A stretch of DNA of 64,000 bases from Rhizobacter sp. AJA081-3. GTDB taxonomy: Bacteria; Pseudomonadota; Gammaproteobacteria; Burkholderiales; Burkholderiaceae_C. Positions 1-64,000 of the stretch are shown here, in pieces (positions within the stretch are counted from its first letter, which is position 1; each line of letters starts with the position of its first letter). The DNA is taken from positions 4,588,001-4,652,000 of the forward strand of contig NZ_CP059067.1 in assembly GCF_017795745.1 (NCBI RefSeq). Reading direction: 5' to 3'. Below the pieces are notes generated by a model. The model was not told where the DNA came from, made no database searches, and was given only the letters and a program-made list of their open reading frames with translations. Made by a program: the position numbers and the translations under genes.

Positions 1-361
1 CGACGAAGTCGAAGGCGCCGCGCTTGACGGCAGCCACCGCGGTGGGCACGTCGCCATGGCCGGTGAGGAAGATCACCGGCAGCGCGCCGAGCACGCCGCG
101 ATCGGCCAGCCGCTCGAACAGCGACAGGCCGCTCATGCCGGGCATGCGCACGTCCAGCAGCAGGCAACTCGGCGCGCCGGGCCAGTCGGCCAGCGCCTGC
201 GGCGACTTGCCGGCGAGCATGGCCTCGAAGGCCTCGGCACTGGCAAACCCTTCGGAGAGCAGCCGGCGCGAGCGCAGCAGCCATCCCAGGGCGTCGCGCA
301 CCACGTCTTCGTCGTCGACCAGATAGACGATGGGCAGGCCGAGGGCAGCGGCGGAGTTCAT
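1..361 (-). CDS. Response regulator, DctR/FixJ type, N-terminal receiver only (cut by window edge)
   Basis: The visible 120 residues form a receiver domain. It has the acidic pair D16-D17, the phospho-acceptor D70 in LLLDVRMPGMSG, T100 in FLTGHGD and the conserved K113. The rest, presumably a LuxR-type DNA-binding domain, lies outside the window. The start codon overlaps the stop of the upstream kinase gene as TGATG (363-359), so the two are translationally coupled and form a kinase-regulator pair. The phrase VYLVDDEDVVRDAL is typical of DctR/TodT/FixJ-like regulators. Placement beside a divergent malic enzyme favours C4-dicarboxylate control. The target genes are not visible. Confidence 0.85.
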   Translation of the reverse strand, partial: MNSAAALGLPIVYLVDDEDVVRDALGWLLRSRRLLSEGFASAEAFEAMLAGKSPQALADWPGAPSCLLLDVRMPGMSGLSLFERLADRGVLGALPVIFLTGHGDVPTAVAAVKRGAFDFV

Positions 362-2460
362 CAGGGCAGTTCGGCAGCGGAGTCCGGAGTCTCGGCCACG
401 GGCGCCGCCGCAGCGGCACGCTCCCTGGCCTCGGCCGGCAGGGTAAACCGAAACTCGGTACCCCGGCCAGTGCCGACGCTGCCGAGGTTGACGAAATCCA
501 GCGCACCGCCGTGCTGCTCGATCACCGTGCGGCACAGGCTCAGGCCCAGGCCCATGCCTTCGCTGCGCGTGGTGAAGAACGGCGTGAACAGCCGATTGGC
601 CACATCGGCTGCGATGCCCGGCCCGCGGTCGACGACGCTGAAGGTGACCCAGCGTTCGTGCGTCTGCCGCGCGCGCAGCGTGAGAACGCGGTCGGCCAGC
701 TCGGTATTCGTCTCCATCGCCTGGATGCCGTTGCGCGTCAGGTTGAGCAGCACCTGCTCGACCATCGTGCGATCGCACACGACGCGCGGCGGCGGGTCGG
801 GCAGATCGAGTTCGATGCGCGTGCCGCTCTTGCGTGCCTGCAGGCGCACCAGAGGCATCACCGCGTCGAACAGCACATCGGCACGCACCGCCTCGCGCGC
901 CTGCTCGCGGCGGCGCACGAAGTCGTGCACGCTCTTGATGACACGGCCGGCGCGCTCGGCCTGCTCGGCAATGCGCTGCGCAGCCTGGCGCAGCATGGCC
1001 GGTGCCTCGGGGTCGGCAGGCCCGCCCGACTCGAGCAGGTTCAGCGACCCCGCCGCGTAGCTGGCGATCGCCGCCAGCGGCTGGTTCAGTTCGTGGCTGA
1101 GCAGCGAGGCCATCTCGCCCACCGTGGCCAGCCGCGCGGTGGCCTGCAGGCGCTCCTGCTGCTGGCGCGAGAGCTCCTCGACGCGGCGCTGTGCGCTGAC
1201 ATCGAGCACGCTGCTCATCCAGCCGGTGTGGCGGCCCTGGCCATCGACCAGCGGGGCCTCGAAGATCAGCACCGGGAAGCGCTCGCCGTTTCGGCGCATG
1301 AAGATGGTCTCGAAGCCGGCGCGCGCTTCCTGCGTCGAGCGCCCGGGAACGGCCGGCGGCCCGCCCAGGCGCACGCTCTGTCGGCGCGCGTAGTCCGCGG
1401 CCAGCTCGGGCGGCCAGTAGGGTGGCGTGCTCGGGCCCATCAGCTCGGCCTCGCTGAAGCCGACCATCTCGCAGAACGCTGGGTTGACGTGGGTGATGCG
1501 TCCGCTCAGGTCGCGCGCGCGCAGCCCGGTGACGAGCGAGTCTTCCATCGCCTTGCGGAACGACAGCGCCTCGGCCAGGCGCGCTTCCGCGCCGGCACGG
1601 CGGCGCACGTCGCGCACCAGCAGGCCCACCACCACGGCGAGCGCCAGCGACAAGCCGAACACCAGTGCCACGGCCAGGTTCGGGATCAGGCTCGGGCTGC
1701 CGACGGCACTGTCCACGCGCAGCTGCAGCCCCTGGCCCGGCAGGTCGATGACACGCTCGGCAACGAATACGCCGGCGCCGCGCCGCGCACCGGCGCGCGC
1801 CAGGCGCGTGCCGTCGCCCTCGATGAACGAGAACTCATGGCCGCGCGACATTTCCGCGCCGACCGATTCCTCGAGCAGGCGGCCGAGCGCGAGCGTGGCG
1901 ATCACCACGCCGTCGGGCCGGCCGGCGCGTTGCAAGGGCACGCACAGGTCCATCACCTCCAGGCCCAGGCCATCGCTCAGGGGAACGAAATAACTGCGCG
2001 AGAAGGCCGGTGCGGCCAGCCGCAGCGCGCCGGCGCAGGCGAGCTGCGCCTCGAGCTCGATGTCCCCCCGTGCGATGCGGGTGAACACCGGCCCTTGGTA
2101 GGGCGAGTCGACCGCGTCGGTGATGTCCATGCGCGGGTCGCGCCGCTCGATGCGCATCAGGTCGCGTCGTGAATGAAGCAGCGTCGCGGCCTCGCTGCGC
2201 CAGCGTGCCGCGCCGGGGTCGTTCCATTGCAGGGCCTGCAGGCTCTGCTGATGTCGCGACAGGGCCTGGCGCACATCGGCCGCCGCCGCCGTGGCAGCGG
2301 CTTCGACCATGTCCTGCGCGCGCACGCGCTCGTAGTTGGCGGTCAGGAACACGAGCAACGACTGCGCCACCACGAGCAGCGCCACCAATGCGCCCCACAG
2401 CACGAGCCGCCGCCCACGCGGGCGCGATGGGGGTGCGTCGATCGACAGGGGTTCGTTCAT
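361..2460 (-). CDS. dctS: Membrane sensor histidine kinase, DctS/DctB-like
   Basis: The 699-residue protein has a first membrane helix at about 19-40, a periplasmic sensor region at about 41-258 and a second helix at about 260-282. A cytoplasmic PAS domain follows at about 300-425. The HisKA domain carries H456 in SHELNQPLAA, and the HATPase domain carries N577, DRGPGI (611-616) and GMGLGL (635-640). This is the order of DctS-type kinases that sense C4-dicarboxylates. The start was taken at the ATG at 2460; an in-frame TTG at 2499 is possible, but neither has a clear ribosome site. It overlaps the response regulator gene and is divergent from malic enzyme. The ligand is inferred, since no transporter is in the window. 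Confidence 0.8.
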   Translation of the reverse strand: MNEPLSIDAPPSRPRGRRLVLWGALVALLVVAQSLLVFLTANYERVRAQDMVEAAATAAAADVRQALSRHQQSLQALQWNDPGAARWRSEAATLLHSRRDLMRIERRDPRMDITDAVDSPYQGPVFTRIARGDIELEAQLACAGALRLAAPAFSRSYFVPLSDGLGLEVMDLCVPLQRAGRPDGVVIATLALGRLLEESVGAEMSRGHEFSFIEGDGTRLARAGARRGAGVFVAERVIDLPGQGLQLRVDSAVGSPSLIPNLAVALVFGLSLALAVVVGLLVRDVRRRAGAEARLAEALSFRKAMEDSLVTGLRARDLSGRITHVNPAFCEMVGFSEAELMGPSTPPYWPPELAADYARRQSVRLGGPPAVPGRSTQEARAGFETIFMRRNGERFPVLIFEAPLVDGQGRHTGWMSSVLDVSAQRRVEELSRQQQERLQATARLATVGEMASLLSHELNQPLAAIASYAAGSLNLLESGGPADPEAPAMLRQAAQRIAEQAERAGRVIKSVHDFVRRREQAREAVRADVLFDAVMPLVRLQARKSGTRIELDLPDPPPRVVCDRTMVEQVLLNLTRNGIQAMETNTELADRVLTLRARQTHERWVTFSVVDRGPGIAADVANRLFTPFFTTRSEGMGLGLSLCRTVIEQHGGALDFVNLGSVGTGRGTEFRFTLPAEARERAAAAAPVAETPDSAAELP

Positions 2461-2555
2461 GGCGCGGCTCAGCCGCGAGTATTCACGCGGATGGGTCAAA
2501 GCAGATACGCAGTTTCGCGCATGGGTTCATGCCGAAGCTGCAGCCACACTTCGCC

Positions 2556-2583
2556 CTGGAACGTCGGGGCCCACTCCTACAAT
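2556..2583 (+). promoter_or_regulatory. Candidate sigma70 promoter of maeB
   Basis: A good -10 hexamer TACAAT lies at 2578-2583, with a weak -35 CTGGAA at 2556-2561 (16-bp spacer), in the gap between the divergent kinase gene and maeB. It would give a leader of about 45 bases. The -35 is poor, so activation by a regulator is plausible. Confidence 0.4.
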
Positions 2584-2634
2584 CCGCTTCCCTGCGCCAG
2601 CGGGGCGAGCCACCAGACACAGCGAGACAACGAC

Positions 2635-4953
<2,319 letters not shown>

Positions 4954-5017
4954 CACGAATCGGTCATGCAGAGCGATTGAATGCCTCGCCAAGCCCGGCG
5001 TATTCCTGGGGGTTTGC

Positions 5018-5040
5018 TGCGCCGCACACGATGTGGCGCA
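5018..5040. other. Inverted repeat downstream of maeB
   Basis: TGCGCC (5018-5023) and GGCGCA (5035-5040) can form a stem of 6 bp, with outer GGGG/CCCC runs extending it. There is no T-run, so this is at best a weak terminator for maeB. The rest of the gap 4954-5150 shows no coding signal. Confidence 0.3.
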
Positions 5041-5150
5041 CCCCTGGACTGCGCTGCCTACCGCCTCGGAAGCTCGACTCATCAAAGCGATATCCAACAG
5101 TGAGCAGCCACTAGCGTAACCTGCTCTCTGCCCCAATTTGAGGCAGCGGC

Positions 5151-5179
5151 TTGAGGTTTTGCGCCCGTTTCTGTACCAT
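5151..5179 (+). promoter_or_regulatory. Candidate sigma70 promoter of the barnase-type gene
   Basis: TTGAGG (5151-5156) and TACCAT (5174-5179) are separated by exactly 17 bp. Transcription would start near 5186, giving a leader of about 20 bases with the AGGGA ribosome site at 5196-5200 before GTG 5207. This fits the GTG start and argues against the upstream TTG at 5138, which would lie before the promoter. Confidence 0.5.
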
Positions 5180-5206
5180 CACGGTTTCTGGATTCAGGGA
5201 TTACCC

Positions 5207-5626
5207 GTGTCTTCCTCCGGTCGGTCGCTGCGGTGGCAGGTGCTTCGCAAGGTGGGGCTCGCCGCCGTGGTGGCCGGAGCGAGTCTGGCAGGTGCAATGC
5301 TTCCGAACGAAGCGCTGCAGGCCAGGGAATCGGTCTCGTCCCGGGTGTCGCTCGCCGAGCTGCCACCCGAGGCCGTGAAGACACATCGGTTGATCCTGTC
5401 CGGCGGGCCCTTCCCGTATTCGAAGGATGGCTCGGTGTTCGGTAACCGTGAACGGCAGCTTCCCGCACAAACGCGCGGCTTCTATCGCGAATACACCGTC
5501 AAGACACCGGGCGCATCCAACCGGGGAGCCCGACGGATCGTCTGCGGCGGGAAGACGCCCACCGCACCGGAAGCCTGTTACTACACCGCCGATCACTATG
5601 CGAGCTTCCGCCGCATCGTGGAGTGA
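5207..5626 (+). CDS. Secreted guanyl-specific ribonuclease, barnase/RNase N1-T1 family
   Basis: The 139-residue protein has a positively charged start, a hydrophobic stretch at about 16-31 and a small-residue cleavage region, so it is probably exported. The C-terminal half carries the microbial RNase pattern: FGNRERQLP (78-86), catalytic-base E95 in YREYTVKTPG, R110 in RRIVCGG and H130 in the final DHYASF. These correspond to Glu73, Arg87 and His102 of barnase. The start is GTG 5207, supported by AGGGA seven bases upstream and by a promoter just before it. A barstar-type gene follows 42 bases later, as expected for an RNase-inhibitor pair. It may scavenge RNA or act as a toxin on competitors. 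Confidence 0.85.
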   Translation: MSSSGRSLRWQVLRKVGLAAVVAGASLAGAMLPNEALQARESVSSRVSLAELPPEAVKTHRLILSGGPFPYSKDGSVFGNRERQLPAQTRGFYREYTVKTPGASNRGARRIVCGGKTPTAPEACYYTADHYASFRRIVE

Positions 5627-5668
5627 GCGGCGCCAGCGGAATCACGTGACACGAGGAGGAACGAGACC

Positions 5669-6064
5669 ATGCTCTTGCAGACCGTCCGTCCAAACATTGT
5701 TCAGGCCATACGCGCGTACCGCGTCGAGGATCTGATGGCCGCCGCCGAAGGCGCCGGCCAGCACTTCCTCTATGCGAACCTGACCGCTGCGCAGTCGAAG
5801 CAGGAGGTGCTGGAGAGCATCGCCCAGTCGTTCATGTTCCCTGCCCACTTCGGCAAGAACCTGGACGCGCTGTACGACTGCATGACCGACCTGGTGCACA
5901 AGTCCGGCTCGCAGCCGGGTTTCGTGGTGGTGCTCGAGCAGTTGCCCGACAACCCCCGCTTCGACCGCGAAGCCCGCGAGCAATTGCTCGACGTCTTCCG
6001 CGACGCGGCCGACTACTGGGGGGAACGACGAATACCGTTCAGGTGCTTCTATTCTTTTCAGTAG
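5669..6064 (+). CDS. Barstar-family ribonuclease inhibitor
   Basis: This 131-residue cytoplasmic protein would bind and block the RNase encoded just upstream. The barstar signature FGKNLDALYDCMTDL lies at 61-75; D66 and D70 match the two aspartates of barstar (D35, D39) that plug the barnase active site. It has an N-terminal extension of some 30 residues compared with B. amyloliquefaciens barstar. A strong AGGAGGA ribosome site precedes the ATG, stronger than that of the RNase, consistent with excess inhibitor. The family is certain; pairing with the neighbour is inferred from order and spacing. Confidence 0.9.
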   Translation: MLLQTVRPNIVQAIRAYRVEDLMAAAEGAGQHFLYANLTAAQSKQEVLESIAQSFMFPAHFGKNLDALYDCMTDLVHKSGSQPGFVVVLEQLPDNPRFDREAREQLLDVFRDAADYWGERRIPFRCFYSFQ

Positions 6065-6097
6065 CCCGCTCCCAGGAACAAGGGTCATGGGAGCGGG
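6065..6097 (+). terminator. Perfect 10-bp hairpin at the end of the barstar gene
   Basis: CCCGCTCCCA (6065-6074) and TGGGAGCGGG (6088-6097) form a perfect 10-bp stem with a 13-base loop. The stem begins at the base after the barstar TAG stop. No T-run follows, so it may be a terminator of low efficiency or a 3-prime stabilising structure. Confidence 0.5.
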
Positions 6098-6258
6098 CGA
6101 CGGAAACGACCCAGAGCGTCGCCGAGAAGCCGGCCAAGCCGGCGGCCAAGAGCGCCGCCAACGCCAGCTTCGGCATGAACATGCCGATGATGAGCAGTGC
6201 GTTCGACACCGCGATGTGGCTGAACGCGGCTTGAGACCGCCTCGACGCTGAACTTCGA
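6098..6258. other. Short gap between barstar and rsmA, no assignable gene
   Basis: A plus-strand reading frame runs to TGA at 6234 and ends with an alanine/lysine-rich stretch followed by SFGMNMPMMSSAF. It could be the tail of a decayed gene, since no ribosome site or good start is present and its only starts lie inside the barstar gene. I do not recognise a family. Confidence 0.25.
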
Positions 6259-6278
6259 CGGCGGCCTGCGGGCCGCCG
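6259..6278. terminator. Hairpin between the barstar side and rsmA
   Basis: CGGCGGCC-TGCG-GGCCGCCG is a perfect 8-bp stem with a 4-base loop, followed on the plus strand by TTGTCATT. It lies just beyond the rsmA stop codon, so it can end transcription from either side, most likely of the lptD-surA-rsmA operon on the minus strand. Confidence 0.5.
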
Positions 6279-6281
6279 TTG

Positions 6282-7049
6282 TCATTGGAGCACCCGGCAG
6301 GCGGCGACCAGCGCCAGGTATTCGGCCACCGGCACCTCTTCTGCGCGCCGCTGCAGGTCAAACGGCGCATCGCAGCCACGCGCCTCGAGCCAGCGGCCCA
6401 GCGTGTGGCGCAGCAGCTTGCGGCGCTGCGAGAAGGCGACCGTGACGAGTTCGCCGAGCAGCACCGGGTCCACCGCCTGCGTGCCCGGCAACGGCTGCAT
6501 GCGCACCACGGCCGAATCCACCCGCGGCGGCGGCTCGAACGCCTCGGGCGGTACGTCGAGCAGCGACTCGATGTCGTAGCGCCACTGCAGCATCACGCTC
6601 AGGCGCCCGTAGTCCTTGTTGCCGGGGCTGGCGGCCATGCGCTCGACCACCTCCTTCTGCAGCATGAAGGTCTGGTCGACCACGCGCGAGGCCACCGAGA
6701 GCAGGTGGAAGAGGATCGGCGTCGAGATGTTGTACGGCAGGTTGCCAACCACGCGCAGCGGCTGGCCGAGCCGATCGGCCAGCGCCGCGAAATCGACCTT
6801 CAACACGTCGGACTCGACCACGTCGAGCCGCGTGTTGCGGCGCAACCGCGCCGCCAGGTCGCGGTCGAGCTCGATCACCGTCAGCCGCTCGCAGCGCTCG
6901 AGCAGCGGCCCGGTCATCGCGCCAAGGCCGGGGCCGATCTCGACCAGCGCCTGCCCGGGCCGCGGGTCGATCGCCGCGACGATCGCGTCGATCACCCCGG
7001 CATCGGCGAGGAAGTGCTGCCCGAAGCGCTTGCGGGCGATGTGGCCCAT
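6282..7049 (-). CDS. rsmA: 16S rRNA (adenine1518/1519-N6)-dimethyltransferase
   Basis: The 255-residue KsgA/RsmA protein dimethylates two adjacent adenosines near the 3-prime end of 16S rRNA late in small-subunit assembly. Visible motifs are the N-terminal RKRFGQHFL, the SAM-binding [11 protein letters not shown] (about 40-50) and the catalytic NLPYNIS (about 113-119). The ATG at 7049 was chosen because [13 protein letters not shown] is the conserved N-terminus. It begins 4 bases after the surA stop, last in lptD-surA-rsmA. The usual gammaproteobacterial neighbour pdxA is absent here. Confidence 0.97.
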
Positions 7050-7053
7050 GGCC

Positions 7054-8376
7054 TCAGAGCGGCGCTTCGCGCATCTCCACGTAGGCACGTGCGCGCAGTT
7101 CGCGCAGCCACTCCGTGTAGGCGTCGTCGAACTTCTGCTCGCGCAGCACGTTGCGCGCCTGTTCGCGCTGCTGCTTGATGTCCAGCGACACGGCCCGGCG
7201 GTCGGTCACCTGGATCAGGTGCACGCCGAAACGCGACACCACCGGTTCGGAGATGCCGTTGATCGCCAGCCGGTTCATGGTTTCCTCGAACTCGGGCACG
7301 AAGGTGCCGGCCCCGGCCCAGCCGAGGTCGCCACCGAGCGCAGCACTGCCGTCTTCGGAGTTCTCGCGGGCCAGTTGGTCGAAGCTCGCCTTGCCGCCCT
7401 CGATCTGCTGCTTGAAGCCGGCCAGACGCTTTTGCGCTGCCTCGGCAGACAGCTGCGCCGACGGGCGCAGCAGGATATGGCGCGCGCGCGTCTGCTGCAT
7501 GCGGAATGCCTCGCCCTCGCGCTTGTCGACCAGCTTGAGCAGGTGGAAGCCGGCGCCGGTGCGCAGCAGCTCCGGCGCCACCTCGCCGGGCTTGAGCGAG
7601 CGCACCGTGGACACGAACACATCGGGCAGGCGCTCGGCGGTGCGCATGCCGATGACCCCGCCGGCGGCGCGGTTGCTGTCTTCGGAGAGTTCACGCGCCA
7701 CCACCTCGAAGGCTTCGCCCGCCTGCACGCGCTTCTGTGCGGCTTCGGCCCGTTCGCGGCGACGCGCCGTGTCGGCGGCGCTGGCACCTTCGGGCACCGT
7801 CACCAGGATCTGCGCGATGTTGTACTCGGCCACGGCGCTGGCGGCTTCACGGCGCTTGTCGAGGTACGCGTCGACGTCGGCGTCGGTGACACGGATGCGC
7901 GCCTGCACCTCGCGCTCGCGCACGCGTTCGGTGAGCAACTGGTCGCGCACGTTGGTGCGAAAACGCGCGTAGTCGATGCCTTCCTTGCGCAGCCGCTCGC
8001 GCAACTGCGCCATGGTGATCTGGTTCTGCACGGCCACGTTGCCGACCGCGCGGTCGAGGTCGACGTCGTCGACGCGCTGGCCGCTCTCTCGCGCATGGGT
8101 GAGCTGCACGCGCTCGTCGATCAGCGCGTCCAGCACGTCGCGGTACAGCTGATCGTCGGGCGGAAGCGTGGCGCGCTGCCGCGCCGCGTCGGCGCGCACG
8201 CGGCTGATTCGCGTCTGCACCTCGGAGGCCGTGACGAGCTCCTGGTTGACGATGGCGACGATGTAGTCGCCGTTGCGCAATGGCGCAGCCTTGCCTTGCG
8301 CGTGCAGCAGCGGCGCGGCGGCAGACAGCAGGAGGGCCAGCAGCACGGGCCTCAGGACGAACAGGGCATCAGTCAT
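7054..8376 (-). CDS. surA: Periplasmic chaperone and peptidyl-prolyl isomerase SurA
   Basis: This 440-residue protein escorts outer-membrane proteins through the periplasm to the BAM complex. It has a signal peptide (hydrophobic core at about 6-20, ending PLLHAQG), an N-terminal SurA chaperone region (about 30-160) and two parvulin-type PPIase domains. The first runs from about 185 to 280 and the second from about 290 to 390; both have the HLLKLVDKR or HLIQVTDRR strand typical of parvulins. The start ATG at 8376 overlaps the lptD stop by 8 bases, so it is coupled to one of its known clients, LptD. Confidence 0.96.
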
Positions 8377-10804
8377 AGGTACTCAGCACGGCAGGCGTGC
8401 TGCGCTCATCGCGCAGCAGCCGGTAGCCAGGGATATTGTCCTTCAAGACCTGCAAGGGGTTGGAACCGAGCCGGGACAGGCCGACCAGCTCCAGTTGCAG
8501 CAGCAAGCGCGTGGTCGCCTCGCTTCGGCCGGTGGACAGCCGTTCGGCCACCACGCGCCCGATCCAGCAGCCGGCGTCGTACTCGAGGCCGAGCACCGAA
8601 TCGGTGATGCGGCTGTCGCGCACGCTGTAGTTGATGCGCCCGACGCTGTACCAGCTGCCCTGGCAGGCGCCCCCTGCCGAGCCCTCGGCTGCGGACTCGA
8701 GCGGCGTGCGGCCGTACAGCGGCCACTGCCAGCCCAGCTCGACCTGCTCGCTCAGGCCACGTGCCAGGCGATAGGTGGCGCCGAAGGTTCGGTACGGGCC
8801 CGGCGAGTAGCGCGCGCCGATGATCGAGCGCACCGTGCGCTTCAAGTCGGGGCTGTACTGGACCGAGCCGTCCAGCGTCCAGCGCTTGTAGAGATTGGTC
8901 GAGCCGAGCAGCAGCACGTCGGAGAAACGCTGCGTGAGCGGGGTGCACTCGGGCGCGAGCAGCGGGTCGGCGGAGGGGGTGCACTCCGAGGTGATCTTCT
9001 GGTCGCGGAACAGATAGCGCTGCACCACGCCGAGCCGCAGGGCCTCGGCGCCGCTGGCCGGGTCGAGGAATCGGGTCGTCACGCCGGCGGTGAGCTGGTG
9101 GGCATCGGAAACGCGATCGACGCCCGAGAACGAGTTCTCGGCGTACAGCGATTCGAAGTTGAAGTCCTTGGGTGCCGCATCGAACGCCAGCCGCGCGTCC
9201 TGCGTGCGGTACGGCGTGTTCACGTACATCAACCGAGGCTCCAGCGTCTGCAGCACGTCGCGGCCGAACCAGTTGGCCTCGCGCTCGAGCTGCCACTGGC
9301 TGTCGACGCTGAAGGTCGGGATGGCGCGCGACAGGCCACGCCGGCCGCCCAGCGGCTCGTCCAGCGAATAGGCCGCCGCATTGAGCGACAGCCGCGGCGT
9401 CAACGTCCAGCCCGGCGCGACGAAAGGCCGCGCGACGCTGCCCAGCGCGTGCCAGCGAACGCCCACCGGCCGTGCCTCGGCGAGCAGGTCGCCGCGGCCG
9501 TCGGTCGGCTCGGCAAATCGGTTCAGCTCGGTCTCGAAGGCGAACTCGAACCCCTGGCCCGCACGATGAATACCGCGCAGACCGACCTGCGGCGCGCGGT
9601 CGTAGGGCGACTCGATGCGGCTCGCGTCGTCCTGGAGCACCTGCCAGCGCTGCACCCTGGCATAGCTTGTCCAGTCGCCGAAGGGTCGCTTGGCCTGCAG
9701 GTCGGTGGCCAGCAGGCGCGGCGTGACGCTGGCAACAGCGCGCGGGAAGTCCTTCCAGTAGGCATCGTCAGAGACGCGCAGGCCGGTGAACTGCATCGTC
9801 GCTCCCAGCGGCAGCTCGCTCTCGTGGGCGAGGTTGAGCGCGTAGCGCGACCGGCCGGTGAGGCGGTCGTTGGGCAGCAGGTGCAGGTTGGCCGTGCCCT
9901 GATAGCGCGGCTCGAGGTAGCGGAACTCGGTCTCGGCACCGATCCCGCGCTTGGCCGACAGCAGTGGCGTCAGCGTGGCATCGCGGTTCGGCGCGATGTT
10001 CCAGTAGTACGGCATCGAGAACTGCAGGCCGCTCTTGCTGTCCAGGTTCACGCTCGGCGGCAGCCAGCCCGACTTGCGCGCGTCGGTCAGCGGGAAGCTC
10101 AGCACCGGCGCGCCAAGGATCGGCACGCCATAGAAGCGCAGCACGGCGTGCTCGGCGATGCCTTCGTTGGCCTCGAAGTCCATCTTCACGCGGTCGGTCG
10201 TCAGCAGCCAGGCCGGCCCGCCGGAGCCGTCGCTCGGGCAGCTGGTGTAGGTGGCGCCGGTGGCCACCGCGCGCTGCTCGTCGAGGAAGTCGATGCGCCG
10301 TGCCGTGCCGCCCGCACCGGTGCGCCCGAAGTAGTAGGTCGGCTCGAGGAAGAAGCCTTCGAAGCGCTGCACGTGCAGCTGCAACTCGGGGCCGCTGTAG
10401 ACGTTGCCGTCGCGGCTGATGCGCACCTGGCCGCGCGCCAGCGCCAGGTCGTCGGGATGGTCGTAGCTCAGGCGGTCGGCGCGGATCACCAGGCCGCCGC
10501 GGCGGAATTCGGCGTCGCCCTCGGCCAGCGTCTCCAGGTCGGGCCGGCCACGCAGTTCGCGCGCGCGCAGGATGATCGGCAGCGCCCGCGTGCCTTCGCC
10601 GCGGGGCAGCGGCTGAAGGTCGGTGGCCGTGCGCAACTCGATGGCCTCGGCGGGCGCCGCCCCCTGAGCGCGCACGATGCCGCAGGCTGCGAGCGCCAGC
10701 AACAGCGGCGTTCGGCGCAGGGCGCGAGGCAGGGACGAGCGAGTCGAGCGAGGCACGTGCGGCAGTGAGAGCGGAGCACCGTGCGGCTTCGTCGGCGCGC
10801 GCAT
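8369..10804 (-). CDS. lptD: LPS-assembly protein LptD
   Basis: The 811-residue protein is the outer-membrane beta-barrel that inserts lipopolysaccharide into the outer leaflet. A signal peptide (TPLLLALAACGIVRAQG, about 32-48) is followed by the periplasmic OstA beta-jellyroll (about 60-190) and the LptD barrel domain (about 200-790), rich in alternating aromatic strands and with a small number of cysteines. The signal sequence contains a cysteine, but the pattern LAACG is not followed by the usual lipoprotein context, so type I cleavage is assumed. First gene of lptD-surA-rsmA; divergent from amgK, an arrangement also known in pseudomonads. Confidence 0.95.
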   Translation of the reverse strand: MRAPTKPHGAPLSLPHVPRSTRSSLPRALRRTPLLLALAACGIVRAQGAAPAEAIELRTATDLQPLPRGEGTRALPIILRARELRGRPDLETLAEGDAEFRRGGLVIRADRLSYDHPDDLALARGQVRISRDGNVYSGPELQLHVQRFEGFFLEPTYYFGRTGAGGTARRIDFLDEQRAVATGATYTSCPSDGSGGPAWLLTTDRVKMDFEANEGIAEHAVLRFYGVPILGAPVLSFPLTDARKSGWLPPSVNLDSKSGLQFSMPYYWNIAPNRDATLTPLLSAKRGIGAETEFRYLEPRYQGTANLHLLPNDRLTGRSRYALNLAHESELPLGATMQFTGLRVSDDAYWKDFPRAVASVTPRLLATDLQAKRPFGDWTSYARVQRWQVLQDDASRIESPYDRAPQVGLRGIHRAGQGFEFAFETELNRFAEPTDGRGDLLAEARPVGVRWHALGSVARPFVAPGWTLTPRLSLNAAAYSLDEPLGGRRGLSRAIPTFSVDSQWQLEREANWFGRDVLQTLEPRLMYVNTPYRTQDARLAFDAAPKDFNFESLYAENSFSGVDRVSDAHQLTAGVTTRFLDPASGAEALRLGVVQRYLFRDQKITSECTPSADPLLAPECTPLTQRFSDVLLLGSTNLYKRWTLDGSVQYSPDLKRTVRSIIGARYSPGPYRTFGATYRLARGLSEQVELGWQWPLYGRTPLESAAEGSAGGACQGSWYSVGRINYSVRDSRITDSVLGLEYDAGCWIGRVVAERLSTGRSEATTRLLLQLELVGLSRLGSNPLQVLKDNIPGYRLLRDERSTPAVLSTYD

Positions 10805-10882
10805 CGGAAGCTGCGCGCGTCCGCGGGACGGCGGGGTGGTTTGTAGAATCGATTATCCACGAGGGCCCTGCCCCGCAACGCC

Positions 10883-11947
10883 TTGACCCCATCTCCCGAC
10901 TCCACTGCCATCGCCTGGGCCGACCCGGCACGCCGAACGGCCTTCGAACAGTGGCTGGCCGGCATCGCCGCGCGGCATGCCCTGGCCCCGGCGACACTGC
11001 GCAGCGCCTCCAGCGACGCGAGCTTTCGCCGCTACCTGCGCATCGACGCTGCCGACGGCGCCAGCTACATCGTCATGGATGCTCCGCCGCCGCAGGAGGA
11101 CGTGCGCCCCTTCGTCGCCGTGGCCGCCATGCTGCAGGGTGCCGGCCTGCACGCGCCCGAGGTGCTCGAACAGGACGCCGCGCAGGGCTTTCTGCTGCTC
11201 ACCGACCTGGGCTCGCGGTTGTACCTCGACGAGCTTCACGCTGCCGTTGCACGCCGTGACACGAAACTCGCCGACTCGCTGATGCGCGACGCCATCGCCG
11301 CTCTGGTGCAGTGGCAATCGCGCGCCGATGCGCGCGGCATGGCGCCCTACGACGACGCGCTGCTTCGCCGCGAGCTGGCACTGTTTCCCGACTGGTGCGT
11401 GACGCGAGAGTACGGCGTCGAGTGGTCGGCCGAGCAGCAGCGGCAGTGGCAGGCCACGTGCGACCTGCTCGTCGCCAGCGCGCTGGCGCAGCCCACCGTG
11501 GCGGTGCACCGCGACTACATGCCGCGCAACCTGATGCTGGCGCAGCCCAACCCGGGCATCCTCGATTTCCAGGACGCAGTGCGCGGCCCGATCAGCTACG
11601 ACGTCGCCTCGCTGCTTCGCGATGCCTTCATCTCCTGGGACGAAGCCCAGGAGATCGACTGGGCGGTGCGCTACTGGGAGTCCGCGCGGCGGGCGGCGCT
11701 GCCGGTGCCCGACGACTTCGGCGAGTTCTGGCGCCAGCTCGAATGGATGGGCCTGCAGCGCCACCTGAAGGTGCTGGGCATCTTCTGCCGGCTCAAGCAC
11801 CGCGACGGCAAACCGAAGTACAGCCAGGACCTGCCGCGCTTCTTCGCCTACGCGCACAAGGTGGCGACGCGCTACAACGGCCTGGGGCCGCTGGCGCGGC
11901 TGCTCGAGCCGCTGATGGGCACCAGCCGCGTCGACGCGTTCTACTGA
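10883..11947 (+). CDS. amgK: N-acetylmuramate/N-acetylglucosamine kinase (AmgK type)
   Basis: The 354-residue aminoglycoside-phosphotransferase-fold kinase would phosphorylate the anomeric position of MurNAc or GlcNAc during cell-wall recycling. The nucleotide and catalytic loops are visible: VHRDYMPRNLML (about 210-221) with the catalytic aspartate, and ILDFQDAVRGPISYDVASLL (about 227-246). The start is a TTG at 10883; no better start precedes the conserved region and a -10-like TAGAAT lies at 10844-10849. Position divergent from lptD supports the assignment. The partner murU, normally directly downstream, is absent; a LysR gene overlaps tail to tail by 7 bases instead. Confidence 0.85.
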   Translation: MTPSPDSTAIAWADPARRTAFEQWLAGIAARHALAPATLRSASSDASFRRYLRIDAADGASYIVMDAPPPQEDVRPFVAVAAMLQGAGLHAPEVLEQDAAQGFLLLTDLGSRLYLDELHAAVARRDTKLADSLMRDAIAALVQWQSRADARGMAPYDDALLRRELALFPDWCVTREYGVEWSAEQQRQWQATCDLLVASALAQPTVAVHRDYMPRNLMLAQPNPGILDFQDAVRGPISYDVASLLRDAFISWDEAQEIDWAVRYWESARRAALPVPDDFGEFWRQLEWMGLQRHLKVLGIFCRLKHRDGKPKYSQDLPRFFAYAHKVATRYNGLGPLARLLEPLMGTSRVDAFY

Positions 11948-12909
11948 GCGGGCGTGGCTCGCCGCGTTTCGCAGCCGGCGGCGCTGAGCCAGGGGTCGCG
12001 GTCTTCGCCGCCGAACACGCCCACCAGGAAGTCGACGAAGGCACGCGTGCGCGCCGGCACGTGCTTGCGGGTGGGCATCGCCGCGTAGATCGTCGTGTTG
12101 AACAGGCGCCACTCGGGCAGCACGCGTTCGAGAGCGTGTTCGAGCAGCGCATCCTCGGCGACGAACGACGGCAGCCCGGCGATGCCCAAGCCATGCAGCG
12201 CCGCGGCATAGAGCATGTCGATGTGCGTGGTGGCCAGCAGCGGCCGCCTGGGCGTCAGCGTGACGGATTCGCCGCCGGGCTCGTCGTCTCCGAACGCGCC
12301 GCGCATGAACGGCACCTCGCGCATCGCACTGGGCAGCATCGCGTCGTGGTGCTCCAGTTCGCTCGGGTGCTGCGGCCGGCCCCGGCTGTCGAGGTACTGT
12401 GGCGATGCGCAGGCGATCACCTCGCTGCGCGCCAGGCGACGCGCGACGAAGTCGCCGTCGAGTGGCCGCCTGGCCACCGACAGGATGGTGACGTCGAAAT
12501 TCTCGTCGACCGTCTCCACCGGCCCCGGCGCCGAGAGCTCGATCGTCACCTTCGGGTACTGCTCGTGGAACGTGGGCAGATGCTTGGCAAGCTGGTGGAC
12601 GGCGAAGGCCGGCGGCGACAGCACGCGCAGATGGCCGCGCGGCTCGCTGGTCGCGGCACTGGCCAGCGCCTCCGCCTCCTCCACTTCGGTGAGCACGAGT
12701 CGCACGCGTTCCAGGTAGAGCTCGCCGATGTCGGTCAGCGCCAGGCGCCTCGTGGTGCGGTTGATGAGCCGCGCACCCAGGTGATCTTCGAGATCGGCCA
12801 CCAGGCGCGTGACGACCGCCGGCGAGAGGTTGAGCTCGCGTGCCGCGCCGGCAAAGCTGCCGGCATCGATGACCCGCGAGAACACCCTCATCGAATGCAG
12901 CCGGTCCAT
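11941..12909 (-). CDS. LysR-family transcriptional regulator
   Basis: The 322-residue protein has the N-terminal winged helix-turn-helix (about 1-60, with GSFAGAARELNLSPAVVTRLVADLE) and a periplasmic-binding-like effector domain from about 90. The family usually binds near its own promoter and activates a divergent or neighbouring gene. The divergent gene here encodes a small DUF4148 protein 204 bases away, so that is the first candidate target. The effector cannot be told from sequence. The 3-prime end overlaps amgK by 7 bases. Confidence 0.9.
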   Translation of the reverse strand: MDRLHSMRVFSRVIDAGSFAGAARELNLSPAVVTRLVADLEDHLGARLINRTTRRLALTDIGELYLERVRLVLTEVEEAEALASAATSEPRGHLRVLSPPAFAVHQLAKHLPTFHEQYPKVTIELSAPGPVETVDENFDVTILSVARRPLDGDFVARRLARSEVIACASPQYLDSRGRPQHPSELEHHDAMLPSAMREVPFMRGAFGDDEPGGESVTLTPRRPLLATTHIDMLYAAALHGLGIAGLPSFVAEDALLEHALERVLPEWRLFNTTIYAAMPTRKHVPARTRAFVDFLVGVFGGEDRDPWLSAAGCETRRATPAQ

Positions 12910-13113
12910 TTCAACCCCTTGATTGTTTCTAAGTTCGCAATGCCGTGTTCGATGTTATGCCCTTTATTGATTGATCGGCAATGCCTACAGTCCACTTCAT
13001 CGATGAGCCCAACGCCACGACGCAGTGACTCACCGAGGCTGGACACGACGGCAAACAACAACAAGGCCGCCCTGCCCGGAACCGTCAAACAACCTGTACT
13101 GAAGGAATTCATC

Positions 13114-13431
13114 ATGAACAGCAAGCAACTCTTCGCCGCCGCCGCCTTTGCCGTGATCGGCACCTCCGCCTTCGCCGTCGAGGCCGAGCAGATCCCGACG
13201 CAATCCGGCCAGCTGACCCGCGCCGAGGTGCAAGCCGAGGTGGTGCGTGCCCGCACCGCCGGCGAACTGACCTTCGCCAGCGACAGCTACGGCGGCTTCA
13301 AGGCCGTGACCTGGGCGGCCCGCAAGTCGCCGCTGGACCACGCCGCCAGCCGCAGCCGCGATGAAGTGCGCGAGGAAGCCCGCGCCGCCGGCCGCACGTC
13401 GACGTTCAACCAGAACTACGTGGGCGGCTGA
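13114..13431 (+). CDS. Small secreted DUF4148 protein
   Basis: The 105-residue protein has a clear signal peptide (MNSKQLFAAAAFAVIGTSAFA, cleavage near 21) and a mature part matching the DUF4148 pattern: LTRAEVQAEVVRARTAGEL, with many acidic and basic residues and no cysteine. This family is abundant in Burkholderiales and has no established function. AAGGA lies 8 bases before the ATG. It is a single-gene unit with its own terminator. Confidence 0.85.
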   Translation: MNSKQLFAAAAFAVIGTSAFAVEAEQIPTQSGQLTRAEVQAEVVRARTAGELTFASDSYGGFKAVTWAARKSPLDHAASRSRDEVREEARAAGRTSTFNQNYVGG

Positions 13432-13456
13432 GCCAGCCTACCCCTGCGCTTCGCGC

Positions 13457-13484
13457 GACAAGGCCGCCTTCGGGCGGCCTTTGT
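13457..13484 (+). terminator. Rho-independent terminator of the DUF4148 gene
   Basis: GACAAGGCCGCC-TTCG-GGCGGCCTTTGTC forms a near-perfect stem of about 12 bp with a stable TTCG tetraloop and a T-rich 3-prime arm, 25 bases after the stop codon. Confidence 0.8.
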
Positions 13485-13526
13485 CGTTGGCGGGCCGACA
13501 ATACGCCGCCTGCCGAAACCACCGAC

Positions 13527-15230
13527 ATGCTGCGAATCACCGAACTGCGACTGCCGCTGAACCACCCCGAGCCCGCGCTGCGCCATTCCGTGCTCGAACG
13601 GCTGGGCATTGCCGACGCCGCGCTGCGAGGATTCACCCTGTTCCGCCGCGGCTACGACGCGCGCCGCAAGAGCGACATCGTGCTCGTCTACACGCTGGAC
13701 TGCGAGGTCGACGACGAGGCCGCCGTGCTGGCACGCCACGCGGGCGACCCGCACGTGCGCGCAGCGCCCGACACACGCTACCGCTTCGCCGGCCACGCGC
13801 CGGCGGACTTCGCCGCGCGCCAGCCGCTGCGGCCGATCGTCGTGGGCTTCGGCCCCTGCGGCCTGTTCGCCGCGCTGATCCTGGCGCAGATGGGCCTGCG
13901 CCCGATCGTGCTCGAGCGCGGCAAGGCCGTGCGTGAGCGCACCAAGGACACCTGGGGCCTGTGGCGCCGGCGCGAACTGAACCCCGAGTCGAACGTGCAG
14001 TTCGGCGAGGGTGGTGCCGGCACCTTCTCCGACGGCAAGCTGTGGAGCCAGATCACCGACCCGCGCCACCTCACGCGCAAGGTGCTCAACGAGTTCGTCA
14101 AGGCCGGCGCGCCCGACGAGATCCTCTACGTGAGCAAGCCACACATCGGCACCTTCCGCCTGGTCGGCATGATCGAGAAGATGCGCGCCGAGATCGAGTC
14201 GCTGGGCGGCGAGGTGCGCTTCAAGCAGCGCGTCACCGACCTGCGCATCGAGGCCGGCCAGGTGCGCGGCGTCGCGCTGGCGGACGGCACGCAGATCGAC
14301 GCCGATCATGTCGTGCTCGCGCTCGGCCACAGTGCGCGAGACACCTTCGCGATGCTGCACGAGCGCGGCGTGTTCATGGAGCCCAAGCCGTTCTCGGTGG
14401 GCTTTCGCGTCGAGCACCCCCAGTCGCTGATCGACCGCGCGCGCTTCGGCCCGAACGCCGGCCACCCACTGCTCGGCGCGGCCGACTACAAGCTCGTGCA
14501 CCACGCGAAGAACGGCCGCTCGGTCTACAGCTTCTGCATGTGCCCCGGCGGCACGGTGGTGGCCGCCACCTCGGAGCCGGGCCGCGTGGTCACGAACGGC
14601 ATGAGCCAGTACTCGCGCAACGAGCGCAACGCCAATGCCGGCATCGTGGTGGGTATCTCGGCACAAGACTATCGCCAGGACAGCCGCTCCGACGGGCCGG
14701 TGAATCCGCTGGACGGCATCGCCTTCCAGCGGGCGCTGGAGTCACGGGCCTACGAACTCGGCGGCGAGAACTACGACGCGCCGGGCCAGCGCGTCGGCGA
14801 CTTCATCGCCCGCCGGGCCTCGAGCGCATTCGGATCCGTGCTGCCCTCCTACACGCCCGGCGTGCGGCCGACCGACCTCGGCGAGCGCGGCCGCGAGAGC
14901 CTGCCGGTCTACGCGATCGAGGCGATCCGCGAGGCGCTGCCCGCCTTCGAGAGGCAGATCAAGGGCTTCTCGATGCCCGACGCCGTGCTCACCGGCGTGG
15001 AGACGCGCACCTCGTCGCCGCTGCGCATCACGCGCGGTCGCGACTGGCAGAGCCTGAATGTGAAGGGGCTGTACCCGGCGGGCGAGGGCGCGGGCTATGC
15101 CGGCGGCATCATGTCCGCGGGGGTGGACGGCATCGAGGTGGCCGAGGCGGTAGGCCGTTCGATGCTCGGACTGTCGCCGGCAGACGGTGGCGCCGCGGCG
15201 GGCCGCCGGCCGACGTTCACTGGGGCTTGA
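13527..15230 (+). CDS. NAD(P)/FAD-dependent oxidoreductase, COG2509-type
   Basis: The 567-residue flavoprotein has a distinct N-terminal domain (about 1-95) followed by a Rossmann FAD-binding motif VGFGPCGLFAA (about 105-115). The family-specific segment FGEGGAGTFSDGKLW (about 152-166), which contacts the flavin in related proteins, comes next. A C-terminal G-rich motif GEGAGYAGGIMSAGVDG closes the FAD site. Homologues are widespread and called FAD-dependent dehydrogenases, but no physiological substrate is established. It ends 14 bases inside the convergent FliL-like gene. Confidence 0.85.
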   Translation: MLRITELRLPLNHPEPALRHSVLERLGIADAALRGFTLFRRGYDARRKSDIVLVYTLDCEVDDEAAVLARHAGDPHVRAAPDTRYRFAGHAPADFAARQPLRPIVVGFGPCGLFAALILAQMGLRPIVLERGKAVRERTKDTWGLWRRRELNPESNVQFGEGGAGTFSDGKLWSQITDPRHLTRKVLNEFVKAGAPDEILYVSKPHIGTFRLVGMIEKMRAEIESLGGEVRFKQRVTDLRIEAGQVRGVALADGTQIDADHVVLALGHSARDTFAMLHERGVFMEPKPFSVGFRVEHPQSLIDRARFGPNAGHPLLGAADYKLVHHAKNGRSVYSFCMCPGGTVVAATSEPGRVVTNGMSQYSRNERNANAGIVVGISAQDYRQDSRSDGPVNPLDGIAFQRALESRAYELGGENYDAPGQRVGDFIARRASSAFGSVLPSYTPGVRPTDLGERGRESLPVYAIEAIREALPAFERQIKGFSMPDAVLTGVETRTSSPLRITRGRDWQSLNVKGLYPAGEGAGYAGGIMSAGVDGIEVAEAVGRSMLGLSPADGGAAAGRRPTFTGA

Positions 15231-15693
15231 CCAGCAGGTCCTGGATCGCCACCGACTTCACCGCGGCCTCGTCGCCCTCGCCGCCGAGGTAGGCGTTGAG
15301 CCGCTCGCGCATGTCGTCCGACAGGCGCGTGATGCCCTTGGGCGAGCCGATCTGTTCGCGCGTCTGCTGCGCGATGCTGACTTCCAGCAGCAAGCCGACC
15401 TGCTGCGTGTTGCGCTGGATGGTGTTCTTGGCCACGGCGCCCGGCACGTCCAGCGCCACGCGCGCCTTGACCACCGTGCCGTCGACCGTGGTGGCGCGCA
15501 CCTGCGGCAGATTGACCCAGTCCGGCGCGGCCTTCACCGGCTCGACGTTCGACCACGGCAGGTCGACCCAGGACATGCCCACCGAGATGCCGATCGGCAC
15601 GGCAAGCAGTGCCGTCACTGCGACAGCGATCAGCACGAGGCGCCGGTTGTCGGTGCCCGGCTCGGCGAGGATGGGGGGCGGGGTCGCGGCCAT
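15217..15693 (-). CDS. FliL-like single-pass membrane protein
   Basis: The 158-residue protein has a short cytoplasmic N-terminus and one membrane helix (about 21-40). Its periplasmic domain ends with a segment of the FliL type, in which a predicted helix (SPKGITRLSDDMRERLNAYL) is followed by a strand (VKSVAIQDLLVK). FliL supports flagellar motor torque, but no flagellar gene is near, so this is an orphan paralogue or a protein with a FliL/SPFH-like fold and another role. The assignment rests on the C-terminal pattern only. Confidence 0.5.
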   Translation of the reverse strand: MAATPPPILAEPGTDNRRLVLIAVAVTALLAVPIGISVGMSWVDLPWSNVEPVKAAPDWVNLPQVRATTVDGTVVKARVALDVPGAVAKNTIQRNTQQVGLLLEVSIAQQTREQIGSPKGITRLSDDMRERLNAYLGGEGDEAAVKSVAIQDLLVKPQ

Positions 15694-15804
15694 CGGAGGT
15701 GTCTGGAAGATCAGGCTCGATTAGAGCCGCACCGACACCGCCACAGCACCCCGATCAACGCAGCGAAAACACCGCTGATGTGTCGAGCGCCACGAAACCC
15801 GCGA

Positions 15805-17280
15805 CTACGGGCAGGCCGCCATCACTTGTGCGACCGCTGCGGTCAGCTTCTTGCCGTACGGCACATGCAGGAACTCGTTCGGCCCGTGCGCGTTGCTCTT
15901 CGGGCCGAGCACGCCGCAGACCATCATCTGCGCCTTCGGGAAGCCCTGCTGCAGCATGCTCATCAGCGGGATCGTGCCGCCCTGGCCGATGTAGCCGCAG
16001 GGTGCACCGAAGTGAGCGCCCGATGCCGCGTTCAGCGCGTCGTCGAGCCAGGGTGCGAGGCTCGGCGCATTCCAGCCGCTGGCACCCTGTGCGCCGACGC
16101 GGCCATCGGCGGCGAAGGTCACACGGGCGTTGTACGGGGCGTTGTCTTCGAGCAGCGCCTTGAGTTCGGCGGCGGCGCGATTGCCGTCGACCAGCGGCGG
16201 CAGGCGCAGCGAGAGCTTGAACGCGGTATGGGGGCGCAGCACGTTGCCGGCGTTCTTCAGCTCCGGGAAGCCGTCGGCGCCGGTCACGCTCAGGGTCGGC
16301 TTCCAGGTCCGGTTGAGCAGCGCCTGCGTGGGATCGGTGGTGGTGGGCAGGGTCGGGCCGCCATCGGCGCCGCAGGCCCAGGGGAAGCGCTTCCACACTT
16401 CGTCGCCGAGGATGGCAGCGGTGGCACGCGCCTGCTCCAGCCGATCGGCCGGGATCTCGCAGTGGAAGGCCTGCGGCAGCAGGTTGCCGGTCTTCGAATC
16501 CTCCAGGCGATCGAGCACCTGGCGCAGGATGCGGAAACTCGACGGCACCAGGCCGCTCGAGTCGCCCGAGTGCACGCCCTCGGTGAGGATTTCCACGCGC
16601 AAGGTGCCGGTGACGTTGCCGCGCAGGCTGGTGGTCAGCCAGAGCTGGTCGTAGTTGCCGGCGCCGCTGTCAAGGCACACGACCAGCGCCACGTTGCCCA
16701 GTCGTGGGCGCAGCAGGTCGATGTAGGCGGGCAGGTCGAACGAGCCGCTCTCTTCGCAGCTCTCGATCACGCCGACGCAGCGCGGCCGCGGGATGCCTTG
16801 CTTGTCGAGCGCGGCGATGGCGGTGATCGAGGCATAGACCGCGTAGCCGTCGTCGGCGCCGCCACGGCCATAGAGAAGGCCGTTCTCGTACTTCGGCGTC
16901 CACGGGCCGAGGTCGTTGCGCCAGCCGTTGAACTCGGGCTGCTTGTCGAGGTGGCCGTACAGGCAGATGGTGTCGGTGCTGCCCGCCCGCGTGGCCGGCA
17001 CCTCGAAGAAGATCACCGGCGTGCGCCCGGGCAGGCGCACCACCTCGAGCTTCAGCCCGGCGATCTTCTGGCCCTCGACCCAGCTCGCCGCATCGCGCAC
17101 CACGCGTTCGATGTGCCCGTTGGCCTGCCAGTCGGCATCGAACATCGGACTCTTCGCCGGAATGGCGATGTAGTCGGTCAGCGCCGGGACGATCTCCTCG
17201 TCCCAGGCCTGCGCGGCGAAGGCGGCGATCGCGGTGGCTTCGTCGGGTTGCAAGGGCAGCAGCGGGTCGCGGGCGTTCAT
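15805..17280 (-). CDS. M20-family zinc dipeptidase/carboxypeptidase
   Basis: The 491-residue protein has the M20 metallopeptidase pattern: CLYGHLDKQPE with the first zinc histidine, GRGGADDGYA with the bridging aspartate, ESCEESGS with the catalytic and binding glutamates and a C-terminal HGPNEF with the last histidine. A dimerisation lid domain is inserted at about 220-390. The PAKSP start and HLDKQPE suit dipeptidases of the carnosinase-like branch. Transcribed alone, with 43 bases to the next upstream gene. The substrate is unknown. Confidence 0.85.
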   Translation of the reverse strand: MNARDPLLPLQPDEATAIAAFAAQAWDEEIVPALTDYIAIPAKSPMFDADWQANGHIERVVRDAASWVEGQKIAGLKLEVVRLPGRTPVIFFEVPATRAGSTDTICLYGHLDKQPEFNGWRNDLGPWTPKYENGLLYGRGGADDGYAVYASITAIAALDKQGIPRPRCVGVIESCEESGSFDLPAYIDLLRPRLGNVALVVCLDSGAGNYDQLWLTTSLRGNVTGTLRVEILTEGVHSGDSSGLVPSSFRILRQVLDRLEDSKTGNLLPQAFHCEIPADRLEQARATAAILGDEVWKRFPWACGADGGPTLPTTTDPTQALLNRTWKPTLSVTGADGFPELKNAGNVLRPHTAFKLSLRLPPLVDGNRAAAELKALLEDNAPYNARVTFAADGRVGAQGASGWNAPSLAPWLDDALNAASGAHFGAPCGYIGQGGTIPLMSMLQQGFPKAQMMVCGVLGPKSNAHGPNEFLHVPYGKKLTAAVAQVMAACP

Positions 17281-17323
17281 GGCGGGCTCCAGGCGGGGGC
17301 GGAGCAGCGAGTGTAGAACTGGC

Positions 17324-18160
17324 TCAAGGATGTTGCTGCAGCCAGGCCTGCAGGCGCGCGAACACCTGCGCCTGCTCAGGCTCGTTGAAGATCTCGTGGA
17401 ACAGCGGTTCGAACACCTGAGATTGCAGCACCGCCTTCGGCGCCGCCGCAGCGAACTCGGCACTGCCACTCGGCGCCACGCAACGATCGCTGCCGGCCCA
17501 CATCAGCAAGGTCGGCACGCGCCAGCGCGGCGCGAGGCCGCGCACGAAGTCGCCACCGTCGACGATGAAGCGCGTCAGGCGCGGCGTGATGCGGTCGTGC
17601 ACCAGTGGGTCGGCCACGTAGGCTCGCACGACGGCCGGGTCGCGCGACACCCAGGCGGGATCCAGCCCGTTGGCCACGGCGAGGTTCGGTGCCAGCGGGC
17701 CGAGCGTGGCGAGCAGCAGCTTCTGGAATGCATTCATGCCGATGCGCAGGGCGGGGGACGACAGCACCAGTCCATCGACCTCGCGAAACCAGGCCGCCGG
17801 CGCGGCCTGCAGTCCCTCGGCAACAAAGCGCGCCGCGATCAAGCCGCCCATGCTGTGGCCGAGCAGCAGCAGCGGCCCGGGCGAACCGGCGCGGGCTGCG
17901 TCGATCACCAGCGCCAGGTCGCGCAGCAGCGCGTCGTCGCTGGCGATGCGGCCACGCTCGCCGCCGCTGCGGCCGTGGCCGCGGTGGTCGTGCGCCAGCA
18001 CGCGCCAGCCCCAAGCATTCAGGTGCGCGGCGACATGGGCGTAGCGCCCGCCATGCTCGCCCAGCCCGTGCACGAGCAGCACGGTGCCGCGCGGGGCGGG
18101 ATGCGGCCATTCGTGCAGGTGCAGGGGCAGGCCGTCGGCGGTGAAAAGGTTGGGTCTCAT
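17324..18160 (-). CDS. Alpha/beta hydrolase, monoacylglycerol lipase/lysophospholipase-like
   Basis: The 278-residue cytoplasmic hydrolase shows the oxyanion segment VHGLGEHGGRY (about 30-40), GHGRSGG (61-67), nucleophile elbow GHSMGG with S103, an aspartate in MWAGSDRCVAP and a final histidine in FHEIFNE. This order and the HGLGEH motif match the Hydrolase_4 (monoglyceride lipase) family, so it probably releases fatty acid from monoacylglycerols or lysolipids. It stands with no operon partners. Confidence 0.8.
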   Translation of the reverse strand: MRPNLFTADGLPLHLHEWPHPAPRGTVLLVHGLGEHGGRYAHVAAHLNAWGWRVLAHDHRGHGRSGGERGRIASDDALLRDLALVIDAARAGSPGPLLLLGHSMGGLIAARFVAEGLQAAPAAWFREVDGLVLSSPALRIGMNAFQKLLLATLGPLAPNLAVANGLDPAWVSRDPAVVRAYVADPLVHDRITPRLTRFIVDGGDFVRGLAPRWRVPTLLMWAGSDRCVAPSGSAEFAAAAPKAVLQSQVFEPLFHEIFNEPEQAQVFARLQAWLQQHP

Positions 18161-18247
18161 GGCACCAGTGTAGGCAGCCGAGGCTGACCATCGGGGTTGA
18201 CAAGTGGCGGTGCCGCGTTAGCCTGATGGGCTGTCCCCGGAGTTCCC

Positions 18248-19153
18248 ATGAACGAGTACTTCCAGCTGCAGCGCGACGGCAGCATCGCCCACCTGCAGCT
18301 GTGCCGGCCCGAGCGATTGAACACCATGGCGCCGGACTTCTTCCCCGCGCTGCGAGACGCGGTCCGCGCGCTGCATGACGAAGGCAGCACGCGCGTGCTG
18401 GTGGTGTCGTCGAGCGGCAAGCATTTCAGCGCCGGCATGGCGCTGGATGTGTTCGCCGGCTCTCCCCAGCCCGCGGCTGCCCCGGCGACGGATCGGCGCG
18501 ACCCGAACGGCGAGGCCCAGCGCGAAGCCATCGGCGCGTTGATGAGCATGCTCGACACCAGCACGCCGCGCGCGCGGCTGAGTTTCCAGGAGTCTCTGCG
18601 CCGCCTGATCGACTGCTTCAGCGCACTCGACGAAGCGCGCTTCCCGGTGATCTGCGCCGTACAGGGCGGCTGCATCGGCGGCGCGCTCGACCTCGCGACC
18701 GCCTGCGACATCCGCGTCTGCTCGGCCGATGCCTTCTTCACCGTGCAGGAGATCCACATCGGCATGATGGCCGACCTGGGCGTGCTGCAGCGACTGGCCA
18801 AGATCGTGCCACCCGGCGTGGCGCGACAGATGGCCTACACCGGCGAGCGCATCGATGCGAAGCGCGCGCTCGAGGTCGGGCTGGTCAACGCCGTGCTGCC
18901 CGATGCCGGTGCGCTGCTCGACCATGCCATGGCGCTGGCGAAGCAGATTGCTGCCAAGTCGCCGCTCGCCGTGACCGGCAGCAAGATGGCGCTGAACCAC
19001 GCCCGCGACCACGGCACCGCCGCAGCGCTGGCGCAGATGGCCGTGCTGCAGAGCGCGATCTTCGACACCGCCGAGATGGCCGAGGCGATCGCCGCCTGGA
19101 AGGCCAAGCGCGACGGCGAATTCGCCTCTTTGACACCGATCGCGAAGATCTGA
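18248..19153 (+). CDS. Crotonase-family protein, dienoyl-CoA isomerase-like
   Basis: The 301-residue protein has both oxyanion-hole segments of the enoyl-CoA hydratase/isomerase fold: HFSAGMALD (about 59-67) and GGCIGGALDLATACD (about 139-153). Downstream, VQEIHIGMMADLGVLQRL resembles the segment of delta3,5-delta2,4-dienoyl-CoA isomerase that carries its catalytic glutamate and aspartate. A role in beta-oxidation of unsaturated fatty acids is therefore likely, rather than simple hydration. It ends 167 bases before the RND operon; no beta-oxidation partner is adjacent. Confidence 0.8.
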   Translation: MNEYFQLQRDGSIAHLQLCRPERLNTMAPDFFPALRDAVRALHDEGSTRVLVVSSSGKHFSAGMALDVFAGSPQPAAAPATDRRDPNGEAQREAIGALMSMLDTSTPRARLSFQESLRRLIDCFSALDEARFPVICAVQGGCIGGALDLATACDIRVCSADAFFTVQEIHIGMMADLGVLQRLAKIVPPGVARQMAYTGERIDAKRALEVGLVNAVLPDAGALLDHAMALAKQIAAKSPLAVTGSKMALNHARDHGTAAALAQMAVLQSAIFDTAEMAEAIAAWKAKRDGEFASLTPIAKI

Positions 19154-19320
19154 CGGCAGCTCGGACCGAGCGCTCGCCTGCAGACTTGCGGGCGTTTGGT
19201 TAGCATTCGTCAAGAAGTCTCGAGCACGCCGAGCCCACCGGCTCGCCCCCCGTGCACCCCCTGTGAAACCCGTCCCGCGGCCCATGAGGCCGCGCTGGAC
19301 ATGCCATTCGAGGTCAGGCC

Positions 19321-20541
19321 ATGAACCCTGGTGCCCGCGCACTCGCGTTGACGCTGTCCCTTGCCGCCCCCACCCTGTTCAGCGGCTGTGGCCCGAGCCA
19401 GGCCCAGGGCGGGCCGCCGATGGCCCCGCCGGTGTCCGCCGCGCCGGCCGTGAGCAAGAACGTGCCCCTGTACGACGAGTTCAGCGGCCGCCTCGAGGCG
19501 GTCGAGACGGTCGAGCTGCGTTCGCGCGTCGCCGGCACGCTGCAGCGCGTGCACTTCCGTGACGGCCAGGAGCTCAAGCGCGGCGAGCTGATGTTCAGCA
19601 TCGACGCGCGGCCCTTTGCTGCCGAACTGAGCCGGCTGGAAGCGCAGCTCGCCGCGGCGCGCAGTGCCGAGGGCCTGGCCGCCAGCGAGCTCGCGCGCTC
19701 GAAGAAGCTGCTCGAGCAGAAGGCCGTCTCGCAGCAGGAAGCCGACCAGGCCGAGGCCGCCGTGCGCAACGCCGCTGCCGTGGTGCGCGCCGCCGAAGCT
19801 GCGGTGTCGGCCGCGAAGCTGAACGTCGAGTACACGCAGATCCGCGCGCCGATCGCCGGCCGCGCGTCGCGCGCCAACGTCACCGCCGGCAACCTGGTCG
19901 GCGTGGGTGAGCCGGTGCTGACCACGCTGGTCGCACAGGACAAGGTGCATGCCTGGTTCGACGTCAGCGAGCAGGCTTTCCTGCGCACGCGCGCGCAGAT
20001 GAAGCTCAACGCCACGCCGAAGGTCGAAATGGCCCTGGCCGACGAGAGCGGGTTCCCGCATGCCGGCGCCGTCGACTTCGTCGACAACCGGCTCAACCCG
20101 GCCACCGGCGCGATCCGCATGCGCGCGGTGTTCGACAACCGCGACCGGCGCTTCACCCCGGGGCTGTTCGCCAAGCTGCGCCTGGGCGGCGGCACCGCCA
20201 CCGGCGCGGTGCTCACGCCCGAGCGCGCCATCGGCACCGACCAGACCAAGCGCTACGTGTTCGTCGTCGGCCCCGACAAGACGGCGCAGTTCCGCGAGGT
20301 GCAGCTCGGTCCGCTGGACGGCGGCATGCGCGTCGTCACGAGCGGCCTGAAGGCCGGCGAGCTGGTGGTGGTCAACGGCCTGCAGCGCGTGCGCCCCGGC
20401 GCGCCGCTGAACGCGCAGGTGCTGGCCGTCGATGCGCAGGGCATGCCGGTCGAGCCGCCGCCCCCGCCGCCTCCCGGCTCGGCCCCCGCGCCCACGCCGC
20501 CGGCCAGCGATGCCAAGGGCGCCTCGCCGAAGAAGGCGTGA
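19321..20541 (+). CDS. RND efflux periplasmic adaptor lipoprotein (MexE-like)
   Basis: The 406-residue membrane-fusion protein links an inner-membrane RND pump with its outer-membrane channel. A lipobox TLFSGC (about 18-23) ends the signal sequence. The lipoyl halves (RVAGTLQRVHF and IRAPIAGRASR) flank an alpha-hairpin rich in alanine and glutamate (about 100-160), then come beta-barrel and membrane-proximal domains. The C-terminus is an unusual proline run. It is first of three genes, 10 bases before the pump. No dedicated regulator is adjacent. Confidence 0.92.
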   Translation: MNPGARALALTLSLAAPTLFSGCGPSQAQGGPPMAPPVSAAPAVSKNVPLYDEFSGRLEAVETVELRSRVAGTLQRVHFRDGQELKRGELMFSIDARPFAAELSRLEAQLAAARSAEGLAASELARSKKLLEQKAVSQQEADQAEAAVRNAAAVVRAAEAAVSAAKLNVEYTQIRAPIAGRASRANVTAGNLVGVGEPVLTTLVAQDKVHAWFDVSEQAFLRTRAQMKLNATPKVEMALADESGFPHAGAVDFVDNRLNPATGAIRMRAVFDNRDRRFTPGLFAKLRLGGGTATGAVLTPERAIGTDQTKRYVFVVGPDKTAQFREVQLGPLDGGMRVVTSGLKAGELVVVNGLQRVRPGAPLNAQVLAVDAQGMPVEPPPPPPPGSAPAPTPPASDAKGASPKKA

Positions 20542-20551
20542 GGCGCAGCAC

Positions 20552-23500
20552 ATGAACATCTCACGCTTCTTCATCGACCGGCCGCGTTTCGCGGCGGTGC
20601 TGTCCATCCTCATTTTCCTGGTCGGCCTGATCGCGCTGCAGCGGCTGCCGATCTCCGAGTACCCCGAGGTCACGCCGCCGCAGGTGGTGGTGCGTGCGCA
20701 GTTCCCCGGCGCCAACCCGCGCGTGATCGCCGAGACGGTGGCCACGCCGCTGGAAGAGCAGATCAACGGCGTCGAGAACATGCTGTACATGAACAGTCAG
20801 GCCTCGGCCGACGGTTCGATGACGCTGTCGATCAGCTTCAAGATCGGCACCAACCCCGAGGTCGCCGCCACCGAGGTGCAGAACCGCGTCAACCGCGCGC
20901 TGCCGCGTCTGCCCGAGGTCGTGCGGCAGATCGGCGTGACCACCGAGAAGAGTTCGCCGAACTTCATCATGGTGGTGCACATGGTCTCGCCGGACCAGCG
21001 CTACGACGCGCTGTACCTGCGCAACTACGCGGCGCTGAACGTGCGCGACCGGATGCTGCGCATCCCCGGCATCGGCACCGTGCTGACTTTCGGCTCGGGC
21101 GACTACGCGATGCGCATCTGGCTCGACCCGGGCAAGCTCGCCGCACGCAACCTCACCTCGGCCGACGTGGTGAAGGCGCTGCGCGAGCAGAACGCGCAGG
21201 TCGCCGCCGGCGTGGTCGGCGCGCCGCCCTCGCCCGGCCACACCGACTTCCAGCTTGCCGTGAACACGCAGGGCCGGCTGACCAGCGAGGCGGAGTTCGC
21301 CGACGTGATCGTCAGCGCCGACACCGCCGACGGCTCGCTCGTGCGCATCAAGGACATCGGCCGCGTCGAGCTCGGCCCGAACACCTATGCGCTGGGCTCG
21401 CTTCTGAACAACAAGGAAGCGGCGGCGATCGGCATCTTCCAGGCGCCGAACTCGAACGCGCTGGCGCTGTCGAGCGCGGTGCGCGCGACCATGGAGGAGC
21501 TGAAGGCGAACTTCCCGCCCGGCGTGGACTACCAGATCGTCTACGACCCGACGCGCTTCGTGCGCACCTCGATCGAGAAGGTCGTCTCCACGCTGGTCGA
21601 GGCGATCCTGCTCGTCGTGCTGGTGGTGGTGGTGTTCCTGCAGACCTGGCGCGCCTCGGTGATCCCGCTGCTGGCGGTGCCGGTGTCCATCGTCGGTACC
21701 TTCGCCGTACTGCTGGCCCTCGGCTTCTCGATCAACACGCTCACGCTCTTCGGCCTGGTGCTGTCGATCGGCATCGTCGTCGACGACGCCATCGTGGTGG
21801 TCGAGAACGTCGAGCGCAACATCGAGGCGGGCCTGTCGCCGCGCGACGCCGCGGTGCACGCGATGCAGGAGGTCTCGGGCCCGATCGTCGCCATCGGCCT
21901 GGTGCTGTGCGCGGTGTTCGTGCCGCTGGCCTTCGTCAGCGGCCTGGAAGGCCAGTTCTACCGGCAGTTCGCGGTGACGATCGCCATCTCGACGGTCATC
22001 TCGGCCTTCAACTCGCTGACGCTGTCGCCGGCGATGGCCGCCATCCTGCTGCAGCCGAACGACATGCCCAAGGACCGGCTGACGCGCGCGATGAACGCGC
22101 TGTTCGGCGGTTTCTTCCGCTGGTTCAACCGCGTCTTCAAGCGCAGCAGCGAACGCTACTCGCAGGGCGTGACCACGGTGGTGGCCAAGCGAAAGGTGCT
22201 CTCGCTGGTCATCTACGCGGTGCTGCTCGGCGCGGCCGTGCTGCTGTTCCTGCGCGTGCCGCCGGGCTTCGTGCCGCAGCAGGACAAGCAGTACCTGATC
22301 GGCATCGCGCAGCTGCCCGAGGGTGCGAGCCTGCAGCGCACGACCGAGGTGATGCGGCGCCTGTCCGACATCGCCACCGGCGTGCCCGGAATCAAGGACT
22401 CGGTGGCCTTCCCCGGCCTGTCGATCAACGGCTTCACCGCCGCGCCGAACGCCGGCATCGTGTTCTTCGGCCTCGACGAGTTCGAGAAGCGCCAGACGCC
22501 CGAGCTCAGTGCCGACGCCATCGTCGGCCAGGTGAACATGCGCCTGGGCGCGATCCAGGACGCCTTCCTGTTCGTGCTCTCGCCGCCGCCGGTCAACGGG
22601 CTGGGCAACGCCAGCGGCTTCAAGCTGCAGATCCAGGACCGCGCCGGTCTCGGCGAAGGCGCGCTGCAGGGCGTGGTGCAGCAGCTGATGGGGCGCGTCT
22701 ACGGCAACCCGGACGGCGGCATCACGCAGTTCTTCAGCAACTACCAGATCAACGTGCCGCAGCTGTTCGCCGACGTCGACCGCACCAAGGCCAAGCAGAT
22801 GGGCGTGAGCCTGACCGACGTCTACGAGACCATGCAGACCTACCTGGGCTCGCTGTACGTCAACGACTTCAACCGCTTCGGCCGCACCTTCCAGGTCATC
22901 GTGCAGGCTGACGCCGACTTCCGCGCCAAGGCCGAGGACATCGGCCGCTTGAAGATCCGCAATAACAAGGGCCAGATGGTGCCGCTGGCGGCGATCATGA
23001 CGGTGCAACCCGCCTTCGGTCCCGGCGCGGTGACGCGCTACAACGGCTTCTTCTCGGCCGACATCAACGGCGCGCCCAAGCCCGGCGTGAGCTCGGGCCA
23101 GGCGCAGGCGGAGATGGAGAAGATCCTCGCCGAGACGCTGCCGCGCGGCCTGGGCTACGAATGGACCGAGCTGGTCTACCAGGAGAAGATCGCCGGCAAC
23201 ACCATGGCGCTGATCTTCCCGCTGTGCGTGCTGCTGGTGTTCCTCGTGCTTGCAGCCACCTACGAGAGCTGGACGCTGCCGCTGGCCATCATCCTGATCG
23301 TGCCGATGTGCATCCTCTCGGCGATGGCCGGGGTGTGGATCAGCGGCCTGCTCGGCGCGCCCGGCGACAACAACATCTTCACCAAGGTGGCGCTGGTCGT
23401 GCTGGTCGGACTGGCTTGCAAGAACGCCATCCTGATCGTCGAGTTCGCCAAGGACCTGGAAGAAAAAGGCGAGAAGCTGATGCACGCCATCGTGCATGCC

Positions 23501-23767
23501 ACGCGCATGCGGCTGCGGCCGATCCTGATGACCTCGATCGCGTTCATTGCCGGCGTGATCCCGCTGGTGCTGTCCACCGGCGCGGGCGCCGAGATGCGCC
23601 GCGCAATGGGCATCGCGGTGTTCTCCGGCATGCTGGGCGTGACCTTCTTCGGCCTGTTCCTCACGCCGGTGTTCTACGTGGTGCTGCGCCGGCTCACCGA
23701 GAAGCGGCGCGCCGCCGCGGCGCACGCCAAGGCGGTGGCCCTGCTGCACGGAGGCGACCATGCGTGA
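20552..23767 (+). CDS. RND multidrug efflux pump, inner-membrane transporter (MexF-like)
   Basis: The 1071-residue HAE1-family pump begins with FFIDRPRFA and LPISEYPEVTPP, which are typical. Twelve membrane helices are predicted, with two large periplasmic loops. The proton-relay motif VDDAIVVVENVERN in helix 4 contains the paired aspartates, and a lysine follows in helix 10 (LACKNAILIVEF). Substrates of such pumps are drugs, dyes and solvents; the actual spectrum cannot be read. The gene overlaps the outer-membrane channel gene by 8 bases (ATGCGTGA). Confidence 0.95.
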   Translation: MNISRFFIDRPRFAAVLSILIFLVGLIALQRLPISEYPEVTPPQVVVRAQFPGANPRVIAETVATPLEEQINGVENMLYMNSQASADGSMTLSISFKIGTNPEVAATEVQNRVNRALPRLPEVVRQIGVTTEKSSPNFIMVVHMVSPDQRYDALYLRNYAALNVRDRMLRIPGIGTVLTFGSGDYAMRIWLDPGKLAARNLTSADVVKALREQNAQVAAGVVGAPPSPGHTDFQLAVNTQGRLTSEAEFADVIVSADTADGSLVRIKDIGRVELGPNTYALGSLLNNKEAAAIGIFQAPNSNALALSSAVRATMEELKANFPPGVDYQIVYDPTRFVRTSIEKVVSTLVEAILLVVLVVVVFLQTWRASVIPLLAVPVSIVGTFAVLLALGFSINTLTLFGLVLSIGIVVDDAIVVVENVERNIEAGLSPRDAAVHAMQEVSGPIVAIGLVLCAVFVPLAFVSGLEGQFYRQFAVTIAISTVISAFNSLTLSPAMAAILLQPNDMPKDRLTRAMNALFGGFFRWFNRVFKRSSERYSQGVTTVVAKRKVLSLVIYAVLLGAAVLLFLRVPPGFVPQQDKQYLIGIAQLPEGASLQRTTEVMRRLSDIATGVPGIKDSVAFPGLSINGFTAAPNAGIVFFGLDEFEKRQTPELSADAIVGQVNMRLGAIQDAFLFVLSPPPVNGLGNASGFKLQIQDRAGLGEGALQGVVQQLMGRVYGNPDGGITQFFSNYQINVPQLFADVDRTKAKQMGVSLTDVYETMQTYLGSLYVNDFNRFGRTFQVIVQADADFRAKAEDIGRLKIRNNKGQMVPLAAIMTVQPAFGPGAVTRYNGFFSADINGAPKPGVSSGQAQAEMEKILAETLPRGLGYEWTELVYQEKIAGNTMALIFPLCVLLVFLVLAATYESWTLPLAIILIVPMCILSAMAGVWISGLLGAPGDNNIFTKVALVVLVGLACKNAILIVEFAKDLEEKGEKLMHAIVHATRMRLRPILMTSIAFIAGVIPLVLSTGAGAEMRRAMGIAVFSGMLGVTFFGLFLTPVFYVVLRRLTEKRRAAAAHAKAVALLHGGDHA

Positions 23768-25142
23768 GCGCCTGACCCTGACCACGCTGGCCGCCGCGGC
23801 CCTGCTCGCCGGCTGCGCCGCCGGGCCGGACTACCGCGCGCCGGCCGCCCCGGTCGAACCCGCGTTCGTGATGCCCGCGGCCAACGCCGAACCGGCCGCC
23901 GCGTTCTGGCGCGGCTTCGGCGACCCGGTCCTCGACACGCTGCTCGCCGATGCCGTGACCGCCAATGCCGACGTGCGGCTCGCGCAGGCGCGCCTGCGCG
24001 AAGCACGCGCGCTGGCCGGCGAGACCGATGCCGGCCGGCTGCCGACGCTGGGCCTGGGTGCCGGCGCCGGCCGCGGCAATCAGATCGGTTTCCCGATCGA
24101 CAACTACGCCACCGTGTCGGCCAGCTTCAACTGGGAACTGGACTTCTTCGGCCGCACGCGCCGCGCCAGCGAATCAGCAGCAGCCCAGGTGCAGGCCGGC
24201 GAGGCCGGCGTGGCCGCCGCCCAGCGACTCGTCGGCGCCGAGCTGGCCACGCAGTACGTCGCCTTGCGCGCCTTGCAGCAGCGGCTCGTGGTGGCGCAGG
24301 AGTCGCTCGTCAACCAGCGCGAGTCGCAGCGCATCGTGCATTCGCGCGCCGACCTCGGCCGCGGCACGCCGCTGGACGTGGCGCGCGCGAATGCGCTGGT
24401 CGAGAGCACCGAGGCGACCATCCCGGCACTGCAGGGTGCGATCGAGCGCAGCGCGCTGCGCATCGCCACGCTGGCCGGCCGCAACCCGCGCGCGACGCTG
24501 GCGCTGCTTGCGGACACCAAACCAATGCCCAGCCTGCCGACCGCGAACGCCGAGGCGCTGGCCGCCGGCACGCCGCAAGGCCTGCTCGAACGCCGGCCCG
24601 ACATCCGCCTCGCCGAACGGCAGCTCGCCGCGGCCACGGCCAACGTGGGCGTCGCGCGCGCCGACCTCTATCCGCGCGTCAGCCTGGTCGGGCTGCTGGG
24701 CTTCACCAGCACGCGCATGGCCGATCTGTTCGACGCCGCCGGGCGCAACACCAACCTCGGCGCGAGCCTGAGCTGGACGGCGCTGGACTTCGGCCGGCTG
24801 CGCAATCGCATCGGCGCGAGCGAGGCGCGTGCCCAGCAGGCGCTGGTGCAGTGGGAGCAGACCGTGCAGCTGGCGCTCGAAGAGACCGAAGGCGCGCTGT
24901 CTTCGTACACGCGCAGCGTGCAGCAGGCGGCGCGGCTGGAGAACGCGGCTCGCGAGGCGGCCGAGGCGGCGCGGCTGGCGCGCGTGCGCTACGAGGCCGG
25001 CGCGTCGGACTTCCTCACCGTGCTCGACGCCGAGCGCACGCTGCTGGCGGCGCGCGACGCGCTGGTGCAGGCGCAGCAGGGCAGCCTGTCGGCGCTGGTG
25101 TCGGTGTATCGCGCGCTGGGCGGCGGCTGGGCCACGTCCTGA
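23760..25142 (+). CDS. RND outer-membrane efflux lipoprotein (OprN/NodT family)
   Basis: The 460-residue protein forms the outer-membrane channel of the tripartite pump. A lipobox LLAGCAAGPDY (about 17-27) marks it as a lipoprotein of the NodT branch. Two TolC-type repeats follow: FWRGFGDPVLDTLL at about 46 and the helical pairs near 60-200 and 280-440, with GLLERRPDIRLAERQLAAA as the usual link between them. The start overlaps the pump stop codon, so translation is coupled. Confidence 0.93.
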   Translation: MRERLTLTTLAAAALLAGCAAGPDYRAPAAPVEPAFVMPAANAEPAAAFWRGFGDPVLDTLLADAVTANADVRLAQARLREARALAGETDAGRLPTLGLGAGAGRGNQIGFPIDNYATVSASFNWELDFFGRTRRASESAAAQVQAGEAGVAAAQRLVGAELATQYVALRALQQRLVVAQESLVNQRESQRIVHSRADLGRGTPLDVARANALVESTEATIPALQGAIERSALRIATLAGRNPRATLALLADTKPMPSLPTANAEALAAGTPQGLLERRPDIRLAERQLAAATANVGVARADLYPRVSLVGLLGFTSTRMADLFDAAGRNTNLGASLSWTALDFGRLRNRIGASEARAQQALVQWEQTVQLALEETEGALSSYTRSVQQAARLENAAREAAEAARLARVRYEAGASDFLTVLDAERTLLAARDALVQAQQGSLSALVSVYRALGGGWATS

Positions 25143-25166
25143 GAGCGCCCTGCCGCTGCCGCGGGC

Positions 25167-26117
25167 TCACTTCTTCAGCGACGTGGTGTAGTTGGTCGGC
25201 TGGAAGCTGTAGCCCGCGCCCTGCGCGCTGAGGTGCCCGATGCCGGGGAAGGACAGGTGCGAGGCGCCGATGAAGTAGCCTTGCTTCGCCGCCTCGGCGA
25301 AGGCCTTGCGGCGTTGCGCGAGCGCGGCCTTCTGGTCGGTGTCGAAGGCGATCGTCACCGCCGGCGTGGCGAACTGCACCGCGGCCACGTGCATCAGGTC
25401 ACCCCACAGCACCAGCTTCTGGCCCTTGCTCTGGACCACATAGTTGCGGTGGCCCTTGGTGTGGCCATGCGTGGCGACCGCCTTGATGCCGGGCGCCAGT
25501 TCCTCGTCGGCGCTGATGGCCTTGAACCTTCCGGCATCGACGTAGGGCTTGAGCGAGGCCTGCGCACCCTGGAAGAAGCCCTTCGATTCCTTCGGCGCGG
25601 CCTCGAGGTTGGCGGCGCTGAGCCAGAAGTCGGCATCGGCCTGGTCGGCACGCACCACGGCGTTCGGGAAGACGATCTTGCCGTCGGCAGCGAGGCCGCC
25701 GACATGGTCCGGGTGCATGTGCGTGATGTAGATCTCGTCGACCTGCTCCGGCGTGTAGCCCGAGGCCTTCAGGTTGGCGACCAGGTTGCCCAGCGTCGGG
25801 CCGAACAGGCCTCCGGCGCCGGCGTCGATCAGCACCAGCTTCGATCCGGTGTTGACGAGGTAGCCGTTCACCGAGGTCTCCAGTGGCAGGCCGAGGCGCC
25901 ACTTGGCCAGCGCCGACTCGACCTTCTTCGGCGTCGTGCCCTGCAGCAGCTTCTCGACGTGCAGGCCGACGGTACCGTCGGACAGCGCGGTGACCTCGAA
26001 GTCGCCGAGCATCATGCGGTAGTAGCCGGGGGCCTGGGTCTGCACCTGCGGTGCGCCGGCCTGCGCAAGCGGTGCCATCAGCACGGCGGCAGCCAACGCG
26101 ATCGAACGGATCTTCAT
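25167..26117 (-). CDS. Exported metallo-beta-lactamase-fold hydrolase
   Basis: The 316-residue protein has a signal peptide (KIRSIALAAAVLMAPLAQAG, cleavage near 20) and the full metal-binding set: THMHPDHVGG (about 126-135), a histidine in ATHGHTKGH, an aspartate in LWGDLMH and a late histidine in GASHLSFPG. Two metal ions are expected. The group resembles periplasmic MBL-fold proteins related to lactonases; there is no sign that it is a true beta-lactamase. It lies downstream of metW with 50 bases between them. Confidence 0.8.
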   Translation of the reverse strand: MKIRSIALAAAVLMAPLAQAGAPQVQTQAPGYYRMMLGDFEVTALSDGTVGLHVEKLLQGTTPKKVESALAKWRLGLPLETSVNGYLVNTGSKLVLIDAGAGGLFGPTLGNLVANLKASGYTPEQVDEIYITHMHPDHVGGLAADGKIVFPNAVVRADQADADFWLSAANLEAAPKESKGFFQGAQASLKPYVDAGRFKAISADEELAPGIKAVATHGHTKGHRNYVVQSKGQKLVLWGDLMHVAAVQFATPAVTIAFDTDQKAALAQRRKAFAEAAKQGYFIGASHLSFPGIGHLSAQGAGYSFQPTNYTTSLKK

Positions 26118-26167
26118 GCGCTTCTCCTGGGTGTTCTTCGGGGAGCGCGCAGGATACGTTTTTTCGA

Positions 26168-26752
26168 TCAGCCTCGCTCGAACTTGAACACGGCCACGCT
26201 CGCCAGCAGGTTGGGCCAGGCGCGCACGATCTCGCCGGCCTGGATGCCGAAGGAATCGAGGATGGTCAGGCCGTCCTTGCGTGCCAGCACCTCGAAGTCG
26301 GCGTAGGTGCCCACGCGGATGTTCGGCGTGTCGTACCACTCGTAGGGCAGCGCCTTGGTCACCGGCATGCGGCCGCCGGCCACGCGCAGGCGGTTCGGCC
26401 AGTGCGCGAAGTTCGGGAAGCTGACCACGCCGATGCGGCCCACGCGCGCCGTCTCGCGCAGCATCTTCTCGGTGTTGCGCAGGTGCTGCAGGGTGTCGAG
26501 CTGCAGCACGACGTCGAAGCTCTTGTCCCCGAAGATCGCCAGGCCTTCCTCGAGGTTGAGCTGGATGACGTTGACGCCGCGCTGCGTGCAGGCGAGCACG
26601 TTGCCGTCGTCGATCTCGATGCCGTAGCCCGTGCAGCCGCGCTGATCCTGCAGGTAGGCCAGCAGCTCGCCGCGGCCGCAGCCGAGGTCGAGCACGCGCG
26701 AGCCCTTCGGCACCAGTTCCGCAATCAACTCCATGTCCTTGCGCTCGCTCAT
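26168..26752 (-). CDS. metW: Methionine biosynthesis protein MetW
   Basis: The 194-residue protein has a class I methyltransferase fold with SAM motif [15 protein letters not shown] (about 20-34) and [11 protein letters not shown]. MetW works with MetX in the acylation step of homoserine in many proteobacteria. The start ATG overlaps the metX stop codon as ATGA (26752-26749). The metX-metW pair is the conserved operon and sits behind the SAM-II element. Confidence 0.95.
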
Positions 26753-27882
26753 GCCTGCACCTCCTTCGCGAGGTTGTCGAAGCAGGCGCGCAGCACGCCG
26801 TGGTAGCGCGGGTCCTCGAGCAGGAAGGCATCGTGGCCGTGCGGCGCGGCGATCTCGGCGTAGCTGACGCGGTGCCGGTTGTCGAGCAGCGCCTTGACGA
26901 TCTCGCGCGAGCGCGCCGGCGAGAAGCGCCAGTCGGTGGTGAAGCTGACCAGCTGGAAGCGGCAGGTGGCGCCGGCGAAGGCGCGCGTGAGGTCGCCGCC
27001 GAAGGCCCGCGCCGGGTCGAAGTAGTCGAGCGCGCGGGTGATCAGCAGGTAGGTGTTGGCGTCGAAGTACTCGCTGAACTTGTCGCCCTGGTGGCGCAGG
27101 TAGCTCTCGATCTCGAACTCGATCTCCTGCGTCGAGTAGCCCAGCTCGGCGGCGCGCAGGTTGCGGCCGAACTTCTGCTCCATCGCGTCGTCGGAGAGGT
27201 AGGTGATGTGGCCGATCATGCGGGCCACGCGCAGGCCGCGCTTGGGCACCACGCCGTGCTGGTAGAAGTGGCCGCCGTGGAACTCGGGGTCGGTGATGAT
27301 GGCGCGCCTTGCGACCTCGTTGAAGGCGATGTTCTGCGCCGACAGGTTGGGCGCGGTGGCCACCGCGATGCACTGGCGCAGCCGGTCGGGGAAGCGCAGC
27401 GACCAGCTCAGCGCCTGCATGCCGCCCAGGCTGCCGCCGAGCACCGCGGCGAGTTGGCGGATGCCCATGCGGTCGAGCAGGCGCGCCTGCGCGTCGACCC
27501 AGTCCTCCACCGTGACCACCGGGAAGTCGGCGCCATAGATGCGGCCGGTGGCCGGGTTCACGTGCATCGGCCCGGTGGAGCCGAAGCACGAACCGGGGTT
27601 GTTGACGCCGATGACGAAGAACCGGTCGGTGTCCAGCGGCTTGCCGGGGCCGACGAGGTTGTCCCACCAACCTTCGCTCTTCGGCTGGTCGGAGTAGGTG
27701 CCGGCGACGTGGTGCGAGGCGTTCAGCGCATGGCACACCAGCACGGCGTTGCTGCGCTGCGCGTTCAGCCTGCCGTAGGTCTCGTAGACGATCGTGTAGT
27801 TCGCGAGCTGCGCGCCGCTTTGCAGCGGCAGCGGCTCGTCGAAAGTCATCGATTGCGGTTGGACGTGGCCCAGCGATCCCAT
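26749..27882 (-). CDS. metX: Homoserine O-acyltransferase MetX
   Basis: The 377-residue alpha/beta-hydrolase enzyme acylates homoserine in the first committed step to methionine. Visible are [10 protein letters not shown] (about 48-57), [15 protein letters not shown], nucleophile motif GGSLGGMQ and the C-terminal histidine in [11 protein letters not shown]. Whether acetyl or succinyl is the donor cannot be decided by eye. The ATG at 27882 was chosen; a longer reading frame back to 27924 would be made of the terminator hairpin itself. Expression is predicted to fall when SAM is high, through the SAM-II leader. Confidence 0.96.
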
Positions 27883-27890
27883 GACGCCCC

Positions 27891-27930
27891 AAAGAAAACA
27901 CCCGGCGCCGCCAAAGCGGAACACCGGGTG
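27891..27930 (-). terminator. Rho-independent terminator in the metX leader
   Basis: On the minus strand CACCCGG (27930-27924) pairs with CCGGGTG (27905-27899) around an inner CCGC-TTT-GGCGG stem, followed by TTTTCTTT (27898-27891). It ends only 8 bases before the metX ATG, so it is the probable expression platform of the riboswitch, and also a stop for read-through from the VanW-type gene. The aptamer loop UCCGGC (27975-27970) could pair with GCCGGG of the 3-prime arm (27906-27901), an inferred antiterminator. Confidence 0.75.
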
Positions 27931-27935
27931 GGCGT

Positions 27936-27988
27936 CCTGTCTTTAGCTGTACTTATAAAGCGCTCGCAAGCCGGAACAAATCAGCGCT
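27936..27988 (-). ncRNA. SAM-II riboswitch aptamer
   Basis: The 53-base element matches the SAM-II pattern: P1 5-prime strand AGCGC (27988-27984), the invariant UGAUUU directly after it, P1 3-prime strand GCGCU (27963-27959), then a 3-prime tail UUAUAAGUACAGCUAAAGACAGG. That tail parallels the conserved tail ending GCUAAAAAGGG, which folds back as the H-type pseudoknot. SAM-II elements control methionine genes such as metX, which is the gene here. The UGA of UGAUUU is at the same time the stop codon of the upstream VanW-type gene. Confidence 0.85.
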
Positions 27989-29135
27989 GTGTTGCCAGTA
28001 TAGCGGTGCCATCGGACTGCAGTTCGACCGGCGCGCTGAAGTGGCGGCGCAGCTTCGCGGCCACTTCGGGGCAGGCCGCGAGCAGCCGCTGCGCACCGTG
28101 CAGCGCCACCTGCTCGGCCGCGGCACGCGGCGCAATCGGCTCGCCGCGGCGGCGCTGCAGAGCCAGCGGCAGCCGCGTCACCACGACCGTGATGCGCCGC
28201 CCGCCGAGCGCGCCGCAACGCTGCAGCGCGGCCAGGCGATCGATGGGCACGACCAGGGCATCGACCTGCGGGCCAAGGGTCGCTGCCCACTTCCGGGCGC
28301 GGGCATCGGCATCGCCGCGCTCGCCGATCCAGCGTGCCAGGCCGGACGGAGCATGCGCCGCCAGCGTGGCCGTGCGTCCCCCGCCCGCCACCGGCTCGAT
28401 GCGCTCGACGCAGCGGCGCTGCACGCAGGCCAGGCAGTCGTGCGGCTCCCCGTGGCAGGGCCCGCCGCGCAGCGGCAGCAAGGGCAGCATCGCGCGGCTG
28501 CGGTGCAGGGGCGACAGGCCGCGCAGCCGCACCACCAGGCGCTGTGCGTCGAGCCGCGACTCGATCTCGAAGGGCACCGGCAGGCGAAAGCGCAAGTCGA
28601 GGTAGTTCCAGAACACCGTGGCGTCGCGGCCCTGCTCGGCCGCCGAGCCGGGCACGACCTGCGAATGCCCATGGCGCTCGACGATGCCCGCGCCCGCATC
28701 GAGCGCTGCCGCATACAGCGCGTTGGAGAGCTGGCACAGACCACCGCCGGTGCGCGCCACGATGCAGCCCTCGCGCAGTTCGCGCCCGGCGACGAAGCCG
28801 CGCCGGCGCGTCGCGCGGCCCACCGCGTGCCAGAAGCTGAAGACCTGGCCAGCGCGCACCACGAGGCCATCCAGCCGCGCGGCGGCCAGTCGCAGGTTGT
28901 GCACCTTGCCGGCGGTCAGCGGCCATTCGTCGGCACTGCGCTGCGTCCACAGCGGCGTCTCGTTCTCGGCGAGCACGAAGGCGAAACGATACTGCGGCGC
29001 ATCGACCGGCTGGATATCCGGCAGACGCGGCGGCGAATCTTCGCGGCGCTCCGCCAGCCAGTCGGCCGCAGCGCGGCGCAGGCGCAGCACGTTGGCGCGC
29101 AGTTCGAAGGAGAGGCGATCGATGTGCGTGGGCAT
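27981..29135 (-). CDS. VanW-family protein
   Basis: The 384-residue protein contains the VanW domain core: AGQVFSFWHAVGRATRRRGFVAGREL (about 93-118) and the glycine-rich GGGLCQLSNALYAAAL (about 126-141), then VFWNYLDLRFRLP. VanW occurs in some vancomycin-resistance clusters, but its function is unsettled and nothing here suggests resistance genes. A cluster C-x6-C-x2-C-x4-C lies between the VanW core and the C-terminal part, suggesting a bound metal or Fe-S centre. No signal peptide or membrane helix is seen. Its stop codon lies within the SAM-II aptamer of metX. Confidence 0.8.
   Translation of the reverse strand: MPTHIDRLSFELRANVLRLRRAAADWLAERREDSPPRLPDIQPVDAPQYRFAFVLAENETPLWTQRSADEWPLTAGKVHNLRLAAARLDGLVVRAGQVFSFWHAVGRATRRRGFVAGRELREGCIVARTGGGLCQLSNALYAAALDAGAGIVERHGHSQVVPGSAAEQGRDATVFWNYLDLRFRLPVPFEIESRLDAQRLVVRLRGLSPLHRSRAMLPLLPLRGGPCHGEPHDCLACVQRRCVERIEPVAGGGRTATLAAHAPSGLARWIGERGDADARARKWAATLGPQVDALVVPIDRLAALQRCGALGGRRITVVVTRLPLALQRRRGEPIAPRAAAEQVALHGAQRLLAACPEVAAKLRRHFSAPVELQSDGTAILATQR
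27997..28002 (-). promoter_or_regulatory. -10 element of the metX leader, inside the VanW-type gene
   Basis: TATACT on the minus strand ends seven to eight bases before the first base of the SAM-II aptamer, which is where a transcript carrying the complete aptamer should start. The -35 (GAACTG at 17 bp) is poor. It lies within the last codons of the VanW-type gene. Confidence 0.5.
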
Positions 29136-29214
29136 GCCCCGCACTGTGGCCAGTCCACGCGATGGCGCGACGAAGCCGCCGTGAAGTCCGCGTGAACTCG
29201 GAATCAGCGGCCGC

Positions 29215-31731
29215 CTACAGCGGCACCGGCGCCGTCTCGGCACTCGCGCGCGCGGGCACGTGAATGTGGAAGGCCGCACCACCGCCGGCCAGGTTCTCGG
29301 CATGGATGCGGCCGCCGTGCGCTTCGAGGATCTTGCGGCAGATCGCCAGGCCCAGGCCGGTGCCGCCCGAGCCGTCCTTGGTCTGGCTGGACTGCACGAA
29401 GGCCTCGAACACGCGCTCGATCTCTTCGGGCGGGATGCCCGGGCCCTGGTCGCGAACCGCGAGGTGGATCTCGCCGGCGGCCGTGGTCTCGCCGCTCACG
29501 TCGATGCGCCCGTGGAAGGGCGAGAACTTGATCGCGTTGGCGATCACGTTGCGCAGCACCTGCTGGAAGCGCATCGGGTCGACCTTGGCCACCAGCGGCA
29601 GCTCCGACAGCGCCAGCGCCAGCGTGAGCTGGCGGCCGGCCAGCAGCGGGTCGATCTCGCGCGCCACTTCGCGCACCAGCGTGCGCAGGTCGGTGCGCTC
29701 GAGGTGGAAGGTGCCCACGGTGCTCTCGATCTTCGACACGTCGAGCAGGTCGTTGACCAGCGCCAGCATGCGTTGGCCGGAGCTGTGGATGTCGGTGAAC
29801 ATCGAGGCCAGCTTCTCGTGCTGGCGCCCGCGCACCATGCCCAGCTCCGAGAAGCCGAGGATGGACTGCAGCGGCGTGCGCAGTTCGTGGCTGATGTTGG
29901 CGATGAACTCGGTCTTGGCGCGCGAGGCCTCCTCGGCCACGTCGCGCGCGTCGCGGGTGGCGCGCTCGGCGGCGCGGAACTCGCTCACGTCCATCAGCAC
30001 GGTCAGGATGCCGGACGGGCCGCCGTCGTCGCCGGGCACAGCGACCTTGATCAGCATGACGTCGCGGCGCGAGCCGTCGCGATGCATCACGCTGGCCTCG
30101 TAGCTGATGCGCCCGCCGCTGGCCAGCAGCTCGCGGTCGCGTGCGGCATGCATCTCCGCCTCCTCGGGCGGCAGATAGCTCGCCGCAGCCTGGCCGATGA
30201 CGTCTTCGCGGCGCCGGCCGGTGAAGTCTTCCCAGGCCTGGTTGACGCTCAGGTAGCGGCCCAGCGTGTCGAGCATCGACAAGGGCAGCGGGCTGATCTC
30301 CAGCATCAGCGCCGAGATGGTGAGTTGCGTCTGCAGCTTCTGCTGCGCGACGACGCGGCCGGTGACGTCGGCCGCGCTGCCGGCGAAGCCGACGATGCGA
30401 TCCTTGCGCATCAGCGGCACCACGGCCACGTCGAAGTGCCGCGTGCGGAGGGCACCCTCGCCCGGCACGGTGGCCTGCGCATGGCGCACCGCCAGCCGCG
30501 TGTCGGCGGAAAACAGCGCGCGCACCGCGTCGCGCTGTTCCGGAAGCACCAGCTCGTGCAACTGGCGGCCGAGGGCGGATTGCGCGGTGTCGCCGCCGAT
30601 GGCCATCCAGCGCTCGTTGACGAAGGTGATGGCGCCGCGCTCATCGGTGCGGAAGATCAGGTCCTGCACGCTCTTGATCGTCACGCTCAGCTCGCGTTCG
30701 CGCAGGGCCACCTCGGCCTGCGCCAGGTCGAGCAGTTGCCGGGTTGCCTCGCGCGCGCGCAGGCTGCGCCATGCGGTGAGCGTCATCCCGGCCACGAAGA
30801 CGAGCAGCACGGCCGCCAGCGCCACGAAGCTGCGCATGCTGGCCCACCAGGCGGCGTGCACGTCCGCCATCGGGTGCTCGACCAGCACCACCAGCGGGCG
30901 CGATCTCGACACGCGGAAGGCAACGAGCTGCGGTTCGTCACGCGCGCCGCGGCCGACGTAGCTGCCGTGCTCGTGCGCGGGCAGGTAGTCGCGGAACACC
31001 GGGTGGTCTCTCAGGCGCGAGCCCGGCGCCAGGCGCACCGACGGGGTGGTCGACAGCACCGTGCCGTCGAAGCTGGTGAGCAATGCGCCGCTGAGTTCGT
31101 CGTCCAGCGTCAGCTGCTGCTGGTTGGAGAAGGCATCGGGGTTGATCAGCGCCACCAGCGACACGACCGCGCCGTCGCGCAGCTGGATGCCGCGCAGCAG
31201 TGGGATGAAGCCCACGCCGTCGGGCGCGGCCGAGCTGCCGGAAGCCAGGTCGGCCAGGCTGCGCCCGGCGACGAAGCCGCCGAGCCGTTCGCGATCGGCC
31301 GTCGGCCACGGGCCGAGCACCCGCACGTCGACGACACGGCCGAAATCGCGCGCCGCCGTGGTGGTGAGCACCTGCCCCTGCGCGTCGACGACCGCCAGGC
31401 TGCGCAGGAAGGGCAGGCCGACCAGTGCCTGGCCGAGCAACGGGCCCACCTCGCCGACGGCACCGGCAGACTGCGTGGCCAGCAGCTCCGACAGCGAGCC
31501 CAGCGCGATCGCAGTGGTCTCGACCGTGCGGGTGGCATGGTCCTCCAGCACACGCGCCAGCAGCTCGACGCGCGAGCGCCGGGTCTCGACCTTCTCGTGG
31601 TGCTCGGCCCAGCCGAGCCAGGCGGTCGCGCCGACGACCAGCAGCGCCAGCAGCACGCCCACCCACGGCACGGCGCGGCTGGGCTGCCAGAAGGCGGCGG
31701 GCGGGCGGACGCCGCTGGCGCGTGGGTTCAC
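29215..31731 (-). CDS. Membrane PAS sensor histidine kinase
   Basis: The 838-residue kinase has a first membrane helix (about 21-41), a periplasmic sensor of the double-Cache type (about 45-298) and a second helix (about 302-320). Two PAS domains follow (about 345-460 and 470-590), then HisKA with H615 in ISHELRTPLQSILGF and a HATPase domain ending near 830 (DQGPGI, GTGLGLAI). It has no receiver or Hpt domain of its own. The start is GTG 31731, directly after the stop of the solute-binding protein gene (13 bases). It is the last gene of a receiver, HD-GYP, binding protein, kinase operon. Confidence 0.85.
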   Translation of the reverse strand: MNPRASGVRPPAAFWQPSRAVPWVGVLLALLVVGATAWLGWAEHHEKVETRRSRVELLARVLEDHATRTVETTAIALGSLSELLATQSAGAVGEVGPLLGQALVGLPFLRSLAVVDAQGQVLTTTAARDFGRVVDVRVLGPWPTADRERLGGFVAGRSLADLASGSSAAPDGVGFIPLLRGIQLRDGAVVSLVALINPDAFSNQQQLTLDDELSGALLTSFDGTVLSTTPSVRLAPGSRLRDHPVFRDYLPAHEHGSYVGRGARDEPQLVAFRVSRSRPLVVLVEHPMADVHAAWWASMRSFVALAAVLLVFVAGMTLTAWRSLRAREATRQLLDLAQAEVALRERELSVTIKSVQDLIFRTDERGAITFVNERWMAIGGDTAQSALGRQLHELVLPEQRDAVRALFSADTRLAVRHAQATVPGEGALRTRHFDVAVVPLMRKDRIVGFAGSAADVTGRVVAQQKLQTQLTISALMLEISPLPLSMLDTLGRYLSVNQAWEDFTGRRREDVIGQAAASYLPPEEAEMHAARDRELLASGGRISYEASVMHRDGSRRDVMLIKVAVPGDDGGPSGILTVLMDVSEFRAAERATRDARDVAEEASRAKTEFIANISHELRTPLQSILGFSELGMVRGRQHEKLASMFTDIHSSGQRMLALVNDLLDVSKIESTVGTFHLERTDLRTLVREVAREIDPLLAGRQLTLALALSELPLVAKVDPMRFQQVLRNVIANAIKFSPFHGRIDVSGETTAAGEIHLAVRDQGPGIPPEEIERVFEAFVQSSQTKDGSGGTGLGLAICRKILEAHGGRIHAENLAGGGAAFHIHVPARASAETAPVPL

Positions 31732-31744
31732 GGCACGCGCTTGT

Positions 31745-32548
31745 TCAGGGCTGCAGCACGGCGATCGGCGCCAGGCCGTGCCGCTTCGCGGCGGCCTCCA
31801 GGCGCCCATCGCGCTTGATGCGCGCGACGAACTCGTCGACCTGCGCCAGCCAGGCATCGTCGCCCTGCTTCACGGCGTAGGCGTAGGGCAGCACGTGGAA
31901 GGGCCTGGGCGGCGACACCAGCGTCGCCCAGTCGGCGTTGTCGAGCAGGCGCCGGCTGTAGGGGAAGTCGGTCATGAACACGTCGACGCGACCGGATTCG
32001 AGCTCGCGCTCGCGCGTGGCCGGCGGCTTGACCACCACCATCGTGGCCTGCTTGAGCGCGGCGGCCATCACCGGCTCCATGAAGGTGCCGGCCTGCACGG
32101 CCACCTGCACGCCGGGCTTGTCGATGTCGGCCCATTCGCGGACCACGCGGTTGCTCTTCGTCGTGATGCCGTAGATGTCGCTTTGCAGGTAGGGCTTGCT
32201 GAACGCCAGCTGCGCGGCACGCGCGGGCAGCACGGCGACGGCGAACATGGCGATGTCGCAGCGGTCAGCCTTCAGGTCGTCGACCAGCTTGGGGAAGGAG
32301 GTCTCGACGTACTCGATCTTCGCCTTCAGGTCGCGCCCGAACTCGGCCGAGAGATCGACGTCGATGCCACCCAGCTGCTGGGTGCGCGGGTTGCGGAAGG
32401 TCACGCCGTAGTAGTCGGGCCAGATGCAGACGCGCACCGACTGCGCCGCCTTGACGCGATCGAGCACGGGGCCGGCATGGGCTGCGGCGGCGCCCAGCGC
32501 CAGGCCGATCGACGCCAGGGAGGTTCTGATCAGGGGGAGGGTGTTCAT
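31745..32548 (-). CDS. Periplasmic solute-binding protein, family 3 type
   Basis: The 267-residue protein has a signal peptide (about 1-25, ending AAAAHAG) and the SBP_bac_3 fold with VRVCIWPDYYGVTFRNPRTQ, GGIDVDLSAEFGRDL and AGTFMEPVM. Such proteins normally bind polar amino acids for ABC transporters, but no permease or ATPase is encoded near. It is placed between a c-di-GMP phosphodiesterase gene and a membrane sensor kinase gene, so a role as ligand sensor for that kinase is more likely than transport. Confidence 0.8.
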   Translation of the reverse strand: MNTLPLIRTSLASIGLALGAAAAHAGPVLDRVKAAQSVRVCIWPDYYGVTFRNPRTQQLGGIDVDLSAEFGRDLKAKIEYVETSFPKLVDDLKADRCDIAMFAVAVLPARAAQLAFSKPYLQSDIYGITTKSNRVVREWADIDKPGVQVAVQAGTFMEPVMAAALKQATMVVVKPPATRERELESGRVDVFMTDFPYSRRLLDNADWATLVSPPRPFHVLPYAYAVKQGDDAWLAQVDEFVARIKRDGRLEAAAKRHGLAPIAVLQP

Positions 32549-32559
32549 GTCGTGTCTTC

Positions 32560-33369
32560 TCAGTGTGCGTCACGCGGCACGATGCGCAGCGGCACATCCT
32601 GCGTGAGGTCCTCGAAATCGAGGCGGTTGCGGGTCACGCTGTCGCGCAGCTCGATCATGTCGCCGATGTGCTCCAGGAAGCAGTCGACCACGCGCGGGTC
32701 GAATGCCCGGCCGCGTTCCGCACGGAGCATCTCGGTGGCCTTGGCATCGCTGAAGGCCGGGCGGTAGCAGCGGTCCATGGTCAGCGCGTCGAAGAAGTCG
32801 ACCACCGCGACGATGCGGCCCGACAGCGGAATCGCCTCGCCGGCCAGACGGCTCGGATAGCCGTTGCCGTCCCAGCGCTCGTGGTGCGACAGCGCCACCT
32901 CGGCGGCGAGCTGGAACAAGGGGATGCGCGAGCGGCCGAGGATCTCTGCGCCGATCGCCGGATGCTGGTTCATCACCGCCCGCTCCTCGGGCGTGAAGCC
33001 GCCGGGCTTCTTCAGCACGCCGTCGGGCATGCCGATCTTGCCGATGTCGTGCATCGGCGCGGCCTTGCGAAGCAGTGCGGCGAAGGTGCTGCGCTGGCCC
33101 AGGCGCAGGGCCAGGGCCCAGGCGAGGTAGCCGATGCGCACGATGTGCACGCCGGTGTCGTCGTCGCGGTACTCGGCGGCGCGCGACAGGCGCAGCAGCG
33201 CGTCGTGGTGGGCGCGTGCCACCTCCTGCAGCGCCTCGTTGCGCTCCTGGTACATGCGGCCGAAGTCGAGCACCATGCGCTCCATCTGCGCCGCGGCGGC
33301 GTCGCCGAAGCAGTTCGCCTCGGGCACCGGGCCCGTGTCGAACAAGGCAGGGAGCGTGTCGCGGTTCAT
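32560..33369 (-). CDS. HD-GYP domain c-di-GMP phosphodiesterase
   Basis: The 269-residue protein has a short N-terminal region, a coiled linker (about 30-60) and a complete HD-GYP domain (about 65-250). The metal and catalytic motifs MHDIGKIG (about 107-114) and HHERWDGNGYP (about 161-171) are intact, so it should cleave cyclic di-GMP. It lacks its own receiver, but its start overlaps the stop of a stand-alone receiver gene by ATGA (33369-33366), an arrangement that looks like a split version of the common receiver-HD-GYP protein. Confidence 0.9.
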   Translation of the reverse strand: MNRDTLPALFDTGPVPEANCFGDAAAAQMERMVLDFGRMYQERNEALQEVARAHHDALLRLSRAAEYRDDDTGVHIVRIGYLAWALALRLGQRSTFAALLRKAAPMHDIGKIGMPDGVLKKPGGFTPEERAVMNQHPAIGAEILGRSRIPLFQLAAEVALSHHERWDGNGYPSRLAGEAIPLSGRIVAVVDFFDALTMDRCYRPAFSDAKATEMLRAERGRAFDPRVVDCFLEHIGDMIELRDSVTRNRLDFEDLTQDVPLRIVPRDAH

Positions 33370-33737
33370 GCCGCCACCGCTTCTTCGTCGACCAGCGCGA
33401 GCAGCTGCATCGGGCTGAAGGGCTTGACCAGGTAGGCGTCGGCACCTGCGCGCATGCCGGCCTCGCGGTCGGCATGGGTGCCGCGCGCGGACAGCATGAT
33501 CACCCGCGTGGCGGTCAGCATCGGCTCGAGCTTCAGCGCCAGGCACAGGTCCAGGCCGTGGGTCTCGCCGGGCATCATCACGTCCAGCAGCACCAGGTCG
33601 GGCTTGAACTGCAACGCCACCTGCCAGCCGGCAACCGCATCGGCGGCCTCGCGGATCTCGCAGTCCTCGAACTCCAGCGTCATGCGGATGAGGCGGCGGA
33701 TGTCCGCGTGGTCGTCGACGATCAGGATCTTCTTCAT
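33366..33737 (-). CDS. Stand-alone response regulator receiver
   Basis: The 123-residue protein is a receiver domain with D8-D9, phospho-acceptor near D52 in LVLLDVMMPGE, the switch serine in MLSARG and the conserved lysine in LVKPF. It has no output domain. It is the first gene of a four-gene minus-strand operon that continues with HD-GYP, binding protein and kinase. The promoter must lie in the AT-rich divergent gap 33738-33844. Confidence 0.9.
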   Translation of the reverse strand: MKKILIVDDHADIRRLIRMTLEFEDCEIREAADAVAGWQVALQFKPDLVLLDVMMPGETHGLDLCLALKLEPMLTATRVIMLSARGTHADREAGMRAGADAYLVKPFSPMQLLALVDEEAVAA

Positions 33738-33844
33738 GGTGAGGCCGGCTCGTTCAGGTGTCGTTGCTCGGAATTATCATCGAAACCATATTTAGCATTT
33801 ACCTCTGATTCGCTTCGGGGCGCGAAATCCGGCAAAATTACACA
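33738..33844. promoter_or_regulatory. Divergent regulatory gap between two signalling operons
   Basis: The gap is clearly richer in A and T than its surroundings (AATTATCATCGAAACCATAT near 33771-33790, and ATTTAGCATTTACC just after). It separates two head-to-head transcription units, so both promoters should be here. No clear -35/-10 pair or palindrome stands out. Confidence 0.5.
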
Positions 33845-34492
33845 ATGACCACCGCTGATTCGACCGGTAGCACCGATCCGTACACGACCATCGAGGTGGC
33901 CGGCCTGCTCGGCATGGCCGTTCGCTCGGTGCAGTTGATGGTCGATCGCGGCGAGCTCGAGGCCTGGAAGACCCCCGGCGGGCACCGGCGCATCTCGCGG
34001 GCTTCGGTCGAGCGTTGGCTGGCCTCGCGCCAATCCGGCATCCGGCCGGGCGCTGCGATCGGCGCGACGGCGCAGCGCGGCTCGTCGCGCCGCGCGCCCC
34101 GCGTGCTGCTGATCGAGGACTCGGTGCACTACCAGAACCTCGTTCGCCTGCTGCTCGGGCAGAAGTTTCCGCAGGTCGAGCTGCACATCGCCGATGAAGG
34201 CTTCGCCGGGCTGGCCATGGCCGGTGCACTGCAGCCCGACGTGCTGCTGGTCGACATCCTGCTGCCCGGCATCGATGGCGCCACGCTGATCACCAGCCTG
34301 CGCTCACATGCGCAGTTCAAGCAGAGCCGGCTGATCGTCATCACTTCGCTGGACGAGAGCCAGCGCGAGCCCTACAGCTTTGCGCTGGCCGGCGTGCCGG
34401 TGGTGCACAAGCCACAGCTGGTGGCCGAACTGCCGGACCTGCTGGCCCACGCGCTGGGCCCCCAGGCCGGCGCGGTGCCGCCCGCACCATGA
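33845..34492 (+). CDS. Response regulator with N-terminal excisionase-type HTH
   Basis: The 215-residue protein begins with a MerR/excisionase-like helix-turn-helix (about 13-60: YTTIEVAGLLGMAVRSVQLMVD, then GHRRISRASVERWL). A linker and a receiver domain (about 85-200) with phospho-acceptor D137 in VLLVDILLPGIDG follow. Most response regulators have the opposite order, so DNA binding here precedes the receiver. It overlaps the next gene by ATGA-type coupling (34489-34492). Target genes may include the divergent HD-GYP operon. Confidence 0.85.
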   Translation: MTTADSTGSTDPYTTIEVAGLLGMAVRSVQLMVDRGELEAWKTPGGHRRISRASVERWLASRQSGIRPGAAIGATAQRGSSRRAPRVLLIEDSVHYQNLVRLLLGQKFPQVELHIADEGFAGLAMAGALQPDVLLVDILLPGIDGATLITSLRSHAQFKQSRLIVITSLDESQREPYSFALAGVPVVHKPQLVAELPDLLAHALGPQAGAVPPAP

Positions 34493-35226
34493 CCCGGCCG
34501 CGGGTGCTGCTGGTCGACGACGACACGTCGATCCGCCGCTTCGTTGCGCTGGCCCTGGAAGAACTGGATGTCGAGTTGGTCGAGGTGCCCGGCGTGGCGG
34601 CCGCCCGCGAGGCCCTGCGCCGGGGCCCGTTCGCGCTGATCATCACCGACCTGATGATGCCCGGCGAAACCGGGCTCGACCTGTTGCAGCACCTGGCCGA
34701 TCACCCGGCGCAGCGCGGCGCGGCGCGCATTGCGGTGTTCAGCGCCGGGCTCACTGCTGCCATGCAGCAGCGGCTGAACACGTTCGACGTGTGGCGGCAG
34801 CTGTCCAAGCCGATCTCGCTGACCGCGCTGGAGGACTGCGTGCGCGATGCCGTGGGTGCGGCCTCGCCCGCCGCTGCGACATCGGCCGCGCGCGCGGTGG
34901 CCGGCGACGACAGCCTGAGCGCCGACGAGCAGGAGGCCATCGGACGCCACTTCGGCGGGGAACAGGCCCTCTTCATCGCCTTTCGCGCCAGCTGCCGGGC
35001 GCAGTTCGCCGCCGACCTGCGCGCCGGCGACGCCGCCTTGGAGGGCAGCGACGCGCCCGCATTGCGCCGCCTGGCGCACAGCCTGAAGAGCGTGCTCTCC
35101 ACACTCGGCCACGCCGAGCCAAGCGCCGCGGCGCGCGCACTCGAAGACGCTGCCGCCGAAGCCGACTGGTCTGCGGCAAAGCCGCTTTGGCAGCAACTGC
35201 GCGCCCATCTCGCGCTCGAGCGCTGA
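34489..35226 (+). CDS. Receiver-Hpt phosphotransfer protein
   Basis: The 245-residue protein has an N-terminal receiver (about 1-120; DDD at 10-12, D55 in LIITDLMMPGE, lysine in QLSKPISL). A C-terminal Hpt domain (about 145-240) carries the phosphorylatable histidine in RRLAHSLKSVLSTLG. It can therefore pass phosphate between receivers. The kinase across the divergent gap lacks receiver and Hpt, so this protein and the preceding HTH-receiver could complete a phosphorelay with it. That wiring is inferred from position. Confidence 0.85.
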   Translation: MTRPRVLLVDDDTSIRRFVALALEELDVELVEVPGVAAAREALRRGPFALIITDLMMPGETGLDLLQHLADHPAQRGAARIAVFSAGLTAAMQQRLNTFDVWRQLSKPISLTALEDCVRDAVGAASPAAATSAARAVAGDDSLSADEQEAIGRHFGGEQALFIAFRASCRAQFAADLRAGDAALEGSDAPALRRLAHSLKSVLSTLGHAEPSAAARALEDAAAEADWSAAKPLWQQLRAHLALER

Positions 35227-35275
35227 ATCGGCACGGGAAGCGGCGGAGAAGTGACAAAACACACGCGAGATGCGC

Positions 35276-35310
35276 TTACAATATGATACTTATATCATTT
35301 TAAGAGTTAT
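35276..35310 (+). promoter_or_regulatory. AT-rich promoter region of the chemoreceptor gene
   Basis: A -10-like TACAAT lies at 35277-35282 and a small palindrome TGATA-CTTA-TATCA at 35284-35297, in a strikingly AT-rich stretch. A -35-like TGACAA at 35252-35257 is 19 bp away, longer than usual. No FliA-type (sigma28) promoter was found. Confidence 0.4.
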
Positions 35311-35362
35311 CATTTCTCCATCGATTCGGCGACCCGCCTGAGTTGCCCCTCTTGGAGAGACC

Positions 35363-37135
35363 ATGAACCACCTGAAGATCTCGACCCGATTGGCCGTCCT
35401 CGCTGGGTTGCTGTGCACCTTGCTGGCCTCCATCGGCGCGCTCGGCCTGTGGGGCACCCAGCAATCGAACGATTCTTTGAAGTCGGTCTACGAGGACCGC
35501 ACCGTGCCACTCGCCCAGCTCGGCGACATCCAGCACCACCAGTTGCTCTCGCAGATCGCCATCGAGCTGGCCCTGATCGACCCGAGCCCGGCCCATCTGG
35601 CCCAGGTCGCCGGCGAGGTCGAGAGCAACAGCGCCAAGATCAGCAAGGAGTGGACCGCCTACACGGCGACCTTCCTGACGCCCGAAGAGAAGGAGCTCGC
35701 GCAGCGCTTCACCGAGGCCCGGGCCCGCTACGGGGATCAGGCTCTGCGCCCGACGCTGGCTGCGCTGCGCCAGGGTGATCTGGCCGAAGCCAAGCGCCTC
35801 GAAGCTGCCGCCATCCGCCCCCTGTATGCCGAGGTCGACAAGCACATCGAAGCGCTGATGACCCTGCAGGTGCAGGTGGCCAAGCAGGAATACGAGACCG
35901 CCGAGGCGCGCTTCGCGACGCTGCGCGCGATCAGCATCGCGGCCATCGCCGGCGGCCTGCTGTTCGGCATCACCTTCGCCTTCTTCATCGTGCGCGGCAT
36001 CAGCCGCCAGCTCGGCGCCGAGCCCGGCGAGGCGGCCGCCCTGGTGGACAGCGTGGCCCGCGGTGACCTGAGCGTGCACATCGCCCTGAAGCCGGGCGAC
36101 ACGAACAGCCTGATGGCCTCGCTGGCCGCCATGCGCGACAGCCTGCTGCAGGTGGTGTCCGACGTGCGCCAGAACGCCGACGGCGTGGCCAGCGCCTCGA
36201 CGCAGATCGCGCAGGGCAACCTCGACCTGAGCCAGCGCACCGAAGAACAGGCCAGCGCGCTGGAAGAAACCGCCGCGTCGATGGAGGAGCTCTCCTCGAC
36301 GGTGCGCCAGAACGCCGACAACGCCCGCCAGGCCAACGAGCTCTCGGCCACCGCGGCCGGCGTCGCCACCCGAGGCGGCGCCGTGGTCGGCCGCGTGGTC
36401 GACACGATGAAGGGCATCAACGACAGCTCGAAGAAGATCTCCGACATCATCTCGGTGATCGACGGCATCGCCTTCCAGACCAACATCCTGGCGCTGAACG
36501 CCGCGGTGGAAGCGGCCCGTGCCGGCGACCAGGGCCGAGGCTTCGCTGTCGTGGCCAGCGAGGTGCGCACGCTCGCCCAGCGCAGCGCCGAGGCGGCCAA
36601 GCAGATCAAGACGCTGATCCAGGACAGCGTGCAACGCGTCGAGCAGGGCACCCAGCTGGTCGACGAGGCCGGCTCGACGATGACCGAGATCGTGCAGGCG
36701 ATCCAGCGCGTCTCGGTGATCATGGGCGAGATCAGCAGCGCCAGCAGCGAGCAGAGCGCCGGCGTGGCGCAGATCGGCGAAGCCGTCGGCCAGCTCGACC
36801 AGACCACTCAGCAGAACGCTGCGCTCGTCGAGGAAAGCGCCGCCGCGGCCGAGAGCCTGCGGACCCAGGCCGACCGCCTGGTGCAGGCCGTCGCGGTATT
36901 CAGGCTAGCCGCCGGCGAGGCCTCCGCGCCCACGTCCGCGAGCCAGGCCGCCCCGGCGGCGGCAGCGATCTCGCCCGCGCCCGCACCGACCGCCTTCGTC
37001 GAGCGCCGCGGCCCGAACCGCGCCCGCAACGTCGTGCGCCCGGCCTTCGGCGCCAAGGCGCCGGCCGCGGCACCCGCTGCACCTGCCACGGCCGCCGCGC
37101 GCAACGGCACGACCGGCGACTGGGAAACCTTCTGA
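35363..37135 (+). CDS. Methyl-accepting chemotaxis protein, Tar type
   Basis: The 590-residue receptor has a first membrane helix (about 10-30), a four-helix-bundle ligand domain (about 31-188), a second helix (about 190-210), a HAMP domain and a long cytoplasmic signalling helix pair. The hairpin tip [20 protein letters not shown] (about 369-388) is canonical, and methylation-region glutamates and glutamines flank it. The tail is alanine/proline-rich. The next gene is a cheW, so this receptor may use its own adaptor. The ligand is unknown. Confidence 0.93.
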
Positions 37136-37163
37136 GCGGCCCGCAGCGCACGAAAGCACCATC

Positions 37164-37661
37164 ATGTCCGCCACCACCCCGAATGAAATGCAGGCCGTCG
37201 CCCAGGTCTGCGGACCCCGCGAGTGCCTGAGCTTCCGCATCGGTGCCGAGGACTACGGCATCGACATCCTGCAGGTGCAGGAGGTGCGCTCCTACGAAGC
37301 CCCGACGCGCATCGCACAGACCCAGCCGCACGTGCTGGGCGTGCTCAACCTGCGCGGCGAGATCGTGCCGGTCATCGACATGCGGCTGCAGCTCGGCATG
37401 GCGCAGGCCAACTTCGACGACAGCACGGTGGTGATCGTGCTGAAGGTCGCCGGCCGCGCTTTCGGCCTGGTCGTCGATGCCGTGAGCGACGTGATCGGCC
37501 TCGCGCCGGAGCAACTGCGACCGGTGCCCGGCATCGGCCGCGGCATCGCCGCCGACCTGCTGCTGGCCATCGTCACCTTGAAGGACCGGATGCTGTTGCT
37601 CATCGACATCGACAAGCTGATGCGCAGCCCGGCCTTCGGGCTGGCGGCGCGCGCCGACTGA
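37164..37661 (+). CDS. cheW: Chemotaxis coupling protein CheW
   Basis: The 165-residue CheW links receptors to the CheA kinase. Its two SH3-like subdomains show LSFRIGAEDYGIDILQVQEV (about 20-39), LRGEIVPVIDMR (about 66-77) and FGLVVDAVSDVIGL. It follows the chemoreceptor gene by 28 bases. No cheA, cheR or cheB is in the window. It ends 7 bases before the stop of a convergent regulator gene. Confidence 0.93.
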   Translation: MSATTPNEMQAVAQVCGPRECLSFRIGAEDYGIDILQVQEVRSYEAPTRIAQTQPHVLGVLNLRGEIVPVIDMRLQLGMAQANFDDSTVVIVLKVAGRAFGLVVDAVSDVIGLAPEQLRPVPGIGRGIAADLLLAIVTLKDRMLLLIDIDKLMRSPAFGLAARAD

Positions 37662-37668
37662 GCGCGAA

Positions 37669-38550
37669 CTAGCCGAGCTCACGGCTGGCCAGCGCCGCGG
37701 CCGCCGCACGCGTCTCGACGCCGAGCTTCTCGAACACATGCTCGAGGTGCTTGTTCACCGTGCGCGGGCTCATGCCGAGGATCTCGGCGACGTCGCGGTT
37801 GGTCTTGCCCTTGGCGATCCACGACAGCACCTCGGTCTCGCGCGGCGTGAGCGAGGCGGTGGCCAGCCTCGAGGGCGCCGTCTCGCCGGCGCCGCGAAGG
37901 CGCAGCAGCCACATCGTCTCGCCCAGGCCCACGGCGCCGAGGCGCCGGGCCAGCAGCGCGCGGCCGTCGGGCGCCACACGCTCCAGCTCGGCCGCCGCGT
38001 CGGCATCACCTTCAAGCTGCAGCCACTCGGTGCAGGCCGCGTCGTTGGAATCCTGGAAGAACTCGGCCAGCCAGCGCTGCGCCTGCGGCGAACGCCAGGC
38101 CAGGCGGCCGCGCGTGTCGACCACCAGCACGCCCATGCCGCCGACGTCGACCGCCTCGCGCGCCAGCCGCGCCGCACGCGCATTGCGCACGTGCGTGGCC
38201 AGGCGCGCCAGCACCTCCTGCGCACGCACCGGCTTGACGACGTAGTCGACGCCGCCGGCATCGAAGCCGGCGACGATGTGCGAGGTCTCCGACAGGCCGG
38301 TCATGAAGATCACCGGGATATGCGCCCAGGCCGGCTGCGCCTTGATGCGGCGGCAGGTCTCGAAGCCGTCGAGCCCCGGCATGCGCGCGTCCATGAGGAT
38401 GGCGTCGGGCGTGACGAGGTCGAGCCGCTCGAGCGCCGAGGCCCCGTCGGGCGCCACCAGCACGGTGTAGCCCTCGGCCTCGAGCTCGCTGCACAGCGCG
38501 CCCACTGACTGCGGCACGTCGTCGACGACGAGCACCACGTCGCGCGTCAC
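37669..38550 (-). CDS. LuxR/NarL-type response regulator of the amide locus
   Basis: The 293-residue protein has a receiver (about 1-125; DD at 10-11, D53 in ILMDARMPGLDG, lysine in VVKPV). A central PAS-like region follows (about 135-210), then a C-terminal LuxR helix-turn-helix (about 225-290, LTPRETEVLSWIAKGKTNRDVAEILG). The GTG start overlaps the stop of the hybrid kinase gene as GTGA (38550-38547), so they are a pair. It is the best candidate for binding the palindromes at 42028 and 51971, because NarL-type regulators bind such short inverted repeats. Confidence 0.85.
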   Translation of the reverse strand: MTRDVVLVVDDVPQSVGALCSELEAEGYTVLVAPDGASALERLDLVTPDAILMDARMPGLDGFETCRRIKAQPAWAHIPVIFMTGLSETSHIVAGFDAGGVDYVVKPVRAQEVLARLATHVRNARAARLAREAVDVGGMGVLVVDTRGRLAWRSPQAQRWLAEFFQDSNDAACTEWLQLEGDADAAAELERVAPDGRALLARRLGAVGLGETMWLLRLRGAGETAPSRLATASLTPRETEVLSWIAKGKTNRDVAEILGMSPRTVNKHLEHVFEKLGVETRAAAAALASRELG

Positions 38551-41500
38551 AGCGCCTCCGCGTCGGTGACGTCGAGCGCGCGGGTGAGCTGGTCGATCAG
38601 CTCGTTCCAGGCGAACCGATCGACCAGCACGCGCAGCATCGCCGCCTGCGCGCTGCATTCCGGGTGCTGCTGCCCCAGCGCCTCGAGCGCCTGCAGCAGG
38701 CCCTGCCGGTGGCCCAGGCGCGCCAGCCGCACCAGCGTGCGCGCATGCTCGTCGGGCAGGCGCACCGGGCGCGGCAACGCCGCCGGCGCCCAGCTCGGCA
38801 CCGCGAGCTCGGCCACCCACTCGAGCTGCAGGTGGCGCTGCAGCGCGGCGAGCAGCTCCGACTCGATCACCGGCTTGTCGACGAAACCCTGGCAGCCGGC
38901 CGCGACCAGCTTGTCGTTCTGGTTCTCGAAGGCATTCGCCGAGACCATGATGATCGGCACATCGGCCACGCCGGCGGCGCGGATGCGGCGCGCTGTCTCC
39001 CAGCCGTCCATGTCGTCCATCGAGATGTCGAGCAGCACGGCGTCGGGCGGCTGCTCGAGCACGCTTTCCAGGCACTCGTTGCCGGTGGCGGCCTCGCGGA
39101 TGCGAAAGCCCAACGGCAGCAGCATGCCGGCGAGCATCTGGCGCTGCGTCGGCTGGTCGTCGACCACCAGCAGGTTGCGCCGCGTGCCGATGTAGCCGGT
39201 CACCGGCCGGTGCGGCACGCCGCGCGGCGCGGCCGGCTCGGTGGTCTCGCTCAGGTACAGGCGCACGGTGAAGGTGCTGCCGTGGCCGGGCGAGCTCTTC
39301 ACCGTCAGTTCGCCGCCCATCAGCTGCGTCAGCAGGTGGGTGATCGTCAGGCCCAGGCCCGTGCCCGAGTCGCCGGTGCGCCGGCCGGCGCTGCCGCGCT
39401 CGAAAGGCAGGAAGATGCGCTCCAGGTCGGGTTCGGCGATGCCGATGCCGGTGTCGATGACCTGGAAGCGCGCCACCTCGCGGGTGTGGTCGAGCAGCAG
39501 CGTGATGCTGCCGCGGTCGGTGAAGCGCACCGCGTTGCCCAGCAGGTTGATGAGGATCTGGCGCAGCCGCCGCGCGTCGGCGCGCACGAAGGGCGGCACG
39601 CGGCCTTCGGTGCGCAGCTCGAAGTGCAGGCCCTTGGCCGCCGCCTGCGGCGCCACCATGCGCGCCAGGTCGTCGAGGAACTCCTGCGTCGACAGCGGCG
39701 CCGGATCCAGGCGCAGCTTTCCCGCCTCGATGCGCGCCAGATCGAGCAGCCCGTCGATCAGGCCGTGCAGGTGCTCGCCGCTGTGGCGGATGGTGTCGAC
39801 CGCGGCGCGCCGCTCGCCGCGCACCTGCTCATCCTTGAGCAGGATCTGCGCGTAGCCGAGGATGCTGTTCAGTGGCGTGCGTAACTCGTGCGTCATGCCG
39901 GTCACGTAGCGCGTCTTCGCCGAGTTGGCCGCCTCGGCCAGCTCCTTGGCGGCCTGCAGCGCGGCGTCGGTGCGGCGGTGCGCCTCGATCTCCTGCGTGA
40001 GCAGCAGGTTCTGCCGGTTCGATTCGTCCTCGGCCATGTGGCGGCTCTCGCTGCCCAGCACCATCCACCAGGCGCCCACCGCCACCACCAGCGAGAGCAG
40101 CGCGAAGGCCTTCAGGAAGGGCCCGGCCAGGGCCGCCTCGTCGGCCACGTGCAGCGCGGTCTGCTGGTCGTAGACGACGCCGAGGATCACGCCGAGCAAC
40201 GTGATCAGCGAGACGGCGACGACGAGGTAGTGCGCGACGCGGAAGTTGATGCGCGCGCTCAGGCGCTGCGGCAGCACCGCCGCCAGCGCCGCGCGCACCT
40301 GGTCGGCCGCGCGCGAGTCGGTCTTGCAGCGATCGTGGCAGCGCGACTCGAGCGTGCAGCACAGCGAGCAGATCGGCGCGCCGTAGGCCGGGCATTGCGC
40401 CATGTCCTCCGACTCGAAGTGGTTCTCGCACACCGAGCAGCGCACCGACTCGCCGGGCTTCCACAGCGTCGGCGCCGGCCGCGCCTGGTAGTAGCGGCCG
40501 CGCGTCCACCATGCCAGCAGCGGCGAGATCGCCATCGAGGCGAACAACGCGATGAAGGGCGCGTAGGCCTGCGCCACCTCGCCCATCGCGCCGGCGTAGG
40601 CCACCACCGCGAGCACGGCAGCGGTGAGCATCGCGCCCAGGCCGACCGGGTTGATGTCGTACAGGTGCGCGCGCTTGAATTCGATGTGCTTCGGGCTCCA
40701 GCCGAGCGGCTTGTTGATGACGAGGTCGGCCACCAGCGCGCCGACCCAGGCGATCGCCACGTTGCTGTACAGGCCGAGCACGCGCTCCAGCGCCTCGAAC
40801 ACGCCCAGCGTCATCAACAGCACGGCGATGAGCACGTTGAAGACCAGCCAGACCACGCGCCCCGGGTGGCTATGCGTGAGCCGCGCGAAGAAGTTCGACC
40901 AGGCCAGCGAGCCGGCGTAGGCGTTGGTGAGGTTGATCTTCACCTGCGAGACGATGACGAACAGCACCGTGGCGGCGAGCACCCAGCGCGCGTCGTCGAA
41001 CAGGTAGGCGTAGCCCGCCAGGTACATGTGCGTGGGCTCGACGGCCTTGTCCGGCGGCAGCTGCTGCTGCAGCGCCAGGAAGGCGAGGAAGGCGCCGCCG
41101 AGCATCTTCACCATGCCCGGCACGATCCAGCCCGGTCCGGCCACCAGCACCGCCGTCCACCAGCGCACGCGATTCTTCTTCGTCTTTTCCGGCAGGAAGC
41201 GCAGGTAGTCGACCTGCTCGCCGATCTGCACGACGAGCGAGAAGGCCACCGTGGCCGCGGAGCCGAACATCAGCGCGTCGAATCCCGAACTGCCCGACAC
41301 GCGCCCGGCCAGCGTGCCGAACTCGGCGAACTTGCCCGGGTCCTTGGCCAGCACCGCGGCGTAGGGCAGCAGGAACAGCAAGATCCACACCGGCTGCGTC
41401 CACAGCTGCAGGCGCGAGATCAGCGTGATGCCGTGCATCACCAGCGGCACCACGCCGAGCGAGGCGATCAGGTAGCAGATCGACAGCGGCCAGTCGGTGT

Positions 41501-41963
41501 ACATCTGCAGCGCCAGCGCGAGGATGGCCGCCTCGAGCGCGAAGAAGATGAAGGTGAAGCTCGCGTAGACCAGCGAGGTCAGCGTGGAGCCGAGGTAGCC
41601 GAAGCCCGCGCCGCGCGTGAGCAGGTCCATGTCCAGCCCGTACTTGGCGGCGTAGTAGCTGATCGGCAGCCCGGTGAGGAAGGTGATCAGCCCGACCACC
41701 AGGATCGCCCACAGCGCATTGGTGAAGCCGTAGCTCAGCGCGATGGCGCCGCCGATGGCCTCGAGCGCGAGGAACGACGTGGCGCCGAACGCGGTGTTGG
41801 CCACGCGCGCCTCGCTCCACTTGCGGAAGTGCCGCGGCGTGTAGCGAAGGGCGTAGTCCTCCAGCGTCTCGTCGGCGACCCAGCTGTTGTAGTCGCGACG
41901 GATGCGGAAGATCTTCTGCGGGGCGAGCGCCAATGCGGGTCCTCGATGGCCAAGACGGCCCAT
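38547..41963 (-). CDS. NCS1-type permease fused to histidine kinase and receiver
   Basis: The 1138-residue protein starts with an NCS1 (cytosine/purine/allantoin permease) domain of about 12 membrane helices (about 45-490). A cysteine-rich segment with 9 cysteines follows (about 509-546, CSVCENHF and CSLCC), then two more helices (about 575-640). After these come HisKA with H692 in MTHELRTPLNS, a HATPase domain (to about 925) and a receiver (about 935-1055), then a helical tail. The permease part probably serves as sensor for a transported nitrogen compound. The start is ATG 41963; TTG 41933 is an alternative. It is divergent from the transporter operon. Confidence 0.85.
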   Translation of the reverse strand: MGRLGHRGPALALAPQKIFRIRRDYNSWVADETLEDYALRYTPRHFRKWSEARVANTAFGATSFLALEAIGGAIALSYGFTNALWAILVVGLITFLTGLPISYYAAKYGLDMDLLTRGAGFGYLGSTLTSLVYASFTFIFFALEAAILALALQMYTDWPLSICYLIASLGVVPLVMHGITLISRLQLWTQPVWILLFLLPYAAVLAKDPGKFAEFGTLAGRVSGSSGFDALMFGSAATVAFSLVVQIGEQVDYLRFLPEKTKKNRVRWWTAVLVAGPGWIVPGMVKMLGGAFLAFLALQQQLPPDKAVEPTHMYLAGYAYLFDDARWVLAATVLFVIVSQVKINLTNAYAGSLAWSNFFARLTHSHPGRVVWLVFNVLIAVLLMTLGVFEALERVLGLYSNVAIAWVGALVADLVINKPLGWSPKHIEFKRAHLYDINPVGLGAMLTAAVLAVVAYAGAMGEVAQAYAPFIALFASMAISPLLAWWTRGRYYQARPAPTLWKPGESVRCSVCENHFESEDMAQCPAYGAPICSLCCTLESRCHDRCKTDSRAADQVRAALAAVLPQRLSARINFRVAHYLVVAVSLITLLGVILGVVYDQQTALHVADEAALAGPFLKAFALLSLVVAVGAWWMVLGSESRHMAEDESNRQNLLLTQEIEAHRRTDAALQAAKELAEAANSAKTRYVTGMTHELRTPLNSILGYAQILLKDEQVRGERRAAVDTIRHSGEHLHGLIDGLLDLARIEAGKLRLDPAPLSTQEFLDDLARMVAPQAAAKGLHFELRTEGRVPPFVRADARRLRQILINLLGNAVRFTDRGSITLLLDHTREVARFQVIDTGIGIAEPDLERIFLPFERGSAGRRTGDSGTGLGLTITHLLTQLMGGELTVKSSPGHGSTFTVRLYLSETTEPAAPRGVPHRPVTGYIGTRRNLLVVDDQPTQRQMLAGMLLPLGFRIREAATGNECLESVLEQPPDAVLLDISMDDMDGWETARRIRAAGVADVPIIMVSANAFENQNDKLVAAGCQGFVDKPVIESELLAALQRHLQLEWVAELAVPSWAPAALPRPVRLPDEHARTLVRLARLGHRQGLLQALEALGQQHPECSAQAAMLRVLVDRFAWNELIDQLTRALDVTDAEAL

Positions 41964-42027
41964 GCCGTCTTGCAAGAAGCAGTCCCGGCGGCCGCGCGAG
42001 TCTGCCGCGCCGCGCTGCGCGGCCCGC

Positions 42028-42043
42028 TACGTCGAATGACGTA
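42028..42043. promoter_or_regulatory. Palindromic operator TACGTC-N4-GACGTA upstream of urtA
   Basis: A perfect 6-bp inverted repeat with spacer GAAT. The same repeat occurs upstream of amiE at 51971-51986. In both cases a -10-like hexamer starts 24 bases after the repeat (TACCTT at 42067-42072 here), placing the repeat centre near -44, a usual activator position. It is likely bound by the LuxR-type regulator encoded nearby. Confidence 0.7.
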
Positions 42044-42163
42044 TTCGGCCTGCGCAGCCCTTCTCGTACCTTGGCGACATGCCGGAAGCGGCCAGGCCTC
42101 CAGAGCTTGCACAGCGATGGTGCCCCGCGCACGGATTTGTCCCCACCCCTCCAGGAGAGCCGC

Positions 42164-43423
42164 ATGTCCCATGACCAAGACCCCGATCTGAAATCGCTGC
42201 AGCGCCGCCGCCTGCTGCAAGGCGCCGCCGCGCTGCCGCTCGCCGGCATCCCGGCCTGGGCGCTCGCGCAGCAGTTCCCCACCGCGAAGGTGAACACCAC
42301 CAAGCTCGCCATCACCGACACCGAGGTGACGGTCGGCCAGCTGCACTCGGCCACCGGCACGATGGCGATCAGCGAGACCGGCTCGATCCAGGCCGAGCAG
42401 CTCGCCATCGACCAGATCAACGCGATGGGCGGCATCCTCGGCCGCAAGATCAAGGTCATCAAGGAAGACGGCGCCTCCGACTGGCCGACCTTCGCCGAGA
42501 AGAGCAAGAAGCTGCTCGTCAACGACAAGGTCGCCGCCGTGTTCGGCTGCTGGACCAGCGCCTCGCGCAAGGCCGTGCTGCCGGTGTTCGAGAAGGAGAA
42601 CGGCCTGCTGTACTACCCGACCTTCTACGAAGGCCTGGAGCAGAGCAAGAACGTCATCTACACCGGCCAGGAAGCCACCCAGCAGATCATCTGGAGCCTC
42701 GACTGGGGCGCCAAGGAGAAGAAGGCCAAGACCTACTTCCTGGTCGGCTCCGACTACATCTGGCCGCGCACCTCGATGAAGATCGCGCGCAAGCACATCG
42801 AGACGGTGGGCAAGCTCGGCAAGGTGGTCGGCGAGGAGTACTACCCGCTGGGCAACACCAACTTCAACTCGCTGATCAACAAGATCAAGGTCGCCAAGCC
42901 CGACTGCATCTTCTGCGCGGTGGTGGGCGGCTCCAACGTCGCCTTCTACAAGCAGCTCAAGGCCGCGGGCATCACCGGCGACAAGCAGTTCCTGCTGACG
43001 CTGTCGGTCACCGAGGACGAGATGACGGGCGTGGGCGGCGAGAACTTCACCGGCTTCTACTCGTCGATGAAGTACTTCCAGTCGCTGGACAACGAAAACA
43101 ACAAGAAGTTCGTCGCCGCCTTCAAGGCCAAGTACGGCAAGGACGCGGTGATCGGCGACGTGACGCAGGCCGGCTACCTCGGCCCCTGGCTGTGGAAGGC
43201 GGCGGTCGAGAAGGCCGGCAGCTTCGACGTCGACAAGGTCGTCGCGGCCTCGCCCGGCATCGAGCTGAAGACGGCGCCCGAGGGCTACGTGAAGCTCGAT
43301 GCCAACCACCACCTGTGGAGCAAGGCGCGCATCGGCCAGGGCCAGCCCGACGCCACCTTCAAGGTGGTGGCCGAGTCGGCCGAATTGATCAAACCCGATC
43401 CGTTCCCCAAGGGATACCAGTAA
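42164..43423 (+). CDS. urtA: Urea/short-chain amide ABC transporter, substrate-binding protein
   Basis: The 419-residue periplasmic protein has a twin-arginine-like signal (QRRRLLQGAAALPLAG) and the type I binding-protein fold of the UrtA/FmdD/AmiC group. VGQLHSATGTMAISETG (about 58-74) is the ligand-loop signature, and GILGRKIKVIKEDGASDWP is also conserved. AGGAGA lies 8 bases before the ATG at 42164. It is the first gene of urtABCDE-fmdAB. The co-transcribed formamidase suggests formamide or other short amides as ligand as well as or instead of urea. Confidence 0.9.
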   Translation: MSHDQDPDLKSLQRRRLLQGAAALPLAGIPAWALAQQFPTAKVNTTKLAITDTEVTVGQLHSATGTMAISETGSIQAEQLAIDQINAMGGILGRKIKVIKEDGASDWPTFAEKSKKLLVNDKVAAVFGCWTSASRKAVLPVFEKENGLLYYPTFYEGLEQSKNVIYTGQEATQQIIWSLDWGAKEKKAKTYFLVGSDYIWPRTSMKIARKHIETVGKLGKVVGEEYYPLGNTNFNSLINKIKVAKPDCIFCAVVGGSNVAFYKQLKAAGITGDKQFLLTLSVTEDEMTGVGGENFTGFYSSMKYFQSLDNENNKKFVAAFKAKYGKDAVIGDVTQAGYLGPWLWKAAVEKAGSFDVDKVVAASPGIELKTAPEGYVKLDANHHLWSKARIGQGQPDATFKVVAESAELIKPDPFPKGYQ

Positions 43424-43450
43424 CCCGGCAGCCACTTCAGGAGCAGCATC

Positions 43451-44365
43451 GTGAACTTCTCGGAAATGCTCAACATCGGCCTGATGCAGGGTTTTGCAGG
43501 CCTGAGTCTGTTCTCGGTGCTGCTGCTGATGGGCCTGGGCCTGGCGATCATCTTCGGCCAGATGGGCGTGATCAACATGGCGCATGGCGAGTTCATGACC
43601 ATCGGCGCCTACACCATCTTCCTCGGCTCCACGCTCTCCGAGAAGTTCGCGCCGAGCTTCATTCCGTACTACTTCCCGGTGGCGATCGGCGTGGCCTTCG
43701 TGCTCGCCTTCATCGCCGGCTGGCTGGTGGAGTGGGCGCTGATCCGCCACCTCTACAAGCGCCCGCTGGACACGCTGCTGGCCACCTGGGGCCTGAGCCT
43801 CGGGATCCAGCAGATGTTCCGCACCGGCATCGGCCCGAAGGAAGTCAGCCCGACGCTGCCCGACTGGCTGCTCGGCTCCTGGGCCCCGCACCCCGGCCTG
43901 GACATCCCGATCAACGGCCTGTTCGTTCTCGCGCTCACCGCCTTCGTCACCGGCGCCGTGATGCTCGCGCTGTACCGCAGCCGCTGGGGATTGCGCGTTC
44001 GCGCCACCGTGGCGAACCGGCAGATGGCCAACGCGGTGGGCATCAACACCAGCAAGACGGACCGCCTGACCTTCGCCATCGGCTGCGGCATCGCCGGCGT
44101 GGCGGGCGCGGCCTTCACCACCATCGGCTCGACCGGCCCGACCTCGGGGTCGCTGTACATCGTCGACGCCTTCCTCGTCGTCACCTTCGGCGGCGCGGCC
44201 AGCCTGCTGGGCACCGTGGCCTCGGCCTTCGGCATCGCGCAGACGCAGTCGATCAGCGAGTTCTTCATGAGCGGCTCGATGGCCAAGGTGCTGACGCTGT
44301 CGATGATCGTGCTGATCCTGATGATGCGGCCGCAGGGCCTGTTCGCATCGAGGGTTCGCCGCTGA
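43451..44365 (+). CDS. urtB: Urea/amide ABC transporter permease
   Basis: The 304-residue LivH-family permease has about eight membrane helices, with the conserved FGQMGVINMAHGEFMTIGAY (about 37-56) and a late segment LVVTFGGAASLLGTVASAFG. It starts with GTG behind AGGAG, 28 bases after the binding-protein gene. It works with the next permease as a heterodimer. Confidence 0.92.
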   Translation: MNFSEMLNIGLMQGFAGLSLFSVLLLMGLGLAIIFGQMGVINMAHGEFMTIGAYTIFLGSTLSEKFAPSFIPYYFPVAIGVAFVLAFIAGWLVEWALIRHLYKRPLDTLLATWGLSLGIQQMFRTGIGPKEVSPTLPDWLLGSWAPHPGLDIPINGLFVLALTAFVTGAVMLALYRSRWGLRVRATVANRQMANAVGINTSKTDRLTFAIGCGIAGVAGAAFTTIGSTGPTSGSLYIVDAFLVVTFGGAASLLGTVASAFGIAQTQSISEFFMSGSMAKVLTLSMIVLILMMRPQGLFASRVRR

Positions 44366-44396
44366 GCCGAATGCGCAACCTTCCCGGAGACCCTGC

Positions 44397-45596
44397 ATGA
44401 ATTCCCTCAAGACCTGGCTCGCGCGCCCCGGCGTGGGCAGCACGATGCTGCTGGCGGTGCTGCTGCTGGCGATCCTGCCGCTGTCGCTCGATGCCTTCCG
44501 CCTCAACCTGGTGGGCAAGTACCTCACCTATGCCTTCGTCGCCGTCGGCCTGGTGATGGTGTGGGGCTACGGCGGCGTGCTCAGCCTCGGCCAGGGCGTG
44601 TTCTTCGGCCTGGGCGGCTACGCGATGGCGATGTTCCTCAAGCTCGAGGCGTCCGACCCGATCAGCACGAAGATCCAGTCGACGCCGGGCATCCCCGACT
44701 TCATGGACTGGAACCAGCTCACCGAGCTGCCGCTGTTCTGGCTGCCGTTCAAGAGCCTGCCGCTGACGCTGATCATGGTGATCGCGGTGCCCACGCTGCT
44801 GGCCTTCATCATCAGCTACGCGATGTTCAAGCGGCGCGTGGGCGGCGTGTACTTCGCGATCATCACGCAGGCGGTGGCGCTGATCGTCACCGTGCTGATC
44901 ATCGGCCAGCAGGGCTACACCGGCGGCGTCAACGGCATGACCGACCTGAAGACGCTGCTGGGCTGGGACATCCGCACCGACTCGGCGCGCCTGATCCTCT
45001 ACTACGTCTGCTCGGGGCTCCTGCTCGCCAGCATCGTGCTGTGCGCCTGGATCCAGAGGAGCAAGCTCGGCACGCTGCTGCTGGCCATGCGCGACAAGGA
45101 AGACCGGGTGCGCTTCTCCGGCTACGACGTGGCGATGTTCAAGGTCGCCGTGTTTTGCCTGGGCGCGGCGCTGTCCGGCATCGGCGGCGCCATGTTCGCC
45201 TTGCAGGTCGGCTTCATGTCGCCCTCGTTCGTCGGCATCGTCCCGTCGATCGAGATGGTCATCTACGCCGCTGTCGGAGGCCGCATGAGCCTGGTCGGCG
45301 CGGTGGTCGGCGCACTGCTGGTCAATGCCGGCAAGACGCTGTTCTCCGAGACCTTTCCGGATCTCTGGCTGTTCCTGATGGCGGCGCTGTTCATCGGCGT
45401 GACCATGGCCTTCCCGAACGGGCTGGCCGGGCTGTTCGAGAGCCACATCAAGCCGTGGTGGACGAAGCGCCAGGCACAGCGCGCCGGCCAGAAGCAGGCC
45501 CTGGCCGCCGCGCAGGCCGCCTACCCCGACGCCCCCAGACCCGCGCCCGCCGCGCCGCCCACCCTGCCCCCGGGCGTGAGCAGCCAGCAGGCCTGA
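44397..45596 (+). CDS. urtC: Urea/amide ABC transporter permease
   Basis: The 399-residue LivM-family permease has about ten membrane helices. VWGYGGVLSLGQGVFFGLGGYAMA is the characteristic segment (positions about 51-74), and FKVAVFCLGAALSGIGGAMFA the second one. The C-terminal 45 residues are an alanine/proline-rich cytoplasmic tail. It follows urtB by 31 bases. Confidence 0.92.
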   Translation: MNSLKTWLARPGVGSTMLLAVLLLAILPLSLDAFRLNLVGKYLTYAFVAVGLVMVWGYGGVLSLGQGVFFGLGGYAMAMFLKLEASDPISTKIQSTPGIPDFMDWNQLTELPLFWLPFKSLPLTLIMVIAVPTLLAFIISYAMFKRRVGGVYFAIITQAVALIVTVLIIGQQGYTGGVNGMTDLKTLLGWDIRTDSARLILYYVCSGLLLASIVLCAWIQRSKLGTLLLAMRDKEDRVRFSGYDVAMFKVAVFCLGAALSGIGGAMFALQVGFMSPSFVGIVPSIEMVIYAAVGGRMSLVGAVVGALLVNAGKTLFSETFPDLWLFLMAALFIGVTMAFPNGLAGLFESHIKPWWTKRQAQRAGQKQALAAAQAAYPDAPRPAPAAPPTLPPGVSSQQA

Positions 45597-45606
45597 GGAG
45601 AGCCCC

Positions 45607-46350
45607 ATGAGCAACACCGACTTCGCCCTCGCCGTGGAAGACCTGACCGTCTCCTTCGACGGCTTCAAGGCCATCGACGCGCTGACGCTGTACATCGACA
45701 AGAACGAGCTGCGCGTGATCATCGGCCCGAACGGCGCGGGCAAGACCACGCTGCTCGACCTGATCTGCGGCAAGACCAAGGCCAGCGCCGGCAGCATCAA
45801 GTTCAAGAACGAGGAGCTGACGAAGCTGCCCGAGCACACCCGCGTGCGCCGCGGCATCGGCCGCAAGTTCCAGACGCCCTCGATCTACGAGAACCTCACG
45901 GTCTTCCAGAACCTCGAGGTGTCGTTCCCGAAGGGCCGCTCGGTGATGGGGGCCCTCTTCTTCAAGTGCGACGACGAGGTGAAGGCGCGCGTGCAGGTGG
46001 TGGCCGAGGAAGTGGGCCTGGCCGAGTTGCTGCCCACCGAAGCCGGGCTGCTCAGCCACGGGCAGAAGCAGTGGCTGGAGATCGGCATGCTGCTGATGCA
46101 GGAGCCCGAGCTGCTGATGCTCGACGAGCCGATCGCCGGCATGAGCGCGCGCGAGCGCGAGCTCACCGCCGCGCTGCTGCAGCGCATCTGCAAGAACCGC
46201 TCGGTGATCGTGATCGAGCACGACATGGATTTCGTCAAGCAGATCGCCCACAAGGTCACCGTGATGCACCAGGGAAAGATCCTCGCCGAGGGCTCCATGG
46301 AGAAGGTGCAGAACGACCCGAAGGTCATCGACGTGTACCTGGGCCATTGA
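45607..46350 (+). CDS. urtD: Urea/amide ABC transporter ATPase
   Basis: The 247-residue LivG-type ATPase shows Walker A GPNGAGKT (about 39-46), the signature-like LLSHGQKQWLEIG, Walker B LLMLDEP and the switch histidine in VIEHDMDF. The serine of the usual LSGG is replaced by the SHGQ form that is typical for UrtD-like proteins. The start is ATG after GAGGAG, 10 bases past urtC. Confidence 0.93.
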   Translation: MSNTDFALAVEDLTVSFDGFKAIDALTLYIDKNELRVIIGPNGAGKTTLLDLICGKTKASAGSIKFKNEELTKLPEHTRVRRGIGRKFQTPSIYENLTVFQNLEVSFPKGRSVMGALFFKCDDEVKARVQVVAEEVGLAELLPTEAGLLSHGQKQWLEIGMLLMQEPELLMLDEPIAGMSARERELTAALLQRICKNRSVIVIEHDMDFVKQIAHKVTVMHQGKILAEGSMEKVQNDPKVIDVYLGH

Positions 46351-46360
46351 GGAGACCCCG

Positions 46361-47050
46361 ATGCTGAGCGTGAAGGACCTGTTCGTCGCCTACGGGCAAA
46401 GCGAGGCGCTGCACGGCATCTCGTTCGAGGCGGCCTCGAAGGAGACCGTGGCCATCATGGGCCGCAACGGCATGGGCAAGACCACGCTGTTCAAGAGCCT
46501 GATGGGCGTGCTGCCCACGAAGAGCGGCTCGGTCACCGTGGCCGGCAGCGAGATCAGCCACGACGAGAGCTACCGCCGCGTCGCCAAGGGCATCGCCTAC
46601 GTGCCGCAGGGCCGCATGATCTTCCCGACGCTGACCGTCGAGGAGAACATCCAGACCGGCCTGGAGAACGCGAAGGACAAGCGCATCCCCGAGGAGATCT
46701 ACGCGCTGTTCCCAGTGCTGTGGGACATGAAGCGCCGCAAGGGCGGCAACCTCTCCGGCGGCCAGCAGCAGCAGCTGGCGATCGCCCGCGCGCTCGTCAC
46801 CAACCCGAAGGTGCTGCTGCTCGACGAGCCGACCGAAGGCATCCAGCCCTCGATCATCAAGGACATCGCGAAGGCGCTCAACGAGATCCGCAAGCTGCGC
46901 GAGATCACCATCGTCGTGAGCGAGCAGGTGCTGAGCTTTGCGATGGACGTGGCGGATCGCCTGTTCGTCATCGAGGGCGGCCGGCTCGTGCACGAGACCA
47001 GCCGCGCCGACACCGACGCCGCCCACATCAAGCAGTACCTGTCCGTATGA
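46361..47050 (+). CDS. urtE: Urea/amide ABC transporter ATPase
   Basis: The 229-residue LivF-type ATPase has Walker A GRNGMGKT (about 34-41), signature LSGGQQQQLAIARAL, Walker B LLLDEPTEGIQP and the family-typical VSEQVLSFAMDVADR in place of the switch histidine. It pairs with UrtD. It starts 10 bases after urtD behind GAGGAG. Confidence 0.93.
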   Translation: MLSVKDLFVAYGQSEALHGISFEAASKETVAIMGRNGMGKTTLFKSLMGVLPTKSGSVTVAGSEISHDESYRRVAKGIAYVPQGRMIFPTLTVEENIQTGLENAKDKRIPEEIYALFPVLWDMKRRKGGNLSGGQQQQLAIARALVTNPKVLLLDEPTEGIQPSIIKDIAKALNEIRKLREITIVVSEQVLSFAMDVADRLFVIEGGRLVHETSRADTDAAHIKQYLSV

Positions 47051-47081
47051 ATGACAGCCCCCGGCCGCCGAGTACGGCGTC

Positions 47082-47098
47082 CGCCCCCCGCGGGGGCG
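47082..47098. repeat. GC-rich hairpin between urtE and fmdA
   Basis: CGCCCCC-CGC-GGGGGCG is a perfect 7-bp stem in the 118-base gap after urtE. There is no T-run, so full termination is unlikely. It may lower expression of fmdAB relative to the transporter, or be a copy of a repetitive extragenic element. Confidence 0.35.
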
Positions 47099-47168
47099 CG
47101 GCCCGGGCTTGAGGCGGCTCGGCGCCCGGTCCGCCACTTCGATTACCACCCAGCCAAGGAGCACAGCC

Positions 47169-48395
47169 ATGCCCGAAACCCTGATCAAGGTCGACCTTTC
47201 CAAGCCCGCACCGTCCAACGAGATGGTGCACAACCGCTGGCACCCGGACATCCCGATGGCCTGCTGGGTCAAGCCGGGCGACGAGTTCGTGCTCGAGACC
47301 TACGACTGGACCGGCGGCTTCATCAAGAACAACAACAGCGCCGACGACGTGCGCGACATCGACCTGTCGACGGTGCACTACCTCTCCGGCCCGGTGGGCG
47401 TGAAGGGTGCCGAGCCGGGCGACCTGCTGGTGGTCGACCTGCTGGACATCGGCGCCAAGGACGACAGCCTGTGGGGCTTCAACGGCTTCTTCAGCAAGAA
47501 GAACGGCGGCGGCTTCCTGACCGAGCACTTCCCGCAGGCGCAGAAGTCGATCTGGGACTTCCACGGCATGTTCACCACTTCGCGCCACGTGCCGGGCGTG
47601 AAGTACGCCGGCCTGATCCACCCCGGGCTGATCGGCTGCCTGCCGGACCCGAAGATGCTGGAGATGTGGAACGCCCGCGAGCAGGCGCTGATCGACTCCG
47701 ACCCGGCCACCAGCGGCCTGGCCAACCCGCCGTTCGCCGGCACCGCGCACATGGGCAAGCTGACCGGTGACGCGAAGGCGAAGGCCGCCGCCACCGGCGC
47801 GCGCACCGTGCCGCCGCGCGAACACGGCGGCAACTGCGACATCAAGGACCTGTCGCGCGGCTCGAAGATCTTCTTCCCGGTCTACGTCGATGGCGCGGGC
47901 CTGTCGGTGGGCGACCTGCACTTCAGCCAGGGCGACGGCGAGATCACCTTCTGCGGCGCGATCGAGATGGCCGGCTGGGTGCACATGAAGGTCAGCCTGA
48001 TCAAGGGCGGCATGGCCAAGTACGGCATCAAGAACCCGATCTTCAAGCCCAGCCCGATCAAGCCGGTCTACGACGACTACGTGATCTTCGAGGGCATCAG
48101 CGTCGACGAATCCGGCAAGCAGTACTACCTGGACGTGAACGTCGCGTACCGCCAGGCCTGCCTGAATGCGATCGAGTACCTGAAGAAGTTCGGCTACTCG
48201 GGGGCGCAGGCGTATTCGATCCTCGGCACGGCGCCGGTGCAGGGGCACATCAGCGGCGTGGTCGACGTGCCCAACGCCTGCGCGACGCTGTGGCTGCCGA
48301 CCGCGATCTTCGACTTCGACATCAACCCGAGCGCGGCCGGGCCGACGAAGTTCATCGACGGCAGCATCCAGATGCCGCTGTCCCCCGACCTCTGA
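47169..48395 (+). CDS. fmdA: Formamidase
   Basis: The 408-residue FmdA/AmdA-family enzyme hydrolyses formamide to formate and ammonia. It shows the family segments HNRWHPDIPMACWVKPGDEF (about 19-38), GPVGVKGAEPGDLLVVDLLDI, HPGLIGCLPDP, the metal-site-like PPREHGGNCDIKDL (about 218-231) and VYVDGAGLSVGDLHFSQGDGE. Length and motifs match formamidase of Methylophilus. AAGGAG precedes the ATG at 47169. It is cotranscribed with the transporter and with fmdB. Confidence 0.93.
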   Translation: MPETLIKVDLSKPAPSNEMVHNRWHPDIPMACWVKPGDEFVLETYDWTGGFIKNNNSADDVRDIDLSTVHYLSGPVGVKGAEPGDLLVVDLLDIGAKDDSLWGFNGFFSKKNGGGFLTEHFPQAQKSIWDFHGMFTTSRHVPGVKYAGLIHPGLIGCLPDPKMLEMWNAREQALIDSDPATSGLANPPFAGTAHMGKLTGDAKAKAAATGARTVPPREHGGNCDIKDLSRGSKIFFPVYVDGAGLSVGDLHFSQGDGEITFCGAIEMAGWVHMKVSLIKGGMAKYGIKNPIFKPSPIKPVYDDYVIFEGISVDESGKQYYLDVNVAYRQACLNAIEYLKKFGYSGAQAYSILGTAPVQGHISGVVDVPNACATLWLPTAIFDFDINPSAAGPTKFIDGSIQMPLSPDL

Positions 48396-48414
48396 CCTGC
48401 GCAGGAGCTGCCGC

Positions 48415-48756
48415 ATGCCGACCTACGACTACGCCTGCCCGGCCTGCGGCAGCTTCGACGCGCTGCGCTCGTTCACGCAGCGCGACGAGCCCGCCGCCTG
48501 CCCCGATTGCGCGACGCCCTCGCCGCGGGTGTTCGCCGCGATGCCGCGGCTGGCGCTGATGGAAGGCTCGACGCGCCGGGCGATGGAGACCAACGAGCGC
48601 GCCCGCCACGAGCCGAAGAGCTCGGGCAGCTACCCGCTTATGCGCCACCCGGCCGGCTGCGGCTGCTGTTCCACCGGCAAGCGCGGCGCCACGGTCACTG
48701 CGGCAAACGGTGCCAAGGCCTTCCCGAGCAAGCGGCCGTGGATGATCAGCCACTGA
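48415..48756 (+). CDS. fmdB: FmdB-type zinc-ribbon protein
   Basis: The 113-residue protein has an N-terminal zinc ribbon of the FmdB family (MPTYDYACPACG and CPDC, four cysteines at about 8, 11, 29, 32) and a second cysteine group GCGCC near 81-85. FmdB has been described as a positive regulator of formamidase in Methylophilus; the mechanism is unclear. It follows fmdA by 19 bases and has AGGAG before the start. Confidence 0.88.
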   Translation: MPTYDYACPACGSFDALRSFTQRDEPAACPDCATPSPRVFAAMPRLALMEGSTRRAMETNERARHEPKSSGSYPLMRHPAGCGCCSTGKRGATVTAANGAKAFPSKRPWMISH

Positions 48757-48778
48757 ACGGGTCCTGATCGGCCGCAAA

Positions 48779-48800
48779 CCCGGCGGCGGGCGCCGCCGGG
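48779..48800 (+). terminator. GC hairpin after fmdB
   Basis: CCCGGCGGC-GGGC-GCCGCCGGG is a perfect 9-bp stem 23 bases after the fmdB stop. No T-run follows, so it is a possible but unproven end of the urt-fmd operon. Confidence 0.45.
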
Positions 48801-48859
48801 CGCAGGGTGCTAAGCTTTCCGCCCCAAAAGCGAAAAGCGCCCTGCGCACGGAGACCCTC

Positions 48860-50011
48860 ATGCCCGGATTGCTGCCCGACGTCGACCCCGATGGCCTGCT
48901 CGAATACTCGGTGGTCTACACCGACCGCGCGGTCAACCACATGTCGCGCAAGTTCCAGGGTGTGATGCGCGACATCTCCGGCGTGCTCAAGGAGGTCTAC
49001 AACGCCCGCTCGGCCGTCGTCGTGCCGGGCAGCGGCACCTACGGCATGGAAGCGGTGGCGCGCCAGTTCGCCACCGACCGCCCGGTGCTGGTGATCCGCA
49101 ACGGCTGGTTCAGCTACCGCTGGACGCAGATCTTCGACATGGGACGCATCCCTTCGTCGAGCACCGTGCTGAAGGCGCGCACCGCCGGTGCGGGCCGGCA
49201 GATGCCCTTCGCGCCGGCGCCGATCGACGAGGTGGTGGCGACCATCCGCCGCGAAAAGCCGGCCGTGGTGTTCGCACCGCACGTCGAGACCTCCGCCGGC
49301 CTGGTGCTGCCCGACGACTACCTGAAGGCCGTGGCCGATGCCGCGCACGAGGTGGGTGGCCTGTTCGTGCTCGACTGCATCGCCTCCGGCGCGTTGTGGG
49401 TGGACATGAAGGCCACCGGCGTCGACGTGGTCATCAGCGCGCCGCAGAAGGGCTGGACCGGCTCGCCCTGCTGCGCCTTCGTGATGCTCGGCGAGCGCGC
49501 CCGCACCGCGATCGACTCCACCACCAGCAGCAGCTTCGCCATCGACCTGCGCAAGTGGCTGCAGATCATGGAGACCTACGAGAGCGGCGCGCACATGTAC
49601 CACACCACCATGCCGACCGATGCGCTGACGCGCACGCGCGACGTGATGCTGGAGACGAAGGCGCTCGGCTTCGAGAAGCTGCGCGCGGCGCAGCTCGAGC
49701 TCGGCCGCAAGGTGCGCGCGACGCTGGTGCGCCGCGGCTTCCCGAGCGTGGCGGCCGAGGGCTTCCAGGCCGCGGGCGTGGTGGTCAGCTACACCACCGA
49801 CGACGGCCTGCAAAGCGGCAAGAGCTTCCTCGCCGAAGGCCTGCAATCGGCCTCGGGCGTGCCGCTGCAGTGCGACGAAGGCCCCGACTTCAAGACCTTC
49901 CGCCTCGGCCTGTTCGGCCTGGAGAAGCTGCAGCACGTCGACCGCACGGTGCAGAACCTCGAAGCGGCGCTCGACCGCATCGCCGGCGCCGGGCAGCGCG
50001 CCGCCGCCTGA
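48860..50011 (+). CDS. Class V pyridoxal-phosphate aminotransferase
   Basis: The 383-residue enzyme belongs to the alanine-glyoxylate/serine-pyruvate aminotransferase group. VVPGSGTYGMEA (about 54-65) binds the cofactor phosphate, and K197 in VISAPQKGW forms the Schiff base. ETSAGLVLPDDYL and a C-terminal FRLGLFGLEKL are further family marks. The gene is downstream of fmdAB in the same direction with a 103-base gap, so it may be read from its own promoter. Its substrate and link to amide use are unknown. Confidence 0.85.
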   Translation: MPGLLPDVDPDGLLEYSVVYTDRAVNHMSRKFQGVMRDISGVLKEVYNARSAVVVPGSGTYGMEAVARQFATDRPVLVIRNGWFSYRWTQIFDMGRIPSSSTVLKARTAGAGRQMPFAPAPIDEVVATIRREKPAVVFAPHVETSAGLVLPDDYLKAVADAAHEVGGLFVLDCIASGALWVDMKATGVDVVISAPQKGWTGSPCCAFVMLGERARTAIDSTTSSSFAIDLRKWLQIMETYESGAHMYHTTMPTDALTRTRDVMLETKALGFEKLRAAQLELGRKVRATLVRRGFPSVAAEGFQAAGVVVSYTTDDGLQSGKSFLAEGLQSASGVPLQCDEGPDFKTFRLGLFGLEKLQHVDRTVQNLEAALDRIAGAGQRAAA

Positions 50012-50042
50012 CCGGGCGCGGCCGCGGGTTGGCGGGCGAGCC

Positions 50043-50996
50043 GTGTCGCACCGCGTCGCCTACATCGCCCGCATCAACCGGGTGCTCGACCACATCGACA
50101 CCCACCTCGCCGACGTGCTCGACCTGGGCACGCTGGCGGCGGTGGCGAACTTCTCGCCCTGGCACTTCCACCGCGTCTTCCAGTCGGTCACCGGCGAGAC
50201 GCTCGCCGATCGGGTGCGCCGACGCCGGCTGGAAGTGGCCGCGGGCCGGCTGCTGTGCCTGCCGTCGCAGGCCGCACTGACGATCGCACTGGACGTCGGC
50301 TTCGCCTCGGCCGAGGTCTTCACGCGGGCGTTCAAGGCCCGCTTCGGCGTCACGCCCAGCGCATGGCGGCGCGGCGCCTGGCGCGAGTGGGCACAGGTGC
50401 ATCGCGATCGACTCCGCAAGATTCATCAAGCGCATGGCAAGCAACATCAAGCCGTCATCGAAGCGCTGCAGCACGATGCGTCCCCATGGCAAGACCGCCA
50501 TGCCGACGGAGAAGAAGCGATGGACATCGAACTGCGAACCCTGCCCGACCTGCGCGTGGCCTACATGCGCCACGTGGGGCCCTACGGAAGCCCGGCCATC
50601 GGACAGATGTGGTTCCGCTTCGACGCGTGGCGGCGGCAGCGTGGCCTGCAGCGCGCCGACATCCTGCTGCTCGGCGTGAGCCAGGACAGCCCCGACATCA
50701 CCGCGCCCGAGCGGTGCCGCTACGACGCCTGCGTGCAGGTCGACGAGCACTTTCGGCCCGAGGGAGAGATCGGCGTGCAGACCATTGCCGGTGGCCGCTA
50801 CGCCTGCCTCCGCTTCGACGGCACGGGCAGGGAGATCCACGCCGCCTGGCAGCGTGTATTCGCGCAGTGGCTGCCGGGCAGCGGTTACCAGCCCGACGAC
50901 CGGCCTTGCGCCGAACTCTACGACCGGGGCAGCGACATCGAGCCGAAGACGGGGCGATTCAGCTGCCTTCTGTGCGTGCCGCTGCGCCCGGCCTGA
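50043..50996 (+). CDS. AraC-family regulator with GyrI-like effector domain
   Basis: The 317-residue protein has a double helix-turn-helix DNA-binding domain at the N-terminus (about 5-108; SPWHFHRVFQSVTGETL and SAEVFTRAFKARFGVTPSAWRRG). A GyrI-like small-molecule domain follows (about 160-315; MDIELRTLPDLRVAYMRHVGPY). This Rob-like layout binds hydrophobic drugs in characterised members. It begins with GTG 31 bases after the aminotransferase gene and ends next to a convergent gene. A role in amide use is not indicated. Confidence 0.88.
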   Translation: MSHRVAYIARINRVLDHIDTHLADVLDLGTLAAVANFSPWHFHRVFQSVTGETLADRVRRRRLEVAAGRLLCLPSQAALTIALDVGFASAEVFTRAFKARFGVTPSAWRRGAWREWAQVHRDRLRKIHQAHGKQHQAVIEALQHDASPWQDRHADGEEAMDIELRTLPDLRVAYMRHVGPYGSPAIGQMWFRFDAWRRQRGLQRADILLLGVSQDSPDITAPERCRYDACVQVDEHFRPEGEIGVQTIAGGRYACLRFDGTGREIHAAWQRVFAQWLPGSGYQPDDRPCAELYDRGSDIEPKTGRFSCLLCVPLRPA

Positions 50997-51959
50997 TCAG
51001 TTCTTCTGAGCCGCGGGCAGCGGCAGGCCGCGCGCGCGCAGCACCGCGCGGGCGCGATCGGGGTAGTCGGTGATCAGGCCATCGACGCCCCAGCCGATCA
51101 GGCGCTCCATGTCGGCACTTTCGTTGACGGTCCACGGGATCACCTGCAGGCCGAGCGCGTGTGCCTCGTCGACGAGGCGCGCGTTCAGGTCATCGAAGTT
51201 CGGCGACCAGATCGTGCCGCCGGCCGCCTTCACCATCTTCGGCAGCGTGCCGTGCTCGGCGAGGCCGAAGCCGGCGGTCCACGCGCCGTCGGCGATCGTA
51301 TTGAAGCGCGGCGTCTGCGCCGACAGGTAGGCGGTGGGCAGGCCCGGCGCGCGTTGCTGCACACGCTGCAGCGCCCGCCAGTCGAAACCCTGGACCGTGA
51401 CGCGCCCTTCCATGCCGGCCTGTTTCACCAAGGCCAGCAGCGCATCGACGATCTGTTCGAAAGCCGGCGTTTCCTCGGGCCGGTGCGGATTCATCTTGAT
51501 CTCGATGTTGAACCGCACGCCGTCGGCACCGAGCTCGCGCACCTTCTGGAACAGCGCAGCCAGCGTCGGGATGCGTTGCCCATCCACCGGTTGCTGCGAG
51601 GGAAAGCCGCGCGCATAGGCCGTGCCGGGCTGCAGCCGGCCGACGTCGAAGGCCTGGATCTGCGCCAGCGTGAGATCTCGCAGCAGCGGGCCCGGCGCCT
51701 TCACCCACGCGCCCTGTGCATCGCGCGCCAGGTCGGGATTGATGCGCGGGTCGTGGCTGATCACCAGGATGCCGTCGGCACTCAGGTGCACGTCGGTCTC
51801 GAGCGTGGTGACGCCGATCTCCAGTGCGCGCTCGAAGGCGGCCAGCGTGTTTTCCGGCGCCAGGCCGCGCGCTCCGCGGTGGCCTTGCAGGTCGAAGGCG
51901 CACGCGCCGGCGCTCAGCGCGATGGCCCCCACGGCAACGAGCATCCAACGCAGCCTCAT
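50997..51959 (-). CDS. Periplasmic glycerophosphodiester phosphodiesterase
   Basis: The 320-residue protein has a signal peptide ([18 protein letters not shown]) and the GDPD fold: [18 protein letters not shown] (about 26-43) with the first catalytic histidine, [17 protein letters not shown] (metal site and second histidine) and FNIEIK. It would release glycerol 3-phosphate from deacylated phospholipids. ATG 51959 was chosen; GTG 51965 is possible. It is divergent from amiE; the operator at 51971 lies 12 bases upstream of its start. Confidence 0.9.
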
Positions 51960-51970
51960 GCGCACGATGC

Positions 51971-51986
51971 TACGTCAATCGACGTA
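51971..51986. promoter_or_regulatory. Palindromic operator TACGTC-N4-GACGTA upstream of amiE
   Basis: A perfect copy of the palindrome found upstream of urtA, with spacer AATC. The flanks GC before and TTxGxCC after are shared by both sites. A -10-like TGCAAT (52010-52015) is placed exactly as TACCTT is at the first site and is likewise followed by GG. amiE starts 58 bases downstream. Confidence 0.7.
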
Positions 51987-52044
51987 TTGGCCCGGGCGCG
52001 CCGCTTCGCTGCAATGGCCCCATCCCAGACCACCGGAGCGGGCC

Positions 52045-53085
52045 ATGCACCACGGCGACATCTCGAGCAGCAAGGACACCGTCGGCGTCGCCGTCGTCAA
52101 CTACAAGATGCCGCGACTGCACAGCAAGGCGGAGGTGCTGGCCAATGCGCGCCAGATCGCCGACATGATCGTCGGCATGAAGCTCGGCCTGCCGGGCATG
52201 GACCTGGTCATCTTCCCCGAGTACAGCACGCACGGGATCATGTACGACTCGAAGGAGATGTACGACACCGCCAGCACCGTGCCCGGCGAGGAGACGGCGA
52301 TCTTCGCGGCGGCCTGCAGGAAGGCCAAGGTCTGGGGCGTGTTCTCGCTGACCGGCGAGCGCCACGAGGAGCACCCGAACAAGGCGCCCTACAACACGCT
52401 GATCCTGATGAACGACCAGGGCGAGATCATCCAGAAGTACCGCAAGATCATGCCCTGGGTGCCCATCGAGGGCTGGTACCCGGGCAACTGCACCTATGTC
52501 AGCGAGGGCCCCAAGGGCCTGAAGGTCAGCCTCATCATCTGCGACGACGGCAACTACCCGGAGATCTGGCGCGACTGCGCGATGAAGGGCGCCGAGCTGA
52601 TCGTGCGCTGCCAGGGCTACATGTACCCGGCCAAGGAGCAGCAGATCATGATCTCCAAGGCCATGGCCTTCGCCAACAACACCTACGTGGCGGTGGCCAA
52701 CGCGGCCGGCTTCGACGGCGTGTACTCGTACTTCGGCCACAGCGCGATCATCGGTTTCGACGGCCGCACGCTCGGCGAATGCGGCGAGGAGGACATGGGC
52801 ATCCAGTACGCGGCCCTGTCCAAGAGCCTGATCCGCGACTTCCGCAAGAACGGCCAGAGCGAGAACCACCTCTTCAAGCTGCTGCACCGCGGCTACACCG
52901 GCCTGATCAACTCGCGCGAGGGCGACCAGGGCGTGGCCGCCTGCCCCTACGAGTTCTACAGCCAGTGGGTGAACGACCCCGAAGGCACACGCAAGCGTGT
53001 CGAGGCGATCACGCGCGACACCGTGGGCACCGAAGAGGCGCCGATCGAGGGCATCCCGAACCCGGCCACGCTGGCGCATCGTTAG
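52045..53085 (+). CDS. amiE: Aliphatic amidase
   Basis: The 346-residue nitrilase-superfamily enzyme hydrolyses acetamide and other short aliphatic amides to the acid and ammonia. The catalytic triad is at exactly the positions known for the Pseudomonas aeruginosa enzyme: E59 in IFPEYS, K134 in KYRKIMPW and C166 in IICDDGN, and the length is the same (346). It lies behind the shared operator and starts the unit amiE-AAA-VWA, with the AAA gene 10 bases after it. Confidence 0.96.
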
Positions 53086-53095
53086 GAGCGCCGCG

Positions 53096-53881
53096 ATGGA
53101 TGCCCACCGCATCCGCAGCGAGCCGTACTACCAGAGCGTCGCCGACGAAGTCGCGCTGTTCGAGGCGGCCTACGCGAAGCGCCTGCCGCTGCTGCTCAAG
53201 GGCCCCACGGGCTGCGGCAAGACGCGCTTCGTCGAGCACATGGCCTGGCGGCTCGGCAAGCCGCTGGTCACCGTGGCCTGCCACGAGGACCTGAGCGCCG
53301 CCGATCTGGTGGGCCGCTGGCTGCTCGACGCCGACGGCACGCGCTGGCAGGACGGGCCGCTGGCGCTGGCCGCGCGGCACGGCGCGCTGTGCTATCTCGA
53401 CGAACTGGTCGAGGCGCGTGCCGACACCACGGTGGTGATCCACCCGCTGGCCGACACGCGGCGCGTGCTTCCGATCGCCGCCTGCAACGAGCTGCTCGCC
53501 GCACACCCGGACTTCTCGCTGGTCGTGTCCTACAACCCCGGCCCGATGGCGCGCGAGATGAAGGCCTCGACGCGGCAGCGCTTCTGCGCGCTCGAGTTCC
53601 GCCATCCCGCACCGGAGGCCGAGGCCACGATCGTGGCGCGCGAATCCGGGCTCGGTCTTGACACGGCAGCCACGATCGTCGCCTTTGGCGTGCGCACGCG
53701 GCGCCTGCAGGGCCATGGCCTGGACGAGGGCGCGTCCACACGCATGCTGGTGCACGCCGCCGTGCTGGCGGTGCAGGGCGTGGCGCCGCGGCGGGCCTGC
53801 CGCATGGCGGTAGTCGACGCTCTGAGCGACGAGCCCGGCGTGCACGACGCGTTGCTGGGGGCGCTGGATGCGTCGTTCTGA
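53096..53881 (+). CDS. MoxR/CbbQ-type AAA ATPase
   Basis: The 261-residue ATPase has Walker A GPTGCGKT (36-43), Walker B ALCYLDEL (about 97-104), the sensor asparagine in VVSYNPGP and a C-terminal lid. It resembles CbbQ/NorQ/NirQ, which remodel rubisco or nitric oxide reductase together with a VWA partner. Here it sits 10 bases behind amiE with AGGAG before its ATG, and the VWA gene follows. It may activate or assemble the amidase or another amide enzyme; that is inference. Confidence 0.88.
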   Translation: MDAHRIRSEPYYQSVADEVALFEAAYAKRLPLLLKGPTGCGKTRFVEHMAWRLGKPLVTVACHEDLSAADLVGRWLLDADGTRWQDGPLALAARHGALCYLDELVEARADTTVVIHPLADTRRVLPIAACNELLAAHPDFSLVVSYNPGPMAREMKASTRQRFCALEFRHPAPEAEATIVARESGLGLDTAATIVAFGVRTRRLQGHGLDEGASTRMLVHAAVLAVQGVAPRRACRMAVVDALSDEPGVHDALLGALDASF

Positions 53882-53916
53882 CATCAGGCGGCTTCTGGGC
53901 CAGGGGCAGGCCTGAC

Positions 53917-55527
53917 ATGGGCTCGGCACTGCCCCTGCATTGGCTGCACGTCGACGCGCCGTCGGCCGCACCGGCGCTGCTGTCACTGCAGCAGACGCTG
54001 CGCGCGCTGTGGGGGCTGGAGGCCTCGGTGATCGCCGACGGCGAGGTGCCGCACCTGGCCGCCGGCAGCATCCATCTGCCGCGCAGCGCCCCCACCGGCT
54101 GCGCCGACTCGCCCTGGCAGCGCGCGGCGGCGGCGCATGCGGCCGCCCACCTCGTCTACTCGCCGCAGGTGTTCGATGGGCGCGGGTTGCGACCCATCGT
54201 GCGCGCGATCATCGGCGTGCTCGAAGACGCCCGCGTCGAGACGCTGGCCGGCCGCGAGCTGCCCGGCCTGCAACGCTGGTGGCGCCCGCTCCACACCGCG
54301 CTGCCCACCGATGGCGACGGTGTCGAAACGCTGCTGCTGCGCCTGGCGCGCGCGCTCGCCGACCCCGGCTACGACGATCCGCACCCCTGGGTGCGCAAGG
54401 GTCGCGCGCTGTTCTTCCTCGACGCGCGCGGCGAGGTGCTGGCCGAGCCGCGCGCCGAGGGCCTGCGCGAGATCGCCTCGCGGCTGGGCCACGACCTCGG
54501 CCAGATGCGGCTGCAGTTCAATGCGAAGGGCTACCTGCCGGGGCCGGGTTACCGCGACGATCACCGCTGGATGTGGCCGTCCGGTGCCGACGAGAGGTCC
54601 GACGCTGCACCGGCGACGCCGCCGCCGGGCCGCAGCGCCGACGAGCCCCCAGCGGCCCCGGACGGCGAACCGCATCCGGAGTGGGACCGCCTGATCGCAC
54701 GGCTGCGCCCCGCGTGGTGCCGCGTGCGCGAACAGCGCGACGAAGCCAGCGTCAACGCTGCGATCACGCTCCCGCAGGCGCCCTCGCCCGCCGCGCTGCG
54801 GCGCGCCGTGGCCGCGGGGCCGGCCCGCGGGCCTTGGCGCACCGAGCACGAAGGCGAGCGCCTCGACCTCGATGCGCTGCTGCGCGCACGCATCGCACGG
54901 CGCGCACGGCTGCCGCTGGAGGCGCGGCTGCACCGTGGCCGCTCGCGCGGCCGGCGCTTCGGCCATGCACTCCTGCTGATCGATCAGTCGGCCTCGACCT
55001 CGACGCCCTGGACCGAGGGCGACAGCGACCAGCTGCGCGCCGCCTGCGCGATGGCCTGGCAAGCTGCGCGGGCCCTCGCTTCGGCGGGCCTGCGCACGGC
55101 CATCGCCGGCTTCGCCTCGAACGGGCGGCACGCGGTGCACTGGCAATCGGTGCATGCCTTCGGCGAGCCGCTGGACCCGCAGGCGGGCGCGCGGCTGGCG
55201 GCCCTGCGCAGCAGCGGCTCGACGCGCCTGGGCGCGGCGCTTCGCCACGCGACGCGCCGGCTGGCGTGCCAGCGCGGCGGCGAGCAGCTGGTGCTGGTGT
55301 TCAGCGATGCGATCGCCCACGACATCGACGTGCATGACCCGCGCTACCTCGCCGAGGACGCGCGCCATGCCGCACGCCATGCGCAGCGCCAGGGCCTGCG
55401 CCTGGCCTGTATCGCCCCCGACCGTGCCCAGGCGGCCGCGGCACGCGCCGTCTTCGGCGCGGCACAGGTGGCCGTGGTCGAGCGCCTCGAGGCCCTGCCG
55501 GTCGCGCTGCGGCGGCTGCTGGGCTGA
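53917..55527 (+). CDS. VWA-domain protein, CbbO/NorD-like
   Basis: The 536-residue protein has a helical N-terminal region and a C-terminal von Willebrand A domain (about 345-535). The metal-ion adhesion site begins with LLIDQSAST (DxSxS) and continues with the aspartate in LVFSDAIAHD. CbbO and NorD act as adaptors of the CbbQ/NorQ ATPase and bind the target enzyme. It lies 35 bases after the AAA gene, so both form a chaperone pair beside amiE. The middle (about 215-260) is rich in proline and alanine. Confidence 0.85.
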   Translation: MGSALPLHWLHVDAPSAAPALLSLQQTLRALWGLEASVIADGEVPHLAAGSIHLPRSAPTGCADSPWQRAAAAHAAAHLVYSPQVFDGRGLRPIVRAIIGVLEDARVETLAGRELPGLQRWWRPLHTALPTDGDGVETLLLRLARALADPGYDDPHPWVRKGRALFFLDARGEVLAEPRAEGLREIASRLGHDLGQMRLQFNAKGYLPGPGYRDDHRWMWPSGADERSDAAPATPPPGRSADEPPAAPDGEPHPEWDRLIARLRPAWCRVREQRDEASVNAAITLPQAPSPAALRRAVAAGPARGPWRTEHEGERLDLDALLRARIARRARLPLEARLHRGRSRGRRFGHALLLIDQSASTSTPWTEGDSDQLRAACAMAWQAARALASAGLRTAIAGFASNGRHAVHWQSVHAFGEPLDPQAGARLAALRSSGSTRLGAALRHATRRLACQRGGEQLVLVFSDAIAHDIDVHDPRYLAEDARHAARHAQRQGLRLACIAPDRAQAAAARAVFGAAQVAVVERLEALPVALRRLLG

Positions 55528-55613
55528 TCGCGCAGCGGCCGGATTCCGGGTCGCCGCGAGGGGACTTGCGCGCCTGGGTTACCGTCGCGCGCTGGAATCA
55601 CAGGAGTACCCCT

Positions 55614-56435
55614 ATGCGTTCGACGTTCGCCGCGCTGGCCGCGGCCCTCGCCGCCCCGGCCGCCCTCGCCCAGCCCGCCGAGCCGCTGTGGGAGATCGGC
55701 GCCGGCGCCTTTGCCGTGAGCCAGCAGGCCTACCCCGGCGCGGACGAGCAGGTCAACCGCGGCATCGCCCTGCCCTATGCGCTGTACCGCGGCGAGTTCC
55801 TGCGCGTGGACCGCGGCGGCGCCGGGCTGCGCGCGGTGAAGCAGCCGGCGTTCGAAGTGGACATCGGCGTTTCAGGCGCCTTCGGCGCACGCTCCGACGA
55901 CATCGAGGCACGGCGCGGCATGCCCGACCTGGGCACGCTGATCGAGTTCGGCCCGCGTCTGGTCTGGCGGCTGGACGGCGGCACGCCGACGCCTGGCGCC
56001 GGCCGCTGGCGCGTCGAGCTGCCGCTGCGCGGCGTGTTCGACCTCAGCGACGACTTTCGGCACCGCGGCATGAGCTTCGAGCCCGAGCTGCAGTACGCGC
56101 GGCGCAGTTCCGGCGGCTGGGCCTACAGCGCCAGCGCCGGCCTGGTGTTCGCCGATCGGCGACTGTCGCGCACCTTCTATGCGGTCGACCCGGTCTATGC
56201 CACCGCAGAACGGCCGGCGTACGAGGCTCGTTCCGGCTTGCTGGCCACGCGGCTGGGGCTGACGGTCTCGCGCTCTCTCTCGCCCGACTGGCGCCTGTTC
56301 GGTTTCGCGCGGCTGGACAGCGTGGCCGGCGCCGCCAACCGCGAGAGTCCTCTGGTGCGCCGCACCACCGGCGGCAGCGTGGGCCTCGGCGTGGCCTGGA
56401 CCTGGCTGCGCTCGGAGCGCCCAGCCGCCGACTGA
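55614..56435 (+). CDS. MipA/OmpV-family outer-membrane protein
   Basis: The 273-residue protein has a signal peptide (STFAALAAALAAPAALA, cleavage near 20) and the MipA/OmpV pattern: WEIGAGAFAVSQQAYPGADEQ, then ALPYALYRGEFLRVDRGG and alternating strands to a final aromatic W-x-W. These proteins scaffold murein enzymes or serve as porins. AGGAG lies 7 bases before the ATG at 55614. It stands alone between the VWA gene and a hydrolase gene. Confidence 0.85.
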   Translation: MRSTFAALAAALAAPAALAQPAEPLWEIGAGAFAVSQQAYPGADEQVNRGIALPYALYRGEFLRVDRGGAGLRAVKQPAFEVDIGVSGAFGARSDDIEARRGMPDLGTLIEFGPRLVWRLDGGTPTPGAGRWRVELPLRGVFDLSDDFRHRGMSFEPELQYARRSSGGWAYSASAGLVFADRRLSRTFYAVDPVYATAERPAYEARSGLLATRLGLTVSRSLSPDWRLFGFARLDSVAGAANRESPLVRRTTGGSVGLGVAWTWLRSERPAAD

Positions 56436-56472
56436 GCGTGATCGCCGCGCCTGCCGCCGCTATGCTTGCGCG

Positions 56473-57372
56473 ATGAGCAGCCCCTGGTTCGACGGATTCA
56501 CGGCCGGCTTCCACGAGGTCGGCGGCCTGCAGCTGCATGCGCGCATCGGCGGCCGCGCCGATGCGCCGGCGCTGCTGATGCTGCACGGCTTCCCGCAGAC
56601 GCATGCGATGTGGCACCGCGTCGCGCAGCAACTGGCGCCGCACTTCCGCATCGTGCTGCCCGACCTGCGCGGCTACGGCGACTCCGACAAGCCGCGCGGC
56701 GAGGCCGGCCACGCCAACTACAGCAAGCGCGCGATGGCCGCCGACCTGGCGGCGCTGATGCGCTCGCTCGGCCACGAGCGCTACTTCGTCGCCGGCCACG
56801 ACCGCGGCGCCCGAGTGGCGCACCGTCTCGCGCTCGACCACGCCGGCGCGGTGCGCAGGCTCGCGCTGCTGGACATCGCGCCGACGCTGGACATGTACGA
56901 GGCCACCGACATGCGCTTCGCCAGCGCCTACTACCACTGGTTCCACCTGATCCAGCCGCACCCGCTGCCCGAACGCATGATCGGCGCCGACCCGCGCTTC
57001 TACCAGCGCGCCAAGCTCGGCGGCTGGGGTTCCAAGGGCACCGGCTACATGGAAGATGAAGCGCTGGCCGAATACGAGCGCTGCTTCTGCCGCCCCGAAG
57101 CGATCCACGCGGTCTGCGAGGATTACCGCGCCTCCGCCACGATCGACCTCGAGCACGATCGTGCCTCGCGCGCGGCCGGCCAGCGCATCGCCTGCGACAC
57201 GCTGGTGCTGTGGGGCGAGCGCGGCGTGGTGCACGCGCTGTTCGATCCGCTGGCGCTGTGGCAGGCGCAATGCAGCGCGGCGGTCAGCGGCCACGTGATG
57301 CCGGCGGGCCACTACATCGCCGAAGAGCTGCCCGACGAAACGGCGCGCGAACTGCGCGACTTCTTCGTCTGA
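56473..57372 (+). CDS. Alpha/beta hydrolase, fluoroacetate dehalogenase-like
   Basis: The 299-residue hydrolase has HGFPQTHAMWHR (38-49), DLRGYGDSDKP (64-74) and nucleophile D110 in GHDRGARV, with R111 and R114, D134, H155-W156 in YYHWF, W185 and H280. In the characterised fluoroacetate dehalogenase RPA1163 these residues, at the same numbers, are nucleophile, carboxylate-binding arginines, acid, halide pocket and general base; its Y219 corresponds to Y218 here. Defluorination or dechlorination of haloacetates is therefore likely. It is preceded by 37 bases and no regulator is linked. Confidence 0.85.
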   Translation: MSSPWFDGFTAGFHEVGGLQLHARIGGRADAPALLMLHGFPQTHAMWHRVAQQLAPHFRIVLPDLRGYGDSDKPRGEAGHANYSKRAMAADLAALMRSLGHERYFVAGHDRGARVAHRLALDHAGAVRRLALLDIAPTLDMYEATDMRFASAYYHWFHLIQPHPLPERMIGADPRFYQRAKLGGWGSKGTGYMEDEALAEYERCFCRPEAIHAVCEDYRASATIDLEHDRASRAAGQRIACDTLVLWGERGVVHALFDPLALWQAQCSAAVSGHVMPAGHYIAEELPDETARELRDFFV

Positions 57373-57479
57373 CCGTCGCTTGATCATCGCCTGAACTGCG
57401 CCGGGAAAGCCGGGCTTTCCTCGGCACGGGCCACGCGCGCGGCGGCTACCATCGCCGCGATCCGTCGTGAGGAGTGCGC

Positions 57480-59108
57480 ATGTTCGCCTGGCTGAAACGG
57501 CTCGACCAGCATTTCCCGGTGCGCTACAGCGCCTGGCTCTTCTGCGCCGTGGCGCTGATGCTGTCCACCTTCTCGTGGGTGGCCTTCGGCACGGGCGGCT
57601 GGCTCGCGCTGCTGTTCCTCTTCCTGACCTTGCTGGGCGCGCGCGACACGCAGCAGGCGCACCACTCGATCCTGCGCAACTACCCGGTGATGGGGCACCT
57701 GCGCTTCATGCTCGAGTTCATCCGGCCCGAGATCCGCCAGTACTTCTTCGAGAGCGACCGCGAGACGGTGCCGTTCTCGCGCCAGCAGCGTTCGCTGGTC
57801 TACCAGCGCGCCAAGGGCCAGCCCGACAAGCGGCCGTTCGGCACGCAACTCGACGTCGCCGCGATCGGCTACGAGTGGATCAACCACTCGCTGCAACCCA
57901 CGACCATCGCCACGCACGACTTCCGCGTCACCATCGGCGAAGGCCGCGCCCAGCCCTACAGTGCCAGTGTCTTCAACATCTCAGCGATGAGCTTCGGCGC
58001 GCTGTCGGCCAACGCCATCCTGGCACTCAACGAAGGCGCACGGCGCGGCGGCTTCGCGCACGACACCGGCGAGGGCTCGATCAGCCGCTACCACCGCGAG
58101 AACGGCGGTGACCTGATCTGGGAGATCGGCTCGGGCTACTTCGGCTGCCGCCACGCCGACGGCCGCTTCAGCGAGGAGCGCTTCACCGAGAACGCACGGC
58201 TCGAGCAGGTGAAGATGATCGAGCTGAAGCTCAGCCAGGGCGCCAAGCCGGGCCATGGCGGCGTGCTGCCCGGCCCGAAGGTGACGCCCGAGATCGCCGA
58301 GGCGCGCGGCGTGGCGGTGGGCGTGGACTGCGTCTCGCCGGCCAGCCACGGCGCCTTCTCCACACCGGTGGAGATGATGCATTTCATCGAGCGGCTGCGC
58401 GAGCTCTCGGGCGGCAAGCCCACCGGCTTCAAGCTGTGCATCGGCCACCCCTGGGAATGGTTCGCCATCGCCAAGGCGATGCTCGAGACCGGCATCGTGC
58501 CGGACTTCATCGTCGTCGACGGCGCCGAGGGCGGCACCGGCGCGGCGCCGCTGGAGTTCACCGACCACGTCGGCGCGCCGCTGCAGGAAGGCCTGCTGCT
58601 GGTGCACAACACGCTGGTCGGGCTCAACCTGCGCTCGCGCGTCAAGCTGGGCTGCGCCGGCAAGGTGGTCAGCGCCTTCGACATCGCGCGCATGATGGCG
58701 CTCGGTGCCGACTGGTGCAACGCGGCGCGCGGCTTCATGTTCGCGCTGGGCTGCATCCAGGCCCAGCACTGCCACACGGGGCACTGCCCGACCGGCGTGG
58801 CCACGCAGGACCCGCAGCGCCAGAAGGCGCTGGTCGTTCCGGCCAAGAGCGAGCGCGTCTACAACTTCCATCAGCAGACCCTGCATGCACTGAAGGAACT
58901 CGTGCAGGCCGCCGGCCTGAAGCACCCCGGCGAGATCAGCGCGTCGCACATCGTGCGGCGCAACTCCGAGCACGGCGTGAAGCTGCTGGCCAACCTGCTG
59001 CCCTACGTCGAGCCCGGCGCGCTGCTGACGGGCGAGATGCCGCACCAGGTGTTTCGCACCTACTGGCCGATGGCCCAGGCGGGCAGTTTCGGGGTGCTGC
59101 GGACTTAA
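57480..59108 (+). CDS. FMN-binding glutamate-synthase-like membrane protein
   Basis: The 542-residue protein starts with two membrane helices (about 20-36 and 42-58) and continues with the FMN-binding, TIM-barrel domain of glutamate synthase (about 130-520). SMSFGALSANA-type AMSFGALSANAI, GSGYFGCR, KPGHGGVLPG and the cysteine motif HCHTGHCPTGVATQ are visible. The amidotransferase and ferredoxin-fusion parts of true GltB are missing. The family is widespread and uncharacterised; it need not make glutamate. GGAG lies before ATG 57480; GTG 57474 is an alternative. Confidence 0.85.
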   Translation: MFAWLKRLDQHFPVRYSAWLFCAVALMLSTFSWVAFGTGGWLALLFLFLTLLGARDTQQAHHSILRNYPVMGHLRFMLEFIRPEIRQYFFESDRETVPFSRQQRSLVYQRAKGQPDKRPFGTQLDVAAIGYEWINHSLQPTTIATHDFRVTIGEGRAQPYSASVFNISAMSFGALSANAILALNEGARRGGFAHDTGEGSISRYHRENGGDLIWEIGSGYFGCRHADGRFSEERFTENARLEQVKMIELKLSQGAKPGHGGVLPGPKVTPEIAEARGVAVGVDCVSPASHGAFSTPVEMMHFIERLRELSGGKPTGFKLCIGHPWEWFAIAKAMLETGIVPDFIVVDGAEGGTGAAPLEFTDHVGAPLQEGLLLVHNTLVGLNLRSRVKLGCAGKVVSAFDIARMMALGADWCNAARGFMFALGCIQAQHCHTGHCPTGVATQDPQRQKALVVPAKSERVYNFHQQTLHALKELVQAAGLKHPGEISASHIVRRNSEHGVKLLANLLPYVEPGALLTGEMPHQVFRTYWPMAQAGSFGVLRT

Positions 59109-59212
59109 GCGGGCTTCACGAGAGCGGGGGGATCTCACCACCGGGTTGCGGGGATGCGACACGAACGTGCGCCATCGACAATGGCTACATTCCGAAACAA
59201 GTTCCCGCCACC

Positions 59213-59857
59213 ATGTCCCGCATCTTCCTGCTCATCAATGACCCGCTGGTAGCGGGGCGCATGCGCGGCCTCATCGATGCCACGCCGGGGCTGCAGACGG
59301 TGGGCTGGGTCGCCACGATGGACCAGGCACGCACCCAGTTGCCCGCCCTGCAGGCCGATCTGGTGCTGTCAGACCTGCAGCTCGCCGACGGCTGGGTGGC
59401 CGGCTTCGTCGACGAGATCTCGACCAGCGTGCGCTACGGCCGGCCGAAGACGCTGTTGGTGACGATGTCGCTGGACGATTCGCAGCTGATCGACGCGCTG
59501 GTGCGCGGTGCCGATGGCTACTTCGTGCAGGGCCAGTCGCCGCAGTCGCTGATCGCGGCCGTTGAGCAGACGCTGTCCGGCGGCGCCGAGATGGCACCGG
59601 GCATCGCGCGGCAGGTGAAGGCGCATTTCGATGCCGCCGCCTGGAAGCGCAGCGACCGCCTCGACGACGAGAACCCGCTGCACCCGGACCGCGTCGAGCG
59701 CCAGGTGCTGCAGTGGATCTGTGACGGCTTCCTGCCGCACGAAATCGCCCGCGACCTGCGCATCTCGACGCGAGAAGTGGCGCTGCGCGTGCGAACCCTC
59801 TACCGCAAGATGCAGCTCGATCGCCGCACGGCGACCCTCACGCTGCAGATGGCTTGA
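59213..59857 (+). CDS. LuxR-type response regulator with degenerate receiver
   Basis: The 214-residue protein has a receiver-like domain (about 1-125) that keeps the phospho-acceptor (VLSDLQL, D54) and a C-terminal helix-turn-helix (about 160-212, LQWICDGFLPHEIARDLRIS). The usual N-terminal acidic pair is LINDP, with only one aspartate, and the conserved lysine near YFVQG is replaced, so phosphorylation may be weak or absent. No kinase gene is adjacent. It ends 12 bases before a convergent gene. Confidence 0.8.
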   Translation: MSRIFLLINDPLVAGRMRGLIDATPGLQTVGWVATMDQARTQLPALQADLVLSDLQLADGWVAGFVDEISTSVRYGRPKTLLVTMSLDDSQLIDALVRGADGYFVQGQSPQSLIAAVEQTLSGGAEMAPGIARQVKAHFDAAAWKRSDRLDDENPLHPDRVERQVLQWICDGFLPHEIARDLRISTREVALRVRTLYRKMQLDRRTATLTLQMA

Positions 59858-59869
59858 ACGAACGGCGGC

Positions 59870-60490
59870 TCAGGCCGTCGGCGGCCTCGTGTCGATGAAG
59901 CTCTGCCTCGCGTTGAGCTTCTCGGCCAGCTTCGCCAGATTGGCGTGCTGGTCGCGCCACGCGATGTGCGGGAAGCGGAAGTCGAGGTAGCCCAGCGCAC
60001 AACCGACCGCGATGTCGGCCAGCGACAGGTGGATGCCCGAGCACCAGGGCTTGTCGCCCAGGCCGGTGCTCATGGCCGCCAGCGCACCGTGCACGCGGCT
60101 CATCTGGCGGTCGATCCAGGCCTGGCTGCGCTGTTCGGCGCTGCGCCCGGCCCAGGTGGCCTCCAGGCGCGCGAGGATGGCGGCGTCCAGCACGCCATCG
60201 GCCAGCGCCTCCCAGGTGCGCACCTCGGTACGCTCGCGGCTGCCTTCCGGGATCAGCCGGCTGACCGGCGAGCGCGTGTCGACGTATTCGACGATCACGC
60301 GAGAATCGAACACCGCCTCGCCGCCTTCGAGCACCAGGCAGGGCACCTTGCCCAGCGGGTTGGCCTTCAGGATGGCCTCGGCGTTCCAGACATCCTCGAG
60401 TTCGAACTGGTAGTCGAGCTTCTTCTCGGCCATCACGATGCGCACCTTGCGCACGTAGGGGCTGGTGAGAGCGCCGATGAGTTTCATCAT
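59870..60490 (-). CDS. Glutathione S-transferase family protein
   Basis: The 206-residue protein has the N-terminal thioredoxin-like domain (GALTSPYVRKVRIVM, NPLGKVPCL and the glutathione-contacting DSRVIVEY) and a helical C-terminal domain (about 90-200, LSLADIAVGCALGYLDFRFP). The catalytic residue would be the serine in TSPY. Two methionines at the start (60490, 60487) cannot be distinguished. It is 29 bases downstream of codA on the same strand and may be cotranscribed. Substrate unknown. Confidence 0.88.
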   Translation of the reverse strand: MMKLIGALTSPYVRKVRIVMAEKKLDYQFELEDVWNAEAILKANPLGKVPCLVLEGGEAVFDSRVIVEYVDTRSPVSRLIPEGSRERTEVRTWEALADGVLDAAILARLEATWAGRSAEQRSQAWIDRQMSRVHGALAAMSTGLGDKPWCSGIHLSLADIAVGCALGYLDFRFPHIAWRDQHANLAKLAEKLNARQSFIDTRPPTA

Positions 60491-60519
60491 GCTGTGATTC
60501 TTCCGTCCCTGTGTTCGAT

Positions 60520-61818
60520 TCATTCTAGCGAAGGGGGCTGTTCGCCGGCCCGGCGCAAACGCCAATCGACCTGCGCCGGCCGGCCGGGCAGCGCCAGTGA
60601 CGCCGTGGCCGGCGGCGTGCGTGCGATCACCTGGCCGCGGCGCACCACCAGCAGCCGCGTGGCGCGCAGGCGGATGGCCTCGATGGGGTCGCGTGCCTGC
60701 AGCAGCACGAAGTCGGCCGGCTTGCCGACCTCGATGCCGTGATCGTCCAGGCCGAGGATCTTCGCGCTGTTCACCGTCACCGCGTCGAAGCAGGCGCGCA
60801 TCTGCGCCTGCGAGGTCATCTGCGCCACGTGCAGGCCCATCGCCGCGACCTCCAGCATGTCGGCACTGCCCAGCGAGTACCAGGGGTCCATCACGCAGTC
60901 GTGGCCGAAGCCGACGTTGATTCCCGCGGCCAACAGCTCGGGCACGCGCGTCATGCCGCGCCGCTTCGGGTAGGTGTCGTGGCGGCCCTGCAGCGTGATG
61001 TTGATCAGCGGGTTGGCGATCGCGTGCACGCCGGCCTCGCGCATCAGCGGCAGCAGCTTGGACACGTAGTAATTGTCCATCGAGTGCATGGACGTGAGGT
61101 GCGAGCCGGTGACGCGGCCGTGCAGGCCGAGTCGCTGCGTGTGGAAGGCCAGCGTCTCGATGTGGCGGCTCAGCGGGTCGTCGCTCTCGTCGCAGTGCAT
61201 GTCGACGCGCAGGCCGCGCTCGGCGGCGAGCTCGCACAGGATCTTCACGCTGTCCGCCCCGTCGGCCATCGTGCGCTCGAAGTGCGGGATGCCGCCGACC
61301 ACGTCGACGCCCTTGTCGAGTGCGCGTTTCAGGTTGGCCAATGCGGTGGGCGAGCGCAGCACGCCGTCCTGCGGGAATGCGACGAGCTGCAGGTCGAGGT
61401 AGGGCCGCACCTTCTCGCGCACGTGAAGCAGCGCCTCGACGGCGAGCAACCGGTCGTCGCAGACATCGACGTGCGAGCGGATCGCCAGCAGACCCTTGGC
61501 CACCGCCCAGTCGCAGTACTGCAGCGCGCGCTCGACCAGCGCCTCCTGCGTGAGCTGCGGCTTGAGCTCGCCCCACAGCGCGATGCCTTCGAGCAGCGTG
61601 CCGCTGGCGTTCACGCGCGGCAGACCGAAACTCAGCGTCGCGTCCATGTGGAAGTGGGCATCGACGAAGGGCGGGCTGAGCAGCTGGCCCTGGCCGTCGA
61701 TCACCGACGCGCCCTCGGGAGCCGGCAGGTTCGGCGCGATGGCGGCGATGCGGCCAGCGTGCACCAGCACGTCGAGGCCAGTGCGGCCATCGGGGAGCGT
61801 GACGTTGCGGATCAGCAT
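60520..61818 (-). CDS. codA: Cytosine deaminase
   Basis: The 432-residue amidohydrolase converts cytosine to uracil and ammonia. The zinc-binding histidines are H55 and H57 in FVDAHFHMD, the catalytic pair is H208 and E211 in MHCDESDD, and a later FGHDCVMDPWY carries the metal aspartate; this matches CodA of E. coli (427 residues). The related creatinine and isoguanine deaminases cannot be excluded. No codB permease is adjacent; the NCS1 domain 20 kb away is a sensor fusion. Confidence 0.88.
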   Translation of the reverse strand: MLIRNVTLPDGRTGLDVLVHAGRIAAIAPNLPAPEGASVIDGQGQLLSPPFVDAHFHMDATLSFGLPRVNASGTLLEGIALWGELKPQLTQEALVERALQYCDWAVAKGLLAIRSHVDVCDDRLLAVEALLHVREKVRPYLDLQLVAFPQDGVLRSPTALANLKRALDKGVDVVGGIPHFERTMADGADSVKILCELAAERGLRVDMHCDESDDPLSRHIETLAFHTQRLGLHGRVTGSHLTSMHSMDNYYVSKLLPLMREAGVHAIANPLINITLQGRHDTYPKRRGMTRVPELLAAGINVGFGHDCVMDPWYSLGSADMLEVAAMGLHVAQMTSQAQMRACFDAVTVNSAKILGLDDHGIEVGKPADFVLLQARDPIEAIRLRATRLLVVRRGQVIARTPPATASLALPGRPAQVDWRLRRAGEQPPSLE

Positions 61819-61890
61819 GGTTCGGCATGACCTCCGAGGTCATCGACGGTGGAATCGGGTTCCCGCAGCATACGTGCAAGCCAACCCTAG

Positions 61891-62145
<255 letters not shown>

Positions 62146-62247
62146 AGCGCGGGTTGACCCTCTCCCAAGTTCGAAGGCGCGCGAACGCGGGGGAACTGCC
62201 TTCTTTGAGGGGGTGCGCCGGGGCAGCGGCGGGCGTTCACTGGCGAC

Positions 62248-62919
62248 ATGTCGCTTCGCATCGCCCTCGCTTCCCGCCCCGCGGCCCCGCCGCGGGTGCA
62301 GACGCGCGGCGAGGAGATCGCCAACGCCGCCAGCCACGCGCTGGCCTGCGCGCTGCCCGTGCTGGCCTGGCCGCTGCTGTCCGAGGCAGCCCGGCGGCAG
62401 TCGGGCACGCTGGGCGTGCTGTCGGTGGCGGTGTTCTGCCTCACGATGGTGCTGCAGTTCGTCGCCTCGGCGGTGTTCCATGCGCTGCCGCCAGGGCGCG
62501 CCAAGCTGTGGGCACGCTCCGTCGACCACGCGGCGATCTACGTCTTCATCGCCGGCAGCAGCACGCCCTTCACGCTCGGCGCGATGCCGGGCACGGCGGG
62601 CGTGGCCACCTGCCTGCTCGTGTGGTCGCTGGCCTTGTGGGGCGCCTCGCTGAAGCTGCGGCGCCGGCTCACCAACCGGCGCCTGTCGACCGGCCTGTAC
62701 GTGCTGCTCGGCTGGGGCGCGCTGCTCGCGGCCTGGCCGGGGCTGCAGTTGCTTGACTCGTCGGCGCTGCTCTGGCTGGCCGCCGGCGGCGCGGCCTACC
62801 TGGTGGGCACGGCCTTCTTCGTGTTCGACTCGTCGCTGCGCTTCGGCCACTTCGTGTGGCACCTGTTCGTGATGGCAGGCAGCGGCTGCCACCTGTGCGC
62901 GGCCCTCGGGCTGGGCTGA
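62248..62919 (+). CDS. Hemolysin III/PAQR-family membrane protein
   Basis: The 223-residue protein has about seven membrane helices with the PAQR metal-site residues: the serine and histidine in SAVFHAL, the aspartate in RSVDHAAIYVFIAGSSTPF (about 90-108) and the paired histidines in FGHFVWHLFV (about 199-208). Members may act as ceramidase-like or zinc-dependent hydrolases in the membrane; haemolytic activity of bacterial homologues is not established here. It follows the c-subunit gene by 102 bases without another marker. Confidence 0.85.
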   Translation: MSLRIALASRPAAPPRVQTRGEEIANAASHALACALPVLAWPLLSEAARRQSGTLGVLSVAVFCLTMVLQFVASAVFHALPPGRAKLWARSVDHAAIYVFIAGSSTPFTLGAMPGTAGVATCLLVWSLALWGASLKLRRRLTNRRLSTGLYVLLGWGALLAAWPGLQLLDSSALLWLAAGGAAYLVGTAFFVFDSSLRFGHFVWHLFVMAGSGCHLCAALGLG

Positions 62920-62954
62920 GCGGGCCACTCTCGCCCGCAACGCCTGCGCTGCGA

Positions 62955-64000
62955 TCAGCCGACCGTGCGGAAGACGCTCACCACCCTGGCCAGCTGAAGG
63001 GTCTGATCCTTCAGGCTCTCGGCCGCAGCAGCCGACTGTTCGACGAGCGCGGCGTTCTGCTGCGTCATCTGGTCGAGCTGGGTGACGGCGGTGTTGACCT
63101 GGCCGATGCCGTCGCTCTGCTCGGCGGCGGCGGCGGTGATCTCGCCGATGATGTCGGAGACACGCTGCACCGAGCCGACGATCTCGCCCATGGTCTGTCC
63201 GGCGTCGGCGACGAGCCGGGAGCCGGCCTCGACGCGCTCGACGCTGGCGCCGATCAGGCCCTTGATCTCCTTGGCGGCTTCGGCCGAGCGCTGGGCCAGG
63301 CTGCGCACCTCGGAGGCGACGACGGCGAAGCCGCGGCCCTGCTCGCCGGCACGGGCGGCTTCCACCGCGGCGTTCAGCGCGAGGATGTTGGTCTGGAAGG
63401 CGATGCCGTCGATGACGCCGATGATGTCGGAGATCTTCTTGGAGCTGGTGTTGATCTCGTCCATGGTGAAGACCACCTGCGAGACCACGGTGCCACCGCG
63501 CTGGGCCACCTCGGCAGCGGACGCCGCGAGCTGGTTGGCCTGGCGGGCCGAGTCGGCGCTTTGCCGCACGGTGGCGGTGAGTTCCTCCATGGCACTCGCA
63601 GTCTGCTGAAGATTGCTCGCCGTCTGTTCCGTTCGTGCGGAGAGGTCCTGGTTGCCCGTGGCGATCTCCACGCTGGCGGTGGTGATGCTGTCGGTGCTCC
63701 GGCGCACGCCGTCGACCAGCGAGTTCAGCCGGTCGCGGGTTCGCTCGAGCTCCGCCATCAGGCCGCGCATCTCGTGGGGTGCGGTCGTCGGCGCCGTCAA
63801 ATCGCCGTCTGCGATGTGCCGCAGAGCCTCACGGGCCTGCGCCGGATCGACACCCAGTTCGCGCTGGACCGTCTTCGCCAGCAAGGCCGTCAGCGCGCCG
63901 GCGACGATCACGGCGAACCCGGCCAGCGCCAGGGACAACAACGTGAGCTGCTGCGCTCGCTGCTGGGTGTTCTGATGGGCGACCTGTGCCTCTTGGCGCC
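62955..64000 (-). CDS. Methyl-accepting chemotaxis protein (N-terminus beyond window)
   Basis: The visible 347 codons give the end of the ligand region, a second membrane helix ([19 protein letters not shown]), a HAMP-like linker and the complete cytoplasmic signalling domain. The tip [20 protein letters not shown] is canonical. Reading continues in frame to the right edge (codons for [11 protein letters not shown]), so the ligand domain and the true start lie outside. The C-terminus ends soon after the coiled region without the pentapeptide for CheR docking. Different in sequence from the receptor at 35363. Confidence 0.93.

Follow-up and report, generated by a model that had tools for sequence, protein, structure and literature searches.

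In the 64,000-nucleotide stretch of Rhizobacter sp. AJA081-3 DNA analysed here (the window), the palindrome TACGTC-N4-GACGTA lies upstream of both the urtABCDE-fmdAB and the amiE operon, which raises the question of whether one regulator controls both and, if so, which one. The initial annotation had read the palindromes as activator sites and named the LuxR-type response regulator at 37669 (here, RR1) as the candidate binder. Our analyses make it highly likely that the palindromes are class-II activator sites of RR1, controlled by its partner kinase, and that a paralogous pair acts likewise on urea transport genes, as judged from comparative sequence evidence. The features of the locus are collected in Table 1.

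Table 1. Genes and promoter elements of the amide locus (window coordinates)
Feature	Position	Strand	Remarks
RR1 response regulator	37669-38550	-	receiver, linker and LuxR-type (GerE) domain; recognition helix TVNKHLEH
Hybrid histidine kinase	38547-41963	-	membrane part resembling an NCS1 transporter; cysteine-rich stretch; HisKA, HATPase and receiver; inferred start codon (first in-frame start TTG at 41975)
-10-like CAGACT, kinase-regulator operon side	41999-42004	-	mirror offset 24 from palindrome 1
Palindrome 1	42028-42043	none	TACGTCGAATGACGTA; in the intergenic region of urtA and the divergent kinase gene
-10-like TACCTT, urtA promoter	42067-42072	+	24 bases after palindrome 1
urtA-type binding protein	42164-43423	+	first gene of target operon 1
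urtB, urtC, urtD, urtE-type ABC transporter genes	43451-47050	+	ORFs with counterparts in relatives; putative names, from the initial annotation
fmdA formamidase	47169-48395	+	family-library scan
fmdB zinc-ribbon protein	48415-48756	+	family-library scan
Palindrome 2	51971-51986	none	TACGTCAATCGACGTA; 58 bases upstream of amiE
-10-like TGCAAT (weak), amiE promoter	52010-52015	+	24 bases after palindrome 2
amiE aliphatic amidase	52045-53085	+	first gene of target operon 2
AAA ATPase, CbbQ/NirQ/NorQ type	53099-53881	+	start codon inferred
Third gene of the amiE operon	53917-55527	+	VWA protein as read in the initial annotation; nothing in Pfam or NCBIfam matches it at 0.001

Results

Both palindromes are exact matches, and a scan of the 64-kb window tolerating two mismatches adds no third copy, in agreement with the initial count. 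Because at least two matches at this tolerance also arise in 20 of 100 shuffled windows, the loose form of the motif alone is not striking; both real matches are exact. With its 12 fixed letters, the exact pattern is expected 0.12 times per genome and 0.0014 times per 64 kb (independent-bases estimate). In the 5.4-Mb genome it occurs at two places only, both in the amide locus, rather than being scattered; the genome-wide dispersal that the initial annotation had named as a refutation therefore does not apply. Two one-mismatch copies lie elsewhere in the genome (1295080 and 4162686), and the reversed control pattern matches at four places within one mismatch, none of them exact, versus four for the motif.

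The surroundings of the two sites are also alike. GC precedes each palindrome, TTCGGCC or TTGGCCC follows, and TACCTTGG (at 42067) and TGCAATGG (at 52010) each begin 24 bases past it, so the shared flanks (GC, TTxGxCC) and the common offset described previously are borne out by the letters. Of the two -10-like hexamers, TACCTT and TGCAAT, the latter, with no A at position 2, is a poor match to a -10; several relatives have cAgAAT-like letters there. If these hexamers are taken as -10 elements, the palindromes would span approximately -51 to -36 of the deduced starts, with a centre at about -43.5, close to the -44 originally estimated. Such a centre (between about -40 and -45), combined with a fixed -10 spacing, would correspond to the position of a class-II activator site. 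At offset 24, xAxxxT is found in 37 of 37 urtA promoters, in 11 of 16 amiE promoters (both sets including one promoter each from G068 and the window) and in 64 of 66 promoters of urtA2 (see below), against a background of 2-3%; the window's own amiE promoter is among those lacking it. Palindrome 1 faces the divergent kinase-regulator operon as well as urtA, and on the mirror strand xAxxxT stands at offset 24 in 11 of 37 urtA sites, 1 of 16 amiE sites and 1 of 66 urtA2 sites.

RR1 is a NarL/FixJ-type (LuxR HTH) response regulator, in which a profile scan recovers the Response_reg (8.4e-26) and GerE (3.2e-19) domains, separated by approximately 110 residues. Sequence matches of the RR1 DNA-binding domain include that of NarL, and the palindromes form a 7-2-7 inverted repeat, like sites of NarL/FixJ-type regulators. 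For the membrane part of the kinase, sequence comparison returned nothing useful among solved structures or in Pfam, and only fold comparison was informative: the five best matches of the predicted fold are NCS1 transporters (CodB, Mhp1), and the first SLC5 structure appears at rank 10. No STAC linker was matched in Pfam scans, in which the presence of a STAC model is itself uncertain.

The site is conserved where the initial annotation had suggested looking for it. In all 37 loci that were retrieved from relatives through RR1, independently of the site, it lies upstream of urtA (of fmdA in one case) with up to two mismatches, and a free-standing amiE is preceded by it in 14 of the 16 relatives that have RR1, with the -10 spacing fixed; the window and G068, which was found by its site, are left out of both counts. 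By contrast, it is found in 0 of 16 cases in which amiE directly follows fmdB or urtE, and in 0 of 2 amiE genes from genomes without RR1. Where the urtA start of a named locus is readable, the site is present in 70 of 70 cases, partly of the same species as the 37 (66 strict TACG-N8-CGTA and four TGCGT[C/T]GAATGACGTA). Across many genera, the palindrome is kept while the bases between it and the -10 vary.

Among 200 genomes of the family, the exact pattern occurs in 18, at 23 places, 19 of which (hand count) precede urtA, fmdA, fmdB or amiE of the RR1 module; the remaining four lie at urtA2 of G056, at a porin of G033, and unplaced in G078 and G153, the last of which lacks RR1. Since the reversed control is commoner than the motif (38 versus 23 places, hand count), the evidence lies in the location of the sites and not in their abundance, and it is on location that we rejected a chance or dispersed motif. 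None of 80 genomes without RR1 has a close urtA (one has a 57% relative, without the site), so a negative control for the urtA sites is hardly available, and because the kinase, RR1 and the urtA operon are inherited together, their co-occurrence alone cannot name the binder.

Elsewhere in the genome, the urease locus encodes a paralogous kinase/regulator pair (RR2), and a sister site, TACGCC-N4-TGCGTA, lies upstream of urtA2 with the same -10 spacing, differing from the amide site mainly by one letter per half. When a site is defined as TACG-N8-CGTA in which 9 or more of the 10 scored letters match, urtA2 is preceded by one in 65 of 66 genomes with RR2, the exception having an altered RR2, versus 2 of 37 genomes without RR2. 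These counts drop G124 and G068, both cut by contig ends, and contain three assignments made by hand (G160, site present; G112, moved to RR2-present; G049, RR2-absent, with RR1 only); for some of the chosen genomes the exact-pattern result was already known.

A single residue of the recognition helix varies along with base 5 of the half-site: Asn goes with T in 72 of 72 cases, Lys, His or Gln mostly with C, and Thr mostly with A; T is found in none of the 98 half-sites of Lys, His, Gln or Thr regulators. Here, 14 genome-regulator rows without an assigned site were set aside, two rows with an unread residue were excluded, and for G056 (His) the urea-type site was used and an amide-type site farther upstream set aside. 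Helix residues predicted from the sites before the sequences were retrieved proved right in 14 of 20 cases: Thr in 1 of 1, His in 4 of 7 (three were Gln) and Lys in 9 of 12 (two were Thr, at sites with one TACGAC half, and one was Gln). This outcome, together with G112, whose regulator has Lys and two TACGAC half-sites, weakens a strict residue-base code. Independent pairs on the tree agree in 2 of 2 cases for Thr and base A on supported branches (four pairs on the best tree), in 1 of 2 for Asn and T (the other not differing) and in 1 of 1 for His/Gln; as independent residue switches are few, these pairs are too few for a test.

Discussion

RR1 co-occurs with the amide site, and the sister site of its paralogue tracks the recognition helix, both of which favour the regulator originally put forward as the putative binder. 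Alongside the observed sites, their spacing, conservation and co-occurrence, the protein domains and the predicted fold, we propose a mechanism whose inferred parts are the inducer, phosphotransfer, binding and activation. Via its NCS1-like membrane part, the kinase would sense a short-chain amide or some related molecule and phosphorylate RR1. RR1 dimers would bind the 16-bp site, which adjoins a poor -35, and so activate sigma-70 promoters in front of urtABCDE-fmdAB and in front of amiE with its two following genes. Palindrome 1 would probably serve the divergent kinase-regulator operon too, and the RR2 pair may do likewise for urea transport through the sister site.

It is improbable that the palindromes are instead operators of another regulator, either one of global nitrogen control or the AraC-type protein at 50043. 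Nitrogen acquisition is the role of both operons, and the AraC-type gene sits between them, but it is found in 0 of the 37 relatives' RR1 regions, all of which have the site, and its only occurrences next to amiE are those in the window and in G172; this distribution led us to reject it as the main binder. Unlike the sites of a global regulator, the exact site is confined to this locus in the genome, while the urea sister site follows the presence of RR2 and the half-sites follow the helix residue. Slightly less probable still is that RR1 binds but represses, with relief through a changed phosphorylation state: although the sign of control cannot be read from a fixed spacing by itself, the presumed position of the site leaves the -10 free and the -35 is poor, and the comparable motif of CrbR, at -52/-36, is a known activator motif. 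A chance match, or a functionless copy of one promoter, is barely credible, for however readily shuffling yields the loose motif, the pair is exact and unique genome-wide, and the palindrome has outlasted the bases separating it from the -10. RR1 acting as an activator thus remains by far the preferred reading.

Two described systems offer close parallels. In the CrbS/CrbR acetate system (PMC5715377), the ACTU motif is an imperfect inverted repeat (e.g. TACTACCATCGTCGAAT) that spans -52 to -36 relative to a mapped start and is required for activation by CrbR. The combination of a hybrid kinase bearing a transporter-like membrane part (here, by predicted fold), a LuxR-family regulator and an inverted repeat is common to both systems. 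However, CrbS has an SLC5 symporter domain where the five best folds here are NCS1, and the acetate genes of Gammaproteobacteria contrast with amide and urea genes of Burkholderiales, with a different half-site base. The 16-bp TAC...GTA geometry of the RR1 palindromes is that of an engineered 7-2-7 NarL site (TACCCCTAAAGGGGTA), as given in the relevant part of PMC4549865, whereas the inner bases differ, NarL serves nitrate, and RR1 has its long stretch between receiver and GerE.

We tentatively extend these comparisons to the paralogues, in a picture whose chances we put just short of even: the transporter-like kinase/regulator pairs may insulate the amide and urea regulons because their DNA specificities differ at a single helix position, with Asn matched to T, Lys/His/Gln to C and Thr to A in the half-site, with the NCS1 domain as a true amide/urea 'transceptor' and a switch that arose more than once.

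In Pseudomonas, amiE and its AAA partner gene are under AmiC/AmiR control, exerted through antitermination by AmiR. An amiE and an AAA gene are likewise putative targets here, but no ANTAR domain was matched among the 10 window proteins scanned. FmdB is reportedly a putative positive regulator in the fmd cluster of Methylophilus, whereas here a two-component system is the likely regulator. The part of a review that covers the Methylophilus fmdCABDEF amide/urea cluster describes induction by formamide and urea and names a putative positive regulator and an outer-membrane porin (PMC10781810).

Searches of an open-access literature library aimed at this amide/urea module listed no work on such a regulator. 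Our analysis names a likely regulator, a binding site and a promoter layout for the uptake genes of formamide, acetamide and urea, in a module that spans many Burkholderiales, including Variovorax, Rubrivivax, Delftia and Comamonas. With residue and base partners predicted, RR1 and RR2 provide a natural, testable case of paralogous regulators insulated in one cell.

Results

The initial annotation had read the palindrome TACGTC-N4-GACGTA twice in the window (64 kb, 69.7% G+C) with no third copy, and the whole-genome scan (5.4 Mb, one contig) found these to be the sole exact copies, with one-mismatch copies at two further places. The motif frame TACG-N8-CGTA is rare in this genome (9 places versus 123 for the reversed control), and three of the nine are the two palindromes and a sister site before urtA2, the urtA-type gene of the urea locus. 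The flanks described for both copies (GC before, TTxGxCC after, a -10-like hexamer plus GG) held up on a sequence check.

Coordinates and context of the sites and genes discussed
Feature	Location	Context
Amide-type palindrome	window 42028-42043	between leftward kinase-RR1 pair and rightward urtABCDE-fmdAB
Amide-type palindrome	window 51971-51986	before amiE, then CbbQ-like AAA gene, then third gene
RR1, NarL/LuxR-type response regulator	window 37669-38550 (-)	receiver and GerE domains; GTG start overlaps kinase stop codon
Hybrid kinase	window 38547-41963 (-)	HisKA, HATPase and receiver domains
Aminotransferase-like gene	window 48860-50011	between fmdB and AraC gene
RR2, RR1 paralogue	G000:C1:961878-962834 (window's genome)	50% identical to RR1; adjoins own kinase, urease genes, urtA2
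Urea-type and amide-type sites	L099:7002-7017 and L099:7086-7101 (G056)	in one urtA2 promoter
Exact amide-type site	L092:5043-5058 (G033)	about 95 bases before porin-like gene

RR1 was searched across 200 family genomes, and the 40 regions (up to 20 kb) fetched around the best matches comprised 37 RR1 loci, two loci of a third type (G185, G081) and one RR2 locus (G129). The scan of relatives suggested in the initial annotation, which had picked RR1 as candidate regulator, is in keeping with that choice at the sequence level: all 37 RR1 loci have the site with at most two mismatches before urtA (before fmdA in G013), the poorest being L052, L070 and L079, with two each. In G175, divergent amiE and urtA have one site in common. 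A scan of named genomes gave at least 80 loci; among the 70 listed with a visible urtA start, several of the same species as genomes in the 200-genome set, 66 have strict TACG-N8-CGTA and the remaining four TGCGT[C/T]GAATGACGTA. Named loci with the site include Variovorax, Rubrivivax, Rhizobacter, Delftia, Comamonas, Acidovorax, Methyloversatilis and Zeimonas.

The exact pattern occurs at 23 places in 18 of the 200 genomes. By manual count, 19 lie before urtA, fmdA, fmdB or amiE of the amide module; of the other four, one precedes urtA2 in G056, one precedes a porin-like gene in G033, and those of G078 and G153 are unplaced. RR1 or its operon is present in 17 of the 18, and the searches found neither in G153. 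Because the reversed control is commoner than the motif over the 200 genomes (38 versus 23 places, manual count), location, not abundance, carries the argument. The G033 gene, identified by eye, has no -10 at offset 24 after its site and is perhaps an amide porin.

amiE is present in 36 of the 200 genomes, and its upstream regions were compared in 34 relatives, leaving out the window and G068 (chosen by site) and requiring at least 10 of 12 letters. Where RR1 is present and amiE lies over 100 bases downstream of fmdB or urtE, or elsewhere, the site was found in 14 of 16, 60-98 bases before amiE (G145 and G014 lack it); with amiE at most 100 bases behind fmdB or urtE it was found in 0 of 16, and without RR1 in 0 of 2 (G147, G192). 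The predicted site is thus one that moves with amiE.

The 24-base spacing to the -10 noted initially recurs: xAxxxT lies exactly at that offset in 37/37 urtA, 64/66 urtA2 and 11/16 amiE promoters, and at other offsets in 26/999, 36/1782 and 9/432 positions, respectively. On the mirror side it appears at offset 24 in 11/37 urtA (window included), 1/16 amiE and 1/66 urtA2 promoters; the urtA site therefore looks two-sided in some genomes, and there it may act on the kinase operon as well.

The urtA2 promoter of the window's genome has TACGCCACCTTGCGTA, followed at 24 bases by TAACCT. The stretch upstream of urtA2 could be read in 103 family genomes, chosen non-randomly (the 30 closest urtA2, the rest picked to span both classes); among these, TACG-N8-CGTA precedes urtA2 in 65 of 66 with RR2 versus 2 of 37 without (G027, G100; Fisher p 6e-24, kinship uncorrected). 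The one RR2 genome lacking the site is G084, whose recognition helix is altered (AVQEQLE). In G056 the urtA2 promoter has urea-type TACGCCACCTTGCGTA (read towards urtA2) and, farther upstream, amide-type TACGTCGATCGACGTA; cross-control is possible there.

In the recognition helix, the position following 'TV' holds Asn in RR1 of 36 tabulated genomes with a site; RR2 has Lys, His, Gln or Thr there, and the third type has Thr. Half-site letters 5-6 are TC (49) or TT (23) with Asn (36 rows); CC (53), AC (6) or GC (1) with Lys (30); CC (9) or CA (9) with His (9); CC (4) or CA (2) with Gln (3); and AC (11), CC (2) or CA (1) with Thr (7). Two regulators were left out: that of G112, with Lys and AC in both half-sites, and the RR1-type regulator of Herbaspirillum autotrophicum (L293), with Ser at this position and, ahead of fmdA, the mixed site TACGCCGTTTGACGTA.

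For the kinase, an AlphaFold2 model of the first 510 residues (18 input sequences; pLDDT 78, pTM 0.79) has as best five folds for its membrane part CodB (7qoa; E 8e-10, TM 0.61 by query) and Mhp1 (2jln and others), both NCS1 transporters. Between this NCS1-like part and HisKA lies a cysteine-rich CxxC stretch, whose only Pfam match, Prok-RING_1, is sub-threshold (E 1.2). The aminotransferase-like product matches NCBIfam PhnW-AepZ (8e-24) under that model's cut-off, has no Pfam match at 0.001 and no counterpart in the relatives' RR1 regions at 1e-12.

Discussion

From raw sequence, the initial annotation was, on this comparative evidence, right on the site, the spacing and the candidate regulator. 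That the helix residue tracks the half-site base is suggestive and no statistical proof: the tree needs seven residue changes and nine base-5 changes, and Thr changes up to four times, two of them forced by supported branches. Classic contact rules fit Asn with adenine and Lys with guanine on the opposite strand. By phmmer the residue falls opposite the 'TVK' lysine of solved family regulators. Lys188 of NarL belongs with the base-touching lysines of the recognition helix. A study modelling DegU on DNA has lysines of that helix touching bases (PMC9263151).

Two genomes of the window's genus, G091 and G193, were searched for RR1 and urtA; neither shows an amide-type RR1 or a close urtA, and the module therefore looks accessory in the genus. 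The amide-type RR1 gene has urease genes nearby in some relatives, at L232, L236, L237, L239, L240, L243, L254, L257 and L260, so amide and urea modules can adjoin.

Literature searches on the amide system and its site, such kinases and NarL, with subscription papers mostly beyond their scope, gave no report on the amide system among the titles and abstract openings listed. The nearest characterised case found is CrbS/CrbR, whose inverted repeat, spanning -52 to -36 relative to a mapped start, is needed for activation (PMC5715377); the inferred -51 to -36 here matches that position. The predicted two-component activator site is of a kind already familiar; with its NCS1-like sensor, its paralogue pair for amide and urea and a helix residue that tracks the half-site base, it is an uncommon variant and one that is very testable.
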